Shown here: positions 1 to 64,000 of the stretch, in pieces
Layout: each line of letters begins with the position of its first letter
How positions within the stretch are numbered: position 1 is the stretch's first letter
Source of the DNA: Sporomusa malonica
GTDB lineage: Bacteria; Bacillota; Negativicutes; Sporomusales; Sporomusaceae
Direction: 5' to 3'
DNA length: 64,000 nt
Assembly (NCBI RefSeq): GCF_900176355.1
Contig: NZ_FWXI01000001.1
Coordinates: forward strand, 248,001-312,000
The notes under the pieces: model-generated
Database searches by the model: none
The model's input: only the letters and a program-made list of their open reading frames with translations
Told to the model about the DNA's origin: nothing
Program-made: the position numbers and the translations under genes

Positions 1-737
1 GGTTCAAGCAATATGCTGAATCGAGTTTTTTCTGTTGTGGGTTCGTCTAGATCTGCAAGGCTAGCGTGAGTGCCATATACTTGCTTAATGACGCTGAGAG
101 CCTCTTCGGTACGGCCTTTGCTGACAAGCCACCGGGGAGACTCTGGAGTACCCCAGCGACCGGTCACCAGAATAAGAGCGGGAAGAGCAGCGCTGCCTAA
201 CATCCAGCGCCAGGCATCAGGACTGGTATTTAACAGTAAATAGCCTACGATACCGGCCACAACGGCACCGGCGTACCAGGCGCTTGCCAATAACCCCATC
301 ATAGCGCCTCGATACTTACGGGGAGAAAACTCGGTTAACAACGAGGTTGCAATTGGATAATCTGCCCCAACGGCAATTCCAATAAGAAACCGTAATATAA
401 CTAATTCCCAAGGTGTACTAATAAACATTTGCAAAATTGAGATAATTATGATTGCGACAAGATCAATTTGATACATGAATTGGCGTCCAGTCAGATCTGT
501 CACATAACCAAAGATTGCTCCTCCCACTAACAGTCCGATAAGAGCTGCGGCGCCAATCATCCCTGTCCATAGTGCGTCCAGCTGGAGCTCAGGTTCCAGC
601 TGTAGTAAAGCCATTCCAATAATTGTAAGGATGTAGCCATCCAAAAAAGGGCCCCCACTGGTATAAACCGTAAGTTTTCTTAAAAAAGGGGTTAAGGGAG
701 AGTCTTCAATACAGGGGGAGTGGTTCACGTTTTTCAT
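1..737 (-). CDS. MFS transporter, N-terminal part (runs off window)
   Basis: About 245 residues of a major facilitator superfamily carrier are visible; the rest lies beyond base 1. The start at 737 follows AAGGAGG on the minus strand. After a short cytoplasmic N-terminus come several hydrophobic segments, a typical loop 2-3 signature (GYVTDLTGRQFMYQ), an RFLIGIAVGADYP segment, and RKYRGAMMG in loop 4-5. These fit the sugar/aromatic-acid porter branch (YdjK/PcaK-like). The substrate cannot be read from the sequence. It lies downstream of, and in the same orientation as, the sigma-54 regulator, with a strong hairpin between, so it is probably a separate transcript. Confidence 0.85.
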   Translation of the reverse strand, partial: MKNVNHSPCIEDSPLTPFLRKLTVYTSGGPFLDGYILTIIGMALLQLEPELQLDALWTGMIGAAALIGLLVGGAIFGYVTDLTGRQFMYQIDLVAIIIISILQMFISTPWELVILRFLIGIAVGADYPIATSLLTEFSPRKYRGAMMGLLASAWYAGAVVAGIVGYLLLNTSPDAWRWMLGSAALPALILVTGRWGTPESPRWLVSKGRTEEALSVIKQVYGTHASLADLDEPTTEKTRFSILLE

Positions 738-851
738 TTTTCAGCCTCCTTGACGTAGGGTCGTTGAGTTGCCTTGTTAATAATAAAGCAAATATCATGC
801 CAAATAGTGCGATATAGAAGCTGTACTGAAAAAAACATTTAATTAATAATT

Positions 852-917
852 AAGCCGCTCGTATTCTCCCTTCGTCTACCTATACCTTAAGGTATAGGTG
901 GGAGTTAAGAGCGGCTT
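852..917. terminator. Large hairpin with 22-bp perfect palindrome
   Basis: Outer arms AAGCCGCTC (852-860) and GAGCGGCTT (909-917) flank a secondary CTCCC/GGGAG pairing and a perfect 22-bp palindrome at 878-899 (half-site ACCTATACCTT). It directly follows the stop of the minus-strand regulator, so it can act as its terminator. The inner palindrome could also be an operator for the MFS gene downstream. There is no long T run. Confidence 0.5.
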
Positions 918-921
918 AGTC

Positions 922-2391
922 TCACTTTATAAACTCAGCTTTATAGGTGGATGATTTTATTCCCAGCTTGCGAAGCCGGTAATGCAAGTCTTGTCTGGAG
1001 ACTCCTAGCTGCTTGGCACTATCGCTTACATTGCCGTTCGTCATCTTTAAAGTGTTTTGAATTAAATCTGTTTCACACTGCCGCAGATATTCAACTAACA
1101 GTTTACTTGTTGGTGTCTCTGCTGCCGAAGTGTTGTTTGATTTATTTGCGGATAAATTACTGAGCATTCGTTTTACTAAAAAGGTGGGTAAATCCTCAAG
1201 AATTACCTCTGTCGCTGTATTTTCAACAATACTCATGGCACTTTCGATAACATGCTCCAGTTCGCGGACATTTCCCGGCCACTTATATAAAGATAATAGC
1301 TCTAATAGGTCGGGGGATATTTGCTTAATATTCAAATTCAATTGGTCGTTAAAGCGAGAAATAAACTCTTTAGAAAGTACGGGTATATCTTCTGGACGTT
1401 GTCTGAGTGGCGGGATATGCAGAACTACCGGCGTTAAGCGGTAGAGGAGATCATCACGGAATGAGCCATTACTGGCCGCTTCATACAAGTTTTGATTGGT
1501 TGCGCTGATTATCCGGCAGTTGATCGTACGCTCGGTTTTATCGCCAAGACGCCGGACTCGTTTATCTTGTAATAACCGTAATAGTTTTGCCTGTAACTGT
1601 ATACTTAACGAATTGATTTCATCCAAAAATAAAGTTCCATTTTCTGCCTGTTCACACAAGCCAGGGGCATCAATAGCGCCCGAGAAGGCACCTTTTACTG
1701 TACCCATGAGCAGACTTTCCATCAGTGTCTCAGGTATAGCCGCACAGTTGACAGCAATAAAAGGCCGTGAACTGTAGGGGCTCGCATTATGGATTCCTTG
1801 TGCAAACAGTTCTTTTCCTGTGCCGGTTTCGCCATAAATCATGACAGTGGAGGCCGTCGGTGCGATTCGCCGGGCTTGGTTAATCGCTTGTTTGATTGAG
1901 GGACTGATGCCGACAATATCATCAAGGCTAAAACTAGTGCCATTTGGCCGGTTTTTCGATTTGTTTTGGCCAAAACTATTCATAACCTTTGTTAAAAGCT
2001 CACTTATCGAAGGAATATCCCGGTTAATGGAATACACTGCCGTAAGTTCTCCATTTTCAAAAAATGGATAAGAGTTGTAAACAATATCAACCTTTTTCCC
2101 GGTATATAAATGGTAAGTCATATATTGTTCCAATAACGGTTTTTTGCTTTGCAGCACTGCCATGCGCTGGAGATTTTCCAGTGGTGGTAGTGAATATACG
2201 TCTGTATCTTTCTTTCCTAACATATTCTGTCGCTTTGTAGCCTCAATTCTTTCAAAAGCTCGATTATATATCAGAATGGTGCCATCTTTATTTGCGGCGT
2301 ACACACCTTCTGATATTGAGTCAATAATTTCATGCAATAATTGATTCTCGCTGCTTAATTCTTCCAGAGTTTTTTGCTTATTTTCAAGCAT
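922..2391 (-). CDS. Sigma-54-dependent transcriptional activator (PAS-AAA+-Fis)
   Basis: A 489-aa enhancer-binding protein. A PAS domain (about residues 12-125) probably senses a small molecule. The AAA+ domain (about 165-400) has Walker A GETGTGKE and Walker B LFLDEI. The sigma-54 contact loop reads GAFSGA rather than GAFTGA, and the segment before it is the GTVKGAF form of the RocR/BkdR-like subfamily. A Fis-type HTH lies at about 445-485. It is divergent from the BCCT-mtgABC operon, which has a -24/-12 promoter and dyads between the two genes, so it very likely activates that operon. The inducer is inferred to be betaine or a related amine. Confidence 0.88.
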   Translation of the reverse strand: MLENKQKTLEELSSENQLLHEIIDSISEGVYAANKDGTILIYNRAFERIEATKRQNMLGKKDTDVYSLPPLENLQRMAVLQSKKPLLEQYMTYHLYTGKKVDIVYNSYPFFENGELTAVYSINRDIPSISELLTKVMNSFGQNKSKNRPNGTSFSLDDIVGISPSIKQAINQARRIAPTASTVMIYGETGTGKELFAQGIHNASPYSSRPFIAVNCAAIPETLMESLLMGTVKGAFSGAIDAPGLCEQAENGTLFLDEINSLSIQLQAKLLRLLQDKRVRRLGDKTERTINCRIISATNQNLYEAASNGSFRDDLLYRLTPVVLHIPPLRQRPEDIPVLSKEFISRFNDQLNLNIKQISPDLLELLSLYKWPGNVRELEHVIESAMSIVENTATEVILEDLPTFLVKRMLSNLSANKSNNTSAAETPTSKLLVEYLRQCETDLIQNTLKMTNGNVSDSAKQLGVSRQDLHYRLRKLGIKSSTYKAEFIK

Positions 2392-2452
2392 ATAGAGATT
2401 TCAGCCCCTTTGCTTCGCACAATGTGCCTTATTTGGTAGAAAAGAATTTTTC

Positions 2453-2532
2453 AGTGAAAAAATTCTTTTCACTTGCATGTAAGTCCAATGGACATACTAC
2501 TTTTGCCAAACAGGTGAAAAAAAATTCTTCAC
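2453..2532. promoter_or_regulatory. Candidate enhancer sites (two related dyads)
   Basis: Dyad 1 has perfect arms AGTGAAAA (2453-2460) and TTTTCACT (2466-2473) around AATTC. Dyad 2 is related: GTGAA (2514-2518) and TTCAC (2528-2532), also with an AATTC core. They sit 110-190 bp upstream of the -24/-12 promoter, the usual distance for enhancer-binding proteins, and next to the divergent activator gene. Binding is inferred from repetition and position. Confidence 0.5.
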
Positions 2533-2565
2533 TGATAGACAAAATATGATATTGATTTAAGGGTT

Positions 2566-2606
2566 AAGACTCTTGTGAAAATAGCATGACTTTTCGCAAG
2601 AGTCTT
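2566..2606. promoter_or_regulatory. 16-bp inverted repeat between enhancer dyads and promoter
   Basis: Arms AAGACTCTTGTGAAAA (2566-2581) and TTTTCGCAAGAGTCTT (2591-2606) match with one mismatch across a 9-bp spacer. The inner GTGAAAA/TTTTC resembles the upstream dyads, so it may be a third activator site. A terminator role for the divergent gene is impossible from its position. Confidence 0.4.
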
Positions 2607-2641
2607 ACTATTTGCTGCATGCTGGCGTAATAACGTGATTA

Positions 2642-2657
2642 TGGCACGAGAATTGCA
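2642..2657 (+). promoter_or_regulatory. Sigma-54 (-24/-12) promoter of the betaine demethylation operon
   Basis: TGGCAC, five bases, then TTGCA matches the sigma-54 consensus with correct spacing. It lies about 130 bp before the BCCT start and downstream of a divergent sigma-54 activator gene. Confidence 0.88.
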
Positions 2658-2788
2658 ATGCTAGAAGGTGTGTTGAGTTTCAGGTGTTGCTTGATTTTAG
2701 TTGGGAGGGGGACCGATTCGACCGTAAAGTGTGTTACTTAGTTAAGTTAAATTAGGCTAATCCAAATTGTAGTTAGGAGGGGCGCGTA

Positions 2789-4384
2789 ATGAGTAAAGAG
2801 GAAAAAAAGATTGATCAAACGTTATTTTGGCCTCCGTTATTGTTGGTTGCCGCAGTATGTAGCGCAATTATTTTGAATCCTGAGGCTGGTACAAATGCCG
2901 TAAATAAAGTGTTCGCTTTTTTAACCGGTCAAATGGGCTGGACATATGAAGTTTTTGTTTTAGCGAATTTGGGGGTAGTGCTATATTTCATATTTGGTAA
3001 ATTTGCTAATAAGAGATTTGGCGGGGAGAAACCGGAATTTAGTACCCTGAGTTGGCTGGGGATGCTCTTTTCTGCAGGTACCTCTGCTGCGATTGTGTAT
3101 TGGAGCCCGATTGAATTCTACTTTTACCTTACAGCTCCACCTTTCGGTTTAGAGCCTATGTCACCACAAGCTACAGCTATGGCGACAGCCTATCCCTTGT
3201 TCCATTGGGGGCCGAGCAGCTATGCACTCTATGTAGGTGTCGGTGTGGTGTTCGGGTACCTGTTCTTTGTTCAGGGAAAGGAAGTTTTCCGGCCAAGTAC
3301 GGCGTGTGAAGCCTTGCTCGGTAAGCATGCCAACGGCTACTTGGGTAAAGCCATTGATATCTTTTATATGGTCGGGATTATTGCCGGGATCAGTACTTCG
3401 GTTGGGCTGGGAACGCCGCTGCTTAGTGAGGTTATTACCAAAATCACCGGCATTCCCCATACGTTAGGATTAGATGCAACAATACTGATTATTTGGACAG
3501 TCATTATTGGTATTAGCGTGTATGGCGGACTGGACAAAGGAATCAGACAGTTAAGCGATTTTAGAAATTGGCTGGGTTTTGCGCTATTGGCCTATGTTTT
3601 AGCAGTAGGACCGACCGCTTTTATGTTCAATAACTTTTTTGATAGCTTAGGAGTTATGTTTAATAACTACTTTAGAATGAGCCTCTATACTGACCCTATT
3701 CAAAAATCTGGATTCCCTCAAGGTTGGACAATCTTTTATTTCGCCTGGTTCATCGCTTTCGCTCTTAGCACAGGCATTTATCTGGCAAGAATTTCACGGG
3801 GAAGAACAGTCCGGGAATTTACGTTAGGTGCCACTTTTTCAGGTATTACCTGCGTCTATACGTATTTTATGGTCTTTGGTAACTATACAATGGATTTGCA
3901 AGCCCGCGGGGTGTTAAATCTCGCAGAAATAGTTAAAACACAGGGTGTGCCGCGCGCAATTGTAGAAATATTTGCGACCCTTCCCTATGCATCAATCATT
4001 CTACCGATCATTTTAGTGTTACTGTTTATTTCCACGGCAACCGTTATTAACAGTATAGCATATACGCTTGCTATGGTAACTACTGAAAAACTAAAAGCAG
4101 GCGAAGAACCTGCAAAATGGAACCGATTATTTTGGGCGCTGGTTTTAGGCGGTCTCTCGCTAACTCTTATCTTCCTGGGCGGTATGAAACCGCTGCAGGC
4201 TGCATCTGTTGCCGGGTCTTTCCCAACTATGTTTATCATGGCCATTATAATAATCGGTTTCATTAAAAAAGCAGGCAAAGACTGGGTTGATTCAGATGAA
4301 ACAAAGTCTGTAGACCTAACCGATGCCAGGTTAGCCACAGAGCAAACGGTTAATCCAGAAAATGTTAACAATATCAAAGCTTAA
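2789..4384 (+). CDS. BCCT family betaine/carnitine/choline transporter
   Basis: A 531-aa membrane protein with about 12 hydrophobic segments. It carries the BCCT features: an SAGTSAAIVYWSPIEF segment in TM3-4 (glycine stretch), and an aromatic WTIFYFAWFIAFALSTGIY segment (TM8 region). The start follows AGGAGGGG. It is the first gene of the mtg operon, so its job is probably uptake of glycine betaine as growth substrate, not osmoprotection. Long regulatory C-terminal tails of osmosensing members are absent; the tail after the last TM is only about 35 residues. A carnitine or choline substrate cannot be excluded. Confidence 0.9.
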   Translation: MSKEEKKIDQTLFWPPLLLVAAVCSAIILNPEAGTNAVNKVFAFLTGQMGWTYEVFVLANLGVVLYFIFGKFANKRFGGEKPEFSTLSWLGMLFSAGTSAAIVYWSPIEFYFYLTAPPFGLEPMSPQATAMATAYPLFHWGPSSYALYVGVGVVFGYLFFVQGKEVFRPSTACEALLGKHANGYLGKAIDIFYMVGIIAGISTSVGLGTPLLSEVITKITGIPHTLGLDATILIIWTVIIGISVYGGLDKGIRQLSDFRNWLGFALLAYVLAVGPTAFMFNNFFDSLGVMFNNYFRMSLYTDPIQKSGFPQGWTIFYFAWFIAFALSTGIYLARISRGRTVREFTLGATFSGITCVYTYFMVFGNYTMDLQARGVLNLAEIVKTQGVPRAIVEIFATLPYASIILPIILVLLFISTATVINSIAYTLAMVTTEKLKAGEEPAKWNRLFWALVLGGLSLTLIFLGGMKPLQAASVAGSFPTMFIMAIIIIGFIKKAGKDWVDSDETKSVDLTDARLATEQTVNPENVNNIKA

Positions 4385-5334
<950 letters not shown>

Positions 5335-5335
<1 letters not shown>

Positions 5336-5356
5336 CCGTGGAGCTTTGCTCCCGGT
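5335..5356 (+). other. Intercistronic hairpin mtgA-mtgB
   Basis: A short stem (ACCG plus GGAGC pairing with GCTCC plus CGGT, one bulge, TTT loop) begins at the mtgA stop. It has no T tract, so it is more likely an mRNA stability or processing element than a terminator. Confidence 0.35.
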
Positions 5357-5391
5357 AGATATAATGACAATAATAGAAAGAGGTGCTGGCA

Positions 5392-6819
5392 ATGTTACCC
5401 AAATTTAATGTATTAACACCTGAGCAGGTGAATCAGGTCCATGAACAGAGTATGAAAATTCTGAGTGAGATTGGTGTAGAATTTTCATACCAACCGGCTC
5501 TTGACGTTTTGCAAGCGAAGGGGCAAAGGATAGAAGGGCAGCGGGTCTACTTCAAAAGGCAGTTTGTGGAAGAACAAGTGGCTAAGGCGCCTGCCGAATT
5601 TACTCTTCATGCGCGTAACCCGCAAAATAACCTGGTAGTTGGTGGCGAGAATATCATTTATATGCCTGGTTATGGAGCTCCGTTTATCCATGACGTTGAT
5701 GGCAAGCGGCGCAACTCAGTAATGGAAGACTTTGATAATTTCGTCAAACTGGCTCAAATGAGTCCTAATATGCACATGACTGGCGGAAATTCCGCAGAGC
5801 CTACCGATGTTCCTGATTCAATCAGACATTTGAAAATGGTCTATAGTTCAATAACGAATTCTGATAAATGCTTTATGGGCAGTGCCTCTGGTTATGAAAA
5901 AGCCCAAGATAGTATCGAAATGGCTGCCATTCTTTTTGGCGGGAAAGAAGTAATTAAGGAGAAACCAGCCTTAATCTGCCTCATCAACTCAGTAACCCCA
6001 CTAAAATATGATGACCGTATGCTCGGGGCCTTGATGGCTTATGCTGAGGCCGGTCAGGCTATGGTTATTGCTTCCTTGGTTATGGCTGGGTCAACAGGAC
6101 CGGCAACAATGGCAGGTGCTTTAGCCCTGCAGAATGCTGAAGTATTAGCTGGTATCACATTAGCACAAAGTATTAATCCAGGCACGCCAGTGGTTTATGG
6201 ATCAACATCAGCCATCACCGATATGCAGACAGGATCATTGTCCATCGGCAATCCGGAAGGCGCGCTGTTTACTTCTGCCAGTGCTCAAATGGCCAGGACT
6301 TATCGAGTTCCCAGCCGGGGAGGCGGTGGCCTGAACGATGCTAAGATTGTCGATGCCCAGGCCGGGTACGAATCAATGATGACACTGATGGCTGCCAGTG
6401 TGTCAGGGATCAACTTCGTTCTGCATACAGCAGGGATACTGCAATATTTCATGGCCATGTCATATGAAAAATTCATCGTCGATGATGAGATCGCTGGTAT
6501 GGTTTTACGGTATATTAAAGGCATTGACTTTTCAGAGGATAAGTTTGCCTTTGATGTCATAGCAAAAGTTGGGCCAGGCGGACATTTCCTTACTCAGAAG
6601 CATACCCGTCAAAACCATGGCAAAGAGCTTCGGCGGGCTACACTTAGTGACCGGTTGTCTTATGACGGTTGGGGTAAGGAGCATCTGGATACTAACCAGC
6701 GGGCTGAGAGAAAGTGGAAAGCTATGCTGGCTGAATACCAAGCGCCAGTACTGGATAGCGGTGTGAATCAAGCGCTTTGCTCTTTCATTGAGAAGAGAAC
6801 AACTGAAATAAAAGACTAG
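5392..6819 (+). CDS. mtgB: Glycine betaine:corrinoid methyltransferase, non-pyrrolysine MttB family
   Basis: A 475-aa member of the trimethylamine methyltransferase superfamily (COG5598). Genuine MttB needs pyrrolysine encoded by UAG; here the frame is uninterrupted over near full family length, so this belongs to the non-Pyl group that demethylates quaternary amines (MtgB, glycine betaine to dimethylglycine). The ATG at 5392 is preferred: AAGAGGTG just upstream is its ribosome site and overlaps the alternative GTG at 5383. Immediate neighbours mtgA and a corrinoid protein plus the BCCT carrier support betaine as substrate. Proline betaine or carnitine remain possible. Confidence 0.85.
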   Translation: MLPKFNVLTPEQVNQVHEQSMKILSEIGVEFSYQPALDVLQAKGQRIEGQRVYFKRQFVEEQVAKAPAEFTLHARNPQNNLVVGGENIIYMPGYGAPFIHDVDGKRRNSVMEDFDNFVKLAQMSPNMHMTGGNSAEPTDVPDSIRHLKMVYSSITNSDKCFMGSASGYEKAQDSIEMAAILFGGKEVIKEKPALICLINSVTPLKYDDRMLGALMAYAEAGQAMVIASLVMAGSTGPATMAGALALQNAEVLAGITLAQSINPGTPVVYGSTSAITDMQTGSLSIGNPEGALFTSASAQMARTYRVPSRGGGGLNDAKIVDAQAGYESMMTLMAASVSGINFVLHTAGILQYFMAMSYEKFIVDDEIAGMVLRYIKGIDFSEDKFAFDVIAKVGPGGHFLTQKHTRQNHGKELRRATLSDRLSYDGWGKEHLDTNQRAERKWKAMLAEYQAPVLDSGVNQALCSFIEKRTTEIKD

Positions 6820-6883
6820 TTTCAGATTTCATTACGACGGCGCATAAAAATATAAAGCAAAAGATTAATGGAGGTATAATGAT

Positions 6884-7531
6884 ATGAGTGAGATTTTTGA
6901 AAACTTAAAGCAGGCTATTCTTGATGGTGATGAAGATCTGGTTGTTGAATATTGCCAGCAAGTTATTGATGACAATATTGACCCGGTTGCAGCTATCGAA
7001 AAAGGTCTTATTAAAGGCATTGAAGAGCTTGGGGCAAAATGGAAAGCTGGGGAAGCATTTTTGCCAGATGTAATGATGGCAGCAGATGCTCTTAAAGCCG
7101 GCCTTGATATGCTTGAGCCGGTTATTGCCGAATCAGGAGCTACTGGCGGCGATGCCAAAGGAAAGGTTATTGTAGGTCAGGTTGCCGGTGATATTCATGA
7201 TATCGGCAAAAATATCGTTGGTGCCATGATGACTGCAGCCGGTTATAAAGTATATGATATCGGTATTGACCAACCGGCAGAAAACTTCCTGGCCAAAGCC
7301 GAAGAAGTAGGTGCGACCATCATCGCGGCAGGGGCCCTGCTGACTACCACGATGGCTGCTCAAAAAAATATTATCGAATATCTCAAGAGTAAGAATGTGC
7401 GGGAAAAATATAAAGTAATGATCGGCGGCGGCCCTACCAGCCAGGCCTTTGCTGATGAGATTGGTGCCGATGCCTGGGCCGAAACTGCTGACGAGGCGGT
7501 TGTCCTGTGCGATAAGTTGATTGCCGGATAA
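6884..7531 (+). CDS. mtgC: Corrinoid protein (methyl carrier)
   Basis: A 215-aa B12-binding protein of the MtbC/MttC/MtgC family. Residues 1-85 form the helical cap domain; the Rossmann-like B12 domain follows. The cobalt-ligating DxHxxG motif is seen as D103-I-H105-D-I-G108, with the distal GG segment (MIGGGPTS) near the C-terminus. It is the last gene of the BCCT-mtgA-mtgB operon and should shuttle the methyl group from MtgB to MtgA. RBS GGAGG lies upstream of the ATG. Confidence 0.9.
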   Translation: MSEIFENLKQAILDGDEDLVVEYCQQVIDDNIDPVAAIEKGLIKGIEELGAKWKAGEAFLPDVMMAADALKAGLDMLEPVIAESGATGGDAKGKVIVGQVAGDIHDIGKNIVGAMMTAAGYKVYDIGIDQPAENFLAKAEEVGATIIAAGALLTTTMAAQKNIIEYLKSKNVREKYKVMIGGGPTSQAFADEIGADAWAETADEAVVLCDKLIAG

Positions 7532-7620
7532 TAAAGAAAGCACGGCTTGCGACGAGCCTTTGGCGACAGCGGAAGTCGATGCTGCCCTTATCCAGGAGAA
7601 AGTTATACTTTCTATCAGGA
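7532..7620 (+). repeat. Dispersed intergenic repeat, copy 1
   Basis: About 88 bp starting at the mtgC stop. It matches, in inverted orientation, 62212-62299 with roughly ten differences or small gaps. Shared landmarks: ACGGCTTGCG, GCGACAGCGGAAG, TGCCCTTATCCAG and the small dyad GAAAGTTATACTTTC. No ORF spans it. The two copies lie 54.6 kb apart and outside any other duplication, so it looks like a dispersed repeat family. Confidence 0.8.
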
Positions 7621-7632
7621 GAACAGAAGTAG

Positions 7633-7674
7633 AACTGGCCTTTCCCCTTCGTAGCAGTTGGGGTGAGGCCAGTT
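7633..7674 (+). terminator. Rho-independent-like terminator of the mtg operon
   Basis: AACTGGCC (7633-7640) pairs with GGCCAGTT (7667-7674), with an inner CCCC/GGGG pairing, followed by a short T run. It closes the mtg operon after the repeat element. Confidence 0.6.
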
Positions 7675-7798
7675 TTATGTAATCGAGGGATCGACAATCT
7701 TATTACATATGGTTATATTTATTCTAATTTTACCGGAAATACTAATTTGTGTATTAGAAAAACGATTGGTTATTACACAGTGGAGGCTTATCAAATTA

Positions 7799-8392
7799 AT
7801 GCCCATGGAACTAACGGCACAAGCCTTGCTTAGCAATCTAGGTGACTACGGCTATGCTGCAGTATTTGCAGCAATGCTGCTAACAGGTATGGGGTTGCCT
7901 TTACCCGGTGAATTAACATTGGGTTTTACCGGCTATTTAGTGTACAGCAGTCAGTTCGATTTGCTTCCTGCCATAGCCGCCACCACGATAGGTGACTTGT
8001 TTGGGGCTATGATTAGTTACGGTATGGGATTTTTTGCCAGAACAAAGGTTGTAGCCCGATATTTTAGTTTCCTCATACCGTCTGAGTCCAGACTTGCAAA
8101 GCTTACTCAATGGCTTGAGCAGTATGGTATTTTAGCATTAGTGTTTGGCAGGCTTTTGCCGGTTATCCGCGGCGCTATTCCCATACCGGCAGGCTTTGTG
8201 CACATGAATGTTAAGTCATATATTTTGAGTAATCTTTTTAGCTCATTGATTTGGTGCAGTGCACTGATCTACTTAGGTTTGGAATTAGGTCATAATTGGC
8301 AGTTGCTATCAGGTTTGGCAAAAGATGCTGGTCTGGTCGCTGCCGGAATACTTACTATAGCTTTAGCAGGATGGTATTTAACCCGCAAATAA
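7799..8392 (+). CDS. DedA family membrane protein
   Basis: About 197 aa from the chosen ATG (7799), which follows GGAGG; an in-frame upstream extension to 7709 adds 30 residues but lacks a ribosome site. Typical DedA (SNARE-associated) features: early GLPLPGELTLG, a central FGRLLPVIRGAIPIPAGF segment (conserved F/GRxxPxxR...PAG), and about four TM helices. DedA proteins are implicated in undecaprenyl-phosphate or phospholipid flipping and membrane homeostasis. It stands alone between the mtg operon and the phosphodiesterase gene. Confidence 0.85.
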   Translation: MPMELTAQALLSNLGDYGYAAVFAAMLLTGMGLPLPGELTLGFTGYLVYSSQFDLLPAIAATTIGDLFGAMISYGMGFFARTKVVARYFSFLIPSESRLAKLTQWLEQYGILALVFGRLLPVIRGAIPIPAGFVHMNVKSYILSNLFSSLIWCSALIYLGLELGHNWQLLSGLAKDAGLVAAGILTIALAGWYLTRK

Positions 8393-8494
8393 TGAATAGT
8401 ATGTTAATATAAAGATAATACAACCATAACAAATCCCATTGTTTTCCAATGTATAATTTATCCAAGTGGAAAAATAGTACAAGGGGGATTTGTA

Positions 8495-9646
8495 ATGCAT
8501 AAAGGAAAATGCAATTGGAGACGTCTTATTGCGACCGGTATTACTGCGGCACTATTAACATCTGGGGTGAATATGCTGACCATGAATTTTGTTGAGGCAA
8601 AAGCCAGTCCCCCAATCTTTGATTTTGAGGCTCATCGCGGCGGGCGTGATGCCCGTCCGGAAAACACGCTGGTTGCCTTTGCTTATGCCATGGAACTAGG
8701 GGTAACTACCCTGGAAATGGATATGCAAATGACTAAGGATGGAAGAATTGTAATTAGCCATAATCCATTTATGAATAGTAATTTAGCTAAAGGGCCGAAC
8801 GGCAATTATGTAGAACCTGGGAAATATGATATCCGTAAAATGACTTTATCTGAGGTAAAACAGTTTGATCTTGGAACTATGAACCCGGCAGCTGGCGACT
8901 ATTATGAAGGCCATGGCAAAACCCAGTTATCCTATCCAGGCACCAAGATGCCTACGCTGGAAGAAGTATTTGAGCTGGCAAATTCGTATGGTAATGATAA
9001 AGTAATGTTTAATATTGAGACCAAATCGTATCCTGATCCCGCTTTCCCAGAGGCTAAAAACAGCCCTGAACCAGCCGTGTTTGCAAAAAAAGTCTATGAA
9101 ATCATTAAAAAATACCATATGGAAGACCGTGTTATGTTCCAGTCGTTTGACTGGCGGACCTTAAAAGAGATGAAAAAATTAGACCCCAAAATTACCCTGG
9201 TAGCACTTACCTGCGAACAGCCGTCATGGGGTCGTGACAGTATGTGCCGCCAGCCTGGTGAACCGGGGGCCTCTCCCTGGATGGCCGGCCTGGACATTGA
9301 CGCTTTTAAAGGCGACTATGTAAAAGCGGCTAAAGCCATTGGCGCTGATGTTGTCTCGCCTTACTGGGAAGAGTTATCCCATGAATTAGTCAGTGAGGCG
9401 CATGAACTTGGCATGAAAGTCGTACCCTGGACTGTAAACAATCCGACTAAGATGAACATGCTGCTGGATATGGGGGTTGACGGTATTATCACTGATAAGC
9501 CGTGGCTGCTGCGGGACGTTTTGATACAAAGAGGGGTTGCTGTAGCCGAACCAACGGTCAATACCAATAGTCCTTACCATACCGGAGTCGGCATTGCGAC
9601 AGGCGATACGAAAAAGCTAGCTAAGGGCACAGATTCTGCGGAATAA
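8495..9646 (+). CDS. Secreted glycerophosphodiester phosphodiesterase
   Basis: A 383-aa GlpQ-type enzyme hydrolysing glycerophosphodiesters to glycerol 3-phosphate and an alcohol. A basic N-terminus (MHKGKCNWRR) and hydrophobic stretch form a signal peptide, probably cleaved after AKA around residue 36. The catalytic core is clear: HRGG, ENT, the metal-binding EMDMQ (E and D), and ISHNP general base His. WTVN and GIITDKP at the C-terminal side complete the TIM barrel. RBS AAGGGGG precedes the ATG. It is monocistronic with its own terminator and probably recycles phospholipid head groups in the periplasm. Confidence 0.92.
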   Translation: MHKGKCNWRRLIATGITAALLTSGVNMLTMNFVEAKASPPIFDFEAHRGGRDARPENTLVAFAYAMELGVTTLEMDMQMTKDGRIVISHNPFMNSNLAKGPNGNYVEPGKYDIRKMTLSEVKQFDLGTMNPAAGDYYEGHGKTQLSYPGTKMPTLEEVFELANSYGNDKVMFNIETKSYPDPAFPEAKNSPEPAVFAKKVYEIIKKYHMEDRVMFQSFDWRTLKEMKKLDPKITLVALTCEQPSWGRDSMCRQPGEPGASPWMAGLDIDAFKGDYVKAAKAIGADVVSPYWEELSHELVSEAHELGMKVVPWTVNNPTKMNMLLDMGVDGIITDKPWLLRDVLIQRGVAVAEPTVNTNSPYHTGVGIATGDTKKLAKGTDSAE

Positions 9647-9655
9647 AGCAATGAT

Positions 9656-9699
9656 AAAAACCTCTCTGCTTCGCACCTTGTGCGGCAGAGAGGTTTTTT
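9656..9699. terminator. Bidirectional rho-independent terminator
   Basis: AAAAACCTCTCTGC (9656-9669) pairs with GCAGAGAGGTTTTTT (9685-9699). It lies between the convergent phosphodiesterase and ABC ATPase genes and can serve both. Confidence 0.9.
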
Positions 9700-9725
9700 G
9701 CGCAAAAAATTAAAAAAGCCGTAAA

Positions 9726-10442
9726 CTATTTCAAATCAAGATTGTCGCGCGCTTCCCCTTTTTCTTCATAAACCAGGCCGTCCCGTATCCGGTAGATCCG
9801 TTTAAAGGTTGGTATAATTACCTCGTCATGGGTTACAACAATGATGGCTGTTCCATATTGTTTAGCCAATCCATTCAATAAGTTGATTACCGCTAGTGAA
9901 CGGTGACTATCAAGAGGAGCAGTCGGCTCATCAGCTAATATCACTGGAGGATTATTGGCCAGTGCCCGGGCAATGGATACCCGTTGTGCTTGCCCTCCGG
10001 AAATTTGATATGACTTATACTCGGCTTTCTCGGCAATATCAAGAGCTGCTAATAATTCCATGGCCCGCTGCCGTGCTTTATCATATGATTGTCCTGCCAA
10101 CAGCATTGGCAGCGCGACATTTTCAACATTAGTTAAAAAGGGAATCAAATATGGCGCCTGAAATATAAACCCTATCTTATCTCGCCTGAGAGTTCGTACA
10201 TCCTTAGTCAGCCAGCCATTATCAAAAGTCACTTCTTCACCAAGCTCAATTCGACCGGCAGTAGGATCAATAATTGCACCCAGACATTGCAGCAATGTCG
10301 TCTTGCCTGACCCGCTTGCTCCAACAAGTCCAACCACTTCCCCAGGGTACACAGCCATATTTACACCTCTTAGCGCGTCAACCGCGGTCGGCCCTTTACC
10401 ATAACGTTTCTTGATTCCCGCCATTACTATCGCAGTTCTCAT
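9726..10442 (-). CDS. ABC transporter ATP-binding protein (MacB/LolD/DevA type)
   Basis: A 238-aa ATPase with Walker A GASGSGKTT, Q-loop IFQAPY, signature ISGGQAQRVSIARA, Walker B VILADEPTAPLDS and switch His VVTHDE. It is the last gene of a three-gene operon: HlyD-like adaptor, FtsX-type permease, ATPase. That order and makeup is typical of MacAB/DevBCA-like exporters that move peptides, lipids or drugs out of the cytoplasmic membrane. The neighbouring two-component system suggests induction by envelope stress. The substrate is unknown. Confidence 0.92.
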   Translation of the reverse strand: MRTAIVMAGIKKRYGKGPTAVDALRGVNMAVYPGEVVGLVGASGSGKTTLLQCLGAIIDPTAGRIELGEEVTFDNGWLTKDVRTLRRDKIGFIFQAPYLIPFLTNVENVALPMLLAGQSYDKARQRAMELLAALDIAEKAEYKSYQISGGQAQRVSIARALANNPPVILADEPTAPLDSHRSLAVINLLNGLAKQYGTAIIVVTHDEVIIPTFKRIYRIRDGLVYEEKGEARDNLDLK

Positions 10443-10444
10443 AA

Positions 10445-11593
10445 TTACCCCCCAATCGCCGCTGCCGGTTCAACTTTAATTGCCGCCCGAATACTGATAA
10501 TACTTGCGAGACTGCATATTCCCATAGTTAAGGCAAAGGAAATCAATCGAATATCGGTACTGTATGCGATATATCGGGGGAAAATTGGTACCCATAGAAC
10601 GGAAACAATGAATCCTATAGTATAACCGATCATCCCAATACCCCAGGCTTCCTGTAAAATCATCAGCGTAATCAGACCATTGTTGGCTCCAATCAATTTC
10701 AAAACGGCGATTTCCTTCAATTTACTCATAGTCATTGTATAAATCAAGAGGGCAACGATGGCAGCACTGACAATCTCTAATATAATTAAGAAAAAGCCGA
10801 TTTGTGTTGCTGCTTTTTCAATGATCTTTGACAGGAGTAAATGTTCCATTTCTGGGTACGTGTAGGCTTCAAAGTGTTTCCACTGTTTGATATTTGCCGC
10901 TACCTGCTTTATGTCCCACCCCGGTGCTACTCTAACTAAAATTGCATTGGTCTTATACTTGGAGGATTCGTTATCCTCTGTTGTGCTTTGTCTTTTCCGG
11001 TCGTTATAAATCGATGTGTTGTCTTTTTTAAATTGTACCTCTTGTGCGTCTTTTAAGCGAATAAAAACGACGGGGTCTCCTGCGGTACTTACCATCCGTT
11101 CCGTTAAACCTACAACTGTATAGTCATTACGCCGGATTTTAATTTTATCACCCAACTTAAAACCGCTCTTTACATCTGCTACTGCCTCATATTTTGATTG
11201 AACAATAGGTCGGCCGGTTATGATATTGGCTGGTTGTCCCAGTTTACCATCCTGGTATCCGGCGACCATTACCCGAACATCGTCGGTTCCCCGCTCTACT
11301 TGCAAAGAAAAGTAAAGGACGTTGGCTACTTCGGCGACTCCGGGGAACCCGGCTAATCCGCGATACTCATCAGCATAAAGAGAAGAGGAGTCGGCATAAG
11401 GCCCTACCGTATTTTCTTGTACAACCCAAATATCGGCTCCCGATGTGGCTGGCAGTGAAGTTGCATCAGCAACCATCCCGCGGTAAATCCCAAACAACGT
11501 AATTGTGGCTGCAATCAATAATCCTAAAATCGTTCCGGTAAGCGAATAACGCCACCAGCTATATCGAATATCCCGAATGGCTAAGCTGATCAC
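10445..11593 (-). CDS. ABC transporter permease (FtsX/MacB/DevC type)
   Basis: A 382-aa permease with an N-terminal TM helix (about 15-35), a large extracytoplasmic domain of roughly 200 residues, and three C-terminal TM helices, the FtsX-family layout. It overlaps the upstream adaptor gene by 4 bp and is separated from the ATPase gene by 2 bp, so the three are co-translated. As a DevC/MacB-like subunit it should couple ATP hydrolysis to conformational movement of the periplasmic domain against the adaptor. Confidence 0.9.
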   Translation of the reverse strand: MISLAIRDIRYSWWRYSLTGTILGLLIAATITLFGIYRGMVADATSLPATSGADIWVVQENTVGPYADSSSLYADEYRGLAGFPGVAEVANVLYFSLQVERGTDDVRVMVAGYQDGKLGQPANIITGRPIVQSKYEAVADVKSGFKLGDKIKIRRNDYTVVGLTERMVSTAGDPVVFIRLKDAQEVQFKKDNTSIYNDRKRQSTTEDNESSKYKTNAILVRVAPGWDIKQVAANIKQWKHFEAYTYPEMEHLLLSKIIEKAATQIGFFLIILEIVSAAIVALLIYTMTMSKLKEIAVLKLIGANNGLITLMILQEAWGIGMIGYTIGFIVSVLWVPIFPRYIAYSTDIRLISFALTMGICSLASIISIRAAIKVEPAAAIGG

Positions 11594-12759
11594 AATGCCG
11601 CCACCAGCCTTACTCTTGTTCCTTCGGCAAGCTGAGCTTTACTGTTATTAAACAGGATGACTATTTCGTCCTGTTTAAGGCCGGTGATAATTTGAGCCTT
11701 GCCGTCCACAGTACGCACTCCGGTTTTTACCAGCTTACAATAAGCTTTTCCATTTTGTACAACCCAGACGCGGTCCTCACCGTTGATTGTTTTGATTGCG
11801 GCCACTGGAATATATAAAGAATTGGTTACCTCAGGCAATTTTATCGTCACATCTGCTAAATCTCCCAGGAAAATTGAGGAAGGAATATTCGTGAATTTTA
11901 CGTCAACAAAACGTTCTTCGGTAACCGTATCGCCTCGAACCTCAAGCCGGTCTACAGTTCCACACAGTACTTCAGTTTGATTAGAACGCAGTACGATTTC
12001 TGCACTTTGCCCAAGTGCAACCCCGCTAAAACGGGCTTGGTCAATTCTGGTTTGGACCCAAAGCGTCTTCGGATCAATCATAATAAAAACAGCTTGTCCG
12101 GCAACTAACGTACTTCCTGCTTCAGCCTGACGTGCTACTACCATTCCATCTACTGGACTAATCAGCATAAAATTTCTTTTCTGTTCAATCTGTCCATGAT
12201 AGTCTGCAGCAGCTTGATCTACCATACTTTGTGCCGCCTGAAAAGCGGATACCGTCGAAGCTAAAACTGCTTGTGCAACTTCAGCATTGTTTTGTTTCGA
12301 TTCTAACAATTCTTTACTGATCGCGCCGCTTTCAAAAAGCTTTTCGTACCGGACTGCTTCGGTTTGGGCTAATTGATTGCGGCTCATGGCATCTTGTAGT
12401 TGCGCTCTGGCAGTCTCTGCATTGTGTTGACTGCTGACTAAAGCGGCGTTACTGCCAGTGATACGCTGCTCAAGGTCGACTGGGTCAACTTCACCTAACA
12501 CTTGGCCTGCTTTTACCGAATCACCTTGATCTACATATAGTCTTAATATTCTACCGGTTTGCGTAGGCCCTATGTTGTAATTCATTTTTGCTTGCACTGT
12601 ACCTATTCCAAACACGGTTGGTTTGAGAGTACCTGTTTCAACTTTTGCTGCAACAACTTTTTGCGGTCCCAAACCACCCCACTCATAAAGATAAAAGCCA
12701 ACTACACATGCAAATAGTATTGCTAAAACCCAAAACCTTAGACGACTATTGAAATTCAT
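11590..12759 (-). CDS. HlyD/MacA-like membrane fusion protein
   Basis: A 389-aa adaptor anchored by one N-terminal TM (LRFWVLAILFACVVGFYLY). Next come a biotinyl-lipoyl half-motif, a coiled-coil hairpin (about residues 95-190, heptad-rich with many Q/A/E), the second lipoyl half (VDGMVVARQAEAGSTL) and beta-barrel domains. This order matches RND/ABC-type periplasmic adaptors (DevB, MacA). A long hairpin to an outer-membrane channel makes sense in a diderm Negativicute. It is first of the three exporter genes and overlaps the permease start. Confidence 0.9.
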   Translation of the reverse strand: MNFNSRLRFWVLAILFACVVGFYLYEWGGLGPQKVVAAKVETGTLKPTVFGIGTVQAKMNYNIGPTQTGRILRLYVDQGDSVKAGQVLGEVDPVDLEQRITGSNAALVSSQHNAETARAQLQDAMSRNQLAQTEAVRYEKLFESGAISKELLESKQNNAEVAQAVLASTVSAFQAAQSMVDQAAADYHGQIEQKRNFMLISPVDGMVVARQAEAGSTLVAGQAVFIMIDPKTLWVQTRIDQARFSGVALGQSAEIVLRSNQTEVLCGTVDRLEVRGDTVTEERFVDVKFTNIPSSIFLGDLADVTIKLPEVTNSLYIPVAAIKTINGEDRVWVVQNGKAYCKLVKTGVRTVDGKAQIITGLKQDEIVILFNNSKAQLAEGTRVRLVAAL

Positions 12760-12814
12760 CTAAAACTCCTCCAGCTTGTTATTGCTAATATAAGATATAT
12801 TCTTAGGGCTAAGC

Positions 12815-12970
12815 TTACCAGTATAGAGCATAGTGAACAATATTTGCGATAACGCTGCTAAGAACGTAGGTGAAATATAGTAGTAAGGCTGTAAGAATAA
12901 GCAATATACCATACACAACATATGCATGGTTCAATAGTTTTTCCATATCCTTGGTAACCTCAATAACCAT
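12815..12970 (-). CDS. Small membrane protein, 51 aa
   Basis: A short ORF with GGAGG seven bases before the ATG at 12970; a second ATG at 12974 gives only a four-codon peptide. The product has a charged amphipathic N-terminus (MVIEVTKDMEKLLNHA) and one long hydrophobic span (residues 18-45, ILLILTALLLYF core). It lies 55 bp upstream of, and collinear with, the HlyD-permease-ATPase operon, so it may be a small accessory subunit or regulator of the exporter. No family was recognised. The good ribosome site and clean TM pattern argue for a real gene. Confidence 0.55.
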   Translation of the reverse strand: MVIEVTKDMEKLLNHAYVVYGILLILTALLLYFTYVLSSVIANIVHYALYW

Positions 12971-13085
12971 TCATAATCCTCCATTACTCCAGAAAAGGTT
13001 TCCGGTATAAGCTTACATATGAAACTAAATTGATTATAACCTGGCAAGGTGTCATGAATATGGCAATCATTGATAACGGTTTTAT

Positions 13086-13129
13086 AAATAAAAGATGCAA
13101 ACTACGCTAGCAGCTTGCATCTTTTATTT
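13086..13129 (-). terminator. Terminator of the two-component operon
   Basis: Perfect 15-bp arms AAATAAAAGATGCAA (13086-13100) and TTGCATCTTTTATTT (13115-13129) begin at the stop codon of the histidine kinase gene. On the minus strand the arm ends in a T-rich run. Confidence 0.8.
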
Positions 13130-14526
13130 CATGTGAGATCTTGTCTTTGCCAAGGTATGTGGATTTTAAAACTCGTTCCTTCGCCTTTTTTGCTCTGTAC
13201 CGATATCGTTCCTCCCATGGCTTCCATTAAACCACGGCTTATTGACAATCCCAGACCACTTCCGCCTGCAGAGCGGTCACGGGATTTATCAATACGATAA
13301 AAGCGTTCCCAGATCAGCGGTAACTCCTCGTCGGCAATTCCTTCTCCTTGATCGGACACACAAACTTGGAGCCATTCGTTTTCTTCGGTCAATATCAAAC
13401 CGATACGGGAGCCTGCCGGCGCGTATCGAATCGCATTACTCATGAGGTTATCCAAAACCTGCTCAAGTCGACCGGCATCGCCCAAGATGCGGTGCTTATC
13501 GGTCTCTACCCGCAGCAGCAGAGAGAGATTTTTTTTCTTTAACAGCGGTTCTATCTTATCGGCCTGGTTTAGCAGTAATGCAGCTAAATCAATAGGTTCC
13601 TGCTTGATAAACATTTTACCGGACTCCAATTGTTCAGTATCTGTAATGTCATGGACTAACCGGGACATTCGGTCTGTCTCAGCCAACACCCTTTCTAAAT
13701 ATTGCGTTCTTTCCTGGTCATTAGTAGCAATACCGTCAATGAGAGCTTCTGTTGTTGCTTTGACACAGCTCAGCGGCGTTTTTAATTCATGAGAAATATT
13801 GGCGAAAAAATTGCGTCTGGTTTGCTGGGTATGAAAAATTGCGTCGGCCATAGCATTAAATGTTTTACCCAGTGCTCCGATTTCATCTTTACCAGTGGAA
13901 TGGGTGCGGCTTGTATAATCTCCGGCAGAGAAGCGCTTTGCGGCAGAAGCGATGTCGGCAATAGACCGGGTTAATTGGCGGGACAACAACATTGCCAATA
14001 GAAAAGCAGCTACAAGTCCAACAATAAACGGAAAAAAATAAAAGCGGGTTATTCTTTCCAGAACTAAATGAATAGAGTTAACCGTATAATAGGCGATTAT
14101 CTGCCCGGGCTTGTCTGCTATTGTTACAGGGACTGAAATGATAATAGCATTTTGCATTTCTGGTGAACGAACTATTTTTGCCTTGGGATGATTTAATGGA
14201 TTACCGACCTTATAGGATTCCGGGTTCAAATGATTCGGAGGCATCCCCTGGATGATCTGTCCGTTGGCATCTTCCAGCCAGAGCACCGCCCCAGTAGCAT
14301 TACTCGCCAATTGCCATTCCCGCATATCAGGTATGTAGCCGGCTTTCAATTCTTCCGTAAAGAAAGCTGCAATATTGTTTACTCTTGCAGTTAAATCTCC
14401 TTCTTTTTCAGTCAAATTGCCCTTATATACAAAGTACATAACTGAAAGTGATAATGTTAGTGCCATAAAAATGATAACTGCCACATGACTAAATACTTGG
14501 CGAAAGAATATTGAACGGGCTATCAT
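13129..14526 (-). CDS. Sensor histidine kinase (BaeS/CpxA-like)
   Basis: A 465-aa membrane kinase. TM1 lies at about 10-32, an extracytoplasmic sensor of about 130 residues follows, TM2 is at about 165-185, then HAMP. The dimerization helix holds the phospho-His in FANISHELKTPLS. The ATPase domain has the N box (LMSNAIRYAP), G1 (DQGEGI), F box and G2 (GGSGLGLSI). The gene overlaps the response regulator upstream by 4 bp. Neighbouring genes (Spy-like protein, MacAB-like exporter) point to envelope-stress sensing. Confidence 0.92.
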   Translation of the reverse strand: MIARSIFFRQVFSHVAVIIFMALTLSLSVMYFVYKGNLTEKEGDLTARVNNIAAFFTEELKAGYIPDMREWQLASNATGAVLWLEDANGQIIQGMPPNHLNPESYKVGNPLNHPKAKIVRSPEMQNAIIISVPVTIADKPGQIIAYYTVNSIHLVLERITRFYFFPFIVGLVAAFLLAMLLSRQLTRSIADIASAAKRFSAGDYTSRTHSTGKDEIGALGKTFNAMADAIFHTQQTRRNFFANISHELKTPLSCVKATTEALIDGIATNDQERTQYLERVLAETDRMSRLVHDITDTEQLESGKMFIKQEPIDLAALLLNQADKIEPLLKKKNLSLLLRVETDKHRILGDAGRLEQVLDNLMSNAIRYAPAGSRIGLILTEENEWLQVCVSDQGEGIADEELPLIWERFYRIDKSRDRSAGGSGLGLSISRGLMEAMGGTISVQSKKGEGTSFKIHIPWQRQDLT

Positions 14527-15194
14527 TGCTTGTCCACCTCAAACTTGTAGCCTTTGCCGCGTATCGTTTTTATGAAATCGCCGGCCGAACCGATTTTCTT
14601 GCGTATTCTTTTAATGGTAGTGTCAACAGTACGCTCGTCTCCCTCAAAGTCATAGCCCCACAAATTAACCGTCAATTTTTCCCTTGTAAAAATAGTCTGC
14701 GGATGGCGGGCCAAAAAGTACAATAATTCAAATTCCTTTGTTGATAATTCAATCCGTTCTTTATTAAAAATAACTTTTTGTGTTCCGGGTTCTATAGATA
14801 ATGCTGAAAACTGTAAAACATCTCCTGCCAAAGCCAGTTTTCCGTTTCGGCGTAAAATAACGCGTACTCTGGCTACTAATTCCCGTGGACTAAACGGCTT
14901 TGGGATATAATCATCAGCTCCCAGGTTAAAACCCGTAATTCTATCATTTTCTGCCCCTAATGCCGTCAAAAATATAATGGGCACATTGCGATTTACAGCT
15001 TTGGCAACCTCCCAACCGGATAAGCCTGGCATCATCACATCAAGCAGCAGTAAATCCGGCGCATGCAGCGCTTCTATTTCCATTGCTGCATGGCCGTCAG
15101 CCACAGCAAACACCTGAAATCCTTCGCGGCTTAGGTACCACGTAACAATGTCCCTGATATCTTTCTCGTCATCGGCGATTAGAATTTTAATCAC
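14523..15194 (-). CDS. OmpR/PhoB-type response regulator
   Basis: A 223-aa regulator: receiver domain 1-115 with acidic pocket ADDE, phospho-acceptor D52 (LLLLDVMMPG) and K in IPKPF; winged-helix DNA-binding domain 125-220 ending in the RGKGYKFE hairpin. It is transcribed with its cognate kinase (4-bp overlap). Divergent from the Spy-like gene across 217 bp, which makes that gene a natural target; the exporter operon downstream may be another. Confidence 0.93.
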   Translation of the reverse strand: MIKILIADDEKDIRDIVTWYLSREGFQVFAVADGHAAMEIEALHAPDLLLLDVMMPGLSGWEVAKAVNRNVPIIFLTALGAENDRITGFNLGADDYIPKPFSPRELVARVRVILRRNGKLALAGDVLQFSALSIEPGTQKVIFNKERIELSTKEFELLYFLARHPQTIFTREKLTVNLWGYDFEGDERTVDTTIKRIRKKIGSAGDFIKTIRGKGYKFEVDKQ

Positions 15195-15411
15195 GGCAGT
15201 GAGTTCTCCTTCCTAAATCTTTGATCTTGTTTCTTAAGTATAATACAAAATGATGGCATAGATATGGCAGGCTCTCCTGATTTTATATAATAAATTTTTT
15301 TGCTAGGCATTTGCCTTATTGCTGCCATATTGGCCCTTTATAATAATACTTGTTGCTGGATGTATGGCTAACACCAAATCATTTACTATTAAATTTAGGG
15401 AGGTAATACCA

Positions 15412-16071
15412 ATGATTCAAACTGGAAAGAAGCTGTTCACAAAATTAGTGCCTGCGCTTGTCGGAATTATTATGCTCACGGGGTTTATGGTTGTGGGGTT
15501 TGACAACAATTTGGCCGGAATGGTAGTAATAGCACAGGCAAGTCCAGTAGAAGGTCTGAATGTAAGCGAGCAACAAAAAACAGAAATTCAGGCCATATTT
15601 CGTCAGGCTAATGACCAAATGAAACAGTTAAAAGCAAATACACACATTAATCGCAGTCCATTTGCCCGTAATCAAGCGAAGCAGCAAGTCGAGGAGTTGT
15701 TTAAACAACTCCAGACCATAAGAACCGATGCCATGGGAAAAGTACGTAACCAGTTAAATCCCAGCCAGCAGGCATCATTTGATCAACTTACTGCCAAAAT
15801 AAAAGAAGCAGGTAAAAATCGGACTGAACTGCTGAAAAGTTTAGAACTGACTCAACAACAAAAAATGAAAATTGCTAGAGCAGCTGAACAATCCAAAGAA
15901 AAAACATGGGATGTTCTAGGTGATAGCACACTCTCCAAGGAGCAAAAGATTACGCAAATAAAAAAGATGAAGCAAGATGTCACAAATACTATTCGTGAGC
16001 AACTTACAGCTGAACAGCAAACAAAATTTGATGCTTGGCGGCAACAGCAGCAGGAAGATTTCGTTTTTTAG
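15412..16071 (+). CDS. Spy/CpxP-like periplasmic protein
   Basis: About 219 aa from the ATG at 15412, which follows GGGAGG; an in-frame extension upstream lacks a ribosome site. A signal peptide (basic start, hydrophobic stretch, likely cleavage after AQA near residue 43) precedes an all-helical, Q/K-rich domain. Two repeats of an LTxxQ-like motif are seen (LNVSEQQKTEI and LELTQQQKMKI), with a third LTAEQQTKF, as in Spy/CpxP family proteins that bind misfolded or metal-stressed envelope proteins. Divergent from the OmpR-type regulator that probably controls it. The LTxxQ match is loose, so exact function is inferred. Confidence 0.7.
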   Translation: MIQTGKKLFTKLVPALVGIIMLTGFMVVGFDNNLAGMVVIAQASPVEGLNVSEQQKTEIQAIFRQANDQMKQLKANTHINRSPFARNQAKQQVEELFKQLQTIRTDAMGKVRNQLNPSQQASFDQLTAKIKEAGKNRTELLKSLELTQQQKMKIARAAEQSKEKTWDVLGDSTLSKEQKITQIKKMKQDVTNTIREQLTAEQQTKFDAWRQQQQEDFVF

Positions 16072-16388
16072 GAAGCCTATTTAGTGGTGGCTTTCTGTGT
16101 TACTACCAACAAGTAAGCGCCCATTCTGGGCGTACTGATAGGAGACTAGAACCCGTTCGGCGGTGGTAGTCTCCTGTTTTTTATTGCAATAATTGTTACA
16201 ACAGCGATAAAAAGCAACGAGTTTAAGTAATAAAAAAGGACAAGAATCTTCTATATACAAACATAAAAGGGGATAGTAGAATACAGTTATTAAAATTATG
16301 GTTATGGTAACAGGGATTTGCTCATGCTTTAGGGAAACCAAGTACCATAGCGTAGCTAATTGAATGCGGGTGGCGAGGGGGAACCAGG
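16072..16388. other. Intergenic region with one terminator
   Basis: A terminator lies at 16141-16180: GGAGACTA (16141-16148) pairs with TAGTCTCC (16167-16174), followed by TGTTTTTT. It closes the Spy-like gene. The remaining 200 bp before the EutJ-like gene are AT-rich; no clear promoter, riboswitch or small ORF was recognised. Confidence 0.7.
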
Positions 16389-17204
16389 GTGGAAGCATAT
16401 GAAAAGATTTATAAATTGTATGAGTTGATTGAGACTAAGACGGTAGCTGATTTGCCAGGCCCTTACAAGGTTGGGGTCGACCTGGGAACTGCTGATGTTG
16501 TGTTGGTTGTTACCGACGAGTCGGGTAATCCGGTTGCCGGTAGTATGCGGTGGGCTTCTGTGGTTAAGGATGGTCTTGTTGTTGATTTTCGGGGCGCTAT
16601 GGTCATTGTCGAAGAGTTAAAGGCCGAAGTGGAAGAACTTATGGGGATCACCTTAGACAAAGGGGCCACAGCCATTCCTCCAGGCACGGTGGGGCGTAAT
16701 GCCATGGCTTGCGGCCATGTCATTGCCGGGGCCGGTTTAGAACCTGTCTGCCAGATCGATGAGCCGGTGGCAGCCGCTAAGGCGCTCAATATTACGCATG
16801 GGATTGTGGTGGATATTGGCGGCGGAACTACCGGTATTGCAGTTTTAAGGAATGGCGAGCTAGTCTTTACGGCTGATGAACCCACCGGTGGAACTCACGT
16901 ATCGCTGGTATTAGCTGGCGCCTATAAAATATCATTTGAAGAGGCTGAGCTTTTGAAACGGGATGCTGCCCAGCACCGTAAGATTCTGCCTGTAGTTTTG
17001 CCTGTTGTTGAGAAAATGGCAACAGTAGTAAAAAACATGCTTGCAGGGCAGCATGAATTTGATGATTATCCGGTCTACGTTGTTGGCGGGACAGCGTACC
17101 TGCAAGGGTTTGAAACAGAATTCGGCAAAGCCTTTGGCCGGAAGGTACATGTGCCGCCACATCCCTTGCTGGTTACGCCGCTGGGCATTGCCATGTTCGG
17201 TTAA
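16389..17204 (+). CDS. eutJ: EutJ-like Hsp70-fold protein
   Basis: A 271-aa ASKHA-fold protein of the EutJ family, found in ethanolamine and propanediol microcompartment loci and thought to act as a chaperone. Phosphate-binding and adenosine motifs are clear: VGVDLGTADVVLV, VDIGGGTTGIAVL and VVGGTAYLQG. The GTG start at 16389 follows GAGGGGG. It is isolated from the pdu operon (44-58 kb) and convergent with an iron alcohol dehydrogenase. Both are plausible partners of that pathway, so the pair may be a displaced part of the BMC locus. The specific substrate protein is unknown. Confidence 0.82.
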   Translation: MEAYEKIYKLYELIETKTVADLPGPYKVGVDLGTADVVLVVTDESGNPVAGSMRWASVVKDGLVVDFRGAMVIVEELKAEVEELMGITLDKGATAIPPGTVGRNAMACGHVIAGAGLEPVCQIDEPVAAAKALNITHGIVVDIGGGTTGIAVLRNGELVFTADEPTGGTHVSLVLAGAYKISFEEAELLKRDAAQHRKILPVVLPVVEKMATVVKNMLAGQHEFDDYPVYVVGGTAYLQGFETEFGKAFGRKVHVPPHPLLVTPLGIAMFG

Positions 17205-17210
17205 TTTTAC

Positions 17211-17257
17211 AAATATAATGCCCTGCAGACTTTGATCATCTGCAGGGCATTATATTT
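17211..17257. terminator. Bidirectional terminator
   Basis: Perfect 19-bp arms (17211-17229 and 17239-17257, core ATGCCCTGCAGA) lie between the convergent eutJ-like and alcohol dehydrogenase genes. Confidence 0.85.
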
Positions 17258-17278
17258 GTCTGTTGGAAAGTTTATATA

Positions 17279-18436
17279 TTACAATATGGAGCGGTAGATT
17301 GCCTCTATATCCTGCTGTGTGCCTTGGCGGGGATTGGTTAGGCAGCAAACATCCTTCAGTGCGCTTTCGGCCAGCCGGGGGATGTCATTAGCGTTGAAGC
17401 CACGGAGCTCATGGAGTCTTGTCGGCAAGCCCAAATCTTTATTGAGCTGCTCAACCTGCGTTATGAACTGCCTGGCACTTGCTTCTGCTGACAAACCGAT
17501 GAGTTTGATTCCGGCGGCACGGGCAAGGTCAGCATATTTGGTTACGGCTGCCGGCAGGTTGAACTCCATGACAGCCGGCAGCAGGATGGCATTGCACAGA
17601 CCATGGGGCAGATTGTATAAGCCGCCAAGCTGGTGGGCCAGTGCATGTACATAGCCAAGACTGGCATTGTTAAAGGCGATACCGGCCAGGTATTCAGCGT
17701 AAACCATGGCTTCCCTGGATTTTAAATCAGTACCGTCTGTATAGGCAGTTTTTAAATTATCGACAATTAATTCCACTGCCTTTACGGCTTTGCAGTCTGT
17801 TACCGGACTGGCATTTGTTGAAACATACGCCTCGACGGCATGGGTTAACGCGTCCATGCCGGTTGCCGCCGTTAAGCCTGGCGGCATCCCGATCATCAGC
17901 TCGGCATCACTGACTGCAATAATGGGGGTAACATGCCAATCATTAATCGTCATTTTTACATGCCGCTCTTCATCGGTAATGACGCAGAAGCGGGTAAGTT
18001 CACTGCCTGTACCGGCTGTTGTATTTATGGCGATAAGCGGCAGTGCTGGTTTCTTTGATTTGTTCAACCCTTCATAGAGTCCAATCTCACCGCCGTTGGT
18101 AGCTAAAAGAGCAATAGCCTTGGCGCAGTCATGGGGAGAACCACCGCCAAAGGAAATCAAAAAGTCACAGCCATTGTCTCTAAGAAGTTTTAGTCCGTAA
18201 TTTACCTGGGCTACTGTGGGATTGGGCGAAACATCTTTGTAAATTATGTAAAAAATTCCCTCAGCGTCAAGTAATGAGAGGAGTTTGTCAATCAGCCCAC
18301 TGTCGACCAGTATTTTGTCGCTAACGATCAGGGCTTTTCTAAACATCATTGGCTTGATATAACTTGCGATCCGTTCCATGCATCCTGTGCCCAAGATACT
18401 AATAGGTGTCATAAAATATTCATGGACCTTGGTCAT
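17279..18436 (-). CDS. Iron-containing alcohol dehydrogenase (PduQ/EutG-like)
   Basis: A 385-aa group III alcohol dehydrogenase. The NAD-binding GGGSPHDCAKAIA motif, the metal-site segment HALAHQLGGLYNLPHG (two of the Fe ligand histidines) and the GTGSELTRFCVI stretch are diagnostic. Likely reaction: aldehyde reduction to alcohol with NADH, for example propanal to 1-propanol. No encapsulation-type N-terminal helix is visible. The pdu operon downstream lacks a pduQ gene, and this gene sits next to an EutJ homologue, so it may supply that step. Ethanol or another alcohol is equally possible. Confidence 0.82.
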   Translation of the reverse strand: MTKVHEYFMTPISILGTGCMERIASYIKPMMFRKALIVSDKILVDSGLIDKLLSLLDAEGIFYIIYKDVSPNPTVAQVNYGLKLLRDNGCDFLISFGGGSPHDCAKAIALLATNGGEIGLYEGLNKSKKPALPLIAINTTAGTGSELTRFCVITDEERHVKMTINDWHVTPIIAVSDAELMIGMPPGLTAATGMDALTHAVEAYVSTNASPVTDCKAVKAVELIVDNLKTAYTDGTDLKSREAMVYAEYLAGIAFNNASLGYVHALAHQLGGLYNLPHGLCNAILLPAVMEFNLPAAVTKYADLARAAGIKLIGLSAEASARQFITQVEQLNKDLGLPTRLHELRGFNANDIPRLAESALKDVCCLTNPRQGTQQDIEAIYRSIL

Positions 18437-18795
18437 TGACTACAGCCTCCTTGTTCATAAGTTCTTAATACAATAGCATTGTTTACTATTTTTCGCAAGG
18501 TTTGAGAGTGTGGCTAGGCTGACTTCAGCAAAAAAGTGATAAACCATAACTACTTACAACCACTTATATTAAAATGCCTGGCTCCATTAGACGACCCTTA
18601 TAGTTTTCTGGCTGTTTTCGGATTAAGGGAAACGAAGTAAGATTTAAATTTCACAATTGCTAATAATATGGAATTTTATAAGCATTATGTTATAATTTGG
18701 ATATAGTTAAGAACAAGGAAGATTTAACCAGAACTACTGCAAAGGTATGACTATTAATATAGATCTCCGAAAGATAAAGGGCGGGAGGTAATAGC
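18437..18795. promoter_or_regulatory. Divergent intergenic region; no strong sites
   Basis: It lies between the alcohol dehydrogenase and the sigma-54 regulator. A TATAAT hexamer at 18691-18696 could be the -10 of the regulator, but no good -35 stands at the right distance. No -24/-12 element, dyad or ORF was recognised. Confidence 0.35.
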
Positions 18796-20607
18796 TTGAA
18801 TAACGATGGCACAGATATACTAAATCTCAAGTCAATTCAAGATTATATCCAACGCGTAGCAGATGCATTTGCAGCTGTACTTGATTACGAGGTTGCTATT
18901 GTAGGTGAGTACCTAGAGGTCTTAGCGGGGACTGGAAAGTACAAAGATCAAATTGGAACTGTTTATGGTTCAGGATCAATTAATTATCAATTGCGCTGCA
19001 CACAGAAGAGTTTTTTAGTATTCGATCCGCCAAACTGCAAACTGTGTCAGAAATGTAATCTTAAAGAGACCTGTAAGGTATTGGCGGGCTTATTATACCC
19101 GATTAAACTTGGAGATAAGTTAATAGGCTCAATCTCATTATACGCCTTCAATGAATCGCAAAAAGAAAATATGTTAAAAGACTACGCTAAGCTTGAAACG
19201 TTTTTACAGCACTTAGTAGAGTTAGTCTCAGGAAAACTCAATGAAAGGGCATTATATAAACGATCAAAGAAAGCCGCTGAACAATTCAACACCTTGATTA
19301 ATTCTGTACGTGAAGGAATTGTGGCGGTTGATTATCATGGAAAAATAACTCATGTCAATCGATCTGCCACAGATCTTCTTATGGTACCAGATAATCTAAT
19401 CAATGGAAGTATGATTGAAGAAGTCTTTTCAGGAATTTCTATGGGAGCGCTCCTGAAAATGACTAAGCCATATATAGAACAAGATATATTTTATAAATAT
19501 GGTCAACAAACATTGCATTTCATGAGTACTATCACGGAAGTGAAGTATGGAGAAGGTATAGACGGCTTTGTTCTTTCAATTCGCTCGATCGGGGAAATGC
19601 GGAAGTTGGCTGGGCGTTTTATCCAAGAGGAACGCAAGCATACTTTTGATGGTATTCTTGGCCAAAGCACGGAAATCACCAATATTAAAAAGAAAATGTG
19701 TAGAGTGGCGACAACCGATTCAACGGTTCTTATCACGGGTGAAAGCGGCACTGGTAAGGAGCTTTTTGCCCATGCGATTCATCATGAAAGCCTGCGGAAG
19801 AAAGGTCCTTTTATTGCCGTAAATTGTGGGGCTATTCCTGAGAACCTACTTGAAAGTGAGTTGTTTGGTTACGAAGAAGGTGCATTCACAGGGGCGCGAC
19901 GTACTGGCAAACCAGGAAAGTTTGAATTGGCTAATGGTGGAACCATACTCCTTGACGAGATAGGAGATATGCCATTGCATTTACAAGTCAAACTATTACG
20001 GGTACTACAAGAGCGTACGATTGAACGAGTGGGCGGGACTAAGCCATTAATTACAGATGTTCGAATTATCGCTGCTACCAATAAGAACTTGGAAGAAATG
20101 ATAAAGACTAACCAATTCCGCAGTGATCTATATTATCGTTTGAGTGTTATACCTTTCCATATTCCTCCTTTGAGGAAAAGAATGGAGGACTTGGAGTTGC
20201 TCATTCACTGTTTTATCCAAAAATATAATTTGATTTTGGGAAAAAAGGTTAGAGGCTATACACGTGATGCTTTAGCGAAAATGTTTGAATACCCTTGGCC
20301 GGGTAATGTTCGAGAATTAGAGAATGCCATTGAGTATTCAGCTAACGTTTGCCCTAATGCCTTGATTGATGCAAATTATCTGCCGGATCGAATTATTAAG
20401 CATGTTACTACTTCACAACCGGCCCAACCCCAAGAGAGTGTTCAATCAATCTTGGATCTAGAGAAAAATGCTATAGTAGAGGCATTAAAAAGGTTTGGCA
20501 CAAGTAACCTTGCCAAAGAAAATATTGCGAGATCTTTGGGGATGAGTCGTTCAACTCTTTATCGAAAAATTAAAGAGATGGGTATAAATGTAGGATTAAT
20601 GAAATGA
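18796..20607 (+). CDS. Sigma-54-dependent activator with Cys-rich sensor domain
   Basis: A 603-aa enhancer-binding protein starting at TTG 18796 (GGGAGG nine bases before). Residues 1-150 form a GAF-like sensor with five cysteines: C68 and the cluster C81, C84, C87, C93 ([13 protein letters not shown]). A PAS domain follows (about 165-275), then AAA+ (about 285-520) with GESGTGKE, a standard GAFTGA loop and LLDEIGD, and a Fis HTH at the C-terminus. It directly precedes two operons with -24/-12 promoters and a shared upstream motif, so it probably activates the betaine reductase/methyltransferase genes. The Cys cluster may bind a metal or Fe-S cluster, adding redox control (inference). Confidence 0.88.
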
Positions 20608-20650
20608 GTAAGTGAGTACTGCATTAAGCTTAGCTATTTACAAAGATATG

Positions 20651-20684
20651 AATAAGAACTTACCCGATTGGGTAGGTTCTTATT
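20651..20684 (+). terminator. Rho-independent terminator of the regulator gene
   Basis: AATAAGAACTTACCC (20651-20665) pairs with GGGTAGGTTCTTATT (20670-20684) with one G-T pair, followed by T7. Confidence 0.9.
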
Positions 20685-20765
20685 TTTTTATTTATGATAA
20701 GAAGATGTATCCTAAAATGATATGATCGCGAATGTATGTCTAGTAAATGTTGGGCGATAGAGAAT

Positions 20766-20781
20766 TGGCACTATTCTTGCA
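20766..20781 (+). promoter_or_regulatory. Sigma-54 (-24/-12) promoter
   Basis: TGGCAC, five bases, TTGCA matches the consensus. It is 49 bp before the pterin methyltransferase start and just after the activator gene. A loose copy of the enhancer motif (TATCCTAAAATGATATGA) lies at 20708-20725, inside normal enhancer range only at its near end. Confidence 0.88.
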
Positions 20782-20829
20782 ATTGCAATATTGTTGTTAA
20801 GGGTCAACATTTTAAAGGAGTGATTGGGA

Positions 20830-21624
20830 ATGTTTATTGTCGGAGAATTAATCAATGCAAGTCGTAAACCTATTAGGGCTGCAATTGAAGCACAAGATGC
20901 GGCAGTAATTCAAAAAGTAGCTGTAGATCAATTTGAAGCGGGTGCCAATTATATCGATGTCAATGCCGGGATTTTTGTACATAAAGAGGCCGATTATTTA
21001 AAGTGGCTTGTAGAAGTTGTACAAGAGGCTACAGGTGCTCCATGTTGTATCGATAGTCCAGATCCAAGGGCTATTGAAAAAGCGCTATCCGTGCATCGCG
21101 GAGTCGCCATGATTAACTCCATCTCTTTAGAGAAAGAACGCTACGAAGGCCTCTTACCGTTGATCGCCGGTACAGAACACAAGGTTGTTGCATTGTGCAT
21201 GAGTGATGAAGGTATGCCTGAAACATCGGATGCTAGGCTCGCCGTAGCAGATAAGCTTATCAATGGTTTAGTACAAAATAATATCTCCTTGGACAATATT
21301 TATGTCGATCCGCTCGTACAGCCAGTGTCCACGAAAGATGAATTCGGAATCGAATTTTTAGAAGCAGTTGAAAAAATCATGACGACCTATAAAGGGGTTC
21401 ACACGATGTGTGGTTTGTCGAACATCTCTTACGGTTTACCCGTCCGTAAGCTCTTGAATCAGTCGTTTGCCGTAATGGCGATTGATCGAGGTTTAGACGG
21501 CTTAATCATAAATCCTTTAGATAAACAGATGATGGCTAATATAATAGCCGCCGAGACCATAGCGGGACGCGATAGCTATTGCGCTAACTATTTAGGTGCG
21601 TACCGGGGAGGCAAATTTGAATAA
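20830..21624 (+). CDS. Methyl-THF:corrinoid methyltransferase (AcsE/MeTr-like)
   Basis: A 264-aa TIM-barrel protein of the pterin-binding (DHPS-like) family. Landmarks: GELINASRKPI at the N-terminus, EAGANYIDVNAG, CCIDSPD, INSISLE, VDPLVQP and GLSNISYGLP, all typical of AcsE and similar corrinoid/pterin methyltransferases. The ATG at 20830 is preferred to the TTG at 20824 because AAGGAG then lies at a better distance. It is the only gene directly behind its -24/-12 promoter before a strong terminator. In this setting it should pass methyl groups between THF and the corrinoid protein at 30.4 kb. Confidence 0.87.
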   Translation: MFIVGELINASRKPIRAAIEAQDAAVIQKVAVDQFEAGANYIDVNAGIFVHKEADYLKWLVEVVQEATGAPCCIDSPDPRAIEKALSVHRGVAMINSISLEKERYEGLLPLIAGTEHKVVALCMSDEGMPETSDARLAVADKLINGLVQNNISLDNIYVDPLVQPVSTKDEFGIEFLEAVEKIMTTYKGVHTMCGLSNISYGLPVRKLLNQSFAVMAIDRGLDGLIINPLDKQMMANIIAAETIAGRDSYCANYLGAYRGGKFE

Positions 21625-21636
21625 GAGGAGAATTAA

Positions 21637-21682
21637 AGAAAACGCTGTCGGACATATGCCGGGCGAAGGCGATTAAGAAAAG
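21637..21682 (+). pseudogene. Fossil of an mttB-like 3' end
   Basis: 46 bp nearly identical (one mismatch) to 34033-34078, which spans the last 13 codons, stop and downstream bases of the second MttB-like gene. Here it stands alone: the frame reads ENAVGHMPGEGD then stop, but no coding sequence precedes it. It shows that an mttB-like gene once followed the pterin methyltransferase, or that the 3' end was copied here. Confidence 0.85.
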
Positions 21683-21688
21683 ATTATA

Positions 21689-21711
21689 GGCTACCTGCTT
21701 AGCAGGTAGCC
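21689..21711 (+). terminator. Rho-independent-like terminator
   Basis: GGCTACCTGC (21689-21698), loop TTA, GCAGGTAGCC (21702-21711), then CGCTTTT. It closes the pterin methyltransferase unit. Confidence 0.8.
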
Positions 21712-21756
21712 GCTTTTACATCTCAAGGTCACAATCCTAAAGGAGGGAGATGCCTT

Positions 21757-22413
21757 ATGAATACGGTTGTTCTCAACAATTTCCCGTGTGAAATAGAGTT
21801 TGATGCTCTACTAAAAAAGTTACACATTAAGAAAGAAAGCAGCTATTTAGCCGAATTAGAGATGATGGCAGCTGAAGCGCAGTTGATAGCAAGACCCAAA
21901 ATAGTTTATAAAGAGGCAACTATTGAAGTAAAAGGAGATAACTTTGTTGTTGTCGATAAAATCAAGCTTACTAGTCGCCTGCTACGAAAGAACATGGAAG
22001 CGGCGCTAACCGCCTACCCGTTTGTTGTTACTTGCGGGACTGAGTTAGAAGCCTGGTCTAAACAATATGAAGATTTTTTTGCAAGTTTTTGTGCCGATAC
22101 GATTAAAGAAATGGTACTACGTACTGCTATAAAAATTTTTGAAGAACATCTAGATAAAGAGTTTGGCTTGGGTCATGCTGTCAATATGAATCCGGGCTCA
22201 TTGGCTGAGTGGCCAATCACTGGACAAATACACCTATTTAATCTATTAGGTAATGTAGAAGAGTTAATCGGGGTTCGACTTACAGATAGTTACCTTATGC
22301 TTCCGGTTAAGAGCGTCTCTGGAATCCGGTTTCTCAAAGAAGGAACGTTTGAAAGTTGCCAATTGTGTCCCCGAGAGAATTGTCCCAGTAGAAAAGCACC
22401 ATATGGTTCATAA
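21757..22413 (+). CDS. MetH activation-domain-like protein with C-terminal Cys motif
   Basis: A 218-aa protein related to the reactivation domain of B12-dependent methionine synthase, which binds AdoMet for reductive methylation of inactive cob(II)alamin. The diagnostic part is at about 145-195: PGSLAEWPITGQ, IGVRLTDSYLMLP and KSVSGIRF. The C-terminus carries C201, C204 and C209 (CQLCPRENC), which could hold a metal or Fe-S centre. No catalytic MetH domains are present. RBS AAGGAGGGAG precedes the ATG. Position among corrinoid methyltransferase genes suggests a role in keeping corrinoid proteins active; this role is inferred. Confidence 0.75.
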   Translation: MNTVVLNNFPCEIEFDALLKKLHIKKESSYLAELEMMAAEAQLIARPKIVYKEATIEVKGDNFVVVDKIKLTSRLLRKNMEAALTAYPFVVTCGTELEAWSKQYEDFFASFCADTIKEMVLRTAIKIFEEHLDKEFGLGHAVNMNPGSLAEWPITGQIHLFNLLGNVEELIGVRLTDSYLMLPVKSVSGIRFLKEGTFESCQLCPRENCPSRKAPYGS

Positions 22414-22436
22414 GGGCCACGATAGTATGCGTTTTA

Positions 22437-22625
22437 ATAAATATCTTAAAATGAGATATTTATCCCCAGTTAAAAAAGTCAAATATTCCCTTTGATTTCA
22501 AGCTAAACGTGAGGTTAGATGATCATAAAAAATATTAGCTCATCAAATTAGTCTCAAAATAAGATATCAAATTAATCACTAATTTCATCATTAGATTGAA
22601 AATATTCGTCCGAAAATGAGATATG
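22437..22625. promoter_or_regulatory. Three copies of a shared enhancer-like motif
   Basis: Site 1 is a dyad with 10-bp perfect arms ATAAATATCT (22437-22446) and AGATATTTAT (22454-22463) around TAAAATG. Site 2 (22550-22567) reads AGTCTCAAAATAAGATAT and site 3 (22607-22625) CGTCCGAAAATGAGATATG. All share AAAATrAGATAT. They lie 60-250 bp before a -24/-12 promoter, as expected for enhancer sites of the activator at 18.8 kb. Confidence 0.6.
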
Positions 22626-22683
22626 AAACTTTAAGATTTGGACCATAAGGCTCAAATACTGGCTTCGATACACCATTTGGACT

Positions 22684-22699
22684 TGGCATAGTAATTGCA
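22684..22699 (+). promoter_or_regulatory. Sigma-54 (-24/-12) promoter of the betaine reductase operon
   Basis: TGGCAT, five bases, TTGCA. One base off consensus at -24 with correct spacing. It lies about 70 bp before trxB, the first gene of the grd operon. Confidence 0.82.
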
Positions 22700-22769
22700 T
22701 AATCTAAGTTAAAGAGTAAAAACGATTGAAAAATCAAAGTATTAAAAATATTTTAAAGGAGAAGCAGGA

Positions 22770-23738
22770 ATGTCTAATCTGTATGATATTCTTATTGTTG
22801 GTGGCGGCCCGGGTGGGCTGGCTGCAGCGATTTATGGATCTCGATCGCGTTTGAAAACTGGAATTTTAGAAAAAGGCAGGTTAGGTGGTCAAGCAGCCAC
22901 TACCGAAGAACTAGAGAACTATCCAGGATTCTCCCGAGGTCAGACGGGACCAGCGTTAATGGAAAGTATAGCTGAGCACGCTATTAGCTTCGGGACAGAA
23001 ATTATTCGCGAAGAAGTCATTGGGCTGGAATTGGAAGGAGCTATAAAACGAGTCAAAACCAAAAGCGGTCATGAATACCTAGCGAAGACCATTATTCTTG
23101 CCACCGGGGCTGAACCAAAATCCTTAAACATTAAGGGAGAACATTCTCATAGAGGGAAGGGCGTATCTTATTGCGCCACCTGTGATGCCGATTTCTTCGA
23201 AGAACTGGATGTAATTGTAGTCGGCAATGGGGATGCCGCCATTGAAGAAGCAATGTATTTGACCAAATTTGCTGAGACGGTGACTGTCATTGTGAGACGC
23301 GCAGAAGGGGACTTAAGATGTAATAAGAGAAGTGCGAAAAGAGCTTTCGGCAATCCGAAGATTAAATGGGCTTGGAATTCTGTTTTGGAGGAAATAAGCG
23401 GAGATGGTCTGGTGGATAGTGTTGTCGTTAAAAACCTAAAAACCGGGGAGCTCTCTGTGATGGAAACCAATGGTGTGTTTTTCTTTGTTGGAACTGTTCC
23501 GAAGACCACTATGTTACAGGGCAAAGTCAGGCTCAACCAAGAAGGATATATTATAACGAATGATCTGATGGAGACATCTGTGCTCGGAGTATATGCGGTG
23601 GGAGATGTTCGGGAAAAATTCCTCAGACAGGTGGTTACAGCGGTTAGTGACGGAGCTATCGCAGCTGTTGCAGCTGAGAAATACCTCGCTGAAAAGGAAG
23701 GCGTGGAAAGAAGCCCTGAACAGCAAAAAATATCTTAA
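22770..23738 (+). CDS. trxB: Thioredoxin reductase of the betaine reductase operon
   Basis: A 322-aa FAD/NAD(P)H flavoprotein. FAD-binding GGGPGGLAAA (11-20), redox-active C135-A-T-C138, NAD(P)-binding VVGNGDAAIEEA, and the C-terminal GVYAVGDVR are all present. It reduces the following thioredoxin, which in turn regenerates selenoprotein A after each reductive cleavage. In amino-acid reducing clostridia trxB-trxA also precede grd genes. First gene of the operon behind a sigma-54 promoter; RBS AAAGGAG. Confidence 0.93.
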   Translation: MSNLYDILIVGGGPGGLAAAIYGSRSRLKTGILEKGRLGGQAATTEELENYPGFSRGQTGPALMESIAEHAISFGTEIIREEVIGLELEGAIKRVKTKSGHEYLAKTIILATGAEPKSLNIKGEHSHRGKGVSYCATCDADFFEELDVIVVGNGDAAIEEAMYLTKFAETVTVIVRRAEGDLRCNKRSAKRAFGNPKIKWAWNSVLEEISGDGLVDSVVVKNLKTGELSVMETNGVFFFVGTVPKTTMLQGKVRLNQEGYIITNDLMETSVLGVYAVGDVREKFLRQVVTAVSDGAIAAVAAEKYLAEKEGVERSPEQQKIS

Positions 23739-23751
23739 AGGAGGGGATAAA

Positions 23752-24066
23752 ATGTTGATACTTACAAAAGAGAATTTTGCAACAGAGGTTCTGAATGCAG
23801 AGGGACTGATACTGGTCGATTTTTGGAGCGAAAAATGTGAACCTTGTAAAGCTTTGATGCCCAGAATTCATGAATTGGCGGAAAAGCACCATGGAAAGGC
23901 AAAATTTTGCTCCTTAGATACTAATGGTAACAAGCGCTTGGCGATGGCTCAAAAGGTTTTAGGTTTGCCTACGATACTCTTCTATCGAAATGGAGAAAGA
24001 ATTGCTGAGTTAACCACGCAAATTTCCGTTGAAGATGTAGAAGCCAAACTGCTTGAACTGGTGTAG
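23752..24066 (+). CDS. trxA: Thioredoxin (CEPC active site)
   Basis: A 104-aa thioredoxin starting at ATG 23752 after AAAGGAGGGG; longer in-frame ORF into trxB is not real. The active site is C29-E-P-C32 in place of the usual CGPC, and the preceding Trp-Cys pair is altered (WSEKCEPCK). Grd-linked thioredoxins of other anaerobes also deviate here. The cis-Pro loop LGLPTILFY is present. It delivers electrons from TrxB to GrdA. 13 bp separate it from trxB. Confidence 0.92.
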   Translation: MLILTKENFATEVLNAEGLILVDFWSEKCEPCKALMPRIHELAEKHHGKAKFCSLDTNGNKRLAMAQKVLGLPTILFYRNGERIAELTTQISVEDVEAKLLELV

Positions 24067-24111
24067 GCCAACTTCTAAAATAGCAAAACTATGGAAAGGG
24101 GAAATGTGTAA

Positions 24112-24555
24112 ATGCTGAAAGGTAAAAAGGTAGCTATTCTTGGTGACCGTGATGGTATTCCGGGCCCAGCTATTGAAGAATGCCTGAAATCAGGTGGCGC
24201 AGAAGTAATATTCGTTACCACAGAATGCTTCGTTTGAACTGCGGCTGGAGCAATGGACCTGGAAAATCAAGCGCGTATTATGGGGTTTGCGGAAAAGTAC
24301 GGTAAAGAAGATTTGATCGTGGTTTTAGGAGGCGGGGAAGCAGAAGCTTCCGGTCTGGCTGCGGAAACCGTATCTACCGGAGATCCCACGTTTGCAGGTC
24401 CATTAGCCGGAGTCCAGTTGGGACTCAAAGCTTACCACATTTTTGAATTGAAGGATATGGTTGATCCCGCTGTCTATGATGAGCAGATCAGCATGATGGA
24501 AATGGTACTTGATGTCGACACAATTGTTGAGGAAGTAAAGACCTATCGTAAATAG
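24112..24555 (+). CDS. grdA: Glycine/sarcosine/betaine reductase selenoprotein A (in-frame UGA)
   Basis: 147 aa with an in-frame TGA at 24235-24237 read as selenocysteine 42. The context [17 protein letters not shown] is the invariant GrdA active site (CxxU with C39). Without readthrough the gene would appear as a short N-terminal fragment plus a 100-aa ORF from 24253. GrdA is the shared carrier: it accepts the carboxymethyl group from the substrate-specific protein B as a selenoether and is reduced again by thioredoxin. RBS AAAGGGG. It is followed by grdC. Confidence 0.96.
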
Positions 24556-24583
24556 CTTGCGAGTGGCACATAGAGGTGATTTG

Positions 24584-26122
24584 ATGAATTTTCCTGTTAT
24601 TAAAGGTGCTGCCTATGGGCTGGTTCATGCTACTGACATGCTTGTCCATCATGGTACTACTCAAACCATGGAACGGGCTAAAGATGCTAAGTCAGGACAT
24701 CTTGAAAAGCTTCCGGGGCATCTAAGAAGTTTTGAACAAGTGGCTGATTATCCTCCGAACCAGGTATACATCGGGAATATGACCCCTGATGAATTAAGGG
24801 AGGTTCCACGTCCCTGGTATAAGCAAGCAGGCTTTGGAAAGAGTCATGACGGAAAATTCGGTGCGATTATCCCAGAAGATGAATTTATAGGCTTAATGAA
24901 AATGGCTGATGCCTTTGAATTGGTAATTCTGGAAGAGCAGTTTCAATTAAGAGTCAAAGACAAAATTGTTGCTCATCCGATTCTGGGAGCTATCAAAGAT
25001 ATTAACAAGCTTGATAAAAATCCTGGTACTTCGGAAGAAATCCGGAAATTAGTTGAAGAGCACATTGCGCAGCCGATGTACTCTGCCGGCAAGCTGGTCG
25101 GGTGTGTGAAAAGAGCGCATGAGTTTGATGAAGCGTTATCAGACCATGTAATGTATGAGAATCTTGTGTCTAAGGCGTCTGCTGCTTTTGCCCTGCAATT
25201 ACTTTTGAGCAAAACCAAATTAAAGGCGGAAGAAATTGAATATATCATCGAGTGTTCTGAAGAAGCTTGCGGAGACATGAATCAAAGGGGCGGGGGGAAT
25301 TTCGCCAAATCTATTGGTGAGATGTGTGGCTGTGTTAATGCAACAGGCTCTGATACCCGTAGTTTCTGTGCAGCGCCCGCACATGCATTGGTAGAAGCGG
25401 CTGCGCTTGCCCAGTCTGGAATTTATAAGAACATTGTGGTATTGGCCGGTGGCTCTTCAGCAAAATTAGGCATGAATTCAAAGAATCATGTTGAAAAGGG
25501 AATGCCGGCTTTTGAAGATGTGTTAGGCTCCTTTGCAATTCATATCGGGGAAAACGATGGGGTAAGCCCGATGATCCGTACTGATGGTGTTGGTAGACAT
25601 AAGATTGGTTCGGGTTCGTCGCCACAGGCTGTAATGACTGCTATTGTAGCTGACCCCTTAGACAAAATTGGCTATAAGATACTGGATGTGGATCGTTACG
25701 CAGCAGAAATGCAAAACCCAGAGATCACCGAGCCTGCCGGAGCGGGTGATGTCCCCCTGGCTAATTATAAGATGATTAGTGCTTTAGGGGTCAAAAGAGG
25801 GGATTTAGAAAAAAAGGATCTGCAGAAAGCTGTTGACAGTTTTGGCATGCCTGGATTTGCTCCCACTCAGGGACACATTCCCTCTGGGGTTCCTTTCATC
25901 GGACACGCACTGGAAATGATCCTGTCAGGGAAAATTCTGCGGGCCATGATTATTGGCAAGGGAAGCCTTTTCCTAGGCAGGATGACCAATCTTTTTGATG
26001 GTGTCTCCTTTATTATTGAGAAGAACAGCGGATTTGCTGAGTCAGGCTTCGATAAGCAAGAAGTACGGGGAATGATTGCTGAAGCAATGCGAGATTTCGC
26101 CAAGACTCTTGGCGGAGAATAA
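24584..26122 (+). CDS. grdC: Reductase complex component C, beta subunit
   Basis: About 512 aa from ATG 24584 (AGAGGTGA upstream); a TTG at 24557 gives a 9-residue extension without a ribosome site. GrdC belongs to the thiolase/FabH-like fold family and with GrdD turns the carboxymethyl-selenoether of GrdA into acetyl phosphate using phosphate. The N-terminus (VIKGAAYGLVHATDMLVHHG) and the CGDMNQRGGGN stretch with nearby SFCAAPAHALVEAA are typical. 28 bp after grdA. Confidence 0.92.
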   Translation: MNFPVIKGAAYGLVHATDMLVHHGTTQTMERAKDAKSGHLEKLPGHLRSFEQVADYPPNQVYIGNMTPDELREVPRPWYKQAGFGKSHDGKFGAIIPEDEFIGLMKMADAFELVILEEQFQLRVKDKIVAHPILGAIKDINKLDKNPGTSEEIRKLVEEHIAQPMYSAGKLVGCVKRAHEFDEALSDHVMYENLVSKASAAFALQLLLSKTKLKAEEIEYIIECSEEACGDMNQRGGGNFAKSIGEMCGCVNATGSDTRSFCAAPAHALVEAAALAQSGIYKNIVVLAGGSSAKLGMNSKNHVEKGMPAFEDVLGSFAIHIGENDGVSPMIRTDGVGRHKIGSGSSPQAVMTAIVADPLDKIGYKILDVDRYAAEMQNPEITEPAGAGDVPLANYKMISALGVKRGDLEKKDLQKAVDSFGMPGFAPTQGHIPSGVPFIGHALEMILSGKILRAMIIGKGSLFLGRMTNLFDGVSFIIEKNSGFAESGFDKQEVRGMIAEAMRDFAKTLGGE

Positions 26123-26157
26123 TTTTAAACATAGTTGCTTCAATGGTAGGTGAAATA

Positions 26158-27324
26158 ATGGGTAAAAACCTTATTAAAACAGCAATCGCGGAGATCTTTG
26201 GGGAAATGGCTCAAGCTTTAGAGACAGGTAGTATCGCTAAAAGTTGCAGGGTTGGTCTAACAGTCTTGGGCAGTGATCACGGACCTGAGGAACTTGTGCG
26301 AGGAGCGGAATTGGCCCAGAAGCAAGATCCAAATATTCAAGTAGTTATTATCGGCAGCGGAGTAGAAACCCAATTGGAAACTGTGGCTGCCTTGGATGAA
26401 AGAGAAGCTCATGCTGCCATGGATGAGATGTTGTTGAACCATAGCCTGGATGCAGCCGTTACTATGCATTACAATTTTCCGATTGGGGTATCCACTGTGG
26501 GGAAAGTTATTACCCCGGGCAAGGGGCAAGAGCTGTTTTTGGCGACAACAACAGGGACGTCGGCAACGGAGCGAATTACCGCTATGCTCAGAAATACTAT
26601 TTATGGGATTGCGGTTGCCAAGGCTTGCGAAAATCCCAAACCAACAGTAGGCGTCTTGAATATTGAGGGCGCCAGGCAAGTGGAAAGAGCCCTGAAAAAG
26701 CTCAAGGCGGGTGGCTACCAAATCGATTTTGCAGAGTCCGCCAGGAGCGACGGCGGTATAGTTATGAGGGGCAACGACCTGTTACTGGGTGTTCCAGATG
26801 TTATGGTAAATGATAGTCTAACCGGAAACGTCTTAATGAAGGTATTTTCCGCATACAGCACCGGAGGTACTTATGAAGCGGTGGGAAGCGGATATGGACC
26901 CGGTGTGGGAGAAGATTACGACAGGATTATCTGCATTGTTTCCAGAGCGTCTGGTGCCCCCGTGATTGCCGGAGCCATCCGGTTTGCCGCAAATTGCGCT
27001 AAAGGGAATTTGCGGCAAAAGGCTAAAGCAGAGTTCGCCGCAGCCAAGAAAGCCGGTTGGGAGACTATCGTTAAATCATTGAGTGCTAATGCCTTGCCGA
27101 GCAAACAAGACGATGAAAAAGTGGCAGTATCTCCCTCGAAAAAAGCGGTTACTGATTCCATTCCCGGGGTAGAAGTCATGCAGTTGGAAGACGCAGTTCA
27201 GGTGTTATGGAAAGCCGGCATTTATGCGGAATGCGGCATGGGCTGTACCGGACCCATCGTGATGATTGCTCCGGAAGACAGGGAGAGGGCATTAGAATTA
27301 CTGAAAGCTAAGGAATACCTGTAA
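26158..27324 (+). CDS. grdD: Reductase complex component C, alpha subunit
   Basis: 388 aa from ATG 26158 (GTAGGTGA upstream); the ATG at 26143 is too close to grdC for a good site. PlsX-like fold. Conserved stretches: GSDHGPEELVRGAELAQ, GVSTVGKVITPGKGQE, and the C-terminal AECGMGCTGPIVM, where a Cys is thought to carry the acetyl group before phosphorolysis. Works with GrdC to release acetyl phosphate, giving ATP by acetate kinase. Confidence 0.92.
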   Translation: MGKNLIKTAIAEIFGEMAQALETGSIAKSCRVGLTVLGSDHGPEELVRGAELAQKQDPNIQVVIIGSGVETQLETVAALDEREAHAAMDEMLLNHSLDAAVTMHYNFPIGVSTVGKVITPGKGQELFLATTTGTSATERITAMLRNTIYGIAVAKACENPKPTVGVLNIEGARQVERALKKLKAGGYQIDFAESARSDGGIVMRGNDLLLGVPDVMVNDSLTGNVLMKVFSAYSTGGTYEAVGSGYGPGVGEDYDRIICIVSRASGAPVIAGAIRFAANCAKGNLRQKAKAEFAAAKKAGWETIVKSLSANALPSKQDDEKVAVSPSKKAVTDSIPGVEVMQLEDAVQVLWKAGIYAECGMGCTGPIVMIAPEDRERALELLKAKEYL

Positions 27325-27692
27325 TGAAATACCTAATCGTCACTAATAATCCGGCGGTTGCAGAAAAAAACGATAACATGTTATTTGTGGAAGGTTCTGC
27401 AGAAGAGACTTTGATTAAGGTACGAGATCTAGTCCATGAAGGATATGAACTAATCAGCCACCCTCTAGCTGCTAGTTTAAGGATGATGTTTTCACCGTTT
27501 CGCTCCGTAATCTTAGGGAAAAAGTCGACAAAAGTAGATTCCTTCTCTGCTGAGATTATCGAGGATAGCATCATTAAATATAAGAGGCATATGGACTTTC
27601 GTAAAAGAGACACAGCGAATGCTGAGGATTACAAAATGATAGACCTGATACTGTTAGAAGCGGCTTTAGCTGAGCAACCTGTTACTTGGTGA
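27324..27692 (+). CDS. grdX: GrdX family protein
   Basis: A 122-aa protein of the GrdX family, nearly always found in glycine/sarcosine/betaine reductase operons but of unknown function. It begins in a TAATG overlap with the grdD stop, so translation is coupled. Landmarks: LIVTNNPAVAEK at the start and a DLVHEGYELISHPLAAS segment. No catalytic residues or membrane segments stand out. Confidence 0.88.
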   Translation: MKYLIVTNNPAVAEKNDNMLFVEGSAEETLIKVRDLVHEGYELISHPLAASLRMMFSPFRSVILGKKSTKVDSFSAEIIEDSIIKYKRHMDFRKRDTANAEDYKMIDLILLEAALAEQPVTW

Positions 27693-27722
27693 TTTTTGAA
27701 AAATAATAGGGAGGTGAACGTT

Positions 27723-29009
27723 GTGAAACTGGAAATTGGCCGGATTTATATTAAAGACATTCAGTTAAGCAATGAGACTTCTGTAAAAGACGGAGTCTTA
27801 ACCGTTGATAAGGAGGGATTAATTGCTTACCTGAAAGAAGACGTAAGAATTAAAGATGTCTTAATTGACGTAGCTAAGCCAGGCGAAAAAGTAAGAATTA
27901 TTCCGGTGAAAGACGTAATTGAGCCTAGGGTGAAAATTCAAGGCGGCAATAATGGTTTTCCCGGGGTTACGTCTAAACAGGCTCAGTGTGGAGAAGGCAG
28001 AACCCATGTTTTATATGGTGCCGCAGTTGTAACAGTTGGTGATATTGTGGGCTTTCAAGAAGGTGTCATTGATATGTGGGGTGAAGGGGCTAAGTGGACT
28101 CCGTTCTCCCAAACCTATAATTTAACGGTGGATATCCGGGTGATAGAAGGGCTGCAGCCCCATACCCATGAAGAAACTGTTAGGATAGCTGGACTGCGGG
28201 CAGCCGAGTTTATCGGGTTAGCAGGGAAAAATTTAACCCCAGACGAGGTACGTACCTTTGAAATTGGCAGTATTTTTGAAGAAGCAGCCAAATACCCTGA
28301 TTTACCTAAAGTTGTCTACGCCGAGATGAATATTACCCAGGGGTTACTGCATGATACCTATATTTACGGCGTCAATCAATCGTCAATTTTGCCAACACTA
28401 CTTCATGCCAACGAGGAATTAGATGGTGCAGTAATTAGTGGGAACTGCGTTGCGGCATGCGATAAGATTACTACTTACCAGCACCAAAACAATACCGTGA
28501 TCTATGACCTGTATGCCCAGCACGGTAAGGAAATCAACTTCTTGGGGGTCATTATGGTCCCTGAACACACTACTTTAGCTGGTAAGCTCCGCGCATCTGA
28601 TTATACTGTAAAACTGGCAAAAATGCTGGGGGCCGATGCGGTGATTGTATCCGAAGAGGGCTATGGGAACCCTGACTCTGACCTGTTAATGATTTGTAAA
28701 AAATGCGAAAAAGCTGGTATTAAAACCGTATTAATTACCGATGAATGTGCGGGAAGAGACGGCATGTCTCAGCCTTTGGCTGACACAGCGGCAGAAGCAG
28801 TGGCAGTAGTTTCCGGGGGAAATGTTAGTCACGTGGTTACGCTGCTTCCGGCAGACAGGGTTATCGGCAATGCGGCAGCTATTGCGGTATTGGCTGGTGG
28901 TTGGGAAGGTTCTTTATTGGAAGACGGTAGCTTGATGTGTGAGTTAAATGCTGTGATTGGTGCCACATCAGAAATTGGATTCCACAATGTGACCTGCAGA
29001 CTGTACTAA
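27723..29009 (+). CDS. grdI: Betaine reductase component B, proprotein subunit
   Basis: 428 aa from GTG 27723, eight bases after GGGAGGTGA. Proproteins of this family (GrdE/GrdG/GrdI) self-cleave at an internal Cys to form a pyruvoyl group that binds the substrate amine; the conserved site is seen as N241-C242 in SGNCVAACDK. It is assigned to betaine (GrdI) rather than glycine or sarcosine from the surrounding betaine genes; sequence alone cannot settle the substrate. Pairs with the selenoprotein subunit immediately downstream. Confidence 0.85.
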   Translation: MKLEIGRIYIKDIQLSNETSVKDGVLTVDKEGLIAYLKEDVRIKDVLIDVAKPGEKVRIIPVKDVIEPRVKIQGGNNGFPGVTSKQAQCGEGRTHVLYGAAVVTVGDIVGFQEGVIDMWGEGAKWTPFSQTYNLTVDIRVIEGLQPHTHEETVRIAGLRAAEFIGLAGKNLTPDEVRTFEIGSIFEEAAKYPDLPKVVYAEMNITQGLLHDTYIYGVNQSSILPTLLHANEELDGAVISGNCVAACDKITTYQHQNNTVIYDLYAQHGKEINFLGVIMVPEHTTLAGKLRASDYTVKLAKMLGADAVIVSEEGYGNPDSDLLMICKKCEKAGIKTVLITDECAGRDGMSQPLADTAAEAVAVVSGGNVSHVVTLLPADRVIGNAAAIAVLAGGWEGSLLEDGSLMCELNAVIGATSEIGFHNVTCRLY

Positions 29010-29033
29010 ACTTATATGAAAGGTGGATATCTT

Positions 29034-30344
29034 ATGGCAGATAAGTTTAAAGTTCTCTACTATGTAAACCAATTTTTTGGCCAAATAGGTGGAGAGGATA
29101 AAGCAGGTATGCCCCCAGAGTTTAGTCCGAATAAGATTGGCCCGGCAATGGGTTTTGAAGGATTGCTTAAGGGGGAAGGATCGGTTGTCGGCACCATTAT
29201 CTGTGGTGATAACTACTTCAATGAGAACAAAGATGAAGCCATAGAGACTATTTTGAATATGGTAAAAGAAGCTGCTCCGGATGTGTTTGTCGCTGGGCCT
29301 GCTTTTAATGCCGGGCGGTATGGAGTAGCCTGTTCAGAGATTTCCAAGACTGTTGCTGAACACTTGAAGATCCCGGTAGTCACTGGTATGTATGTGGAAA
29401 ACCCCGGCTTGGATAACTGCAAAGCGATCGCCTATGTAGTCAGTACGAGCGATAACGCTGGCGGAATGCGTAAAGCATTGCCCTTAATGGCGTCACTGGC
29501 CTGTAAGTTGGCCAAAGGGATTGAAATTGGGTCTCCTGAAGACGAAGGGTACATTGCTCGCGGTATGAGAAAGACGCTCATTGTGGAAAAAAGAGGTTCA
29601 CAAAGGGCTGTGGAAATGTTACTTGCCCGCTTAAAAGGTCAGCCTTTTGCAACAGAAATGCCGATGCCTGTATTTGATGTAGTGGCACCTGCTGAATCAA
29701 TTAAGGAGTTAAGTAAGGCTACCATTGCCTTGTGCACCTCTGGCGGTATTGTACCAGCAGGAAATCCGGACAAAATTCAGTCGGCCAGTGCGCAAAAATG
29801 GGGTAAATACGATGTTACTGCAATTAATGCGCTTGAGGCTCCTTGCTATTATACAACACATGGTGGCTATGATCCGATCTATGCCAATGAGGATCCTGAC
29901 CGTGTCGCACCATTAGATATTTTAAAAGAATTCGAAGATGAGGGCTATATTGGAAAGGTTTATGACTGGTTTTATACAACCACCGGAACCGGAACTGCCG
30001 TAAGCAAATCAGTAGAATTTGGTGTGCAAATAGGAGCTGAATTGAAGGCTGCTGGAGTGGATGGTGTTATCTTAACATCCACCTGAGGGACCTGTACTCG
30101 TTGCGGTGCAACGATTGTAAAAGAAATCGAAAGATATGGTATTCCTATTGTCCACATGGCTACTATTACGACGATTAGTGAGTCAGTCGGTGCTAATCGA
30201 ATTGTCCCGACTATTGCTATTCCTTATCCGGTGGGAAATCCGAAGCTTAGTAAGGGCGATGAACATACTTTGAGAAAAGCAATAGTTAAAAAGGCATTGG
30301 ATGCGTTAACTACCGAAATTACCGAACCAACTCAATTTGAGTAA
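29034..30344 (+). CDS. grdH: Betaine reductase component B, selenoprotein subunit (in-frame UGA)
   Basis: 436 aa read through TGA at 30084-30086 as Sec351, in the motif LTST-U-GTCTRCGA (UxxCxxC) of GrdB/GrdF/GrdH proteins. A start at ATG 29034 is supported by AAAGGTGG. Without recoding it would look like a 356-aa ORF plus a 62-aa ORF. Sec attacks the Schiff-base-bound substrate, releasing trimethylamine (from betaine) and passing the carboxymethyl group to GrdA. Betaine specificity is inferred from context. Confidence 0.92.
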
Positions 30345-30442
30345 GAAAATTCTTATGTAGAGAGGATCGGCTATATTATGTCTGATCCTCAAAGAAAAGA
30401 TACATCAAAAGCTAGATTTGAATTTGAAAGGGGATAAAAAGA

Positions 30443-31075
30443 ATGGCAAACTTTGAAGAACTGTCAAAAAGCGTAATCAGCGGTAATCTCGCCAAAGTTA
30501 AAAAGATAACACAGACACTGATAGATGAAGGAGTCTCGCCTCTAGATATCATCAATCAGGGGTTAATCGGGGGAATGAGTGTAGTGGGTGCCCGTTTTAA
30601 GAACGGGGAGATGTTTGTACCGGAAGTTCTAGTTGCTGCCAGATCCATGACTGCGGGAATTGAGTTGGTAAAGCCTTTGATATCAGCTGAGAACATGCCT
30701 TCAGCAGGCAAAGTTATGTTGGGTACGGTTAAGGGAGACCTTCACGATATCGGGAAGAACCTAGTGGGAATGATGCTCGAAAGTAGAGGCTACAGCATTA
30801 TTAACGTAGGAATGGATGTTTCCCCGGAAAAATTTGTGCAATTACTAAAAGAGCACAAACCAGATGTATTGGGGATGTGCGCCTTACTTACCACAACAAT
30901 GCTGCATATGAAAGATACTATCGAACTCATGAAAGAAGAGGGCATCAGAGATCAAGTTAAAGTAATTGTAGGAGGGGCGCCACTGTCCCAGGATTTTGCG
31001 GATGAATGCGGTGCAGACGGATATGCGCAGGATGCGGGTTCGGCGGTAGATCTCTGTAATCGGCTCTTGGCGTAA
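30443..31075 (+). CDS. Corrinoid protein of second methyltransferase set
   Basis: A 210-aa B12-binding protein of the MttC/MtbC type. Cap domain 1-85; cobalt-ligand motif D99-L-H101-D-I-G104; distal GGAPLS loop near 180. Related to but clearly distinct from MtgC at 6.9 kb, so the two sets should not be interchangeable. RBS AAAGGGG. A small dyad GAGGATC/GATCCTC (30362-30390) lies between it and grdH; no T tract, so transcription may continue from the grd operon. It precedes two MttB-like genes that should methylate it. Confidence 0.9.
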   Translation: MANFEELSKSVISGNLAKVKKITQTLIDEGVSPLDIINQGLIGGMSVVGARFKNGEMFVPEVLVAARSMTAGIELVKPLISAENMPSAGKVMLGTVKGDLHDIGKNLVGMMLESRGYSIINVGMDVSPEKFVQLLKEHKPDVLGMCALLTTTMLHMKDTIELMKEEGIRDQVKVIVGGAPLSQDFADECGADGYAQDAGSAVDLCNRLLA

Positions 31076-31106
31076 ACTTAGAGGGTTTGAAAGGAGAGAG
31101 AAGTAA

Positions 31107-32573
31107 GTGAGTACAACAAAAAGTCGTTATACGCGGGCAAATTATGCGGTCAATCAGACCACCGTTTGGGAAATGCTTAGTGAGGATCAATGTGAAGAAC
31201 TTTTCATGACAGCGCTTGAGGTTCTAGAACGTACCGGGGCAGAAATCCTGAACGAAGAAGCTCGTAAAATCTTCGAAAAAGCAGGCTGCTGGGTCGATGG
31301 CAATCGAGTTAGAATCCCTTCCGCGTTATCAGAGTGGGCGGTAAGAAGTGCGCCTTCACGCGTCACCGTATGTGACCGAAATGGCAAAAGGGCTTTAAAA
31401 TTAGAAACTACAAACGCTTATTATGGACCAGGTCACGGTAATACCTATGTGATTGACCCCCTGACAGCTGCACGGAAAAAACCGGTTAAGACGGATGTCG
31501 CTAAAACCGGCGTTGTTTGTGACGGATTAAAGAACGTTGATTTCGTTATGAGCAACGGTCTTCCCACAGATGTCCCAAAAAGCACAGCAGAAGTTCATGC
31601 TTTTGAAGCCTTGGTAACCAATACGACCAAGCCAATTATCCAGTCAATCCAGGGAGTAGAACAAGCACAAGCAATTCTTGACATCGCCACTGCCGTGGCC
31701 GGAAGTTTAAGGGAATTCCAAAAGAATCCTTTTGCAGTTTTTCTGATTGAAACAGAAGGAACGCTGGTACATTCCGAGGCGACGTTGGCCAAGGTCCTAT
31801 TTGCTGCCCGAAACGGAGTTCCCTATATTTATGCGACCAAGCTCATTGCCGGTGAAACATCGCCTGCTACTCCGGCCGGGGCCATTGTCGTAGCTTTGGC
31901 AGATGATTTAGTCGGGATATTGCTGGGACAATTAGTTCGCCAAGGAGCCCCTGTGATTGCCGGCGGTTTCTTCACAATTAAAAATCAAGAGACCGGTATC
32001 TTGCCTTACGGCGCTCCGGAAGTCAGCCTGATGGGAACAGGAATGGCAAATGTTATGCGTTTCCTTAGGATTCCGAGTTTCGGCTTTGCCGGTGCTACAG
32101 ACGCTAAAGAAAGCGATGCACAAATGGGCTTAGAAGCAGCATTTTCCATTCTGCATGCCGGTATGAGCGGAACAAGTCTGATTCATGGCTGCGGTCAATT
32201 GGAATATGGCCTGACAGGATCTTTGGAATTACTGGTCATGGGCGATGAAGTCATGGGTATGACGCGCAGAATGATGAAAGGCGTCGAGGTAAATGAAGAA
32301 CGATTAGCCCGAGGCGTAATTGATGAAGTACAGCCAGCAGGACATTACCTGGGTGAAGATCATACTTTAAAATTTTTCCGCTCGGAATTCTGGTGGCCGA
32401 CAGTTATGAATAGAACAAGGATTGCTGAATGGGAGGCCAATGGGGCGAAAAGTTTAGGCCAACGAGTTAAAGAAAAGACCCAAAGTATAATCAAGACCCA
32501 CCAAGCAGAGAAACTTTCTGAAGAGGTCCTGAGCAAAATCCAGACAGTCTTAGACAGAGTGGATGCCAGATAG
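31107..32573 (+). CDS. MttB-like methyltransferase, non-pyrrolysine (first of tandem pair)
   Basis: A 488-aa COG5598 protein starting at GTG 31107 (AAAGGAGAG upstream). No UAG interrupts the frame. It shares the N-terminal pattern VLERTGAEI ... EKAGCWVDGNRVRIPS with the next gene (AGCWVDGKRVRIPA), so the pair arose by duplication, but both differ from MtgB at 5.4 kb. Expected reaction: methyl transfer from a quaternary or tertiary amine to the corrinoid protein just upstream. The substrate is unknown; trimethylamine from betaine reductase, dimethylglycine or another betaine are candidates. Confidence 0.85.
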   Translation: MSTTKSRYTRANYAVNQTTVWEMLSEDQCEELFMTALEVLERTGAEILNEEARKIFEKAGCWVDGNRVRIPSALSEWAVRSAPSRVTVCDRNGKRALKLETTNAYYGPGHGNTYVIDPLTAARKKPVKTDVAKTGVVCDGLKNVDFVMSNGLPTDVPKSTAEVHAFEALVTNTTKPIIQSIQGVEQAQAILDIATAVAGSLREFQKNPFAVFLIETEGTLVHSEATLAKVLFAARNGVPYIYATKLIAGETSPATPAGAIVVALADDLVGILLGQLVRQGAPVIAGGFFTIKNQETGILPYGAPEVSLMGTGMANVMRFLRIPSFGFAGATDAKESDAQMGLEAAFSILHAGMSGTSLIHGCGQLEYGLTGSLELLVMGDEVMGMTRRMMKGVEVNEERLARGVIDEVQPAGHYLGEDHTLKFFRSEFWWPTVMNRTRIAEWEANGAKSLGQRVKEKTQSIIKTHQAEKLSEEVLSKIQTVLDRVDAR

Positions 32574-32605
32574 AATTAAATGAGGGTTGAAAGGAGAGTT
32601 TGAAG

Positions 32606-34072
32606 TTGACAACTAGAACAAACTTTAAAGCGTATTCAAGTACCAAGATGAATATATTGTCGGAAGCTCAATGTCATGAATTGGTCATGGCTGCAGTAGA
32701 AGCAATGTGGCGCACCGGAACAGATTTCCATGACAAAGAGTCGCTGGAAATTCTAAGAAAAGCAGGCTGCTGGGTCGACGGGAAAAGAGTTCGGATACCG
32801 GCAAACATTACAGAACGGTGCTTGAGAAGCTGTCAGAAACACGTTGTGCTTTGCAATAGCCGGACTGGAGCCCGAGAACTGTTTATCGAAGGAAATAATG
32901 CTTATTTTGGTTCGGGCCCCTGCACCCCGTTTACCCGAAACCCCTTCACGAACGAAAGACATCGTGCTACCAGACAGTCTGTAGGCTGGGCAACCAAGGT
33001 TCTTGATGCCTTGCCAAATATTGATTATGCGATGTCGCTGGGTATTGTTCAAGATGTGCCTCTGTTAGTATCGGACCGCCATGAGTTTGAGCAACAGATT
33101 TTACACACCGATAAACCGATTATTACGGTTTGTGTTGATGAATGGGGCCAAGCGGACGTCATTAAGATGGCTGAGATCGTCGCCGGTGGTGAGGAAGAAC
33201 TAAGACGGAACCCATTTATCTGCCTGTATGCTGAACCGATTTCGCCAGGTGTGCACTGCAAGGAAGCTGCGCAAAAGTTAGTCCTGGGGGCTAAGAAGGG
33301 CTTACCGACCATTTATACCCCTTGTATTATGGCTGGAGGAACGGCACCTGCAACTATGGCAGGGGTAATGGTTCAAGGTTTATGCGAAAGCTTGAGCGGT
33401 ATGGTTCTGAGTCAGTGTACCCGTGAAGGAGCCCCCTTTATTATGGGTGGAGTGTACACTGTACTGGATATGGGTACGACCATCTTCTCCTATGGAGCAC
33501 CGGAGCTTCACCTGCTCCTAGCCAGCTTAGCTGATGTGGCTCATTATCTGAATATTCCGATGTTTGGTACGGCAGGCTGTACAGATTCTTGTATTATTGA
33601 TGAACAGGCAGGAATAGAGGCAGCCCTGTCCATCGCTATGACAAATATGTCAGGAGCCAACCTAAATCATGATACAGGTTACTCAGAATACGGGACGACT
33701 TCAAACCTCGACCTTGTTGTAATTGCCGATGAAGTATTGGGTATGGCCAGAAGATTAACCAGTGGTATACGTGTTGATCAGGAAACGTTAGCGCTCGATG
33801 TCATTGAAAAGGTTGGTCCGGGCGGCAATTTTGCCGATGAAGATCATACCGAAGAGCATGTAGAGGAGAACTATACCCCGAGATTGGTCAATCGCGCCGC
33901 TCGCAGTATTTGGGAAAGTACAGGCGGGAAAACACTGACCCAGGTAGCCAATGAAAAAGTTCGAGACATTATTAATTACCACGAGCCCATTCCTCTGCCG
34001 AAGGATATTTCCGCAAAGATCAGGGATATTGTAGAAAACGCTGTCGGACATATGCCGGGCGAAGACGATTAA
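32606..34072 (+). CDS. MttB-like methyltransferase, non-pyrrolysine (second of tandem pair)
   Basis: About 488 aa from TTG 32606, seven bases after AAGGAGAG; the TTG at 32600 is too close to that site. COG5598 family, uninterrupted by UAG. Paralogue of the preceding gene with 32 bp between them. Its last 13 codons and stop recur as a fossil at 21637-21682. Two adjacent paralogues with one corrinoid protein could form a hetero-oligomer, or accept two different methylated amines. Confidence 0.85.
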   Translation: MTTRTNFKAYSSTKMNILSEAQCHELVMAAVEAMWRTGTDFHDKESLEILRKAGCWVDGKRVRIPANITERCLRSCQKHVVLCNSRTGARELFIEGNNAYFGSGPCTPFTRNPFTNERHRATRQSVGWATKVLDALPNIDYAMSLGIVQDVPLLVSDRHEFEQQILHTDKPIITVCVDEWGQADVIKMAEIVAGGEEELRRNPFICLYAEPISPGVHCKEAAQKLVLGAKKGLPTIYTPCIMAGGTAPATMAGVMVQGLCESLSGMVLSQCTREGAPFIMGGVYTVLDMGTTIFSYGAPELHLLLASLADVAHYLNIPMFGTAGCTDSCIIDEQAGIEAALSIAMTNMSGANLNHDTGYSEYGTTSNLDLVVIADEVLGMARRLTSGIRVDQETLALDVIEKVGPGGNFADEDHTEEHVEENYTPRLVNRAARSIWESTGGKTLTQVANEKVRDIINYHEPIPLPKDISAKIRDIVENAVGHMPGEDD

Positions 34073-34117
34073 GAAAAGTTTAGCTGCCTGCTTTTGCTTT
34101 CGTAAGGAGGAATAGAA

Positions 34118-36142
34118 ATGTCACTGGTATTGGGAATCGATACTGGCGGAACTTATACCGATGGTGTGGTCGTGGAGCTTAGGAGCAAACAGATATTGAA
34201 GAAGGCCAAAGCATTGACTACCCGTGAGGATCTATCCATTGGCATTCGAAACTGTATTACTAATTTGGATTTTGAAGATTTTAAGAACATCAGTGCGGTT
34301 TCGCTATCAACCACATTAGCAACTAATGCAATTGTAGAAGGTCGCGGGTGTAAGGTGGGCCTTTTGATGATTGGCTATAATTCCACTGATTCACTCCCTG
34401 CAGAACATAACTATGTTCTGCAGGGAGGGCACAATCTCAAAGGCCGTCCCAATGCAGAACTAGATCTGGAAAAGACCCGCCAAGCTATTTGCGAGCTAAA
34501 AGGTAAAGTAGATGCCATAGCTATTTCGGGATATCTTAGCATAAGGAATCCTGAACACGAAGTTGCTGTAATGGGTATGGTGAATGAAATTTTGGATCTT
34601 CCGGTGGTATGTGCTCACCAGCTAACGACTTCCTTAGGATTCCATGAAAGGACAGTTACAGCAGTTCTCAATGCTCGCTTAATTCCAATCATTACCGAAT
34701 TAATTGAATCTGTAAAAAAGGTGCTTGGCGAAAAAGGGATAGAGGCACCCATTATGGTCGTTAAAGGCGACGGGTGTATGATGGGCGAGGCTTTAGCGCG
34801 TGAAAAGCCTATCGAGACTATTTTATCGGGACCGGCTTCCAGTATCATAGGAGGAACTTTTCTTACTAAAACTTCTGATGCTCTTGTGCTTGACATGGGT
34901 GGAACCACAACTGATATTGCCATTCTAAAAAATGGAGTGCCTAAGATCAATCAAGAGGGGGCAACAGTAGGTGGTTGGCTTACGCGTGTTCAAGCTGCAC
35001 AGATCTATACCTATGGCCTAGGCGGAGATAGCTATGTCCAAATTAGCAAAGATGGTGAAATTCAGGTAGGTCCCCAACGGGTATGGCCCTTGTCTGTGGT
35101 TGCGTACCAACATCCTTATTTGGTCGATGAATTGAAGATGAAATTTGATAAGACCTATGATCTTATGTTTGCCCAAGCAACAGATTGTTTCATGTTCCTT
35201 AAGCAAGCAACATTTGAAGAATTGAATGACCAAGAAAAAGAAGTTGTTGAAATTCTTCAACATGGACCAAGAAGTTTATATTATCTAACCCAAAGGATGA
35301 ATCTGGATCCTAACCTGCTAAATTTACAACATCTCGTTAATTTGGGAGTATTAGCCAGAATATCACTTACTCCCACTGATCTCTTGCATGCCAAAGGGAC
35401 CTATCATCAATGGAACCGAGAAGCAGCGGAAATAGGCGTAGAAGTCTTAGCAAGCCGAATGAGAGTAAGCTCGGAAGAGTTTATTCGACTGGCTTCAGAA
35501 AAAATAATCAATGACCTTTGCATTACCTGTCTTCAGAGTCTTGTAGGCTGTGATGCGCAAAACATTAAGATAAAAAATACACCAGATGTCATGTATTTCA
35601 TAGAAAAAGCCTTATCACCCAAACAAGATCAAGGATTTGACTGTTCTTTTAAAATCAATATGCCAATTGTTGGCATAGGCGCTCCGGTTAGGGCTTGGTT
35701 GCCAGCTGTAGCAGAGAAGATGAATACCTCTTTGATTATTCCGGAGCATGCTGAAGTAGCCAACGCTGTTGGGGCCGCAACTGGTAAGATCATGGAAACT
35801 ATCAAAGTATTGATTAAGCCTGGCGAAAAAGATGGAACCTATCTGATGCATGCCCCTTGGGAATGTAAGATGTTTGAAAGTCTGGAAACTGCAGTGTCCT
35901 ATTCACTGGACAAAGCAAAGCAACAGGCAAGGCTGGCGGCAAGTAAAGCAGGGGCAAAAGAGTTTGAGTTAGTTGTAAGCCATCAGGATAGATATGCGCA
36001 AGCCTCAATGATAGAAAAAGATCTTTATATTGAATCACTTATCGAAATAACCGCCGTAGAACGTCCGGAGTGGGAAAGAGAAGAAATAAAAGAAAAATTC
36101 TTTGTGGATTGTGCAGAGCCCGTTTTGAGTAATGCTGGTTGA
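34118..36142 (+). CDS. Hydantoinase/oxoprolinase (HyuA)-type ATPase in a corrinoid operon
   Basis: A 674-aa ASKHA-fold protein. Phosphate 1 motif GIDTGGTYTDGVV, phosphate 2 LDMGGTTTDIAIL and the N-terminal hydantoinase segment STTLATNAIVEG are clear. It resembles HyuA/OplA but has no HyuB partner and sits last in a methyltransferase operon (RBS AAGGAGG). Residues 468-478 contain CITCLQSLVGC (C468, C471, C478). Ring-opening of a hydantoin or oxoproline has no obvious use here. An ATP-driven corrinoid activation role, parallel to RACo/RamA (which also use an ASKHA domain with a metal centre), is an inference. Confidence 0.75.
   Translation: MSLVLGIDTGGTYTDGVVVELRSKQILKKAKALTTREDLSIGIRNCITNLDFEDFKNISAVSLSTTLATNAIVEGRGCKVGLLMIGYNSTDSLPAEHNYVLQGGHNLKGRPNAELDLEKTRQAICELKGKVDAIAISGYLSIRNPEHEVAVMGMVNEILDLPVVCAHQLTTSLGFHERTVTAVLNARLIPIITELIESVKKVLGEKGIEAPIMVVKGDGCMMGEALAREKPIETILSGPASSIIGGTFLTKTSDALVLDMGGTTTDIAILKNGVPKINQEGATVGGWLTRVQAAQIYTYGLGGDSYVQISKDGEIQVGPQRVWPLSVVAYQHPYLVDELKMKFDKTYDLMFAQATDCFMFLKQATFEELNDQEKEVVEILQHGPRSLYYLTQRMNLDPNLLNLQHLVNLGVLARISLTPTDLLHAKGTYHQWNREAAEIGVEVLASRMRVSSEEFIRLASEKIINDLCITCLQSLVGCDAQNIKIKNTPDVMYFIEKALSPKQDQGFDCSFKINMPIVGIGAPVRAWLPAVAEKMNTSLIIPEHAEVANAVGAATGKIMETIKVLIKPGEKDGTYLMHAPWECKMFESLETAVSYSLDKAKQQARLAASKAGAKEFELVVSHQDRYAQASMIEKDLYIESLIEITAVERPEWEREEIKEKFFVDCAEPVLSNAG
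34394..34427. repeat. 34-bp near-perfect palindrome inside a coding region
   Basis: Arms CTCCCTGCAGAACATA (34394-34409) and its exact complement (34412-34427) are separated by only two bases. It lies within the HyuA-like gene and encodes the unremarkable stretch SLPAEHNYVLQGG. Confidence 0.85.
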
Positions 36143-36145
36143 GTC

Positions 36146-36199
36146 TTGCTGCCGGAAACACAAAAAAGGCTCAAGGCGCAAAGCTTTGAGCCGCAGCAA
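36146..36199 (+). terminator. Operon-end hairpin after the HyuA-like gene
   Basis: Inner stem GGCTCAA (36168-36174) with TTGAGCC (36186-36192); outer arms TTGCTGC (36146-36152) and GCAGCAA (36193-36199). There is no strong T run, so termination is likely but not certain. Confidence 0.6.
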
Positions 36200-36303
36200 T
36201 TCCTCCCTTTATGTAGGTTTTTATCTGAATATTCTATCTACAAATAAAGCTCAGTGTAATAAATGGAAAATAAGGAATAGTTCGTTTGTGGTGGATGAAT
36301 TAA

Positions 36304-36335
36304 AAAAGTACCTATGAAAAACACTAGGTACTTTT
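36304..36335 (+). terminator. Second terminator downstream of the methyltransferase operon
   Basis: AAAAGTACCTA (36304-36314) pairs with TAGGTACTTTT (36325-36335). Confidence 0.7.
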
Positions 36336-36399
36336 GTTAATATTCATAGTATTAATTTGATTATACCTTAGTTGGAAAGCGCTCAGCAAGTATAGTATC

Positions 36400-36560
36400 A
36401 AAAGTGATTCCGTCCCACCCCTGTTTTCTCATAAGAAGTGGAAACGGAATCGGCCCAAAATCCGGCAGTGATGAAATGAAATTACCCTTTCTTGGCAGTG
36501 GGGCAACTCCTTGTCATTGGCCGAGATTCTGCAAGGGAGGTGAAAAACCACCGCGGGAGA
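36400..36560. other. Unexplained structured intergenic segment
   Basis: Within the 690-bp gap before the second BCCT gene, GC content rises locally and several pairings stack: GATTCCGT (36406-36413) with ACGGAATC (36444-36451); CGGCC (36451-36455) with GGCCG (36519-36523); a small GGGGCAACTCC hairpin; and GGTG with CACC near 36539-36551. It does not match the cobalamin, T-box, SAM, TPP, glycine or c-di-GMP patterns I know. 36561-36832 is AT-rich with no recognised element. An 80-codon ORF across it has no ribosome site or family. Confidence 0.35.
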
Positions 36561-36832
36561 TAGAAAAAATATTTACAATTTATAGATTTTATATTTTTAT
36601 TTGGTGTTATGATTATACAAAAAAAAATATTATTTTACAATGCTAAATTTTACTCGTTGTAAATCTCTAAAAGCACGATACTAACTGCTGATCGAATACG
36701 CGGGCTTACCATGGACTTAGCTTTGGTGGGTGCGTGGGCAAATACCCTTTTATATACTCCCATTTTTTTAATAAGGGAATTTGTTATAGGTACTGTCTAA
36801 GAAATTCCTAGAATTGAAAGGAGATTTTCTTG

Positions 36833-38452
36833 ATGGCTACACCGAAACAAGAAGGCTTTAAACACAAAGACATTTGTGAATACACAAAGGATTGGGGATT
36901 GTTTGGTAAAGTTGACCCAGTCGTATTCATTCTATCTGCAGTTTTATTAACTGCGTTTACCATATGGGGATTAGTTGACAACAAAGGCCTTGGCGCAGTG
37001 GCCGGCGCAGCACTCAAATGGACGATAACTTATACAGGCTGGCTGTACATGGGCGGCGTATTCTTTATTTTAGTCTGGTGTTTCTATATGGCTTACGGCA
37101 AATTTGGCCACATAAAACTGGGCAAAGATGATGATGTCCCGGAATATTCGGATTTCTCTTGGTTTTCCATGCTGTTTGGCTGTGGAATGGGCGTAGGTTT
37201 AATTTTCTGGTCTGTGGCAGAACCTCTTTACCACTATATGAAAGGTCCTTCTTATGCTGGCGCTCCTGGTAGCGCACAGGCAGCGGAATGGTCAATGGCT
37301 ATTTCCTTCCTGCACTGGGCGTTGAATGCCTGGGCGGTATTTGTGGTAATTGGTATTGCCATAGGTATTTTAATGTATAAAAAAGGACTCCCCGCCTTGA
37401 TAAGTACCTGTTTCTATCCTATACTGGGAGACAAAATATATGGACCGATCGGCAAGATAATTGATATTGTTACATTGGTCGCAGTATTCTTCGGTCAATG
37501 TACCACGATTGGTTTGGGCGTTATGCAGCTGACTTCCGGGATTAATTTCAACTATGGTGTTCCCATAACGCTGGGGTTAAATGTTGTGGTTCTGCTCGTA
37601 TGTTGTCTTGTCTATCTGGCATCTGCTTGTCTGCCTATTGAAAAGGGGATTAAGGTCGGTTCGAACATCAGCATGATTGCGTGTCTCGGTATCATGCTTT
37701 ACTTGTTCCTTGCCGGACCGACTACTTATATTTTAGACAACTTTGTCAACGGCACCGGGCTTTATCTCCAAAACATAGTGAAAATGAGCTTATGGATGGA
37801 TCCGGTAGAAAAAAGTGGCTGGCTCGGCGGCTGGACCATTTATTACTGGGCATGGTGGATTTCCTGGGCACCTTTTGTCGGCTTGTTTTTCGCCAAGATT
37901 TCCAAAGGCCGGACAATCAAGGAATTTGTGCTGGCCTCATTAATTGCTCCTTCGCTGTTTAGTATGATCTTCATGAATATTTTTGGAACAACTGCCTTAA
38001 ACTTTGAACTATCTGCAGCTACCAAAGGTATCATCTGGAATGCAGTGCAAAAAGACGTGTCAAGTGCTATTTACATTTTGTTTGATCAGTTCCCTGGAGC
38101 GGCTCTTCTGGCGCCGGTTCTACTGTTTGTTTCCTTCACCTTCTTTGTGGTATCAGCTGACTCTGCTACGATCGTACTGGGCATTCTGTCCAGCGGCGGC
38201 GGCGCTGAACCAAAAACCAGCTTAAAGGTTTTCTGGGGTGCTACCATGGCGGTTGCGGCAGGCGTTTTGATGACCGCTGGTGGTTTAATGGCATTGCAGG
38301 CTGCGTCTATTGTGGGAGCATTAGCTTTCACTATTGTTCTGCTCTTCGTGTGCTATACAATACCGAAAATGCTTCAGGACGGCGAGGAGTATTGTAAGCT
38401 TGAAACTCCCCAGCAAGTTCCTGTTCCTGATCCAAAGACGGTTTCTCTGTAA
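36833..38452 (+). CDS. BCCT family transporter (second)
   Basis: A 539-aa carrier starting at ATG 36833 (AAAGGAGA upstream). BCCT features: FGCGMGVGLIFWSVAEPLYH (glycine-rich TM3 segment, with the M-G-V-G-L form of H+/Na+ coupled members), and the TM8 aromatic box WTIYYWAWWISWAPFVG. The first carrier in the window lacks the GMGVG form (SAGTSAA), so the two probably differ in coupling or substrate. Monocistronic, behind two terminators and a long leader. Betaine, choline or carnitine uptake is expected. Confidence 0.9.
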   Translation: MATPKQEGFKHKDICEYTKDWGLFGKVDPVVFILSAVLLTAFTIWGLVDNKGLGAVAGAALKWTITYTGWLYMGGVFFILVWCFYMAYGKFGHIKLGKDDDVPEYSDFSWFSMLFGCGMGVGLIFWSVAEPLYHYMKGPSYAGAPGSAQAAEWSMAISFLHWALNAWAVFVVIGIAIGILMYKKGLPALISTCFYPILGDKIYGPIGKIIDIVTLVAVFFGQCTTIGLGVMQLTSGINFNYGVPITLGLNVVVLLVCCLVYLASACLPIEKGIKVGSNISMIACLGIMLYLFLAGPTTYILDNFVNGTGLYLQNIVKMSLWMDPVEKSGWLGGWTIYYWAWWISWAPFVGLFFAKISKGRTIKEFVLASLIAPSLFSMIFMNIFGTTALNFELSAATKGIIWNAVQKDVSSAIYILFDQFPGAALLAPVLLFVSFTFFVVSADSATIVLGILSSGGGAEPKTSLKVFWGATMAVAAGVLMTAGGLMALQAASIVGALAFTIVLLFVCYTIPKMLQDGEEYCKLETPQQVPVPDPKTVSL

Positions 38453-38546
38453 AATATAAAAAATAAAGGGGCTGTCTCAAAATAAGTAATTTAAACCTAT
38501 GCGAGGCAGCTCCTCTCTATGATTATAGTAAAAGGAGTAGCTGAAA

Positions 38547-39230
38547 ATGGAATTCTTGATCGCACTGTCTAAAATCATGATGGTGAACATTGTTTTGAGT
38601 GGCGACAATGCGGTGGTCATCGCCATGGCCAGCCGTTGTCTGCCGCCCAAGCAGCAGAAGATGGCCATCTTGTGGGGGAGTGCCGGGGCGATAGGGTTGC
38701 GGGTCATACTGACGATCGCGGCGGTAGTATTGCTTAAGATTCCGTATCTGCAGTTTATCGGCGGTCTTTTGCTTGTCTGGATCGGGGTGAAGCTGCTGGT
38801 GGAGGACGATCATTGCGAAAACATTGATGCTTCCGATTCGCTGTGGACCGCGATAAAGACGATAATTATCGCCGATATTGTGATGAGTCTGGACAATACG
38901 CTGGCTATCGCGGCTATCGCTGAGGGCGATTATTTGCTTTTAGCCCTCGGGCTGGGACTTAGCATACCGCTCATTATCTTCGGCAGCAAGATTCTGGTGA
39001 TACTTATGGACCGGTTTCCCATTATCGTTTATGCCGGGGCAGCACTGATCGCTTGGACGGCCGGGGTTATGATCAACAAAGATCCGGCAATTGGCATTTA
39101 TATTTTAGAGTATACGCCCGAATGGCTGTTGCCTGCGGTGATAACGGTAGTCACGGTGGTACTTGGCTACTGGCATAAAAACATGCGGGCCGCTCAAACC
39201 GATCCGCCGGATTCGGGGGCAGAAGGGTAA
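38547..39230 (+). CDS. TerC family membrane protein (YjbE/YkoY type)
   Basis: A 227-aa integral membrane protein with about seven TM helices. The two half-repeats carry acidic metal-site motifs NIVLSGDNAVVIAM and DIVMSLDNTLAIAA. YjbE/YkoY/TerC members export Mn2+ or help metalate exoenzymes. A hairpin-like repeat (GGGGCTG...CAGCTCC) lies in the 94-bp gap after the BCCT gene; no yybP-ykoY riboswitch signature was seen. RBS AAAGGAG. No clear link with its neighbours. Confidence 0.88.
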   Translation: MEFLIALSKIMMVNIVLSGDNAVVIAMASRCLPPKQQKMAILWGSAGAIGLRVILTIAAVVLLKIPYLQFIGGLLLVWIGVKLLVEDDHCENIDASDSLWTAIKTIIIADIVMSLDNTLAIAAIAEGDYLLLALGLGLSIPLIIFGSKILVILMDRFPIIVYAGAALIAWTAGVMINKDPAIGIYILEYTPEWLLPAVITVVTVVLGYWHKNMRAAQTDPPDSGAEG

Positions 39231-39404
39231 TTTACTGCATAGCAGTTTAGTACAAACCTCGATGTGTGTTACATAAGTTTCTTGAGATAGTATTTTTTTG
39301 ACAAAATACTTTAACATCTTGCGAACACTGCATAGACTAGAAGGAAAATACTTTTGTTTGTAGAATGTGCTACAACATAAGAAAAAAATTAATAACTCCA
39401 CCAT

Positions 39405-39590
39405 ACAGGTGCCTCTCGCTATAGAGGGGAGAATAGGGAAGCTCGGAAGGATTCAAAAAAGAATCCTTAAACGACGCGGTCGCGCCACTGTAATCGGGGA
39501 GGAACATCTCTATTATGCCACCGGCTATCCGGGAAGGCGAGGGTGTTCCGAGGAACCGTAAGCCAGGAGACCTGCCTGTTATGGCTGTTA
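39405..39590 (+). promoter_or_regulatory. Cobalamin riboswitch
   Basis: Conserved elements occur in order: GGTGCC near the 5' end (39408), GGGAA (39435 region), GCCACTGTAATCGGGGAGG (39483-39502), a paired ATGCCACCGG...CCGGGAAGGCG arm, and the B12 box AGCCAGGAGACCTGCC (39561-39576). It stands 118 bp before cobT with a terminator hairpin between, so AdoCbl or another cobamide should cause premature termination. Confidence 0.93.
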
Positions 39591-39642
39591 TTTACCTCCG
39601 CGCCAGGGGTAGTACCAGAAGGACAGGATTTTATGAAAATAG

Positions 39643-39673
39643 AACCCTAGCCCTTTTGGGCTAGGGGTTTTTA
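39643..39673 (+). terminator. Riboswitch-controlled terminator
   Basis: CCCTAGCCC (39645-39653), loop TTTT, GGGCTAGGG (39658-39666), then GTTTTTATTT. It lies between the B12 box and cobT, as expected for a transcriptional off-switch. Confidence 0.88.
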
Positions 39674-39708
39674 TTTGGGCGCAAAATTTTAAAATAGGGG
39701 GAGTAGAA

Positions 39709-40743
39709 ATGGATTATCGGACAGCCGTTGAGAGTCTGATTAATGATGCAGCAAAACCGGCCAATAGTTTAGGTTTATTAGAGACGATTTTGAAAAAGAT
39801 GCTATTGGCGTGGGGGACCATGCATCCTGAAGTGAAACCCTATCATTTAATTTTTGCCGCCGATAACGGTATTGTTGAAGAAGGCGTTGCAGCGGATTCG
39901 CCGGAAATAACTTACCTCCAAGCGCGAAATATGGTGGACGGACGTGCGGCGATAGGCTGTTTCTGTAACTTTAACAATGTTCCTTTCTCGGTTATTGATA
40001 TTGGCATCAATAATAAAAACACTGCAGGAATAAACCGCAAGGTTGCTTATGGCACTAAGAATTTCATGAAGGAAGAAGCTATGAGCCAAGTCGAATTTGA
40101 CCAAGCCTGGAAAGTTGGGCGAGAAATGGTCAGTTATGCCATTGACACGCAGGGGGCCAACCTGATGTCTTTCGGTGAAATGGGAATAGGTAATACGACA
40201 ACCTCATCGGCAGTTTTACATGCGATGACTGGAATTTTGCCTGAGTTTGTCGTAGGGTACGGAGCTAGTTTTCAGAATAGCGACCTTGTGAAAAGGAAAT
40301 GTGTTGTTGTTGCTAAAGGTGTTGAGCACCATAGAGAGACTTTCAAAAGTATTGAGGACATTCTACGCTGTGTTGGTGGACTGGATATTGTTGCAATATG
40401 CGCGGGTATGATTGAGTGCGCACAGCTCAAAACACCTTTTGTTATTGATGGCTTTATAACAGCAGTTGCATTTGCTTGCGCTGCTAGAATTAATAAAGAA
40501 GTGGAACACTATGCCTTGCCTTCACATATGTCCAAAGAACCGGGTATGGCTTACGCTATGCTCCTCGGAAATATTTTGGCTGACGATGTGCCGATTAGAG
40601 CCAATCTGGCTTTAGGAGAAGGTACGGGGGCAATATTGATGATAACAATGCTAAAAACGATGACTTACACTATCTACAATATGGCAAGACGCTCTGATAT
40701 TGAACCAAGTAATTCGGAGTTGCCGCAACTGGCCGCGATTTAG
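39709..40743 (+). CDS. cobT: Nicotinate-nucleotide:base phosphoribosyltransferase (CobT family)
   Basis: 344 aa, usual length for CobT, which activates the lower-ligand base of cobamides as an alpha-ribotide. Motifs: AKPANSLG (substrate loop, usually GKPxGSLG), FAADNGIVEEGV, GEMGIGNTTTSSA and the catalytic-Glu segment NLALGEGTGAIL. Controlled by a cobalamin riboswitch. Sporomusa makes phenolyl cobamides using the CobT homologues ArsA/ArsB encoded in tandem; only one gene is here, so this may be the ordinary benzimidazole-type enzyme or one with relaxed base choice. Its place beside B12-dependent operons fits demand. Confidence 0.85.
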   Translation: MDYRTAVESLINDAAKPANSLGLLETILKKMLLAWGTMHPEVKPYHLIFAADNGIVEEGVAADSPEITYLQARNMVDGRAAIGCFCNFNNVPFSVIDIGINNKNTAGINRKVAYGTKNFMKEEAMSQVEFDQAWKVGREMVSYAIDTQGANLMSFGEMGIGNTTTSSAVLHAMTGILPEFVVGYGASFQNSDLVKRKCVVVAKGVEHHRETFKSIEDILRCVGGLDIVAICAGMIECAQLKTPFVIDGFITAVAFACAARINKEVEHYALPSHMSKEPGMAYAMLLGNILADDVPIRANLALGEGTGAILMITMLKTMTYTIYNMARRSDIEPSNSELPQLAAI

Positions 40744-40835
40744 CGTTATTTTTGCTGGTAAGCAGGAATTGACGGTCATTGTAGCAAAATTATCCCCTTT
40801 AAACATGTTCTAAGTTGAAGCAGGGGGAAGTTTTT

Positions 40836-42050
40836 GTGCATAACTACAACAGGTTTGCTTTGGCTGAAATAGTCAATACTCAGATATTGCAAGAGATCCA
40901 GGATAAATTTTCGGAAACTACTGGAATAGCGGCCGTTGTTGTTGATGCTGACGGCAAGCCTGTAACCAAACCGAGCAAATTTACCGATTTTTGCAGCTAT
41001 GTTCGTTCTTTTCCCGAAGGGTTGGCACGATGTATGGCTTGTGACGACCGGGGCGGGCGGAAGGCTATGGAATGGCAGCGCCCGTTTGTCTACCATTGCC
41101 ATAGCGGGTTAACCGATTTTGCTGCCCCAATTATTGTGCAAAATGAATATGTAGGCGCTTTGTTAGCTGGCCAAGTTGTACTGCCACAAAAAGATTTTAA
41201 TACCAAACATGAAATATTTAAACGTTTATCTCATATGGGGATGAATGATAAAATCTTATCAGAATTGTTTGATGCAGTTGAGGTTACACCGGAAAACCGG
41301 CTTAAAGCGGCTGCTGATTTGCTGCATATCATGGCAAACTATATTGTGGAAATGGGAGTTACCAATATCGTCCAGAGAAAGTTGATGGAAGAGCTCAAAG
41401 CAAAAGCTGAGCTGGAGAACTTGCTACGCGCCGCTGAAATGAAAGCCCTTCAATCACAGATTAACCCGCACTTTCTCTTCAATACACTAAATACCATTGC
41501 CCGCCTGTCTTTATTGGAGGGAGCGGAGCGGACACAAGAAGTTGTTCATGCTCTCGCAGATCTGTTGCGTACTAATTTGCGGGATATTGAGGAAATGCGC
41601 ACACTCGAAGAAGAAATTAAATCAATTGATGACTATTTAACTATTCAAAAGGTGCGCTTTGGTGACCGGATCCAGGCATTTATCGATATCGACTCTACCA
41701 TGCTGAAAACATCGGTTCCCGCCTTGAGTTTGCAACCATTAGTCGAGAATGCCATCATACACGGTCTTGAACCGAAACGAGATGGCGGGTCGATTCGGAT
41801 TAGCGGACACACCGAAAGCGATAAGGTAGTCATTGTTGTGTCAGATACTGGGGTCGGTATTTCACCAGAGCGGATTAGTACCATTTTCAAAGTGGAAAAA
41901 CGGGCCAGAAAAGGCCATACGACCGGACTCGGAGTAATCAACGTACACAAGCGTATTCAGCATTATTTCGGCGATCAGTTTGGTTTAAGTATAGAAAGCA
42001 AAGTAGGCGAGGGTACTGATATATTTATACACTTGCCCACCTGCTCCTAA
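40836..42050 (+). CDS. PocR-domain sensor histidine kinase (LytS/YesM type)
   Basis: 404 aa from GTG 40836, eight bases after AGGGGG. The N-terminal domain (about 10-170) is a PocR sensor, with Cys-containing signature FCSYVRSFPEGLARCMACDD and VYHCHSGLTDFAAPI. The kinase domain has the H-box QSQINPHFLFNTLNT, N box PLVENAIIHGL and the G boxes DTGVGIS and TGLGVINV. No TM segments, so it senses inside the cell. PocR in Salmonella responds to 1,2-propanediol and controls pdu and cob genes; position just before the pdu operon suggests the same signal here. Confidence 0.88.
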   Translation: MHNYNRFALAEIVNTQILQEIQDKFSETTGIAAVVVDADGKPVTKPSKFTDFCSYVRSFPEGLARCMACDDRGGRKAMEWQRPFVYHCHSGLTDFAAPIIVQNEYVGALLAGQVVLPQKDFNTKHEIFKRLSHMGMNDKILSELFDAVEVTPENRLKAAADLLHIMANYIVEMGVTNIVQRKLMEELKAKAELENLLRAAEMKALQSQINPHFLFNTLNTIARLSLLEGAERTQEVVHALADLLRTNLRDIEEMRTLEEEIKSIDDYLTIQKVRFGDRIQAFIDIDSTMLKTSVPALSLQPLVENAIIHGLEPKRDGGSIRISGHTESDKVVIVVSDTGVGISPERISTIFKVEKRARKGHTTGLGVINVHKRIQHYFGDQFGLSIESKVGEGTDIFIHLPTCS

Positions 42051-42077
42051 TTGCAGAACATAAAAGGAGAGGTATGT

Positions 42078-43745
42078 ATGTATACACTCATGATTGCCGA
42101 TGATGAACAACTTGAACGCCAGGCGCTCAGATTTATCATTGAAAAAAACTGCCCGGATATACAGGTGATCTTAGAAACTGGAGATGGCAAAAGCGCTATA
42201 ATGGTAGCTGCTGCAGAAAAACCGGATATTGTTCTCATGGATATTCGGATGCCGGAAATGAGTGGTTTGGAGGCAGCCCGCACGATACGGTCAGAACTGC
42301 CAGATACGACTATTGTTATGCTTACTGCTTTTGATGAATTCAGCTATGCGAAAGAAGCCCTTTCGATCGGAGCTGTGGAATATTTGTTAAAGCCGCTGCG
42401 ACCTAAAGATTTATTGGAGACATTACATGCGGTTACCGAGAAAATCGGACAGCGAAAACGCAAAGAACAGCAAGAAGCTGAGCTCAGGAAGAACCTGGAT
42501 GAGGCCATGCCGTTTATCAAAAACTCCTTTATCCACGACCTTGTATCAGGCAAGGTAACGGACTTAGCCAATTTCCGTGAGCGAGCGGCTTTTCTTGGTA
42601 TTACAGCCGATTCTGGCGCAATATTGGTTGCTAATATTGATAATTTTAGGCAAATCACCTGTAGTGCTTCAGAATTGGAACGGCAGGTAGTCAAACAGCG
42701 CGTATACCAGCAGGTTTGTAAAATTGTTGGCAAAGAGATTCTGGTTATCCCTTTTGGCGGTGACGAGATTATTATTTTGATGGGTTATGAGGGTGAGGTT
42801 AAGCCAGAGCAGGTTGAACACCAGGTAAGAGAGACGGCCCAGAAGATTAGAGACGGCATAACAGAGCTTGGAGTTAGCCTGACGATCGGAATTGGCCGCT
42901 ACTATAGTGATCCGCTGCAAATCCATAAGTCATATCTTGAGGCAGTAAGCGCCGAACAGCAAAAATTTTATATGGGAGATAATCAGATTATCCACATTGA
43001 TGATCTTCCTCACCTCAGCGCGGTATCATTTCGGTACCCCTTCAATTATGAGCGGAGTCTGCTTGATAAAGTTCGCTGCGGTGAGCGGCAGCAGGCGAAA
43101 GAAGCCTTGCGTCAGCTTTTACACGAGATTTTTTCGGCCAAGGCCAGTATTGAAACAGTAAAAGCCTGTGTATTAGAGCTCTTAATTGTGTTATCAAGAG
43201 CTGCTGTGGAGGGCGGAGCCAATCTTGAGCAGCTGACGCTGCTAAATTTTAACTGCATTAATCACTTAATGGGCTGCGCTGACCGGGAAGAAGTACGCCG
43301 CTGGATTTTGGATGCTTTGGACCAATTTATGGATAATATGCTGGAACACCGCACAAGTATGAATGTGAGATTGATTAACAAAGCTTGTGCATATATCGTT
43401 GAAAATTTCCATAAAAGTATATCCTTAGATGAGGTTGCGCAGACAGTTCATCTGAGCCCCTATTATTTCAGCCGGATTTTTAAGGCAGAAAAGGGCTGCA
43501 ATTTTGTCGACTTTTTGACAAAAGTAAGGATTGATAAAGCAAAGAAACTGCTGCAAAACCCGGAGCAGACGGTTGTTCGTGTAGCAAGCGAGGCCGGTTA
43601 CCAGGATGCCAGCTATTTCTGCCGGGTATTTCGCCAGGAAGTTGGGGTTACACCCAATCAATACCGGACCCAACTTAAGAACAGTAATAAAGCTAGCAAA
43701 GTGGATAATCTTCCACAACAACAACCTTCTAAAATACAACAATAA
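42078..43745 (+). CDS. YesN-like response regulator (receiver plus AraC)
   Basis: 555 aa from ATG 42078 (AAAGGAGAGG upstream). Receiver domain 1-120 with DDE pocket and phospho-site D55 (VLMDIRMPEMSG); a long middle region (about 150-430) as in YesN proteins; AraC-type double HTH at the C-terminus (ISLDEVAQTVHLSPYYFSRIF and the second HTH ending GVTPNQYR). Transcribed with the PocR kinase (27-bp gap) and ends at a terminator directly before the pdu operon. It is the probable activator of that operon, and possibly of cobT. Confidence 0.88.
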   Translation: MYTLMIADDEQLERQALRFIIEKNCPDIQVILETGDGKSAIMVAAAEKPDIVLMDIRMPEMSGLEAARTIRSELPDTTIVMLTAFDEFSYAKEALSIGAVEYLLKPLRPKDLLETLHAVTEKIGQRKRKEQQEAELRKNLDEAMPFIKNSFIHDLVSGKVTDLANFRERAAFLGITADSGAILVANIDNFRQITCSASELERQVVKQRVYQQVCKIVGKEILVIPFGGDEIIILMGYEGEVKPEQVEHQVRETAQKIRDGITELGVSLTIGIGRYYSDPLQIHKSYLEAVSAEQQKFYMGDNQIIHIDDLPHLSAVSFRYPFNYERSLLDKVRCGERQQAKEALRQLLHEIFSAKASIETVKACVLELLIVLSRAAVEGGANLEQLTLLNFNCINHLMGCADREEVRRWILDALDQFMDNMLEHRTSMNVRLINKACAYIVENFHKSISLDEVAQTVHLSPYYFSRIFKAEKGCNFVDFLTKVRIDKAKKLLQNPEQTVVRVASEAGYQDASYFCRVFRQEVGVTPNQYRTQLKNSNKASKVDNLPQQQPSKIQQ

Positions 43746-43790
43746 AATACGATTGACCTGCCTGGTGTTGCCAGGGGTTAAGATGACCAT

Positions 43791-43820
43791 AAAAAAGACT
43801 GTGAAAAACAGTCTTTTTTT
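43791..43820 (+). terminator. Terminator between regulator pair and pdu operon
   Basis: AAAAAAGACTGT (43791-43802), loop, ACAGTCTTTTTTT (43808-43820). The 210 bp from here to pduU must hold the pdu promoter; I see no -24/-12 element or clear AraC direct repeats. Confidence 0.9.
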
Positions 43821-44032
43821 GTTTTTATCCGCAAAAGAACAATACATCACAACGAAATACCATGAAGGTAAAAAAACAGCATTGCTTGTGGAAATAGTGC
43901 CTTGCCGGAGTGCGCAAATATGTCCTGTGGTCTGGCGACTTCATCTCAAGGTAATTTTGCAAAAAAAGCAAATTAGTATGGAGAAAGGAAATATTCAGTC
44001 AATCCACATTGGTACGATTGTGAGGTATTGGT

Positions 44033-44374
44033 ATGATTCAAGAAAAGCCGCGAGTGGTGCAGGAATACGTGCCAGGCAAACAGGTAACGCTGGCACACCT
44101 GATCGCCAATCCCAAAAAAGAGTTATGTGGAAAGTTAGGTATTGTGGATACCGGCGCAATCGGCATCTTAACAATTACCCCCTGTGAGGCAGCCATTATT
44201 GCGGCAGATGCAGCCACAAAAACAGCAGCTGTACAAATTGGCTTTATGGACCGCTTTACCGGTTCGGTGGTGATCACCGGTAATGTCTCAGCTGTGGAAG
44301 CCGCGTTAAAGCAGGTCATCAATCTATTAGCAGACGGACTTGGGTTCTCAGCCTCCAAACTGACAAGGTCGTAA
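44033..44374 (+). CDS. pduU: Microcompartment shell protein PduU (EutS type)
   Basis: 113 aa, circularly permuted single BMC domain of the PduU/EutS type, with an N-terminal beta-barrel-forming stretch ([20 protein letters not shown]) and the BMC core [21 protein letters not shown]. PduU trimer-like hexamers cap one pore with a beta barrel. First gene of the pdu operon here, whereas in Salmonella pduU lies near the end. Starts at ATG 44033 after TGAGGT. Confidence 0.88.
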
Positions 44375-44381
44375 TAGCAAT

Positions 44382-44813
44382 ATGATTATGTTGGTAGGTC
44401 CTGTGGGCGCAGGTAAAACATCTTTGATCAATGCACTTAACCAAGATTGCCGCAAAGCCGAAAAAACATCAAGTATTTGTTTCTGCGATGGAGCCATCGA
44501 TACACCTGGCGAATATGCACAAATGCCGCGCTTCTACTCGGCATTGGCGGTGACAGCCACCGAAGCGAAAATGGTGCTTATGGTGCAGGATGCTACCGAT
44601 ATCCGGATAACACTTCCGCCAGGTTTTGCCGCCATGTTTCCGCGGCCGGTAGTGGGAGTGGTCACAAAGATAGATGCCCCTGGCGCTGACCAGGAAAGAG
44701 CTAAGCTTCGTCTTTTAGAGGCGGGAATCCAAGAGCCTTTCTTCTATGTTTCCGCATACACTGGAGCAGGCTTGGCTGATTTAACAGAATATTTCGTACG
44801 AAAGGAGGTGTAA
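44382..44813 (+). CDS. pduV: PduV/EutP-like small GTPase
   Basis: 143 aa with a P-loop GPVGAGKTSLINAL, DTPGEY (switch/Walker B) and a TKIDAP guanine-specificity motif, typical of EutP/PduV. PduV of Salmonella attaches to the outer shell through PduU and influences compartment movement; the adjacent pduU agrees with that pairing. EutP has also been reported with acetate kinase activity. Seven bases after pduU. Confidence 0.88.
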   Translation: MIMLVGPVGAGKTSLINALNQDCRKAEKTSSICFCDGAIDTPGEYAQMPRFYSALAVTATEAKMVLMVQDATDIRITLPPGFAAMFPRPVVGVVTKIDAPGADQERAKLRLLEAGIQEPFFYVSAYTGAGLADLTEYFVRKEV

Positions 44814-44816
44814 ACA

Positions 44817-45092
44817 GTGAGTGAAGCGTTAGGTATGATCGAAACCAAGGGTTTGGTAGGAGCTATTGAGGCTGCTGACGCGATGGTAAAGGCAGCGAAT
44901 GTTGTATTGGTAGGTTATGAAAAGATTGGCTCTGGTTTGGTCACTGTTATGGTACGTGGTGATGTCGGTGCCGTTAAAGCTGCTGCTGATGCTGGTGCGG
45001 CTGCCGCCAGAAATGTTGGTGAAGTTGTTTCTATTCATGTTATTCCCCGTCCTCATGTGGACGTTGAAAAGATTCTTCCTAAGGTTAAGTAA
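44817..45092 (+). CDS. pduA: Hexameric BMC shell protein PduA
   Basis: 91 aa, single BMC domain: [20 protein letters not shown], the [19 protein letters not shown] pore region and [16 protein letters not shown] start at 44817 after AAAGGAGGTG. PduA-type pores pass propanediol while retaining propanal. Nearly the same protein is encoded again at 51680 (PduJ); which is which cannot be settled from sequence. Confidence 0.92.
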
Positions 45093-45117
45093 GTCATAAT
45101 TTTGGAGGTGTAATTAC

Positions 45118-45909
45118 ATGCAAGATCAGTTGATCGAGAAAGTAATGGATGAAATTAAAAAGCGCATGGAAACAGGTGCGCCAGCCGCTCCTGCTCAAGA
45201 GGCAGTAAAAGCAGCTGTTAACCCTGGTATTACCGAATTTGTTGGAACAGCCATCGGTGATACCATAGGTTTGGTTATCGCCAACGTAGATCCCATTCTG
45301 CATGAAAAAATGAAACTTGATCCTAAATATCGCTCAATCGGTATTCTCGGTGCCCGTACTGGTGCTGGTCCGCACATCATGGCTGCTGACGAAGCTGTTA
45401 AAGCCACCAATACCGAGATCGTAACAATTGAGCTCGCCCGCGATACCAAAGGCGGCGCAGGTCATGGTTGCCTAATTATATTCGGAGCCGAAGAAGTATC
45501 AGATGCTCGCCGCGCGATCGAAGTTGCCCTCAAAGAGCTTGATCGTACATTCGGTGATGTATACGCTAATGATGCTGGCCATCTTGAAATGCAGTACACT
45601 GCCCGTGCCAGCTATGCCATAAACAAAGCTTTCGGCGCTCCTATTGGCAAAGCATTCGGATTAATCGTTGGCGCACCGGCTGCAATTGGTGTTCTGATGG
45701 CCGATACAGCTGTAAAAACTGCCAGTGTTGAAGTGGTTGGTTATGCTAGCCCTGCAGGCGGCACCAGTTATTCCAATGAGGTTATTCTCATGGTAACCGG
45801 TGATTCAGGCGCAGTACGTCAATCAGTCATTTCGGCCAGAGAAGTAGGCAAAAAATTACTAGAAGCTATGGCTGGTCCGGCTCCGTCCGTAACAACGCCA
45901 TACATCTAA
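45118..45909 (+). CDS. pduB: Tandem-BMC trimeric shell protein PduB
   Basis: 263 aa with two fused BMC domains (about 40-150 and 155-255), as in PduB. The N-terminal helix (LIEKVMDEIKKRM) is like the PduB segment that links shell to enzyme core. Directly before pduC as in Salmonella. RBS GGAGGTG. EutL was considered, but the N-terminal helix and neighbours fit PduB. Confidence 0.92.
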   Translation: MQDQLIEKVMDEIKKRMETGAPAAPAQEAVKAAVNPGITEFVGTAIGDTIGLVIANVDPILHEKMKLDPKYRSIGILGARTGAGPHIMAADEAVKATNTEIVTIELARDTKGGAGHGCLIIFGAEEVSDARRAIEVALKELDRTFGDVYANDAGHLEMQYTARASYAINKAFGAPIGKAFGLIVGAPAAIGVLMADTAVKTASVEVVGYASPAGGTSYSNEVILMVTGDSGAVRQSVISAREVGKKLLEAMAGPAPSVTTPYI

Positions 45910-45927
45910 GAACAGGGGGGAATTGAG

Positions 45928-47598
45928 ATGAAAAGATCAAAACGTTTTGAAATGTTGGAAGCCCGCCCTGTAAACCAGGATGGTTTCGTAGTCGAGTGGC
46001 CTGAAGTTGGCTTGATGGCTATGGGCAGCCCCAACGATCCTAAACCCAGTATAAAGATAGAAAATGGCAAAATCATTGAGATGGATGGAATTCCTCGTTC
46101 GCAGTTTGACTTTATCGATCAGTTTATCGCTGATTATGCGATTGATACCTCGATCGCTGATAAAGCAATGGCTATGTCAGATACTGAAATAGCCAAAATG
46201 CTTGTTGATATTAATGTATCGCGTGACGAACTTGTAAAAATAATCCGTGGTTTGACTGCAGCTAAGATTGTTGCTGTACTCAACACTATGAATGTTGTGG
46301 AAATGATGATGGCTCTGCAAAAAATGCGGGCCAGAAAGATTCCTTCCAACCAGTGCCATGTTACTAATCCTCAGGATAACCCAGTTTTGATTGCTGCTGA
46401 TGCAGCCGAGGCTGCTATGCGCGGTTTCGATGAAATGGAAACAACCGTAGCTGTTGTTCGCTATGCACCGTTTAATGCTCTGGCTCTGCAAGTCGGCGGC
46501 CAGGTTGGACGCGGCGGCGTACTGATCCAGTGCGCTCTGGAAGAAGCAACAGAATTGCTCTTAGGTATGAGAGGCATTACTGCTTATGCCGAAACCATCT
46601 CGGTTTATGGTACTGAAAATGTATTCGTAGACGGTGACGACACTCCTTGGTCTAAGGCATTCTTAGCCTCAGCATATGCTTCCCGTGGTCTGAAAATGCG
46701 TTTCACCTCCGGCACAGGCTCTGAAGTTCAAATGGGTTATGCTGAAGGCAAATCCATGCTGTACCTTGAAGTCCGCTGCATCATGTTAACCCGCGGCGCT
46801 GGCGTACAAGGTCTCCAGAACGGTTCTGTCAGCTGCGTTGGTGTACCTGCTGCTGTTCCGTCTGGTATTCGCGCCATTCTTGGCGAGAACCTCACAGCTG
46901 CCATGCTTGATCTGGAAGTTGCTTCCAGTAATGACCAAACCTTTACCCATTCGGATATTCGCCGTACTGCCCGTACCCTGATGCAAATGCTGCCAGGCAC
47001 TGACTTTATTTGCTCAGGCTATAGCGCAACTCCGAACTATGATAACATGTTTGCCGGCTCTAACTGGGATGTTGACGACTATGATGACTGGAACATCATC
47101 CAGCGTGACCTCATGGTAGACGGCGGTCTCAAGCCGGTATCAGAAGAAGCTGTTATCGCTGTTCGTAATAAAGCAGCTAAAGCCATCCAGGCAGTGTTTA
47201 AAGAGTTTGGCTTCCCGGCGATTACTGACGAGGAAGTGGAAGCTGCCACTTATGCTCACGGCACCAAAGATATCATTAAGCGGAATGTCATTGAAGATTT
47301 AAAAGGCGCCGAAGACATGATGAAGCGCGGTATTACCGGTGTGGATATCGTAAAAGCTCTTGCGAAAAACGGCTTTGTCGATGTTGCTGAAAGCGTACTT
47401 GGCACTCTCAAACAGCGTATTTCCGGCGACTATCTCCATACTTCAGCCATTCTTGACAAACAGCTCAAGGTTATCAGCGCCGTAAACTGCAAAAATGACT
47501 ATAGCGGCCCTGGCACAGGCTATCGCCTCAGTAAAGAGCGTTGGGATGAGATCAAAGACATACGTCAGGCGATTAAACCGTCTGATTTTGACGTGTGA
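45928..47598 (+). CDS. pduC: Propanediol dehydratase large subunit
   Basis: 556 aa, the usual length. AdoCbl-dependent diol dehydratase alpha subunit; converts 1,2-propanediol to propanal inside the compartment. Conserved N-terminal RFEMLEARPVNQDGFVVEWP, central VGGQVGRGGVLIQCALEEAT and SGTGSEVQMGYAEGKSMLYL (metal and substrate site), and FAGSNWDVDDYDDW. Followed by pduD and pduE. Glycerol could also be a substrate, since glycerol dehydratase is a close relative; the surrounding pdu-type shell favours propanediol. Confidence 0.95.
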   Translation: MKRSKRFEMLEARPVNQDGFVVEWPEVGLMAMGSPNDPKPSIKIENGKIIEMDGIPRSQFDFIDQFIADYAIDTSIADKAMAMSDTEIAKMLVDINVSRDELVKIIRGLTAAKIVAVLNTMNVVEMMMALQKMRARKIPSNQCHVTNPQDNPVLIAADAAEAAMRGFDEMETTVAVVRYAPFNALALQVGGQVGRGGVLIQCALEEATELLLGMRGITAYAETISVYGTENVFVDGDDTPWSKAFLASAYASRGLKMRFTSGTGSEVQMGYAEGKSMLYLEVRCIMLTRGAGVQGLQNGSVSCVGVPAAVPSGIRAILGENLTAAMLDLEVASSNDQTFTHSDIRRTARTLMQMLPGTDFICSGYSATPNYDNMFAGSNWDVDDYDDWNIIQRDLMVDGGLKPVSEEAVIAVRNKAAKAIQAVFKEFGFPAITDEEVEAATYAHGTKDIIKRNVIEDLKGAEDMMKRGITGVDIVKALAKNGFVDVAESVLGTLKQRISGDYLHTSAILDKQLKVISAVNCKNDYSGPGTGYRLSKERWDEIKDIRQAIKPSDFDV

Positions 47599-47622
47599 TT
47601 GTAGGGGAGAGGTGGAGAGAAA

Positions 47623-48261
47623 ATGCAAATTAACGAACAATTGATTCGCGAAATAGTTGGGCAAGTTCTCGCCGGCATGGTACAGCCAGCAGCTGCTCCA
47701 AAAGCAGTAGCTGGACGCTCCATGACTCTGGTGGAAAAGGGTGAAGCCCGCCCTGGTACCAGATCTGATGAAGTTATCATTGCCCTGGCTCCGGCCTTTG
47801 GCAAATATCAAAATAAAACGATCGTGGATGTACCCCATAGTGATGTACTGCGCGAAATGATCGCCGGTATTGAAGAGGAAGGCGTAAAAGCAAGAGTTGT
47901 CCGTGTCCTTCGGACATCTGACGTAGATTTTGCTGCTCATGACTGCACTAAGCTTAGTGGCTCGGGTATTGCCATTGGTATCCAGTCCAGAGGCACTACG
48001 GTAATTCATCAAAAGGATTTAGCGCCGCTCAGTAATCTTGAATTGTTCTCTCAATCCCCGCTTTTGGACTTAGAAGCTTACCGGCAAATTGGTAAAAATG
48101 CGGCCAAATACGCCAAGGGTGAGTCTCCGACTCCGGTACCCACCAAAAACGACCAAATGGCACGGCCTAAATATCAGGCAAAAGCGGCAGTGCTTCATAT
48201 TAAAGAAACCGAACACGTCGTTCCCGGCGCTAAGCCGATTGAACTCGAAGTACAGTTTTAA
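47623..48261 (+). CDS. pduD: Propanediol dehydratase medium subunit
   Basis: 212 aa beta subunit. The first 18 residues ([18 protein letters not shown]) form an amphipathic helix typical of encapsulation peptides, then a short Ala/Pro linker, then the dehydratase domain ([41 protein letters not shown]). 24 bp after pduC. RBS GGAGAGG. Confidence 0.94.
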
Positions 48262-48281
48262 CTAGGCGGAGGTGAAAAGAA

Positions 48282-48803
48282 ATGTCTGAAAATAAAATGT
48301 TAGAAGATATTGTTCGTGAAGTATTAAAGTCGATGGTTGGTGCTCCTCAAGCTGCCGGAGTCAAAGCTGCTGCGCCTGTTCCTTCAGCCACTCTTTGCCC
48401 GGAGCGTGATTATCCGCTTTCCCAAAATCGTCCTGAACTGCTCAAAACTCCTACCGGCAAAACCCTTGACGAGATTACTCTTGATAAGGTTATGAGCGGT
48501 GAGGTTAAATCTGAAGACGTTCGTATTACCCCTGAGACCCTCAGACTGCAAGCCGAAATTGCAGATGGTGTTGGCAGATACCAATTTGCCAATAACCTGC
48601 GCCGGGCTGCTGAAATTGTTGCTATTCCTGACGCTCGCGTGCTCGAAATTTACAATGCACTGCGCCCCTACCGTTCTACTAAACAAGAACTATTTGCTAT
48701 CGCTGAAGAAATGGAAGTAAAATATAGCGCAAAAATTAACGCCGCTTTTGTGCGAGAAGCCGCAGAAGTTTACGAACGCCGGAATCGTCTCAGAGCGGAC
48801 TAA
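48282..48803 (+). CDS. pduE: Propanediol dehydratase small subunit
   Basis: 173 aa gamma subunit. An N-terminal helix (NKMLEDIVREVLKSMVG) again resembles an encapsulation peptide. The domain has the family features DYPLSQNRPELLKTPTGK and LRLQAEIADGVGRYQFANNL. RBS GGAGGTGA. Confidence 0.94.
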   Translation: MSENKMLEDIVREVLKSMVGAPQAAGVKAAAPVPSATLCPERDYPLSQNRPELLKTPTGKTLDEITLDKVMSGEVKSEDVRITPETLRLQAEIADGVGRYQFANNLRRAAEIVAIPDARVLEIYNALRPYRSTKQELFAIAEEMEVKYSAKINAAFVREAAEVYERRNRLRAD

Positions 48804-48815
48804 GGTGGGAGCCAC

Positions 48816-50639
48816 ATGCCTATAATTGCAGGCGTGGATATTGGAAACTCCACAACTGAAGTTTGTTTGGCCCGGATTGAGCAAGGTCAAATAAAAGAAT
48901 ACCTAACAAGCAGTATTATCAAGACAACAGGGATCAAAGGCACGCTGGCTAATGTACCTGGCATTGTTATCGCCCTGCAGGAGGCACTGAGAAACTCCGG
49001 TTTGAATTTGACTCATTTGGATGAGATCAGGCTCAATGAAGCTACTCCGGTTATTGGTGACTTGGCGATGGAAACAATTACTGAAACCATTATTACCGAG
49101 TCAACCATGATCGGGCATAATCCTTCTACTCCTGGAGGCATTGGTTTGGGTGTCGGGATGACCGTGACCTTTAACCAGCTTCCGGGGGTAGCCTCAGGCG
49201 AAAAGGTCATCTGCCTGATCCCTAAGGGAATTGATTATGAAGATGCGGCTGCGGGGATAAACTCGGCAATGTCTCGGGGTGTTCACATTCAGGGCGCAGT
49301 TGCCCGGCAAGACGACGCTGTGCTTATTGTCAACAGACTTAAGGTTAAAATCCCTGTTGTTGACGAAGTAACCTTGATTGAAAAAGTCCCGGTTGGCATG
49401 CTGGCTGCAGTTGAAGTGGCCGAAGCCGGCCAAACCATTAAAACGCTGTCAAATCCGTATGGCATTGCTACTGTGTTTAACCTAACCCCTGAGGAAACAA
49501 AAATGGTTGTTCCGATAGCCAGGGCCTTAATTGGCAATCGCTCGGCAGTTGTTGTCCGGACACCGGAAGGTGATGTCAAAGCCCGTTCCATTCCGGCAGG
49601 CTTCATCACTGTTGTGGGACAGAAGGGCAAAGCCGATGTCGATGTTGAAGCAGGTGCAGCCGCCATCATGGAAGCTGTGGAACGTGTACAACCGGTCATA
49701 GATGTACAGGGAGAAGCTGGTACCAATGTCAACGGTATGCTGGAACGGGTTCGCCAGGTCATGGCTGAACTGACCAGTCAGCCGGTTACGGAGATGAAAA
49801 TCCAAGATGTATTAGCTGTTGATACCTTTGTGCCGCAAAAGGTGCAAGGCGGTTTGGCTGGTGAATTTGCGCTGGAAAGCGCAGTCGCTCTGGCGGCTAT
49901 GGTCAAAACCAGCAGGCTCCCGATGCAGCAGATTGCCAACAAGCTGAATAATGAGCTGGGTGTACGTGTCGTTATTGCCGGTGTGGAAGCTAATATGGCC
50001 ATCCGTGGCGCCTTAACAACACCAGGCACCGATAAGCCGTTAGCCATCCTGGATATGGGCGGCGGCTCAACTGACGCGGCTATCATTACCAGAGACGGAC
50101 GGGTGCATTCCATTCATTTGGGCGGCGCTGGTGATATGACCACAATGCTGATTAACTCCGAGCTAGGCTTACATGATTTTGACTTGGCTGAGGACATTAA
50201 GAAATATCCCCTGGCCAAGGTTGAAAGCTTGTACCATGTCAGGCTGGAAGACGGTACAGTAAAGTTCTATGATAGTCACCTACCCCCGCACGTATTTGCC
50301 CGGGTAGTTATTCTTAAAGAGGATGGTATGGTTCCCATTCCATTTGATCACGCCCTTGATAAGATTAGGCATGTGCGGCGGGAAGCTAAGAAACGCGTTT
50401 TTGTCACCAATTCACTTCGTTCCCTGGCACGGGTTGCACCTACCGGCAATATCAGACACATTGAATTTGTCGTATTAGTAGGCGGTTCAGCCATGGATTT
50501 TGAAGTAGCTGATATGGTGACAGATGCACTGGCTGAATATGGGATTGTTTGCGGACGAGGCAATATCCGTGGTAGTGAGGGACCGAGAAATGCCGTTGCT
50601 ACCGGTTTGGTACTGTCTTATCTCGATAGTGAGGCGTAA
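48816..50639 (+). CDS. pduG: Diol dehydratase reactivase large subunit
   Basis: 607 aa Hsp70-like reactivase subunit, full family length. Motifs: IAGVDIGNSTTEVC (phosphate 1), ILDMGGGSTDAAII (phosphate 2) and VLVGGSAMDFE (adenosine). It releases damaged cobalamin from the dehydratase with ATP, aided by PduH. 12 bp after pduE. Confidence 0.95.
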   Translation: MPIIAGVDIGNSTTEVCLARIEQGQIKEYLTSSIIKTTGIKGTLANVPGIVIALQEALRNSGLNLTHLDEIRLNEATPVIGDLAMETITETIITESTMIGHNPSTPGGIGLGVGMTVTFNQLPGVASGEKVICLIPKGIDYEDAAAGINSAMSRGVHIQGAVARQDDAVLIVNRLKVKIPVVDEVTLIEKVPVGMLAAVEVAEAGQTIKTLSNPYGIATVFNLTPEETKMVVPIARALIGNRSAVVVRTPEGDVKARSIPAGFITVVGQKGKADVDVEAGAAAIMEAVERVQPVIDVQGEAGTNVNGMLERVRQVMAELTSQPVTEMKIQDVLAVDTFVPQKVQGGLAGEFALESAVALAAMVKTSRLPMQQIANKLNNELGVRVVIAGVEANMAIRGALTTPGTDKPLAILDMGGGSTDAAIITRDGRVHSIHLGGAGDMTTMLINSELGLHDFDLAEDIKKYPLAKVESLYHVRLEDGTVKFYDSHLPPHVFARVVILKEDGMVPIPFDHALDKIRHVRREAKKRVFVTNSLRSLARVAPTGNIRHIEFVVLVGGSAMDFEVADMVTDALAEYGIVCGRGNIRGSEGPRNAVATGLVLSYLDSEA

Positions 50640-50644
50640 ATAAT

Positions 50645-51130
50645 ATGCAGTCAGATAAAACATCCCAAAAACCTAGCATTATTATTTGCATATTTCCTCA
50701 TGAAGGGTGCGCAGCTAAGCTGCGTGAAGTTCAGGCCGGTATGGAGGAAGAAGGGGTGCCTTGTTCTCTCCTAACCGGTGAAGAAGTGGATGCCATCGCT
50801 CTTGCCTACAGGGGGGCTTATGCTTCGCCGCTCGGGGTAGGAGTAGGCATCAGTACTGAGGGAATGTGTATTCATTACCAGAAACTGCCTGAGCGCCAGC
50901 CGCTGTTTGTTTTAGATGGTGAGGACAATTTGGCAGAATGGCGGCGTTTTGGTTATAATGCTGCACGTCTGGTCAAAGGGCTTCCTTTTAAAAGCAAACA
51001 GATAGAAGCAGCAGGTAACCAATTGGATACCTCTCAATTATATGCGAGTGTTCGCGAAATTGTCCTTAAAGTACTGCAGGAATTTGCTCAAGGCCATGGG
51101 GAGGTGAATACATGGTCAAAAACGCCTTAG
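50645..51130 (+). CDS. pduH: Diol dehydratase reactivase small subunit with extended C-terminus
   Basis: 161 aa; the family is usually about 115-125 aa. Residues 10-115 match PduH (IIICIFPHEGCAAKLREVQAG, GISTEGMCIHYQKLP, RRFGYNAARLVKGLPF). The extra roughly 40 residues end with a helix LYASVREIVLKVLQEF like the compartment-targeting helices of PduD/PduE, here at the C-terminus. It overlaps pduK by 19 bp. The extension could recruit the reactivase to the shell (inference). Confidence 0.88.
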   Translation: MQSDKTSQKPSIIICIFPHEGCAAKLREVQAGMEEEGVPCSLLTGEEVDAIALAYRGAYASPLGVGVGISTEGMCIHYQKLPERQPLFVLDGEDNLAEWRRFGYNAARLVKGLPFKSKQIEAAGNQLDTSQLYASVREIVLKVLQEFAQGHGEVNTWSKTP

Positions 51131-51678
51131 GTCTGATTGAAGTAGTGGGCTTGGCTGCCGGTATGGAAGCAGCCGATGCCGCGATTAAAGCAGCTAATGT
51201 TGAATTACTTGGCTACGAACTTACCAAAGGTGGCGGAATGGTTGTTATCAAACTATGTGGAGATGTAGGAGCTGTCAAAGCGGCCGTTGATGCGGGTGCT
51301 GCTGCAGCCAGTAAGGTCAATAAAGTTTTTTCCACACACGTGATACCCCGTCCGCACCATGAACTGGGCGCAATTGTAATTACTAAGGAAACTGTAGGCA
51401 GAAAGCAGGCTGACCCTGCACCAGTAGAAGCCTCGCCACAGTGTGAACAGTCAGCTCCGGCTGAGACTGTAACTCTGGTCGAGCCGGAATCAACTGTGCA
51501 GGCAGAGGAGAGCCCGGATATCGAGCCTGCTGCTGAAGCAGAAATAAAAGAGGAACCGGTCCTTACAGTGAATCCGGCTGAGATTTGCAACCTGTGCGGC
51601 GATCCTGCGTGCTCACGCAAAAAGGGCGACCCCAGGGTGACTTGCATCCATTACGACAAGAATAAGGAGGATGAATAG
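51112..51678 (+). CDS. pduK: PduK-type shell protein with Cys-rich C-terminal extension
   Basis: 188 aa. Residues 1-90 are a BMC hexamer domain ([31 protein letters not shown]). An acidic, Ala/Glu/Pro-rich linker follows (about 95-160). The tail has four Cys in [20 protein letters not shown], a likely metal or Fe-S site as in other PduK proteins. Starts inside the pduH 3' end. Confidence 0.88.
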
Positions 51679-51679
51679 T

Positions 51680-51958
51680 ATGCGCGGAGAGGCATTAGGA
51701 ATGGTGGAAACCAAAGGTTTAGTTGGCGCTATTGAGGCTGCTGACGCCATGGTAAAAGCCGCAAACGTAGTTTTAGTTGGTTATGAAAAAATTGGTTCAG
51801 GTTTGGTTACCGTGATGGTGCGCGGTGATGTAGGTGCTGTAAAAGCAGCTACTGACAGCGGTGCTGCTGCTGCCCAGCGTGTTGGTGAACTGGTATCTGT
51901 TCACGTTATTCCCCGCCCTCATACGGATATTGAGAAAATTCTTCCTAAGGCAGAGTAA
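51680..51958 (+). CDS. pduJ: Hexameric BMC shell protein PduJ
   Basis: 92 aa from ATG 51680, 10 bases after AAGGAGG; the ATG at 51671 is too close. Almost identical to the product of the gene at 44817 apart from about ten substitutions and the N-terminus ([13 protein letters not shown]). PduJ is the most abundant shell protein in Salmonella. Confidence 0.92.
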
Positions 51959-51967
51959 TCAGTATAA

Positions 51968-52642
51968 GTGCTAAGCACTGGAGGTGAGAGGATGGACCCA
52001 AAATTACTTGAACAGATTGTCAGCCAGGTACTGGCTGCAATACCTAATGTAGAGCAGGCAGAAAAAGGTATTCCGGTAGGTGTATCAAATCGTCACATCC
52101 ACCTCTCTGCCGAGCATATTGAAACCTTGTTTGGCAGCGGTCATACCCTTACCAAGGAAAAAGACCTGAAACAGGTAGGTGAATTTGCTGCCAAGGAGAC
52201 AGTTACCTTGGTTGGTCCTAAGGGTGTTATGCGAGGTGTCCGGGTATTAGGCCCGGTTCGCAAGTTTACCCAGCTGGAGATATCCCGAACTGATGGATTT
52301 AGTTTGGGTGTAATACCGCCGCTTAGAGACTCAGGCAAAATTCAAGGATCGCCTGGTATTGTCCTGGTCGGACCCAAGGGCGCAGTTACGCTTACAGAAG
52401 GTGTTATCTGTGCTGCCAGGCACATTCACATGCAGGAGGCCGATGCGCGGCAGCTTAAGGTTGCCGATGGTGATCGCGTCACTGTTCAGGTGAATGGCGC
52501 CCGAGGTGGAAGCTTCGGCAATGTACTGGTTCGGGTACATCCGGACTTCCGTCTGGAATTTCACATTGATACAGATGAGGCCAATGCCGCAGAGCTTAAG
52601 AACGGCGACATGGTTACTCTGTGTCAGGTGGGGGAGAAATAG
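51968..52642 (+). CDS. pduL: Phosphate propanoyltransferase
   Basis: About 214-224 aa; ATG at 52001-52003 region after GGAGGTGAGAGG (MDPKLLEQIV) is the probable start, with an in-frame upstream ATG-like start at 51968 lacking a site. Turns propanoyl-CoA to propanoyl phosphate, regenerating CoA in the lumen. PduL repeats with metal-binding His: VGVSNRHIHLS and CAARHIHMQEADA. N-terminal helix LLEQIVSQVLAAI is an encapsulation peptide. Confidence 0.92.
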   Translation: MLSTGGERMDPKLLEQIVSQVLAAIPNVEQAEKGIPVGVSNRHIHLSAEHIETLFGSGHTLTKEKDLKQVGEFAAKETVTLVGPKGVMRGVRVLGPVRKFTQLEISRTDGFSLGVIPPLRDSGKIQGSPGIVLVGPKGAVTLTEGVICAARHIHMQEADARQLKVADGDRVTVQVNGARGGSFGNVLVRVHPDFRLEFHIDTDEANAAELKNGDMVTLCQVGEK

Positions 52643-52643
52643 C

Positions 52644-53444
52644 GTGGACAATGAAAAACTTGTGGAGTTAGTTACCGCTGAGGTATTGCGCCAGCTTAAC
52701 CTAAGGGCTGGCTCGGTATCCATGCAGCCTGACGGCCCGCACTATAAAGCGCTGGCTATTTTCACAGGTGGAACCATTGGACTTGAAACAAGCCTGGAAG
52801 AACTAAGAGCTCTGCAGGCCATAAACACTGAGCTTACCGTTGTTCTTTCAGAAGCCGCTGAAAAAATCATAGGGATAAACTGGATAAAGGAAAAACTGGG
52901 TAGTCACGTGCAGGTTGTTACTACCCAGTCCCCTTATCCAGGGAAATATTTACGGGCCGCCGATATTGTGCTCGTCCCTGTGTTAACCCAAAATACAGCG
53001 GCAAAACTTGCATATACCTTGTCAGATACAATGGTATCTACCTTGATTTTTCAGGCTTTAATGCTTGGTAAACCGGTAATCGCCGCGCAAAATGCGGCCG
53101 ATCCGGAGGATGGCTGGCGGATACAAAAAAGTATGGAAAAAGCCTCGCCGGCGCTTAAGGCAGCACTGCGGGGAAATCTGAATAAGCTTGAAACCTATGG
53201 AATTCAGCTTGCGCCTGTGGCAAGCCTGGCTGAAAAGGCAAAAAAAGTATTAATCCCAGTGATTAAGCCGCAAGCGGTGCAGAGCCCGGAAAAAGTCTCA
53301 AAAAGAAAAGTAATTGATGCCGATACTGTTAGACGTGCTGCACAGAGTGGGGCGGCTGCTCTTAGTGTTCCACAGGGGACGATTATCACTCCTTTAGCAC
53401 GCGATATCGCCAAAGAATGTAATATAGAGATTATTTACAGCTAA
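52644..53444 (+). CDS. Flavoprotein-like microcompartment accessory protein
   Basis: 266 aa from GTG 52644, one base after the pduL stop (GGGGGAGAA upstream). N-terminal helix NEKLVELVTAEVLRQL resembles encapsulation peptides. The middle (about 30-185) looks like the flavoprotein/PPC-decarboxylase fold (IFTGGTIGLETS, ADIVLVPVLTQNTAAKLA, KPVIAAQNA). The last 45 residues carry a motif GTIITPLARDIAKECNIEI like that in EutT/EutQ-type proteins. It takes the position of pduM but is much longer than Salmonella PduM. Function unknown; a flavin-dependent cobalamin or redox role inside the compartment is possible. Confidence 0.7.
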   Translation: MDNEKLVELVTAEVLRQLNLRAGSVSMQPDGPHYKALAIFTGGTIGLETSLEELRALQAINTELTVVLSEAAEKIIGINWIKEKLGSHVQVVTTQSPYPGKYLRAADIVLVPVLTQNTAAKLAYTLSDTMVSTLIFQALMLGKPVIAAQNAADPEDGWRIQKSMEKASPALKAALRGNLNKLETYGIQLAPVASLAEKAKKVLIPVIKPQAVQSPEKVSKRKVIDADTVRRAAQSGAAALSVPQGTIITPLARDIAKECNIEIIYS

Positions 53445-53463
53445 AGCAGGAGGGTGAATAGAG

Positions 53464-53748
53464 ATGTGGGTAGGAAAGATAATCGGCACACTTGTAGCTA
53501 CACCTAAAGACGACAGCCTGACCGGTAGTAAACTGCTTATCGTGCAGCCGATACGATTCGGCAATCGTCCGGCCGGTACCCCGATTGTTGCGGTAGATAC
53601 AATTGGCGCCGGTACTGGTGAAACTGTACTTGTCGTTGATGGAAGTTCTGCCCGGCATGTAACAGGCAACCCGCAAGCAGCAGTGGATGCAGCCATTATC
53701 GGCATTATTGACAGCATCGAAATCAATAAAAGCTTACTCGAGGAGTAA
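53464..53748 (+). CDS. pduN: Pentameric BMC vertex protein
   Basis: 94 aa EutN/CcmL/PduN family protein (start MWVGKIIGTLVAT, then LLIVQPI, AVDTIGAGTGETVLVVDGSSAR). Forms pentamers that close the vertices of the shell. RBS AGGAGGGTG. Confidence 0.92.
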   Translation: MWVGKIIGTLVATPKDDSLTGSKLLIVQPIRFGNRPAGTPIVAVDTIGAGTGETVLVVDGSSARHVTGNPQAAVDAAIIGIIDSIEINKSLLEE

Positions 53749-53754
53749 TGTACC

Positions 53755-54729
53755 ATGAAAGTGTACACCAAAACAGGTGACGAAGGAAAAACCAGCCTGC
53801 TGAGCAAAGAGCGGGTATTTAAAGATAGTATCAGGGTACACGCTTACGGTACTGTGGATGAAGCCAATGCGGCCATGGGCCTGGGGAAATCTCTCACAGA
53901 TAAAGAGTGGGTTATTGATATCATTCATCCGATTCAGCAGGAACTAATATTGCTAAACGCTGATTTGGCGACTGACAGTGTAACCGGCAGCAATAACTAT
54001 CGTATTACCCCTACTCATGTCGAGCGCTTAGAAAGCATAATCGATACATTAGAACAGCAGCGTATTCCGCAACCGTACTTTGTTACACCCGGGGGAACGT
54101 CAGCCAGTGCTGCGCTTGATCTAGCACGTACCATTGTGCGACGGGCTGAACGGTGCATTGTCAGACTTAGACGCACAGAAACGGTACCCACACCTGTTGC
54201 ACTTTACTTAAACAGGTTGTCCGACTTGCTGTTTGTTTTAGCAAGGTGCGTCGAACAGGAAGAGCTGGTCGCAAAAGTGACCAAAGCTGTAAAGCAGGTT
54301 CTTCAAAGTCTAGAGCAAAAAGATGGGGGGAAAGACGTGATGTTGGAAAAAGCCAAAAAGATGATTGAGGCTGCCGAAAAGAAGGCAATTGAAATCGGCG
54401 TACCCATGGTTATCGCTGTAGTCGATAATGGTGGCAATCTTGTTGCCCAAGAGCGAATGGACAATGCCTTATTAGCCAGCGTTTCGATCGCACTTAATAA
54501 AGCCTATACTGCAGTTGCGCTCAAAATGGGTACAGACCAAGCAGCGGCGGTATCCCAGCCTGGTCAAATGTTATATGGTCTAAATACTACCGATGGCTGC
54601 CGGATGATTGTATTTGGCGGCGGTTTCCCCATCTGGGAAAATGGTGTGTTAGTTGGTGGAATTGGTGTAAGCGGCGGATCAGTTGATGACGACATGGCTG
54701 TAGCTAAAGCCGGTCTGGCTGCCTATTAA
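53755..54729 (+). CDS. pduO: Cob(I)alamin adenosyltransferase with HbpS-like C-terminal domain
   Basis: 324 aa. Residues 1-185 are the PduO-type adenosyltransferase (VYTKTGDEGKTSLL, HAYGTVDEANAAMG, TPGGTSASAALDLARTIVRRAER) that makes AdoCbl for the dehydratase. Residues 195-324 form the PduOC/GlcG/HbpS domain (VPMVIAVVDNGGNLVAQERM), which binds haem in some members. Seven bases after pduN. Confidence 0.93.
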   Translation: MKVYTKTGDEGKTSLLSKERVFKDSIRVHAYGTVDEANAAMGLGKSLTDKEWVIDIIHPIQQELILLNADLATDSVTGSNNYRITPTHVERLESIIDTLEQQRIPQPYFVTPGGTSASAALDLARTIVRRAERCIVRLRRTETVPTPVALYLNRLSDLLFVLARCVEQEELVAKVTKAVKQVLQSLEQKDGGKDVMLEKAKKMIEAAEKKAIEIGVPMVIAVVDNGGNLVAQERMDNALLASVSIALNKAYTAVALKMGTDQAAAVSQPGQMLYGLNTTDGCRMIVFGGGFPIWENGVLVGGIGVSGGSVDDDMAVAKAGLAAY

Positions 54730-54761
54730 AAAAGGCGGCTGGCACGGAAGGAGGAAGATAA

Positions 54762-56198
54762 GTGACTATTGATCAAAGCTTAATTGCAAAAATTACAGCA
54801 GAAATAATGGCCAGAGTACAGGAGCAAAAACAGGGTGCTGCTGGTGATGGCGGTATTTTTACAACAATTGATGAGGCTGTGGCTGCAGCACGAGCTGCGC
54901 AAAAACAGCTGAAGAAATTGTCAATAGAAAAGCGCGAAGAACTCATCAAGGCTATGCGCCAGACTTCGTGTGACAACGCCGAGAAGTTTGCTGAAATGGC
55001 GGTAAAAGAATCCGGTATGGGACGCGTAGCTGACAAGGTTCTGAAAAATAAGCTGGTCGCTACCAAGACGCCTGGAACCGAGGACCTGAAGAGCGAGGCC
55101 TGGAGCGGGGACTGCGGCTTGACGCTGATTGAAATGGGACCCTATGGGGTAATCGGCTCAATCACGCCAACAACTAATCCGTCCGAAACCGTTATCTGTA
55201 ACGGAATCGGCATGGTTGCCGCAGGCAATGCTGTTGTTTTTAGCCCGCATCCTACAGCCAAAAACACATCATTGCTTACTATTAAATTGTTAAATGAGGC
55301 CATTGTAAAAGCAGGTGGTCCGGCTAACCTGTTAACAGCAGTTGCTGAACCTTCACTGGAAGCAACAAATGCTATGATGCAGCACCCGGACATTAATATG
55401 CTTGTAGCCACAGGCGGTCCTGCGGTAGTCAAGGCTGTCATGTCTGCCGGTAAAAAGGCCATCGGTGCCGGTGCCGGCAATCCGCCGGCTGTTGTCGATG
55501 AAACAGCTGACATTGAAAAGGCAGCGAAGGATATTATTGCAGGCTGTTCTTTTGACAACAACCTGCCTTGCATTGCCGAAAAAGAGGTTATCGCCGTTGG
55601 CAGCATTGCTGATAAACTGATGGCCTATATGCAGCGTTATGGCGCTTACTTAATATCAGGTCAGGATATTGACCGGTTGGCTAAAGTCATTTTGACTGAG
55701 AAAGAAGAATTGGTTGCTGCCGGTTGCACGGAGAAGCCCAAGAAGATATATGGAGTTAATAAAAACTATGTCGGTAAAGATGCTAAATACATTTTAAGCC
55801 AAATCGGCATCAATGTACCTGACAGCATCCGCGCCGTCATTTGTGAAACCAACGCCGACCATCCGTTTGTTATCGAAGAACTCATGATGCCGGTATTACC
55901 CATTGTTCAGGTAAAAGACATTGATGAGGCCATTGAATTGGCGGTCAAGGTCGAGCATGGCAACAGGCATACGGCCATCATGCACTCCAAAAACGTCGAT
56001 AATTTAACAAGGTTGGCTAAAGCCATTGAGACCACGATATTTGTAAAAAATGCTCCTTCATATGCTGGTATCGGTGTTGGCGGCGAAGGATTTACTACTT
56101 TTACTATCGCAGGACCGACAGGCGAAGGACTTACCTCTGCGCGCAGCTTTACCCGCCAGCGTCGCTGTGTTCTTGTTGATGCTCTATCCATTGTGTAA
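54762..56198 (+). CDS. pduP: CoA-acylating propionaldehyde dehydrogenase
   Basis: 478 aa, GTG start after GGAGGAAG. N-terminal encapsulation helix (QSLIAKITAEIMARVQEQ). Aldehyde dehydrogenase fold with catalytic Cys in FDNNLPCIAEKE and cofactor stretch GVIGSITPTTNPSETV. Oxidises propanal with NAD+ and CoA to propanoyl-CoA inside the compartment. Confidence 0.95.
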   Translation: MTIDQSLIAKITAEIMARVQEQKQGAAGDGGIFTTIDEAVAAARAAQKQLKKLSIEKREELIKAMRQTSCDNAEKFAEMAVKESGMGRVADKVLKNKLVATKTPGTEDLKSEAWSGDCGLTLIEMGPYGVIGSITPTTNPSETVICNGIGMVAAGNAVVFSPHPTAKNTSLLTIKLLNEAIVKAGGPANLLTAVAEPSLEATNAMMQHPDINMLVATGGPAVVKAVMSAGKKAIGAGAGNPPAVVDETADIEKAAKDIIAGCSFDNNLPCIAEKEVIAVGSIADKLMAYMQRYGAYLISGQDIDRLAKVILTEKEELVAAGCTEKPKKIYGVNKNYVGKDAKYILSQIGINVPDSIRAVICETNADHPFVIEELMMPVLPIVQVKDIDEAIELAVKVEHGNRHTAIMHSKNVDNLTRLAKAIETTIFVKNAPSYAGIGVGGEGFTTFTIAGPTGEGLTSARSFTRQRRCVLVDALSIV

Positions 56199-56228
56199 CA
56201 TGATACCGCAAAGGGAGTAGGTGACAGT

Positions 56229-57560
56229 ATGCGGGAAGAGATTATTGCCGCAGTAAAAGCGGCAGGAGTAGTGGGAGCCGGCGGTGCCGGCTTCCCCACG
56301 CATGTAAAAATTAACGCCAATGTTGACACTGTTATTGTCAATGGCGCTGAATGTGAACCCCTCCTAAGAGCTCACCAGCTTATCATGGCCAGTGAAAGCG
56401 AAAAACTTATCATTGGTCTGAGGGCAGTTATGGTAGCTACCGGCGCCCGCCGCGGGGTTATTGGCTTAAAACGGAAGTATGAAGAGGCCGTAACCAGGCT
56501 GCAGGCATCATTAAAACAAATGAATGCGCAAGAAATCGAGCTGTTTTTCCTCCCAGACATCTATCCGGCAGGAGATGAACAGGTACTGCTCCATGAGGTA
56601 ACAGGCCGGGTTGTCCCTGAAGGCGGTATTCCACTGCATGTTGGTGTTGTCGTCGCCAATGTCGAGACACTGATCAATGTAGCCGAAGCACTCTCAGGCA
56701 AGCCTGTTACTGACAAATATGTCACTGTAACAGGGGCGGTTAACAAACCTGCGACATTCAAAGTACCTATAGGCATGGCCATTAGAGAGTTAATTCAGTT
56801 GGCAGGCGGCGCAGCTGTGCCCCAGTATGCGGTTATTGATGGCGGACCCATGATGGGGAAGCTTACTACTGATGATCAGCCAGTTACCAAAACAACGGGC
56901 GGCATTATCGTGCTGCCGCAGAATCACTCGCTCGTAGCCGAAAAAAGTACGCCCTGGGCAGCCATAGCCAACAGGGCAAAGGCTGTTTGCTGTAACTGCC
57001 GGGCTTGTACTGATGTCTGCCCGCGCAATCTCTTGGGACATAGCCTGGAGCCGCATCGAATCATGCAGGCCATTGGCAGAGGACAGTATCACGAAACAGA
57101 TGTTGTCACTAAGGCGTTTTTATGCTCTGAATGTGGTGCCTGTGACTCCTTTGGCTGCAGTATGGGATTATCGCCGCGGCGCGTTAATGCTGAACTAAAG
57201 CGTCAATTTAGCCAAGCGCACATGAAAAATCCTCATAATGCCAAGCCACAAAATTCTCGTTCAAACCGGGAGTATCGCCTAATTCCGACAAAAAGGCTGC
57301 TCTACCGGCTGGGACTGGGGAATTATGATGTTAAAGCTCCGCTGCAAACTGAACCAGTCACAGTTAAAGATGTCAGAATATTGCTATCACAACATATCGG
57401 TGCTCCGGCAAAGCCTATTGTTGACATTGGCGCTATCGTTAACGTTGGTGATCTAATAGCCGTAATTCCTGAAGGAGCTGCGGTAGGAACCAACCTTCAC
57501 GCAAGTATTTCAGGACAAGTATATGCTGTGGACCGTTCGATTGGAATTCGGACAATGTAA
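56229..57560 (+). CDS. pduS: Cobalamin reductase PduS (RnfC-like)
   Basis: 443 aa flavo-iron-sulfur protein. RnfC-type N-terminal domain (GGAGFPTHVKI, NGAECEPLLRAHQ), SLBB domain, and two 4Fe-4S sites (CCNCRACTDVCPRN and CSECGACDSFGC). Reduces cob(III/II)alamin for PduO and may link to electron flow through PduT. It overlaps the upstream region of pduT. Confidence 0.93.
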   Translation: MREEIIAAVKAAGVVGAGGAGFPTHVKINANVDTVIVNGAECEPLLRAHQLIMASESEKLIIGLRAVMVATGARRGVIGLKRKYEEAVTRLQASLKQMNAQEIELFFLPDIYPAGDEQVLLHEVTGRVVPEGGIPLHVGVVVANVETLINVAEALSGKPVTDKYVTVTGAVNKPATFKVPIGMAIRELIQLAGGAAVPQYAVIDGGPMMGKLTTDDQPVTKTTGGIIVLPQNHSLVAEKSTPWAAIANRAKAVCCNCRACTDVCPRNLLGHSLEPHRIMQAIGRGQYHETDVVTKAFLCSECGACDSFGCSMGLSPRRVNAELKRQFSQAHMKNPHNAKPQNSRSNREYRLIPTKRLLYRLGLGNYDVKAPLQTEPVTVKDVRILLSQHIGAPAKPIVDIGAIVNVGDLIAVIPEGAAVGTNLHASISGQVYAVDRSIGIRTM

Positions 57561-57580
57561 TGCAGCAGGGGGAGAATAAA

Positions 57581-58129
57581 ATGAAACGTGCCATAGGATT
57601 ATTAGAGATTAAAAATATCACAAAAGGTATTTTGGTCGCCGACACCATGCTAAAAGCGGCTAATGTTGAGTTGATTATGTCTCAACCCCTGTGCCCGGGC
57701 AAATATGTTGTTATGGTCGGCGGTGATGTTGGCGCTGTACAAAGCGCCGTACGGAGCGGTAAGGGTGTTGGCACAGAGAATATTGTGGATGAATTTGTTC
57801 TTCCTAATATTCATCCTGATGTATTCCAAGCTCTATCAGGTTGTACCGAGGTTAAGCAAATAAAGTCGTTAGGCGTTATTGAGAGTTACTCGGTGGCATC
57901 AGCCATTATTGCTGCAGACACAGCAGCCAAGGCAGCCGCCGTACAGCTCTTAGAGGTTCGCTTAGCGCGCGGGATGGGTGGAAAAGCTGTGGTATCAATG
58001 AGTGGTGAGGTCGGAGCCGTAACTGCGGCAGTCCGTGCAGGCAGTCATGCCATACAGGACAGCGGGTTCCTGGTTGATCAGCTTGTTATTCCTGCACCAC
58101 ACCAGAGTCTTCATCAGGCGTTATTTTAA
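57581..58129 (+). CDS. pduT: Tandem-BMC shell protein with Fe-S site
   Basis: 182 aa from ATG 57581 (GGGGGAG upstream), matching the usual PduT length; an ATG at 57560 adds seven residues without a site. Two BMC domains; the pore-loop Cys in SQPLCPGKYVV corresponds to the ligand of the central 4Fe-4S cluster. Last gene of the pdu operon. pduQ, pduW and pduX are not in this operon. Confidence 0.92.
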   Translation: MKRAIGLLEIKNITKGILVADTMLKAANVELIMSQPLCPGKYVVMVGGDVGAVQSAVRSGKGVGTENIVDEFVLPNIHPDVFQALSGCTEVKQIKSLGVIESYSVASAIIAADTAAKAAAVQLLEVRLARGMGGKAVVSMSGEVGAVTAAVRAGSHAIQDSGFLVDQLVIPAPHQSLHQALF

Positions 58130-58147
58130 TAGAATTAGGAATTATTT

Positions 58148-58179
58148 AATAAAGCGTTTCAAATAGTGAACGCTTTATT
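58148..58179 (+). terminator. Terminator of the pdu operon
   Basis: AATAAAGCGTT (58148-58158) pairs with AACGCTTTATT (58169-58179), followed by T6. Confidence 0.9.
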
Positions 58180-58272
58180 TTTTTATGCGCTGTGTAAGCT
58201 GTTTCACTATATGGGTAATTTTTACAAAGGGGGGTGGTTTATTGTATTGACTTGATATCGGCGATATATTAT

Positions 58273-58310
58273 CATATTAATATATCCATAAACGTAAATA
58301 TATTAATATG
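58273..58310. promoter_or_regulatory. Candidate ArsR operator upstream of acr3
   Basis: Perfect 13-bp arms CATATTAATATAT (58273-58285) and ATATATTAATATG (58298-58310), 12 bp apart. Each arm contains the palindrome ATATTAATAT, so the site could seat two dimers. AT-rich dyads like this are typical ArsR/SmtB sites, and an arsR gene lies 2.5 kb downstream. The rest of 58180-58472 shows no ORF. Confidence 0.55.
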
Positions 58311-58472
58311 AAGGCGTAATTTAATATAGCAATCATATACTTTTGTATGACCTAGATGAGTATGACGGTATGTTGAGAAAGGAGGGGGAAGATGTCTACT
58401 TAATGTAGTATTGCGTATGCGTGCCTAAGAATCGACTCTATACTATATATTGTTTTTGGAGGTGTAGGACTA

Positions 58473-59531
58473 ATGAGTGAAAAACGATTAGACTTTTTTG
58501 AGCGTTATTTAACAGTTTGGGTTGGACTATGTATTGTAGTTGGCATTACTCTGGGTAAGCTGTTTCCTGATGCGGTAAATGCGTTAAGTAAAATGGAAGT
58601 AAGCCATGTAAACCTTCCCATTGCTATACTAATCTGGTTGATGATTTATCCGATGATGATTAAAATTGATTTCTCAGCTATCTTAAAGGTAGGTGAAAAG
58701 CCCCGGGGACTTTTAATTACATTATTTATTAACTGGATAGTAAAGCCGTTTAGTATGGCATTCTTAGCTTGGCTATTCTTTAAACATATTTTTATCGGGT
58801 ATATTGGAGAAGATCTGGCAAATGAATATATTGCTGGGTCAATTATTTTGGCAGCTGCACCTTGTACAGCAATGGTTTTTGTATGGAGTTATCTAACAGA
58901 TGGAGATCCAGCATACACTTTAGTGCAGGTTGCTATTAATGACTTAATAATGTTGGTCTTATTCGCGCCAATCGTTATGTTTTTGCTAGGGGTGTCTGAC
59001 ATTGTTGTGCCGAAAGATGTTTTATTTATGTCGGTGCTGCTCTACATTGTTATTCCTCTAGTGGCAGGTTATCTAACTAGGCGAATTCTGCTTAAGTCGA
59101 AAGGCGAAGAGTGGTTTAATACCAAACTCTTAGCCCCTCTAAAACCGGTTACAATTCTCGCACTGCTAGCAACTCTGGTGATCATATTTGCATTCCAGGG
59201 AGAGACTATTTTAAGCAATTGGTTCAACATCATCTTAATTGCTGTGCCAATTACTATTCAGGTTTACTTCAACTCATCCCTAGCGTATGGTCTTGCCAAA
59301 TTCTTAAATGTCCCCCATTCTATCGCGGCTCCCGGTGCGCTAATTGGCGCAAGCAACTTCTTTGAACTGGCTGTTGCGGTAACAATATCGCTTTTTGGAT
59401 TGCAGTCAGGAGCAACATTGGCCACCGTGGTTGGTGTACTTGTAGAAGTACCTGTAATGCTATCTGTATGTAGCTTCTGTAATAGAACACGTGACTGGTT
59501 TCCGAAGGAAGAGAAACAAAAAGCTGTATAG
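58473..59531 (+). CDS. acr3: Arsenite efflux permease, ACR3 family
   Basis: 352 aa with ten predicted TM helices. The conserved Cys of ACR3 pumps lies in LAAAPCTAMVFVWSYL, followed by GDPAYTLVQVAINDL; the C-terminal GASNFFELAVAVTISLFG segment is also diagnostic. Exports As(III) using the proton gradient. RBS TTGGAGGTG. Own terminator, so separate from the aquaporin and arsR transcripts. Confidence 0.93.
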   Translation: MSEKRLDFFERYLTVWVGLCIVVGITLGKLFPDAVNALSKMEVSHVNLPIAILIWLMIYPMMIKIDFSAILKVGEKPRGLLITLFINWIVKPFSMAFLAWLFFKHIFIGYIGEDLANEYIAGSIILAAAPCTAMVFVWSYLTDGDPAYTLVQVAINDLIMLVLFAPIVMFLLGVSDIVVPKDVLFMSVLLYIVIPLVAGYLTRRILLKSKGEEWFNTKLLAPLKPVTILALLATLVIIFAFQGETILSNWFNIILIAVPITIQVYFNSSLAYGLAKFLNVPHSIAAPGALIGASNFFELAVAVTISLFGLQSGATLATVVGVLVEVPVMLSVCSFCNRTRDWFPKEEKQKAV

Positions 59532-59542
59532 TAAGTAGCAAC

Positions 59543-59566
59543 AAAAGCAGGCGAAGGCCTGCTTTT
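59543..59566 (+). terminator. Terminator of acr3
   Basis: AAAAGCAGGC (59543-59552), loop GAAG, GCCTGCTTTT (59557-59566), then T2. Confidence 0.9.
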
Positions 59567-59956
59567 TTATTTTGAGTATATCATTATTATGATTAACGTG
59601 TGGATAATCTGCAAGAATATAAAAAGCTTCAATAGATTAAGGGAGTTATAAACTTATAAAATGCAAAATAGTGACAATCTAAAGCAATCTAATACAAGGA
59701 AAAGCAGAACAGGAAGTATTTGTCCATGGTTTAGGAAATAGTTAACTGAAAGTTATTCAATCGCAAGTTGATCTAGGTGGAAATGGCAATGTCAGAATAT
59801 TTATATTTACTAAATTATACATAAACATAGCAACTATTCACTATGCCTTCGGATTTATAATTAAGATGTAGTATAAACCTTGTGGGGAGGAGGTTTTAGC
59901 GAAAGAATTGCAGGCCAGTAGATAAACTAACAACAGATGAAAAAAGGAGGTTTACT
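59567..59956. other. Intergenic region, nothing convincing
   Basis: 390 AT-rich bp before the aquaporin gene. A TATAAT hexamer at 59856-59861 may be its -10, without a clear -35. No dyad, repeat or ORF recognised. Confidence 0.4.
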
Positions 59957-60685
59957 ATGACAACTCCGTATTTAGGCGAATTTCTTGGTGTGGCTACCCT
60001 GATTTTTTTTGGTAATGGTGTTGTTGCGAATTCCCTGCTCAAACTGTCAAAAGCCGAAGGTGCTGGTTGGTTTAATATCATCACCGGCTGGATGGTGGGT
60101 GTTGGTATGGGCGTGTATGTTGCCATTGCCTGTGGCGCACCACAAGCCGATATTAACCCAGCGGTAACCTTTGCTAAACTGCTTAATGGTGTATATACAA
60201 CGCCTGAAGCTCTCATGATAATGATTTCTCAAGTTGCGGGTGGTTTTGTTGGCGGTTGTATGACTTATCTGTTCTTCCGGGGTCACTGGGAGTTAACTGA
60301 AGATCAGGGTATCAAGTTAGCCATTTTTTGTACAGGTCCGGCAATTCGCAATTATGGTCAAAATCTACTGTGCGAAATTATGGCGACCGTTGCTTTGATT
60401 TTTATAATTTTTGCTATGTTTTCCAAACCAGTCGGCGGCATGGCGCCAGGCTTTGGTCCTTTCATGGTTGCAGTTTTAGTATGGGGCTTGGGTTCTAGCA
60501 TAGGCGGTACTACCGGTTACGCCATGAATCCGGCTCGTGACTTGGGACCAAGACTTGCGCATGCCTTTTGCCCAATTCCCGGCAAAGGCTCGTCTGATTG
60601 GGCTTACGCTTGGGTTCCGGTTGTTGGACCTTTCATTGGCGGCGGTATAGCTTTTGCCCTCGCTAAAGGAATAGGTATACTATAA
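59957..60685 (+). CDS. Aquaglyceroporin (MIP family)
   Basis: 242 aa with six TM helices and the two pore motifs: NPA in ADINPAVTFA and NPA in AMNPARDLGPR. The D after NPAR marks glycerol-conducting members rather than water-only pores. Strong RBS AAAAAGGAGG. Two roles fit the site: a PduF-like propanediol facilitator (1.8 kb after pduT), or an arsenite channel like AqpS, since it lies between acr3 and arsR. Confidence 0.88.
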   Translation: MTTPYLGEFLGVATLIFFGNGVVANSLLKLSKAEGAGWFNIITGWMVGVGMGVYVAIACGAPQADINPAVTFAKLLNGVYTTPEALMIMISQVAGGFVGGCMTYLFFRGHWELTEDQGIKLAIFCTGPAIRNYGQNLLCEIMATVALIFIIFAMFSKPVGGMAPGFGPFMVAVLVWGLGSSIGGTTGYAMNPARDLGPRLAHAFCPIPGKGSSDWAYAWVPVVGPFIGGGIAFALAKGIGIL

Positions 60686-60849
60686 CCAATCAATCTCGGC
60701 AAGGAAGGGAGATTACCGAAAGGTAGTCTTCTTTTTTGTTACTGCGCTATTGACAGGTGAGGCGATAAGGGTTATTGTATTACACATATTTAATGTTGTT
60801 TATTTGTTGCTGGTATGGTAATCTAAAATTTTTTTATGGAGTGTTAGTG

Positions 60850-61164
60850 ATGAAAAAGGTTGCTTCGATTTATAAGGCTTTGGGTGACGAGACTCGGCTG
60901 GAAATAATCAAGATGCTTTATGGAAAAGAACTATGTGTATGCGACATTATTGACGCTTGTGACAAATCTCAACCCGCAATCTCGCATCATCTGAAAATTT
61001 TGAAGCAAACCGGTTTGTTGGAGGATAGACGAGAGGGAAAGTGGATATTTTATCGAATCAATTATGAGAATTTGAAGATTATTAAAAGTTTTATAGACGA
61101 TACAATGAAACATGAGACTGAGTTGGTAAGGTGCATACCCTGCTCGCCGAACCGGATGTTGTAG
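60850..61164 (+). CDS. arsR: ArsR/SmtB family repressor
   Basis: 104 aa from ATG 60850 (GGAGTG upstream). Winged HTH; metal-sensing ELCVCDI with C29 and C31 plus C37 in the alpha3 region, and a further Cys pair at the C-terminus (RCIPC) that may serve as extra ligands. Released from DNA by As(III). Probably controls acr3, arsC and itself. Confidence 0.92.
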   Translation: MKKVASIYKALGDETRLEIIKMLYGKELCVCDIIDACDKSQPAISHHLKILKQTGLLEDRREGKWIFYRINYENLKIIKSFIDDTMKHETELVRCIPCSPNRML

Positions 61165-61179
61165 CATAGTTGAACCACT

Positions 61180-61206
61180 CCCATCTGAAATAGATGGGGT
61201 TTTTTT
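61180..61206 (+). terminator. Terminator of arsR
   Basis: CCCATCT (61180-61186), loop, AGATGGG (61192-61198), then GTTTTTTT. Confidence 0.88.
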
Positions 61207-61237
61207 ATTGGCATTCTCTCAAGAAAAAGAAAATCCT

Positions 61238-61294
61238 CCTGCTTTATTACCATATGCGATGTTAGTTGCTCATCACATATGGTAATAAAGCAGG
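61238..61294. repeat. 19-bp perfect inverted repeat
   Basis: CCTGCTTTATTACCATATG (61238-61256) and its exact complement (61276-61294) with a 19-bp loop. It lies between the arsR terminator and arsC. A 74-codon ORF starting inside it (61266-61490) has no ribosome site and no known family. No further T tract, so it is not a standard terminator. The rest to arsC is AT-rich and unrecognised. Confidence 0.75.
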
Positions 61295-61529
61295 GGCTGC
61301 TCTGATTTCAAAGAGTGTTCTCCTCTTTTATGTTGGTATTTCTATCGACAGGGTAAGGTTCTCAAAAAGTTTACAAACTTTTAACATAACGTACATTGAC
61401 TATATGGAAGCTGTGACCTATGATGAAAACATATTTACACTGTTGAATATGATAAATAGTTTTGCACAAACAAGCCTGAACTATGGATGATTAGGCAAGC
61501 TCAAATAAAGGTAATAGAGGGGGATGGCG

Positions 61530-61964
61530 ATGAAGAAACTAAAAGTGGTGATCATTTGTACACAGAACAGTGCCCGTAGTCAAATGGCAGAAGCATTTTT
61601 CAAAAAGTATGGCGAAGATATTATAGAGGTCTACAGCGCTGGTTTAGAACCAACTATAGTAAATCCCTATGCCATCAGAGTTATGCAGGAGATTGGCGTT
61701 GACATTAGCGGCCAGCGGTCGAAAGGGGTTAAGGAGTATTTGGGAAAAATGTCTTTTGGCTATGTGATTGCCGTGTGCAAAAAGGCGGAAGACCGATGTC
61801 CGGTCATCTTTCCAGGTGTGCGAACGCTGTTGGCGTGGCCGTTTGATGACCCTGCCGCTGTGGAAGGGTCAGAAGAAGAAAAACTGCAACAGTTTAGACA
61901 AGTGCGCGATGCAATAGAGGCGAAAGTTAAAGACTGGACTATAGACTACCGGAACAGTATTTAG
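61530..61964 (+). CDS. arsC: Arsenate reductase, LMW phosphatase/thioredoxin type
   Basis: 144 aa from ATG 61530, preferred because AGAGGGGG then has proper spacing; ATG 61524 is possible. P-loop C10-x5-R16 (CTQNSARS) and the second and third catalytic cysteines C83 and C90 (AVCKKAEDRC) give the thioredoxin-coupled triad. Reduces arsenate to arsenite, which ACR3 exports. It ends the ars cluster. Confidence 0.92.
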   Translation: MKKLKVVIICTQNSARSQMAEAFFKKYGEDIIEVYSAGLEPTIVNPYAIRVMQEIGVDISGQRSKGVKEYLGKMSFGYVIAVCKKAEDRCPVIFPGVRTLLAWPFDDPAAVEGSEEEKLQQFRQVRDAIEAKVKDWTIDYRNSI

Positions 61965-61999
61965 TTGACAGGAAGAAGGCTGCACAGCATGGGTAGACG

Positions 62000-62191
62000 T
62001 ACTGTAACAAAGGCGTCACCGGGAATGCCGCCCAAAATATCTTGCTAAACCATGGCTTTAAGCAGGTGTTTAATCTCTCGGATGGATACAAGAATTACGG
62101 TAAACAACATCAAAGCTCGCCCATCAACCATCCGAATAAGTGTTTTTCGAGATCAGCTCATCGATACAACCTGAGAGATCCCCACGCTTAG
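62000..62191 (+). pseudogene. Rhodanese domain remnant
   Basis: The frame from 62000 reads YCNKGVTGNAAQNILLNHGF and then a KQVFNLSDGYKNYG end, matching the active-site loop to C-terminal helix of rhodanese domains (as at the end of CoA-disulfide reductase fusions). Upstream it is blocked by a stop (TAG at 61994-61996) and no start or N-terminal part exists. The tail runs into the terminator hairpin. A decayed gene fragment. Confidence 0.7.
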
Positions 62192-62205
62192 CGGGGATCT
62201 CTTTC
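62175..62205 (+). terminator. Terminator after rhodanese remnant
   Basis: GAGATCCCC (62175-62183) pairs with GGGGATCTC (62193-62201), then TTTCTT. Confidence 0.8.
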
Positions 62206-62211
62206 TTATCC

Positions 62212-62299
62212 TGTAAGAAAGTATAACTTTCCGTCTGGATAAGGGCAACATCGGCTTCCGCTGTCGCTAAGGCTCGGCGCAAGCCGTGTTTTCTTTATC
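62212..62299 (-). repeat. Dispersed intergenic repeat, copy 2 (inverted)
   Basis: Reverse complement of the element at 7532-7620 with about ten differences. It lies between the ars cluster terminator and the 3' end of the minus-strand MarR gene; its orientation relative to that gene (directly after the stop) repeats what is seen at mtgC. Confidence 0.8.
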
Positions 62300-62335
62300 G
62301 TTTAGTTGAGGATGTACGGAAAGTAAGATACGATC

Positions 62336-62806
62336 TCACTCAGCACCAGCCTTTTTAAAAACTTGGTATAAAGCAGTACTAAAGATTTGAATTCCTTCCA
62401 GTGTTGTATCACGCTTTTCCTTGGGTATATTCTCCAATATAGCTTCAAAATAGCGATCCGAGTTTAGCTCGATCTCTTTAAAAGTAAGTTTTCCTCTTTC
62501 TGTAAGTTCGATATCCACATATCTGCGGTCATCAGAGTTAGGTTTTCTCTGAAGATAGCCCTTATTTACTAAGTCTTCCACGGTTCTACTTACTGCACTT
62601 TTACTAATGTTTAATCGGCCTGCTAGCTCATTTACCGAGATCTTTTTCTCTTGCGCGGTTTCCCAAATAACATGGCATTGGGCATATGTACAATCGTAGC
62701 AAAATGTTTTTTTGCCTTCCAGTACACCTAAACTTCTCATAAAAATTTTTATAGTATTTCTCACAATCGAAATATTAGTAGGCTCCTTTGTCATTGCATC
62801 TACCAT
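62336..62806 (-). CDS. MarR family regulator with N-terminal Cys cluster
   Basis: About 156 aa from ATG 62806; other starts are TTG 62836 and ATG 62794, none with a strong ribosome site. Winged HTH with VNELAGRLNISKSAVSRTVEDLV and wing DDRRYVDIELTERG. Unusual N-terminal cysteines C36, C39 and C44 (FCYDCTYAQCH) could bind metal, arsenite or respond to oxidation. Divergent from the cysteine desulfurase-like gene; probably represses it and itself. Confidence 0.85.
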   Translation of the reverse strand: MVDAMTKEPTNISIVRNTIKIFMRSLGVLEGKKTFCYDCTYAQCHVIWETAQEKKISVNELAGRLNISKSAVSRTVEDLVNKGYLQRKPNSDDRRYVDIELTERGKLTFKEIELNSDRYFEAILENIPKEKRDTTLEGIQIFSTALYQVFKKAGAE

Positions 62807-62841
62807 CTTTCTATTAGTATGATTAATTAACAACAAAAACT

Positions 62842-62856
62842 GTTGACTATGTTAAC
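62842..62856. promoter_or_regulatory. Imperfect dyad in the MarR-desulfurase intergenic region
   Basis: GTTGAC, TAT, GTTAAC: a 15-bp near-palindrome just upstream of the MarR gene. MarR proteins often bind such sites in divergent promoters. Weak on its own. Confidence 0.35.
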
Positions 62857-63013
62857 TATCGATGATATGATTTGATTATACATATAATTCCAGAAGATGT
62901 AAATAGAGTTGATGCTTTTTATACAAATCTTTGTTAAATCACACACGGATAAGCGAATGGTATGAAGTGTTCCTGGCGATGGATTCATCGAAATGAACAA
63001 AAGGTGGTTGACT

Positions 63014-64000
63014 ATGCCTATCTACCTTGATAATGCAGCTACATCCTACCCAAAGCCTGACGCAGTAGCCGACTCTGTGTATCATTTTATGAAGCATATT
63101 GGTGCTAATGCAGGTCGGGGGGCATACGCTAGGGCGAGAGACGCCGACGATAGGGTCTATCAAGTTAGAAAGCTGCTTTGTCGGTTATTTAACCATACTG
63201 ATCCAGAGCATGTTATTTTTGCATCCAATGTGACTGAGGCCATTAATTTAGCGATACGCGGTATTGTTAAGCCCGGAGGACATGTCATTACCAGTAGTAT
63301 TGAGCACAATGCGGTCTGGCGGTGCTTAAAGATGTTGGAACGGGACTACGATATCCGAATTTCTACTGTTCCTTGTGATAGCAGTGGCATGACTGACGTT
63401 GGGATGATTGAAGCACTGGTACAGCCAAACACCCAGCTTTTTGTATTTACTCACGCTTCCAATGTACTGGGAACTATCCAGCCTATCCGACAAATTGGGA
63501 GAATTGCTAGGCAGCATGACATTCTGTTCTTAGTAGATAGTGCTCAGACTGCTGGTGCCTACCCAATTGATATAGAGGAAGATTATATTGATATATTGGC
63601 TTTTACCGGCCACAAGAGTTTACTGGGCCCTATGGGTACCGGGGGACTTGTGGTAAATTATGAGGGAATGATTCGTCCACAAAAAGCAGGAGGTACAGGG
63701 AGAGACTCAATTTCACCATATCAACCTGACTATCTCCCCGATGGTTTAGAGGCAGGTACTCTTAATGTAGGTGGAATTATCGGATTGGGGGCAGCGGTAA
63801 GTTTTATTCTGGATGAGACTGTTGAAGAAATCAGAAAGAAAGAGCGGTTCTTGACTCACTATGCACTTAAACAATTGCAAGATCTAGACCAAGTAATAAT
63901 ATATGGGCCAGGTGATCCAGACAAGATGGTAGGAGTAATTTCTTTCAATTTACTAGACACTCCGGCGGTTGAGGTAGCTTATATATTAGATGAGGTATAC
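63014..64000 (+). CDS. Cysteine desulfurase family PLP enzyme (3' part beyond window)
   Basis: 329 residues visible; start ATG 63014 after AAAGGTGG. Class V aminotransferase fold: IYLDNAATSYPKP, SNVTEAINLA, SIEHNAVWR, DSAQTAGAYP, and the PLP Lys in TGHKSLLGPMGTGG. It fits the TIGR01977-type family of cysteine desulfurase/selenocysteine lyase-like proteins, which often lie near selD or yedF genes. A role in selenium supply for GrdA/GrdH is possible but rests only on the presence of selenoproteins in this genome. Confidence 0.88.
   Translation, partial: MPIYLDNAATSYPKPDAVADSVYHFMKHIGANAGRGAYARARDADDRVYQVRKLLCRLFNHTDPEHVIFASNVTEAINLAIRGIVKPGGHVITSSIEHNAVWRCLKMLERDYDIRISTVPCDSSGMTDVGMIEALVQPNTQLFVFTHASNVLGTIQPIRQIGRIARQHDILFLVDSAQTAGAYPIDIEEDYIDILAFTGHKSLLGPMGTGGLVVNYEGMIRPQKAGGTGRDSISPYQPDYLPDGLEAGTLNVGGIIGLGAAVSFILDETVEEIRKKERFLTHYALKQLQDLDQVIIYGPGDPDKMVGVISFNLLDTPAVEVAYILDEVY

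Follow-up and report, generated by a model that had tools for sequence, protein, structure and literature searches.

The window (the whole 64 kb stretch of DNA analysed here) carries, between positions 22770 and 36142, a run of plus-strand genes separated by short gaps, in the order trxB-trxA-grdA-grdC-grdD-grdX-B component alpha-B component beta-corrinoid protein-MttB1-MttB2-HyuA. The original prediction had described this gene order and content, together with a pterin methyltransferase and a MetH-activation-like gene upstream, and all of these are found, the last two at 20830-21624 and 21757-22413. The features of the cluster and its flanks are listed below; percentages are identities to proteins of DCMF (Ca. 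Formimonas warabiya).

18796-20607, + strand: PrdR-like sigma-54 activator adjoining the grd/mtt cluster (Sigma54_activat 244 bits; PrdR 420 bits, cut-off 795)
20765-20781, + strand: sigma-54 promoter TTGGCACTATTCTTGCA, upstream of the pterin methyltransferase (exact consensus; kept in four sister species)
20830-21624, + strand: 264-aa pterin-binding methyltransferase, a candidate MTII (NCBIfam MeTr-type domain 349 bits, cut-off 259)
21757-22413, + strand: MetH-activation-domain-like protein (Pfam Met_synt_B12 over 37 residues, 28.0 bits against a gathering threshold of 25)
22448-22624, + strand: three copies of AAAATRAGATAT, probably upstream activator sites (3 found against 0.03 expected)
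22683-22699, + strand: sigma-54 promoter TTGGCATAGTAATTGCA, upstream of trxB (exact consensus; the same promoter lies upstream of grdX in four sister species)
22770-23738, + strand: trxB (NCBIfam TRX_reduct 355 bits, cut-off 343)
23752-24066, + strand: trxA (thioredoxin 135 bits)
24112-24555, + strand: grdA selenoprotein with a CFVU motif, TGA at 24235-24237 (NCBIfam reduct_selen_A 157 bits, cut-off 130)
24584-26122, + strand: grdC (783 bits, cut-off 450)
26143-27324, + strand: grdD (572 bits, cut-off 350)
27324-27692, + strand: grdX (118 bits, cut-off 40)
27723-29009, + strand: B-component alpha subunit, sarcosine-type, called grdI in the original prediction (NCBIfam GrdG 537 bits, cut-off 780; 87% to the betaine-induced GrdG)
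29034-30344, + strand: B-component beta selenoprotein, sarcosine-type, called grdH in the original prediction, with UxxCxxC and TGA at 30084-30086 (83% to GrdF; placed by the tree)
30087-30124, + strand: SECIS element, SECIS_4 (Rfam RF01990, 57.4 bits)
30443-31075, + strand: corrinoid protein, MtgC/MttC-like (B12-binding domains; 77% and 80% to two corrinoid proteins of the DCMF cluster)
31107-32573, + strand: MttB1, non-Pyl MttB superfamily (PF06253 308 bits; 77% to the gene at the place of a 485-aa MTI)
32606-34072, + strand: MttB2, non-Pyl MttB superfamily (PF06253 283 bits; 90% to the gene at the place of a 488-aa MTI)
34118-36142, + strand: HyuA-like ASKHA ATPase, possible corrinoid-protein reactivator (Hydant_A_N and Hydantoinase_A; 76% to a 668-aa protein)
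36830-38452, + strand: BCCT transporter (betaine BCCT 582 bits, cut-off 650; 71% and 78% to two BCCT genes of the DCMF cluster)

The reductase genes comprise a selenoprotein A with CxxU, grdC with grdD, a B component with UxxCxxC, and trxBA, as in a glycine/sarcosine/betaine reductase complex. The selenocysteine codons of grdA and of the B beta gene both sit in the expected motifs, and the SECIS element directly follows the TGA of the latter. Another in-frame TGA, in a diol dehydratase gene at 47.6 kb, was considered as a selenocysteine codon and rejected as a stop codon. The family match of the HyuA-like protein spans residues 5-320 only; its AlphaFold model is of low confidence (pLDDT 57), and no HyuB partner was identified among the neighbours scanned.

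Exact YTGGCAY-N5-YTGCW sites occur four times in the window, against 0.22 expected from shuffles, and two of them are the promoters at 20765 and 22683, both of which recur at corresponding places in four sister species. The AAAATRAGATAT repeats precede the second promoter, and at least one copy is kept in each of S. silvacetica, Sporomusa KB1 and a further sister genome (G007); they are likely to be activator sites. The locus therefore combines an activator with -24/-12 promoters above chance, and the claim of a single sigma-54 regulon draws support from two perfect promoters, three activator-like repeats and the PrdR-like activator. In S. sphaeroides KIAC, RNA-seq found a 58 kb SigL cluster (transporters, mtgABC, mttBC and grd) switched on specifically by betaine (PMC12456013).

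The same window contains, at 916-7531, a complete glycine betaine methyltransferase cluster, MtgABC, accompanied by a BCCT transporter and an activator of its own; this cluster was absent from the original prediction:

916-2478, - strand: PrdR-like sigma-54 activator of the mtg cluster, divergent (NCBIfam PrdR 374 bits, cut-off 795)
2789-4384, + strand: mtg-cluster BCCT transporter (NCBIfam carnitine/gamma-butyrobetaine antiporter-type 702 bits, cut-off 541)
4415-5335, + strand: MtgA, methyl-corrinoid:tetrahydrofolate methyltransferase (NCBIfam MtgA 612 bits, cut-off 550)
5392-6819, + strand: MtgB, glycine betaine:corrinoid methyltransferase, non-Pyl (770 bits to the solved 9yce over the whole length; leucine at the Pyl position)
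6884-7531, + strand: MtgC, glycine-betaine-specific corrinoid protein (NCBIfam MtgC 412 bits, cut-off 310)

MtgA and MtgC exceed their curated cut-offs and MtgB is closest to solved MtgB (4415-7531), so that demethylation of betaine to dimethylglycine is already covered by this second cluster. A related copy of its activator, 75% identical, lies beside mtgA in a sister species. One TAG had been scored on mtgB as a possible pyrrolysine codon; it lies upstream of the start codon and was rejected.

The reductase B component had been named grdI-grdH, a betaine reductase, and this naming is not borne out. Its beta subunit passes none of three NCBIfam models, scoring 606 bits for sarcosine GrdF (cut-off 800), 592 for glycine GrdB (602) and 541 for betaine GrdH (775), and the alpha subunit likewise falls below the curated sarcosine GrdG cut-off (537 against 780). 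A Tissierella creatinophila protein of the same clade is also rejected by the sarcosine GrdF model (608), so we did not take that model as proof either way; failing the GrdFG models, which may be drawn too narrowly, need not speak against sarcosine. In a maximum-likelihood tree of B beta proteins, the window protein groups with the betaine-induced GrdF of DCMF (support 100/99), and the GrdH proteins of Sporomusa and Enterococcus gilvus form a separate clade (100/100). The window-type clade spans many amino-acid fermenters. The lone curated sarcosine GrdF in the tree, from Peptoclostridium acidaminophilum, falls near glycine GrdB and outside the window clade, whose specificity is thus not anchored by a purified enzyme; the 530-579 kb region of the P. 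acidaminophilum plasmid contained no other B components, and a search for solved structures of a B component found none. The window genome encodes a single B component (one GRDB homologue) and lacks canonical GrdHI. In three sister species a second B component, distinct from the window-type one, lies about 22-28 kb away from it; two of these second copies were scored, and both pass the betaine GrdH cut-off of 775, with 802 and 803 bits. Syntrophaceticus schinkii, which grows on betaine and whose authors credit a putative betaine reductase (PMC5113046), has B subunits of the window type and the glycine type only.

The most informative relatives are in DCMF. One locus there (L155) encodes trxBA-grdACDX and a B component 76-87% identical to those of the window (GrdG 87%, GrdF 83%), and another (L153) encodes corrinoid proteins (77%, 80%), MttB1 (77%), MttB2 (90%), HyuA (76%) and two BCCT transporters (71%, 78%); the window pterin methyltransferase (20830-21624) is 51% identical to the gene at the place of a 265-aa MtgA in the DCMF betaine-induced cluster. 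We equated L155 and L153 with Ga0180325_114795-114803s and Ga0180325_114734-114742, respectively, by gene order, protein length and spacing rather than by locus tag. The proteins of both sets are strongly more abundant in betaine-grown DCMF cells (PMC9768040, Table 2). From betaine, DCMF produces acetate and about one methylamine, and trimethylamine does not form even when H2 is present; it grows with dimethylglycine, which it turns into methylamine and acetate, and with sarcosine plus H2, from which it makes methylamine, and it is unable to use trimethylamine (PMC8163858). Because DCMF yields methylamine and no trimethylamine, the orthologous window reductase is most likely a sarcosine reductase, a reading carried by orthology to an assignment that is itself proteomic and physiological and comes from an enrichment culture.

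Scores for GrdF and GrdB that are almost equal, the failure to pass any single-substrate model and a clade spread over many amino-acid fermenters would also suit a B component that cleaves dimethylglycine to dimethylamine, or one of broad specificity (sarcosine, dimethylglycine, glycine), with the MttB pair acting mainly on betaine or another quaternary amine. We regard this as unlikely, given that DCMF makes methylamine and acetate from dimethylglycine and that dimethylamine was undetected in DCMF on betaine or choline (PMC8163858). Less probable again is the model of the original prediction, in which betaine reductase releases trimethylamine and the non-Pyl MttB pair demethylates that trimethylamine or a second amine. 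The grd and mtt genes are indeed adjacent with a common promoter architecture, and the KIAC authors, citing earlier S. ovata work, draw a route of betaine reduction and trimethylamine oxidation for their 58 kb cluster (PMC12456013). However, the window B beta lies outside the GrdH clade, canonical GrdHI being a separate pair in sister species that the window genome lacks, and the orthologous DCMF set neither makes nor uses trimethylamine; we find no support for a regulon that feeds its own trimethylamine to the MttB pair.

The prediction of two non-Pyl MttB paralogues with a corrinoid protein and a HyuA-type ATPase does hold. No in-frame amber codon occurs in MttB1 or MttB2, which match PF06253 (308 and 283 bits), carry alanine and cysteine, respectively, at the Pyl position (leucine in MtgB), share these residues with their DCMF orthologues, and stay below the cut-off of 525 for the Pyl trimethylamine MttB equivalog (374 and 371 bits). 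Moreover, the genome has two PylS genes, an amber-codon MtmB and an amber-codon MttB whose TAG falls precisely on the Pyl position (C27:410963-412372, about 99 kb past the window), so a pyrrolysine-free route from trimethylamine, which the original prediction had offered as new, is not needed. Two near-complete genomes (G205 and G165) contain the MttB pair (MttB2 88% and 85%) and no reductase B component, which argues that the methyltransferase module is independent of the reductase product.

These two genomes are also what recommends the reading that the modules are neighbours only, the MttB pair serving an unrelated quaternary amine and merely sharing an activator with the reductase; G007 adds a second mttC-mttB1-mttB2 copy with no adjoining reductase or hyuA. 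We give this the least credence of the alternatives, since betaine co-induces the orthologues of both modules in DCMF, where about 70 kb lies between them (PMC9768040), and no more than 20 kb separates the modules in Sporomusa, Desulfosporosinus and Thermacetogenium. In one sister species (G004), a contiguous run of mtgABC, pterin methyltransferase, grdX, B component, mttC, mttB1, mttB2 and hyuA joins both to mtgABC.

We consider it probable that the window is the betaine-catabolic regulon of a Sporomusa acetogen, built from MtgB, a second methyltransferase module and a sarcosine-cleaving Grd; the gene content, co-conservation, promoters, orthology to betaine-induced DCMF proteins and absence of canonical GrdHI on which this draws were each observed directly. 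In the proposed scheme, BCCT carriers would import glycine betaine, and MtgB (5392-6819), working through MtgC and MtgA, would convert it to dimethylglycine. From dimethylglycine and/or betaine, the second module (corrinoid protein, MttB1, MttB2 and pterin methyltransferase) would remove more methyl groups until sarcosine is left, with the HyuA-like ATPase as the likely reactivator of the corrinoid protein. TrxBA, GrdA, GrdCD and the B component (27723-30344) would then cleave sarcosine to methylamine and acetyl phosphate, a substrate we infer from DCMF physiology. The methyl groups would enter the Wood-Ljungdahl pathway, and their oxidation would supply electrons for the reductive cleavage. 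Of the internally balanced regulon originally envisaged, the coupling of reductive cleavage to methyl harvest is supported, whereas betaine as the substrate of the reductase is not.

MttB1 and MttB2 are the obvious candidates for the step from dimethylglycine to sarcosine. MttB superfamily functions described in the literature consulted are those of Pyl enzymes on trimethylamine and of non-Pyl enzymes on quaternary amines, with a trace activity of MtyB on a secondary amine (PMC8604678). Tentatively, and as a possibility rather than an expectation, we propose that MttB1 or MttB2 is a Pyl-free methyltransferase acting on the tertiary amine N,N-dimethylglycine to give sarcosine. Such an activity would be chemistry new to the MttB family and would close the gap between MtgB and the sarcosine-type reductase. 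The scheme as a whole, if correct, would explain how an acetogen ferments betaine without releasing trimethylamine, the amine product being methylamine, and would narrow the search for a dimethylglycine methyltransferase to two proteins. Furthermore, because Sporomusa has two distinct B components close together, only one of which is GrdH, a grd cluster near betaine genes should not be assumed to encode betaine reductase.

Comparison with relatives also bears on the history of the reductase unit. Between the MetH-activation gene and grdX, S. silvacetica and Sporomusa KB1 lack trxBA, grdA, grdC and most of grdD but retain short grdD remnants and the same sigma-54 promoter. The remnants match both ends of the window gene (in S. 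silvacetica, window positions 26139-26176, 27094-27142 and 27208-27352), and a full self-contained unit is kept in Desulfosporosinus and DCMF; the window arrangement is therefore ancestral and the relatives lost parts of it, probably because components A and C come from a nearby betaine reductase. That the window genome keeps this ancestral self-contained unit, partly deleted in sister species, is a new but small finding.

The regulon is real and coherent, and its main lines are already described in two published systems: the coupling of reductive cleavage and methyl harvest in one regulon is published for KIAC (PMC12456013) and DCMF (PMC9768040), and the DCMF authors had pointed to the syntenic genes of Sporomusa ovata as new candidate betaine demethylation genes (PMC9768040). 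DCMF has the same gene set as the window (corrinoid proteins, MttB1, MttB2, HyuA, BCCT, trxBA-grdACDX and B component), but in two modules about 70 kb apart rather than a single contiguous cluster, and the two DCMF stretches read contain no consensus sigma-54 promoter, whereas the window cluster has sigma-54 promoters. S. sphaeroides KIAC, of the same genus, shares sigma-54 control and, by RNA-seq, betaine-induced transporters, mtgABC, mttBC and grd; compared by description, it has an additional grdACDHI annotated as betaine reductase, whereas the only B component in the window genome is of the other type, and the KIAC authors label corresponding kinds of genes, by annotation, as trimethylamine methyltransferase and Grd (PMC12456013). 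Solved MtgB (PDB 9yce, 2qne) has a full-length close relative in window MtgB (5392-6819, 770 bits), whereas MttB1 and MttB2 are only distantly related to it (216 and 190 bits), and MtgB is therefore no guide to their substrate. Betaine reductase GrdHI has the same three-component selenoprotein architecture as the window reductase, but the window B beta is only about 47% identical to sister-species GrdH and stands outside its clade.

Remnants of grdD adjoin the conserved sigma-54 promoter at two loci of sister species (L043, 7650-8320; L044, 7500-8320). From these remnants it follows that the sister species lost trxBA-grdAC and most of grdD by deletion, and that the ancestral trxBA-grdACD arrangement survives in the window.

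Directly downstream of the pterin methyltransferase gene, at 21631-21700, stands a near-identical duplicate (~66 bases) of the mttB2 3′ end plus trailer (34027-34093), a sign of an earlier rearrangement or of the loss of an mttB copy.

The window further encodes a complete MtgABC glycine betaine methyltransferase cluster (916-7531), including a BCCT transporter and a divergent PrdR-like sigma-54 activator. Elsewhere in the host genome lie the following genes, which constitute a canonical pyrrolysine methylamine system:

C27:410963-412372, amber-codon MttB
C18:127793-129145, amber-codon MtmB
C18:132319, PylS
C65:1234, PylS

Separately, positions 39390-57560 carry a cobalamin riboswitch, cobT, PocR-like regulators and a propanediol-type microcompartment cluster (pduB, diol dehydratase subunits, PduG reactivase, PduO-type adenosyltransferase, aldehyde dehydrogenase and an RnfC-like protein).

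A sister-species genome (G007) holds a second mttC-mttB1-mttB2 copy (L033, C5:392001-412000) without adjoining reductase or hyuA; its mttB1 match falls in two pieces, a possible frameshift. In Ca. Formimonas warabiya DCMF, further mttB genes flank an additional, glycine-type B component (L102, 4783318-4804616), providing a second instance of adjoining grd and mttB genes.
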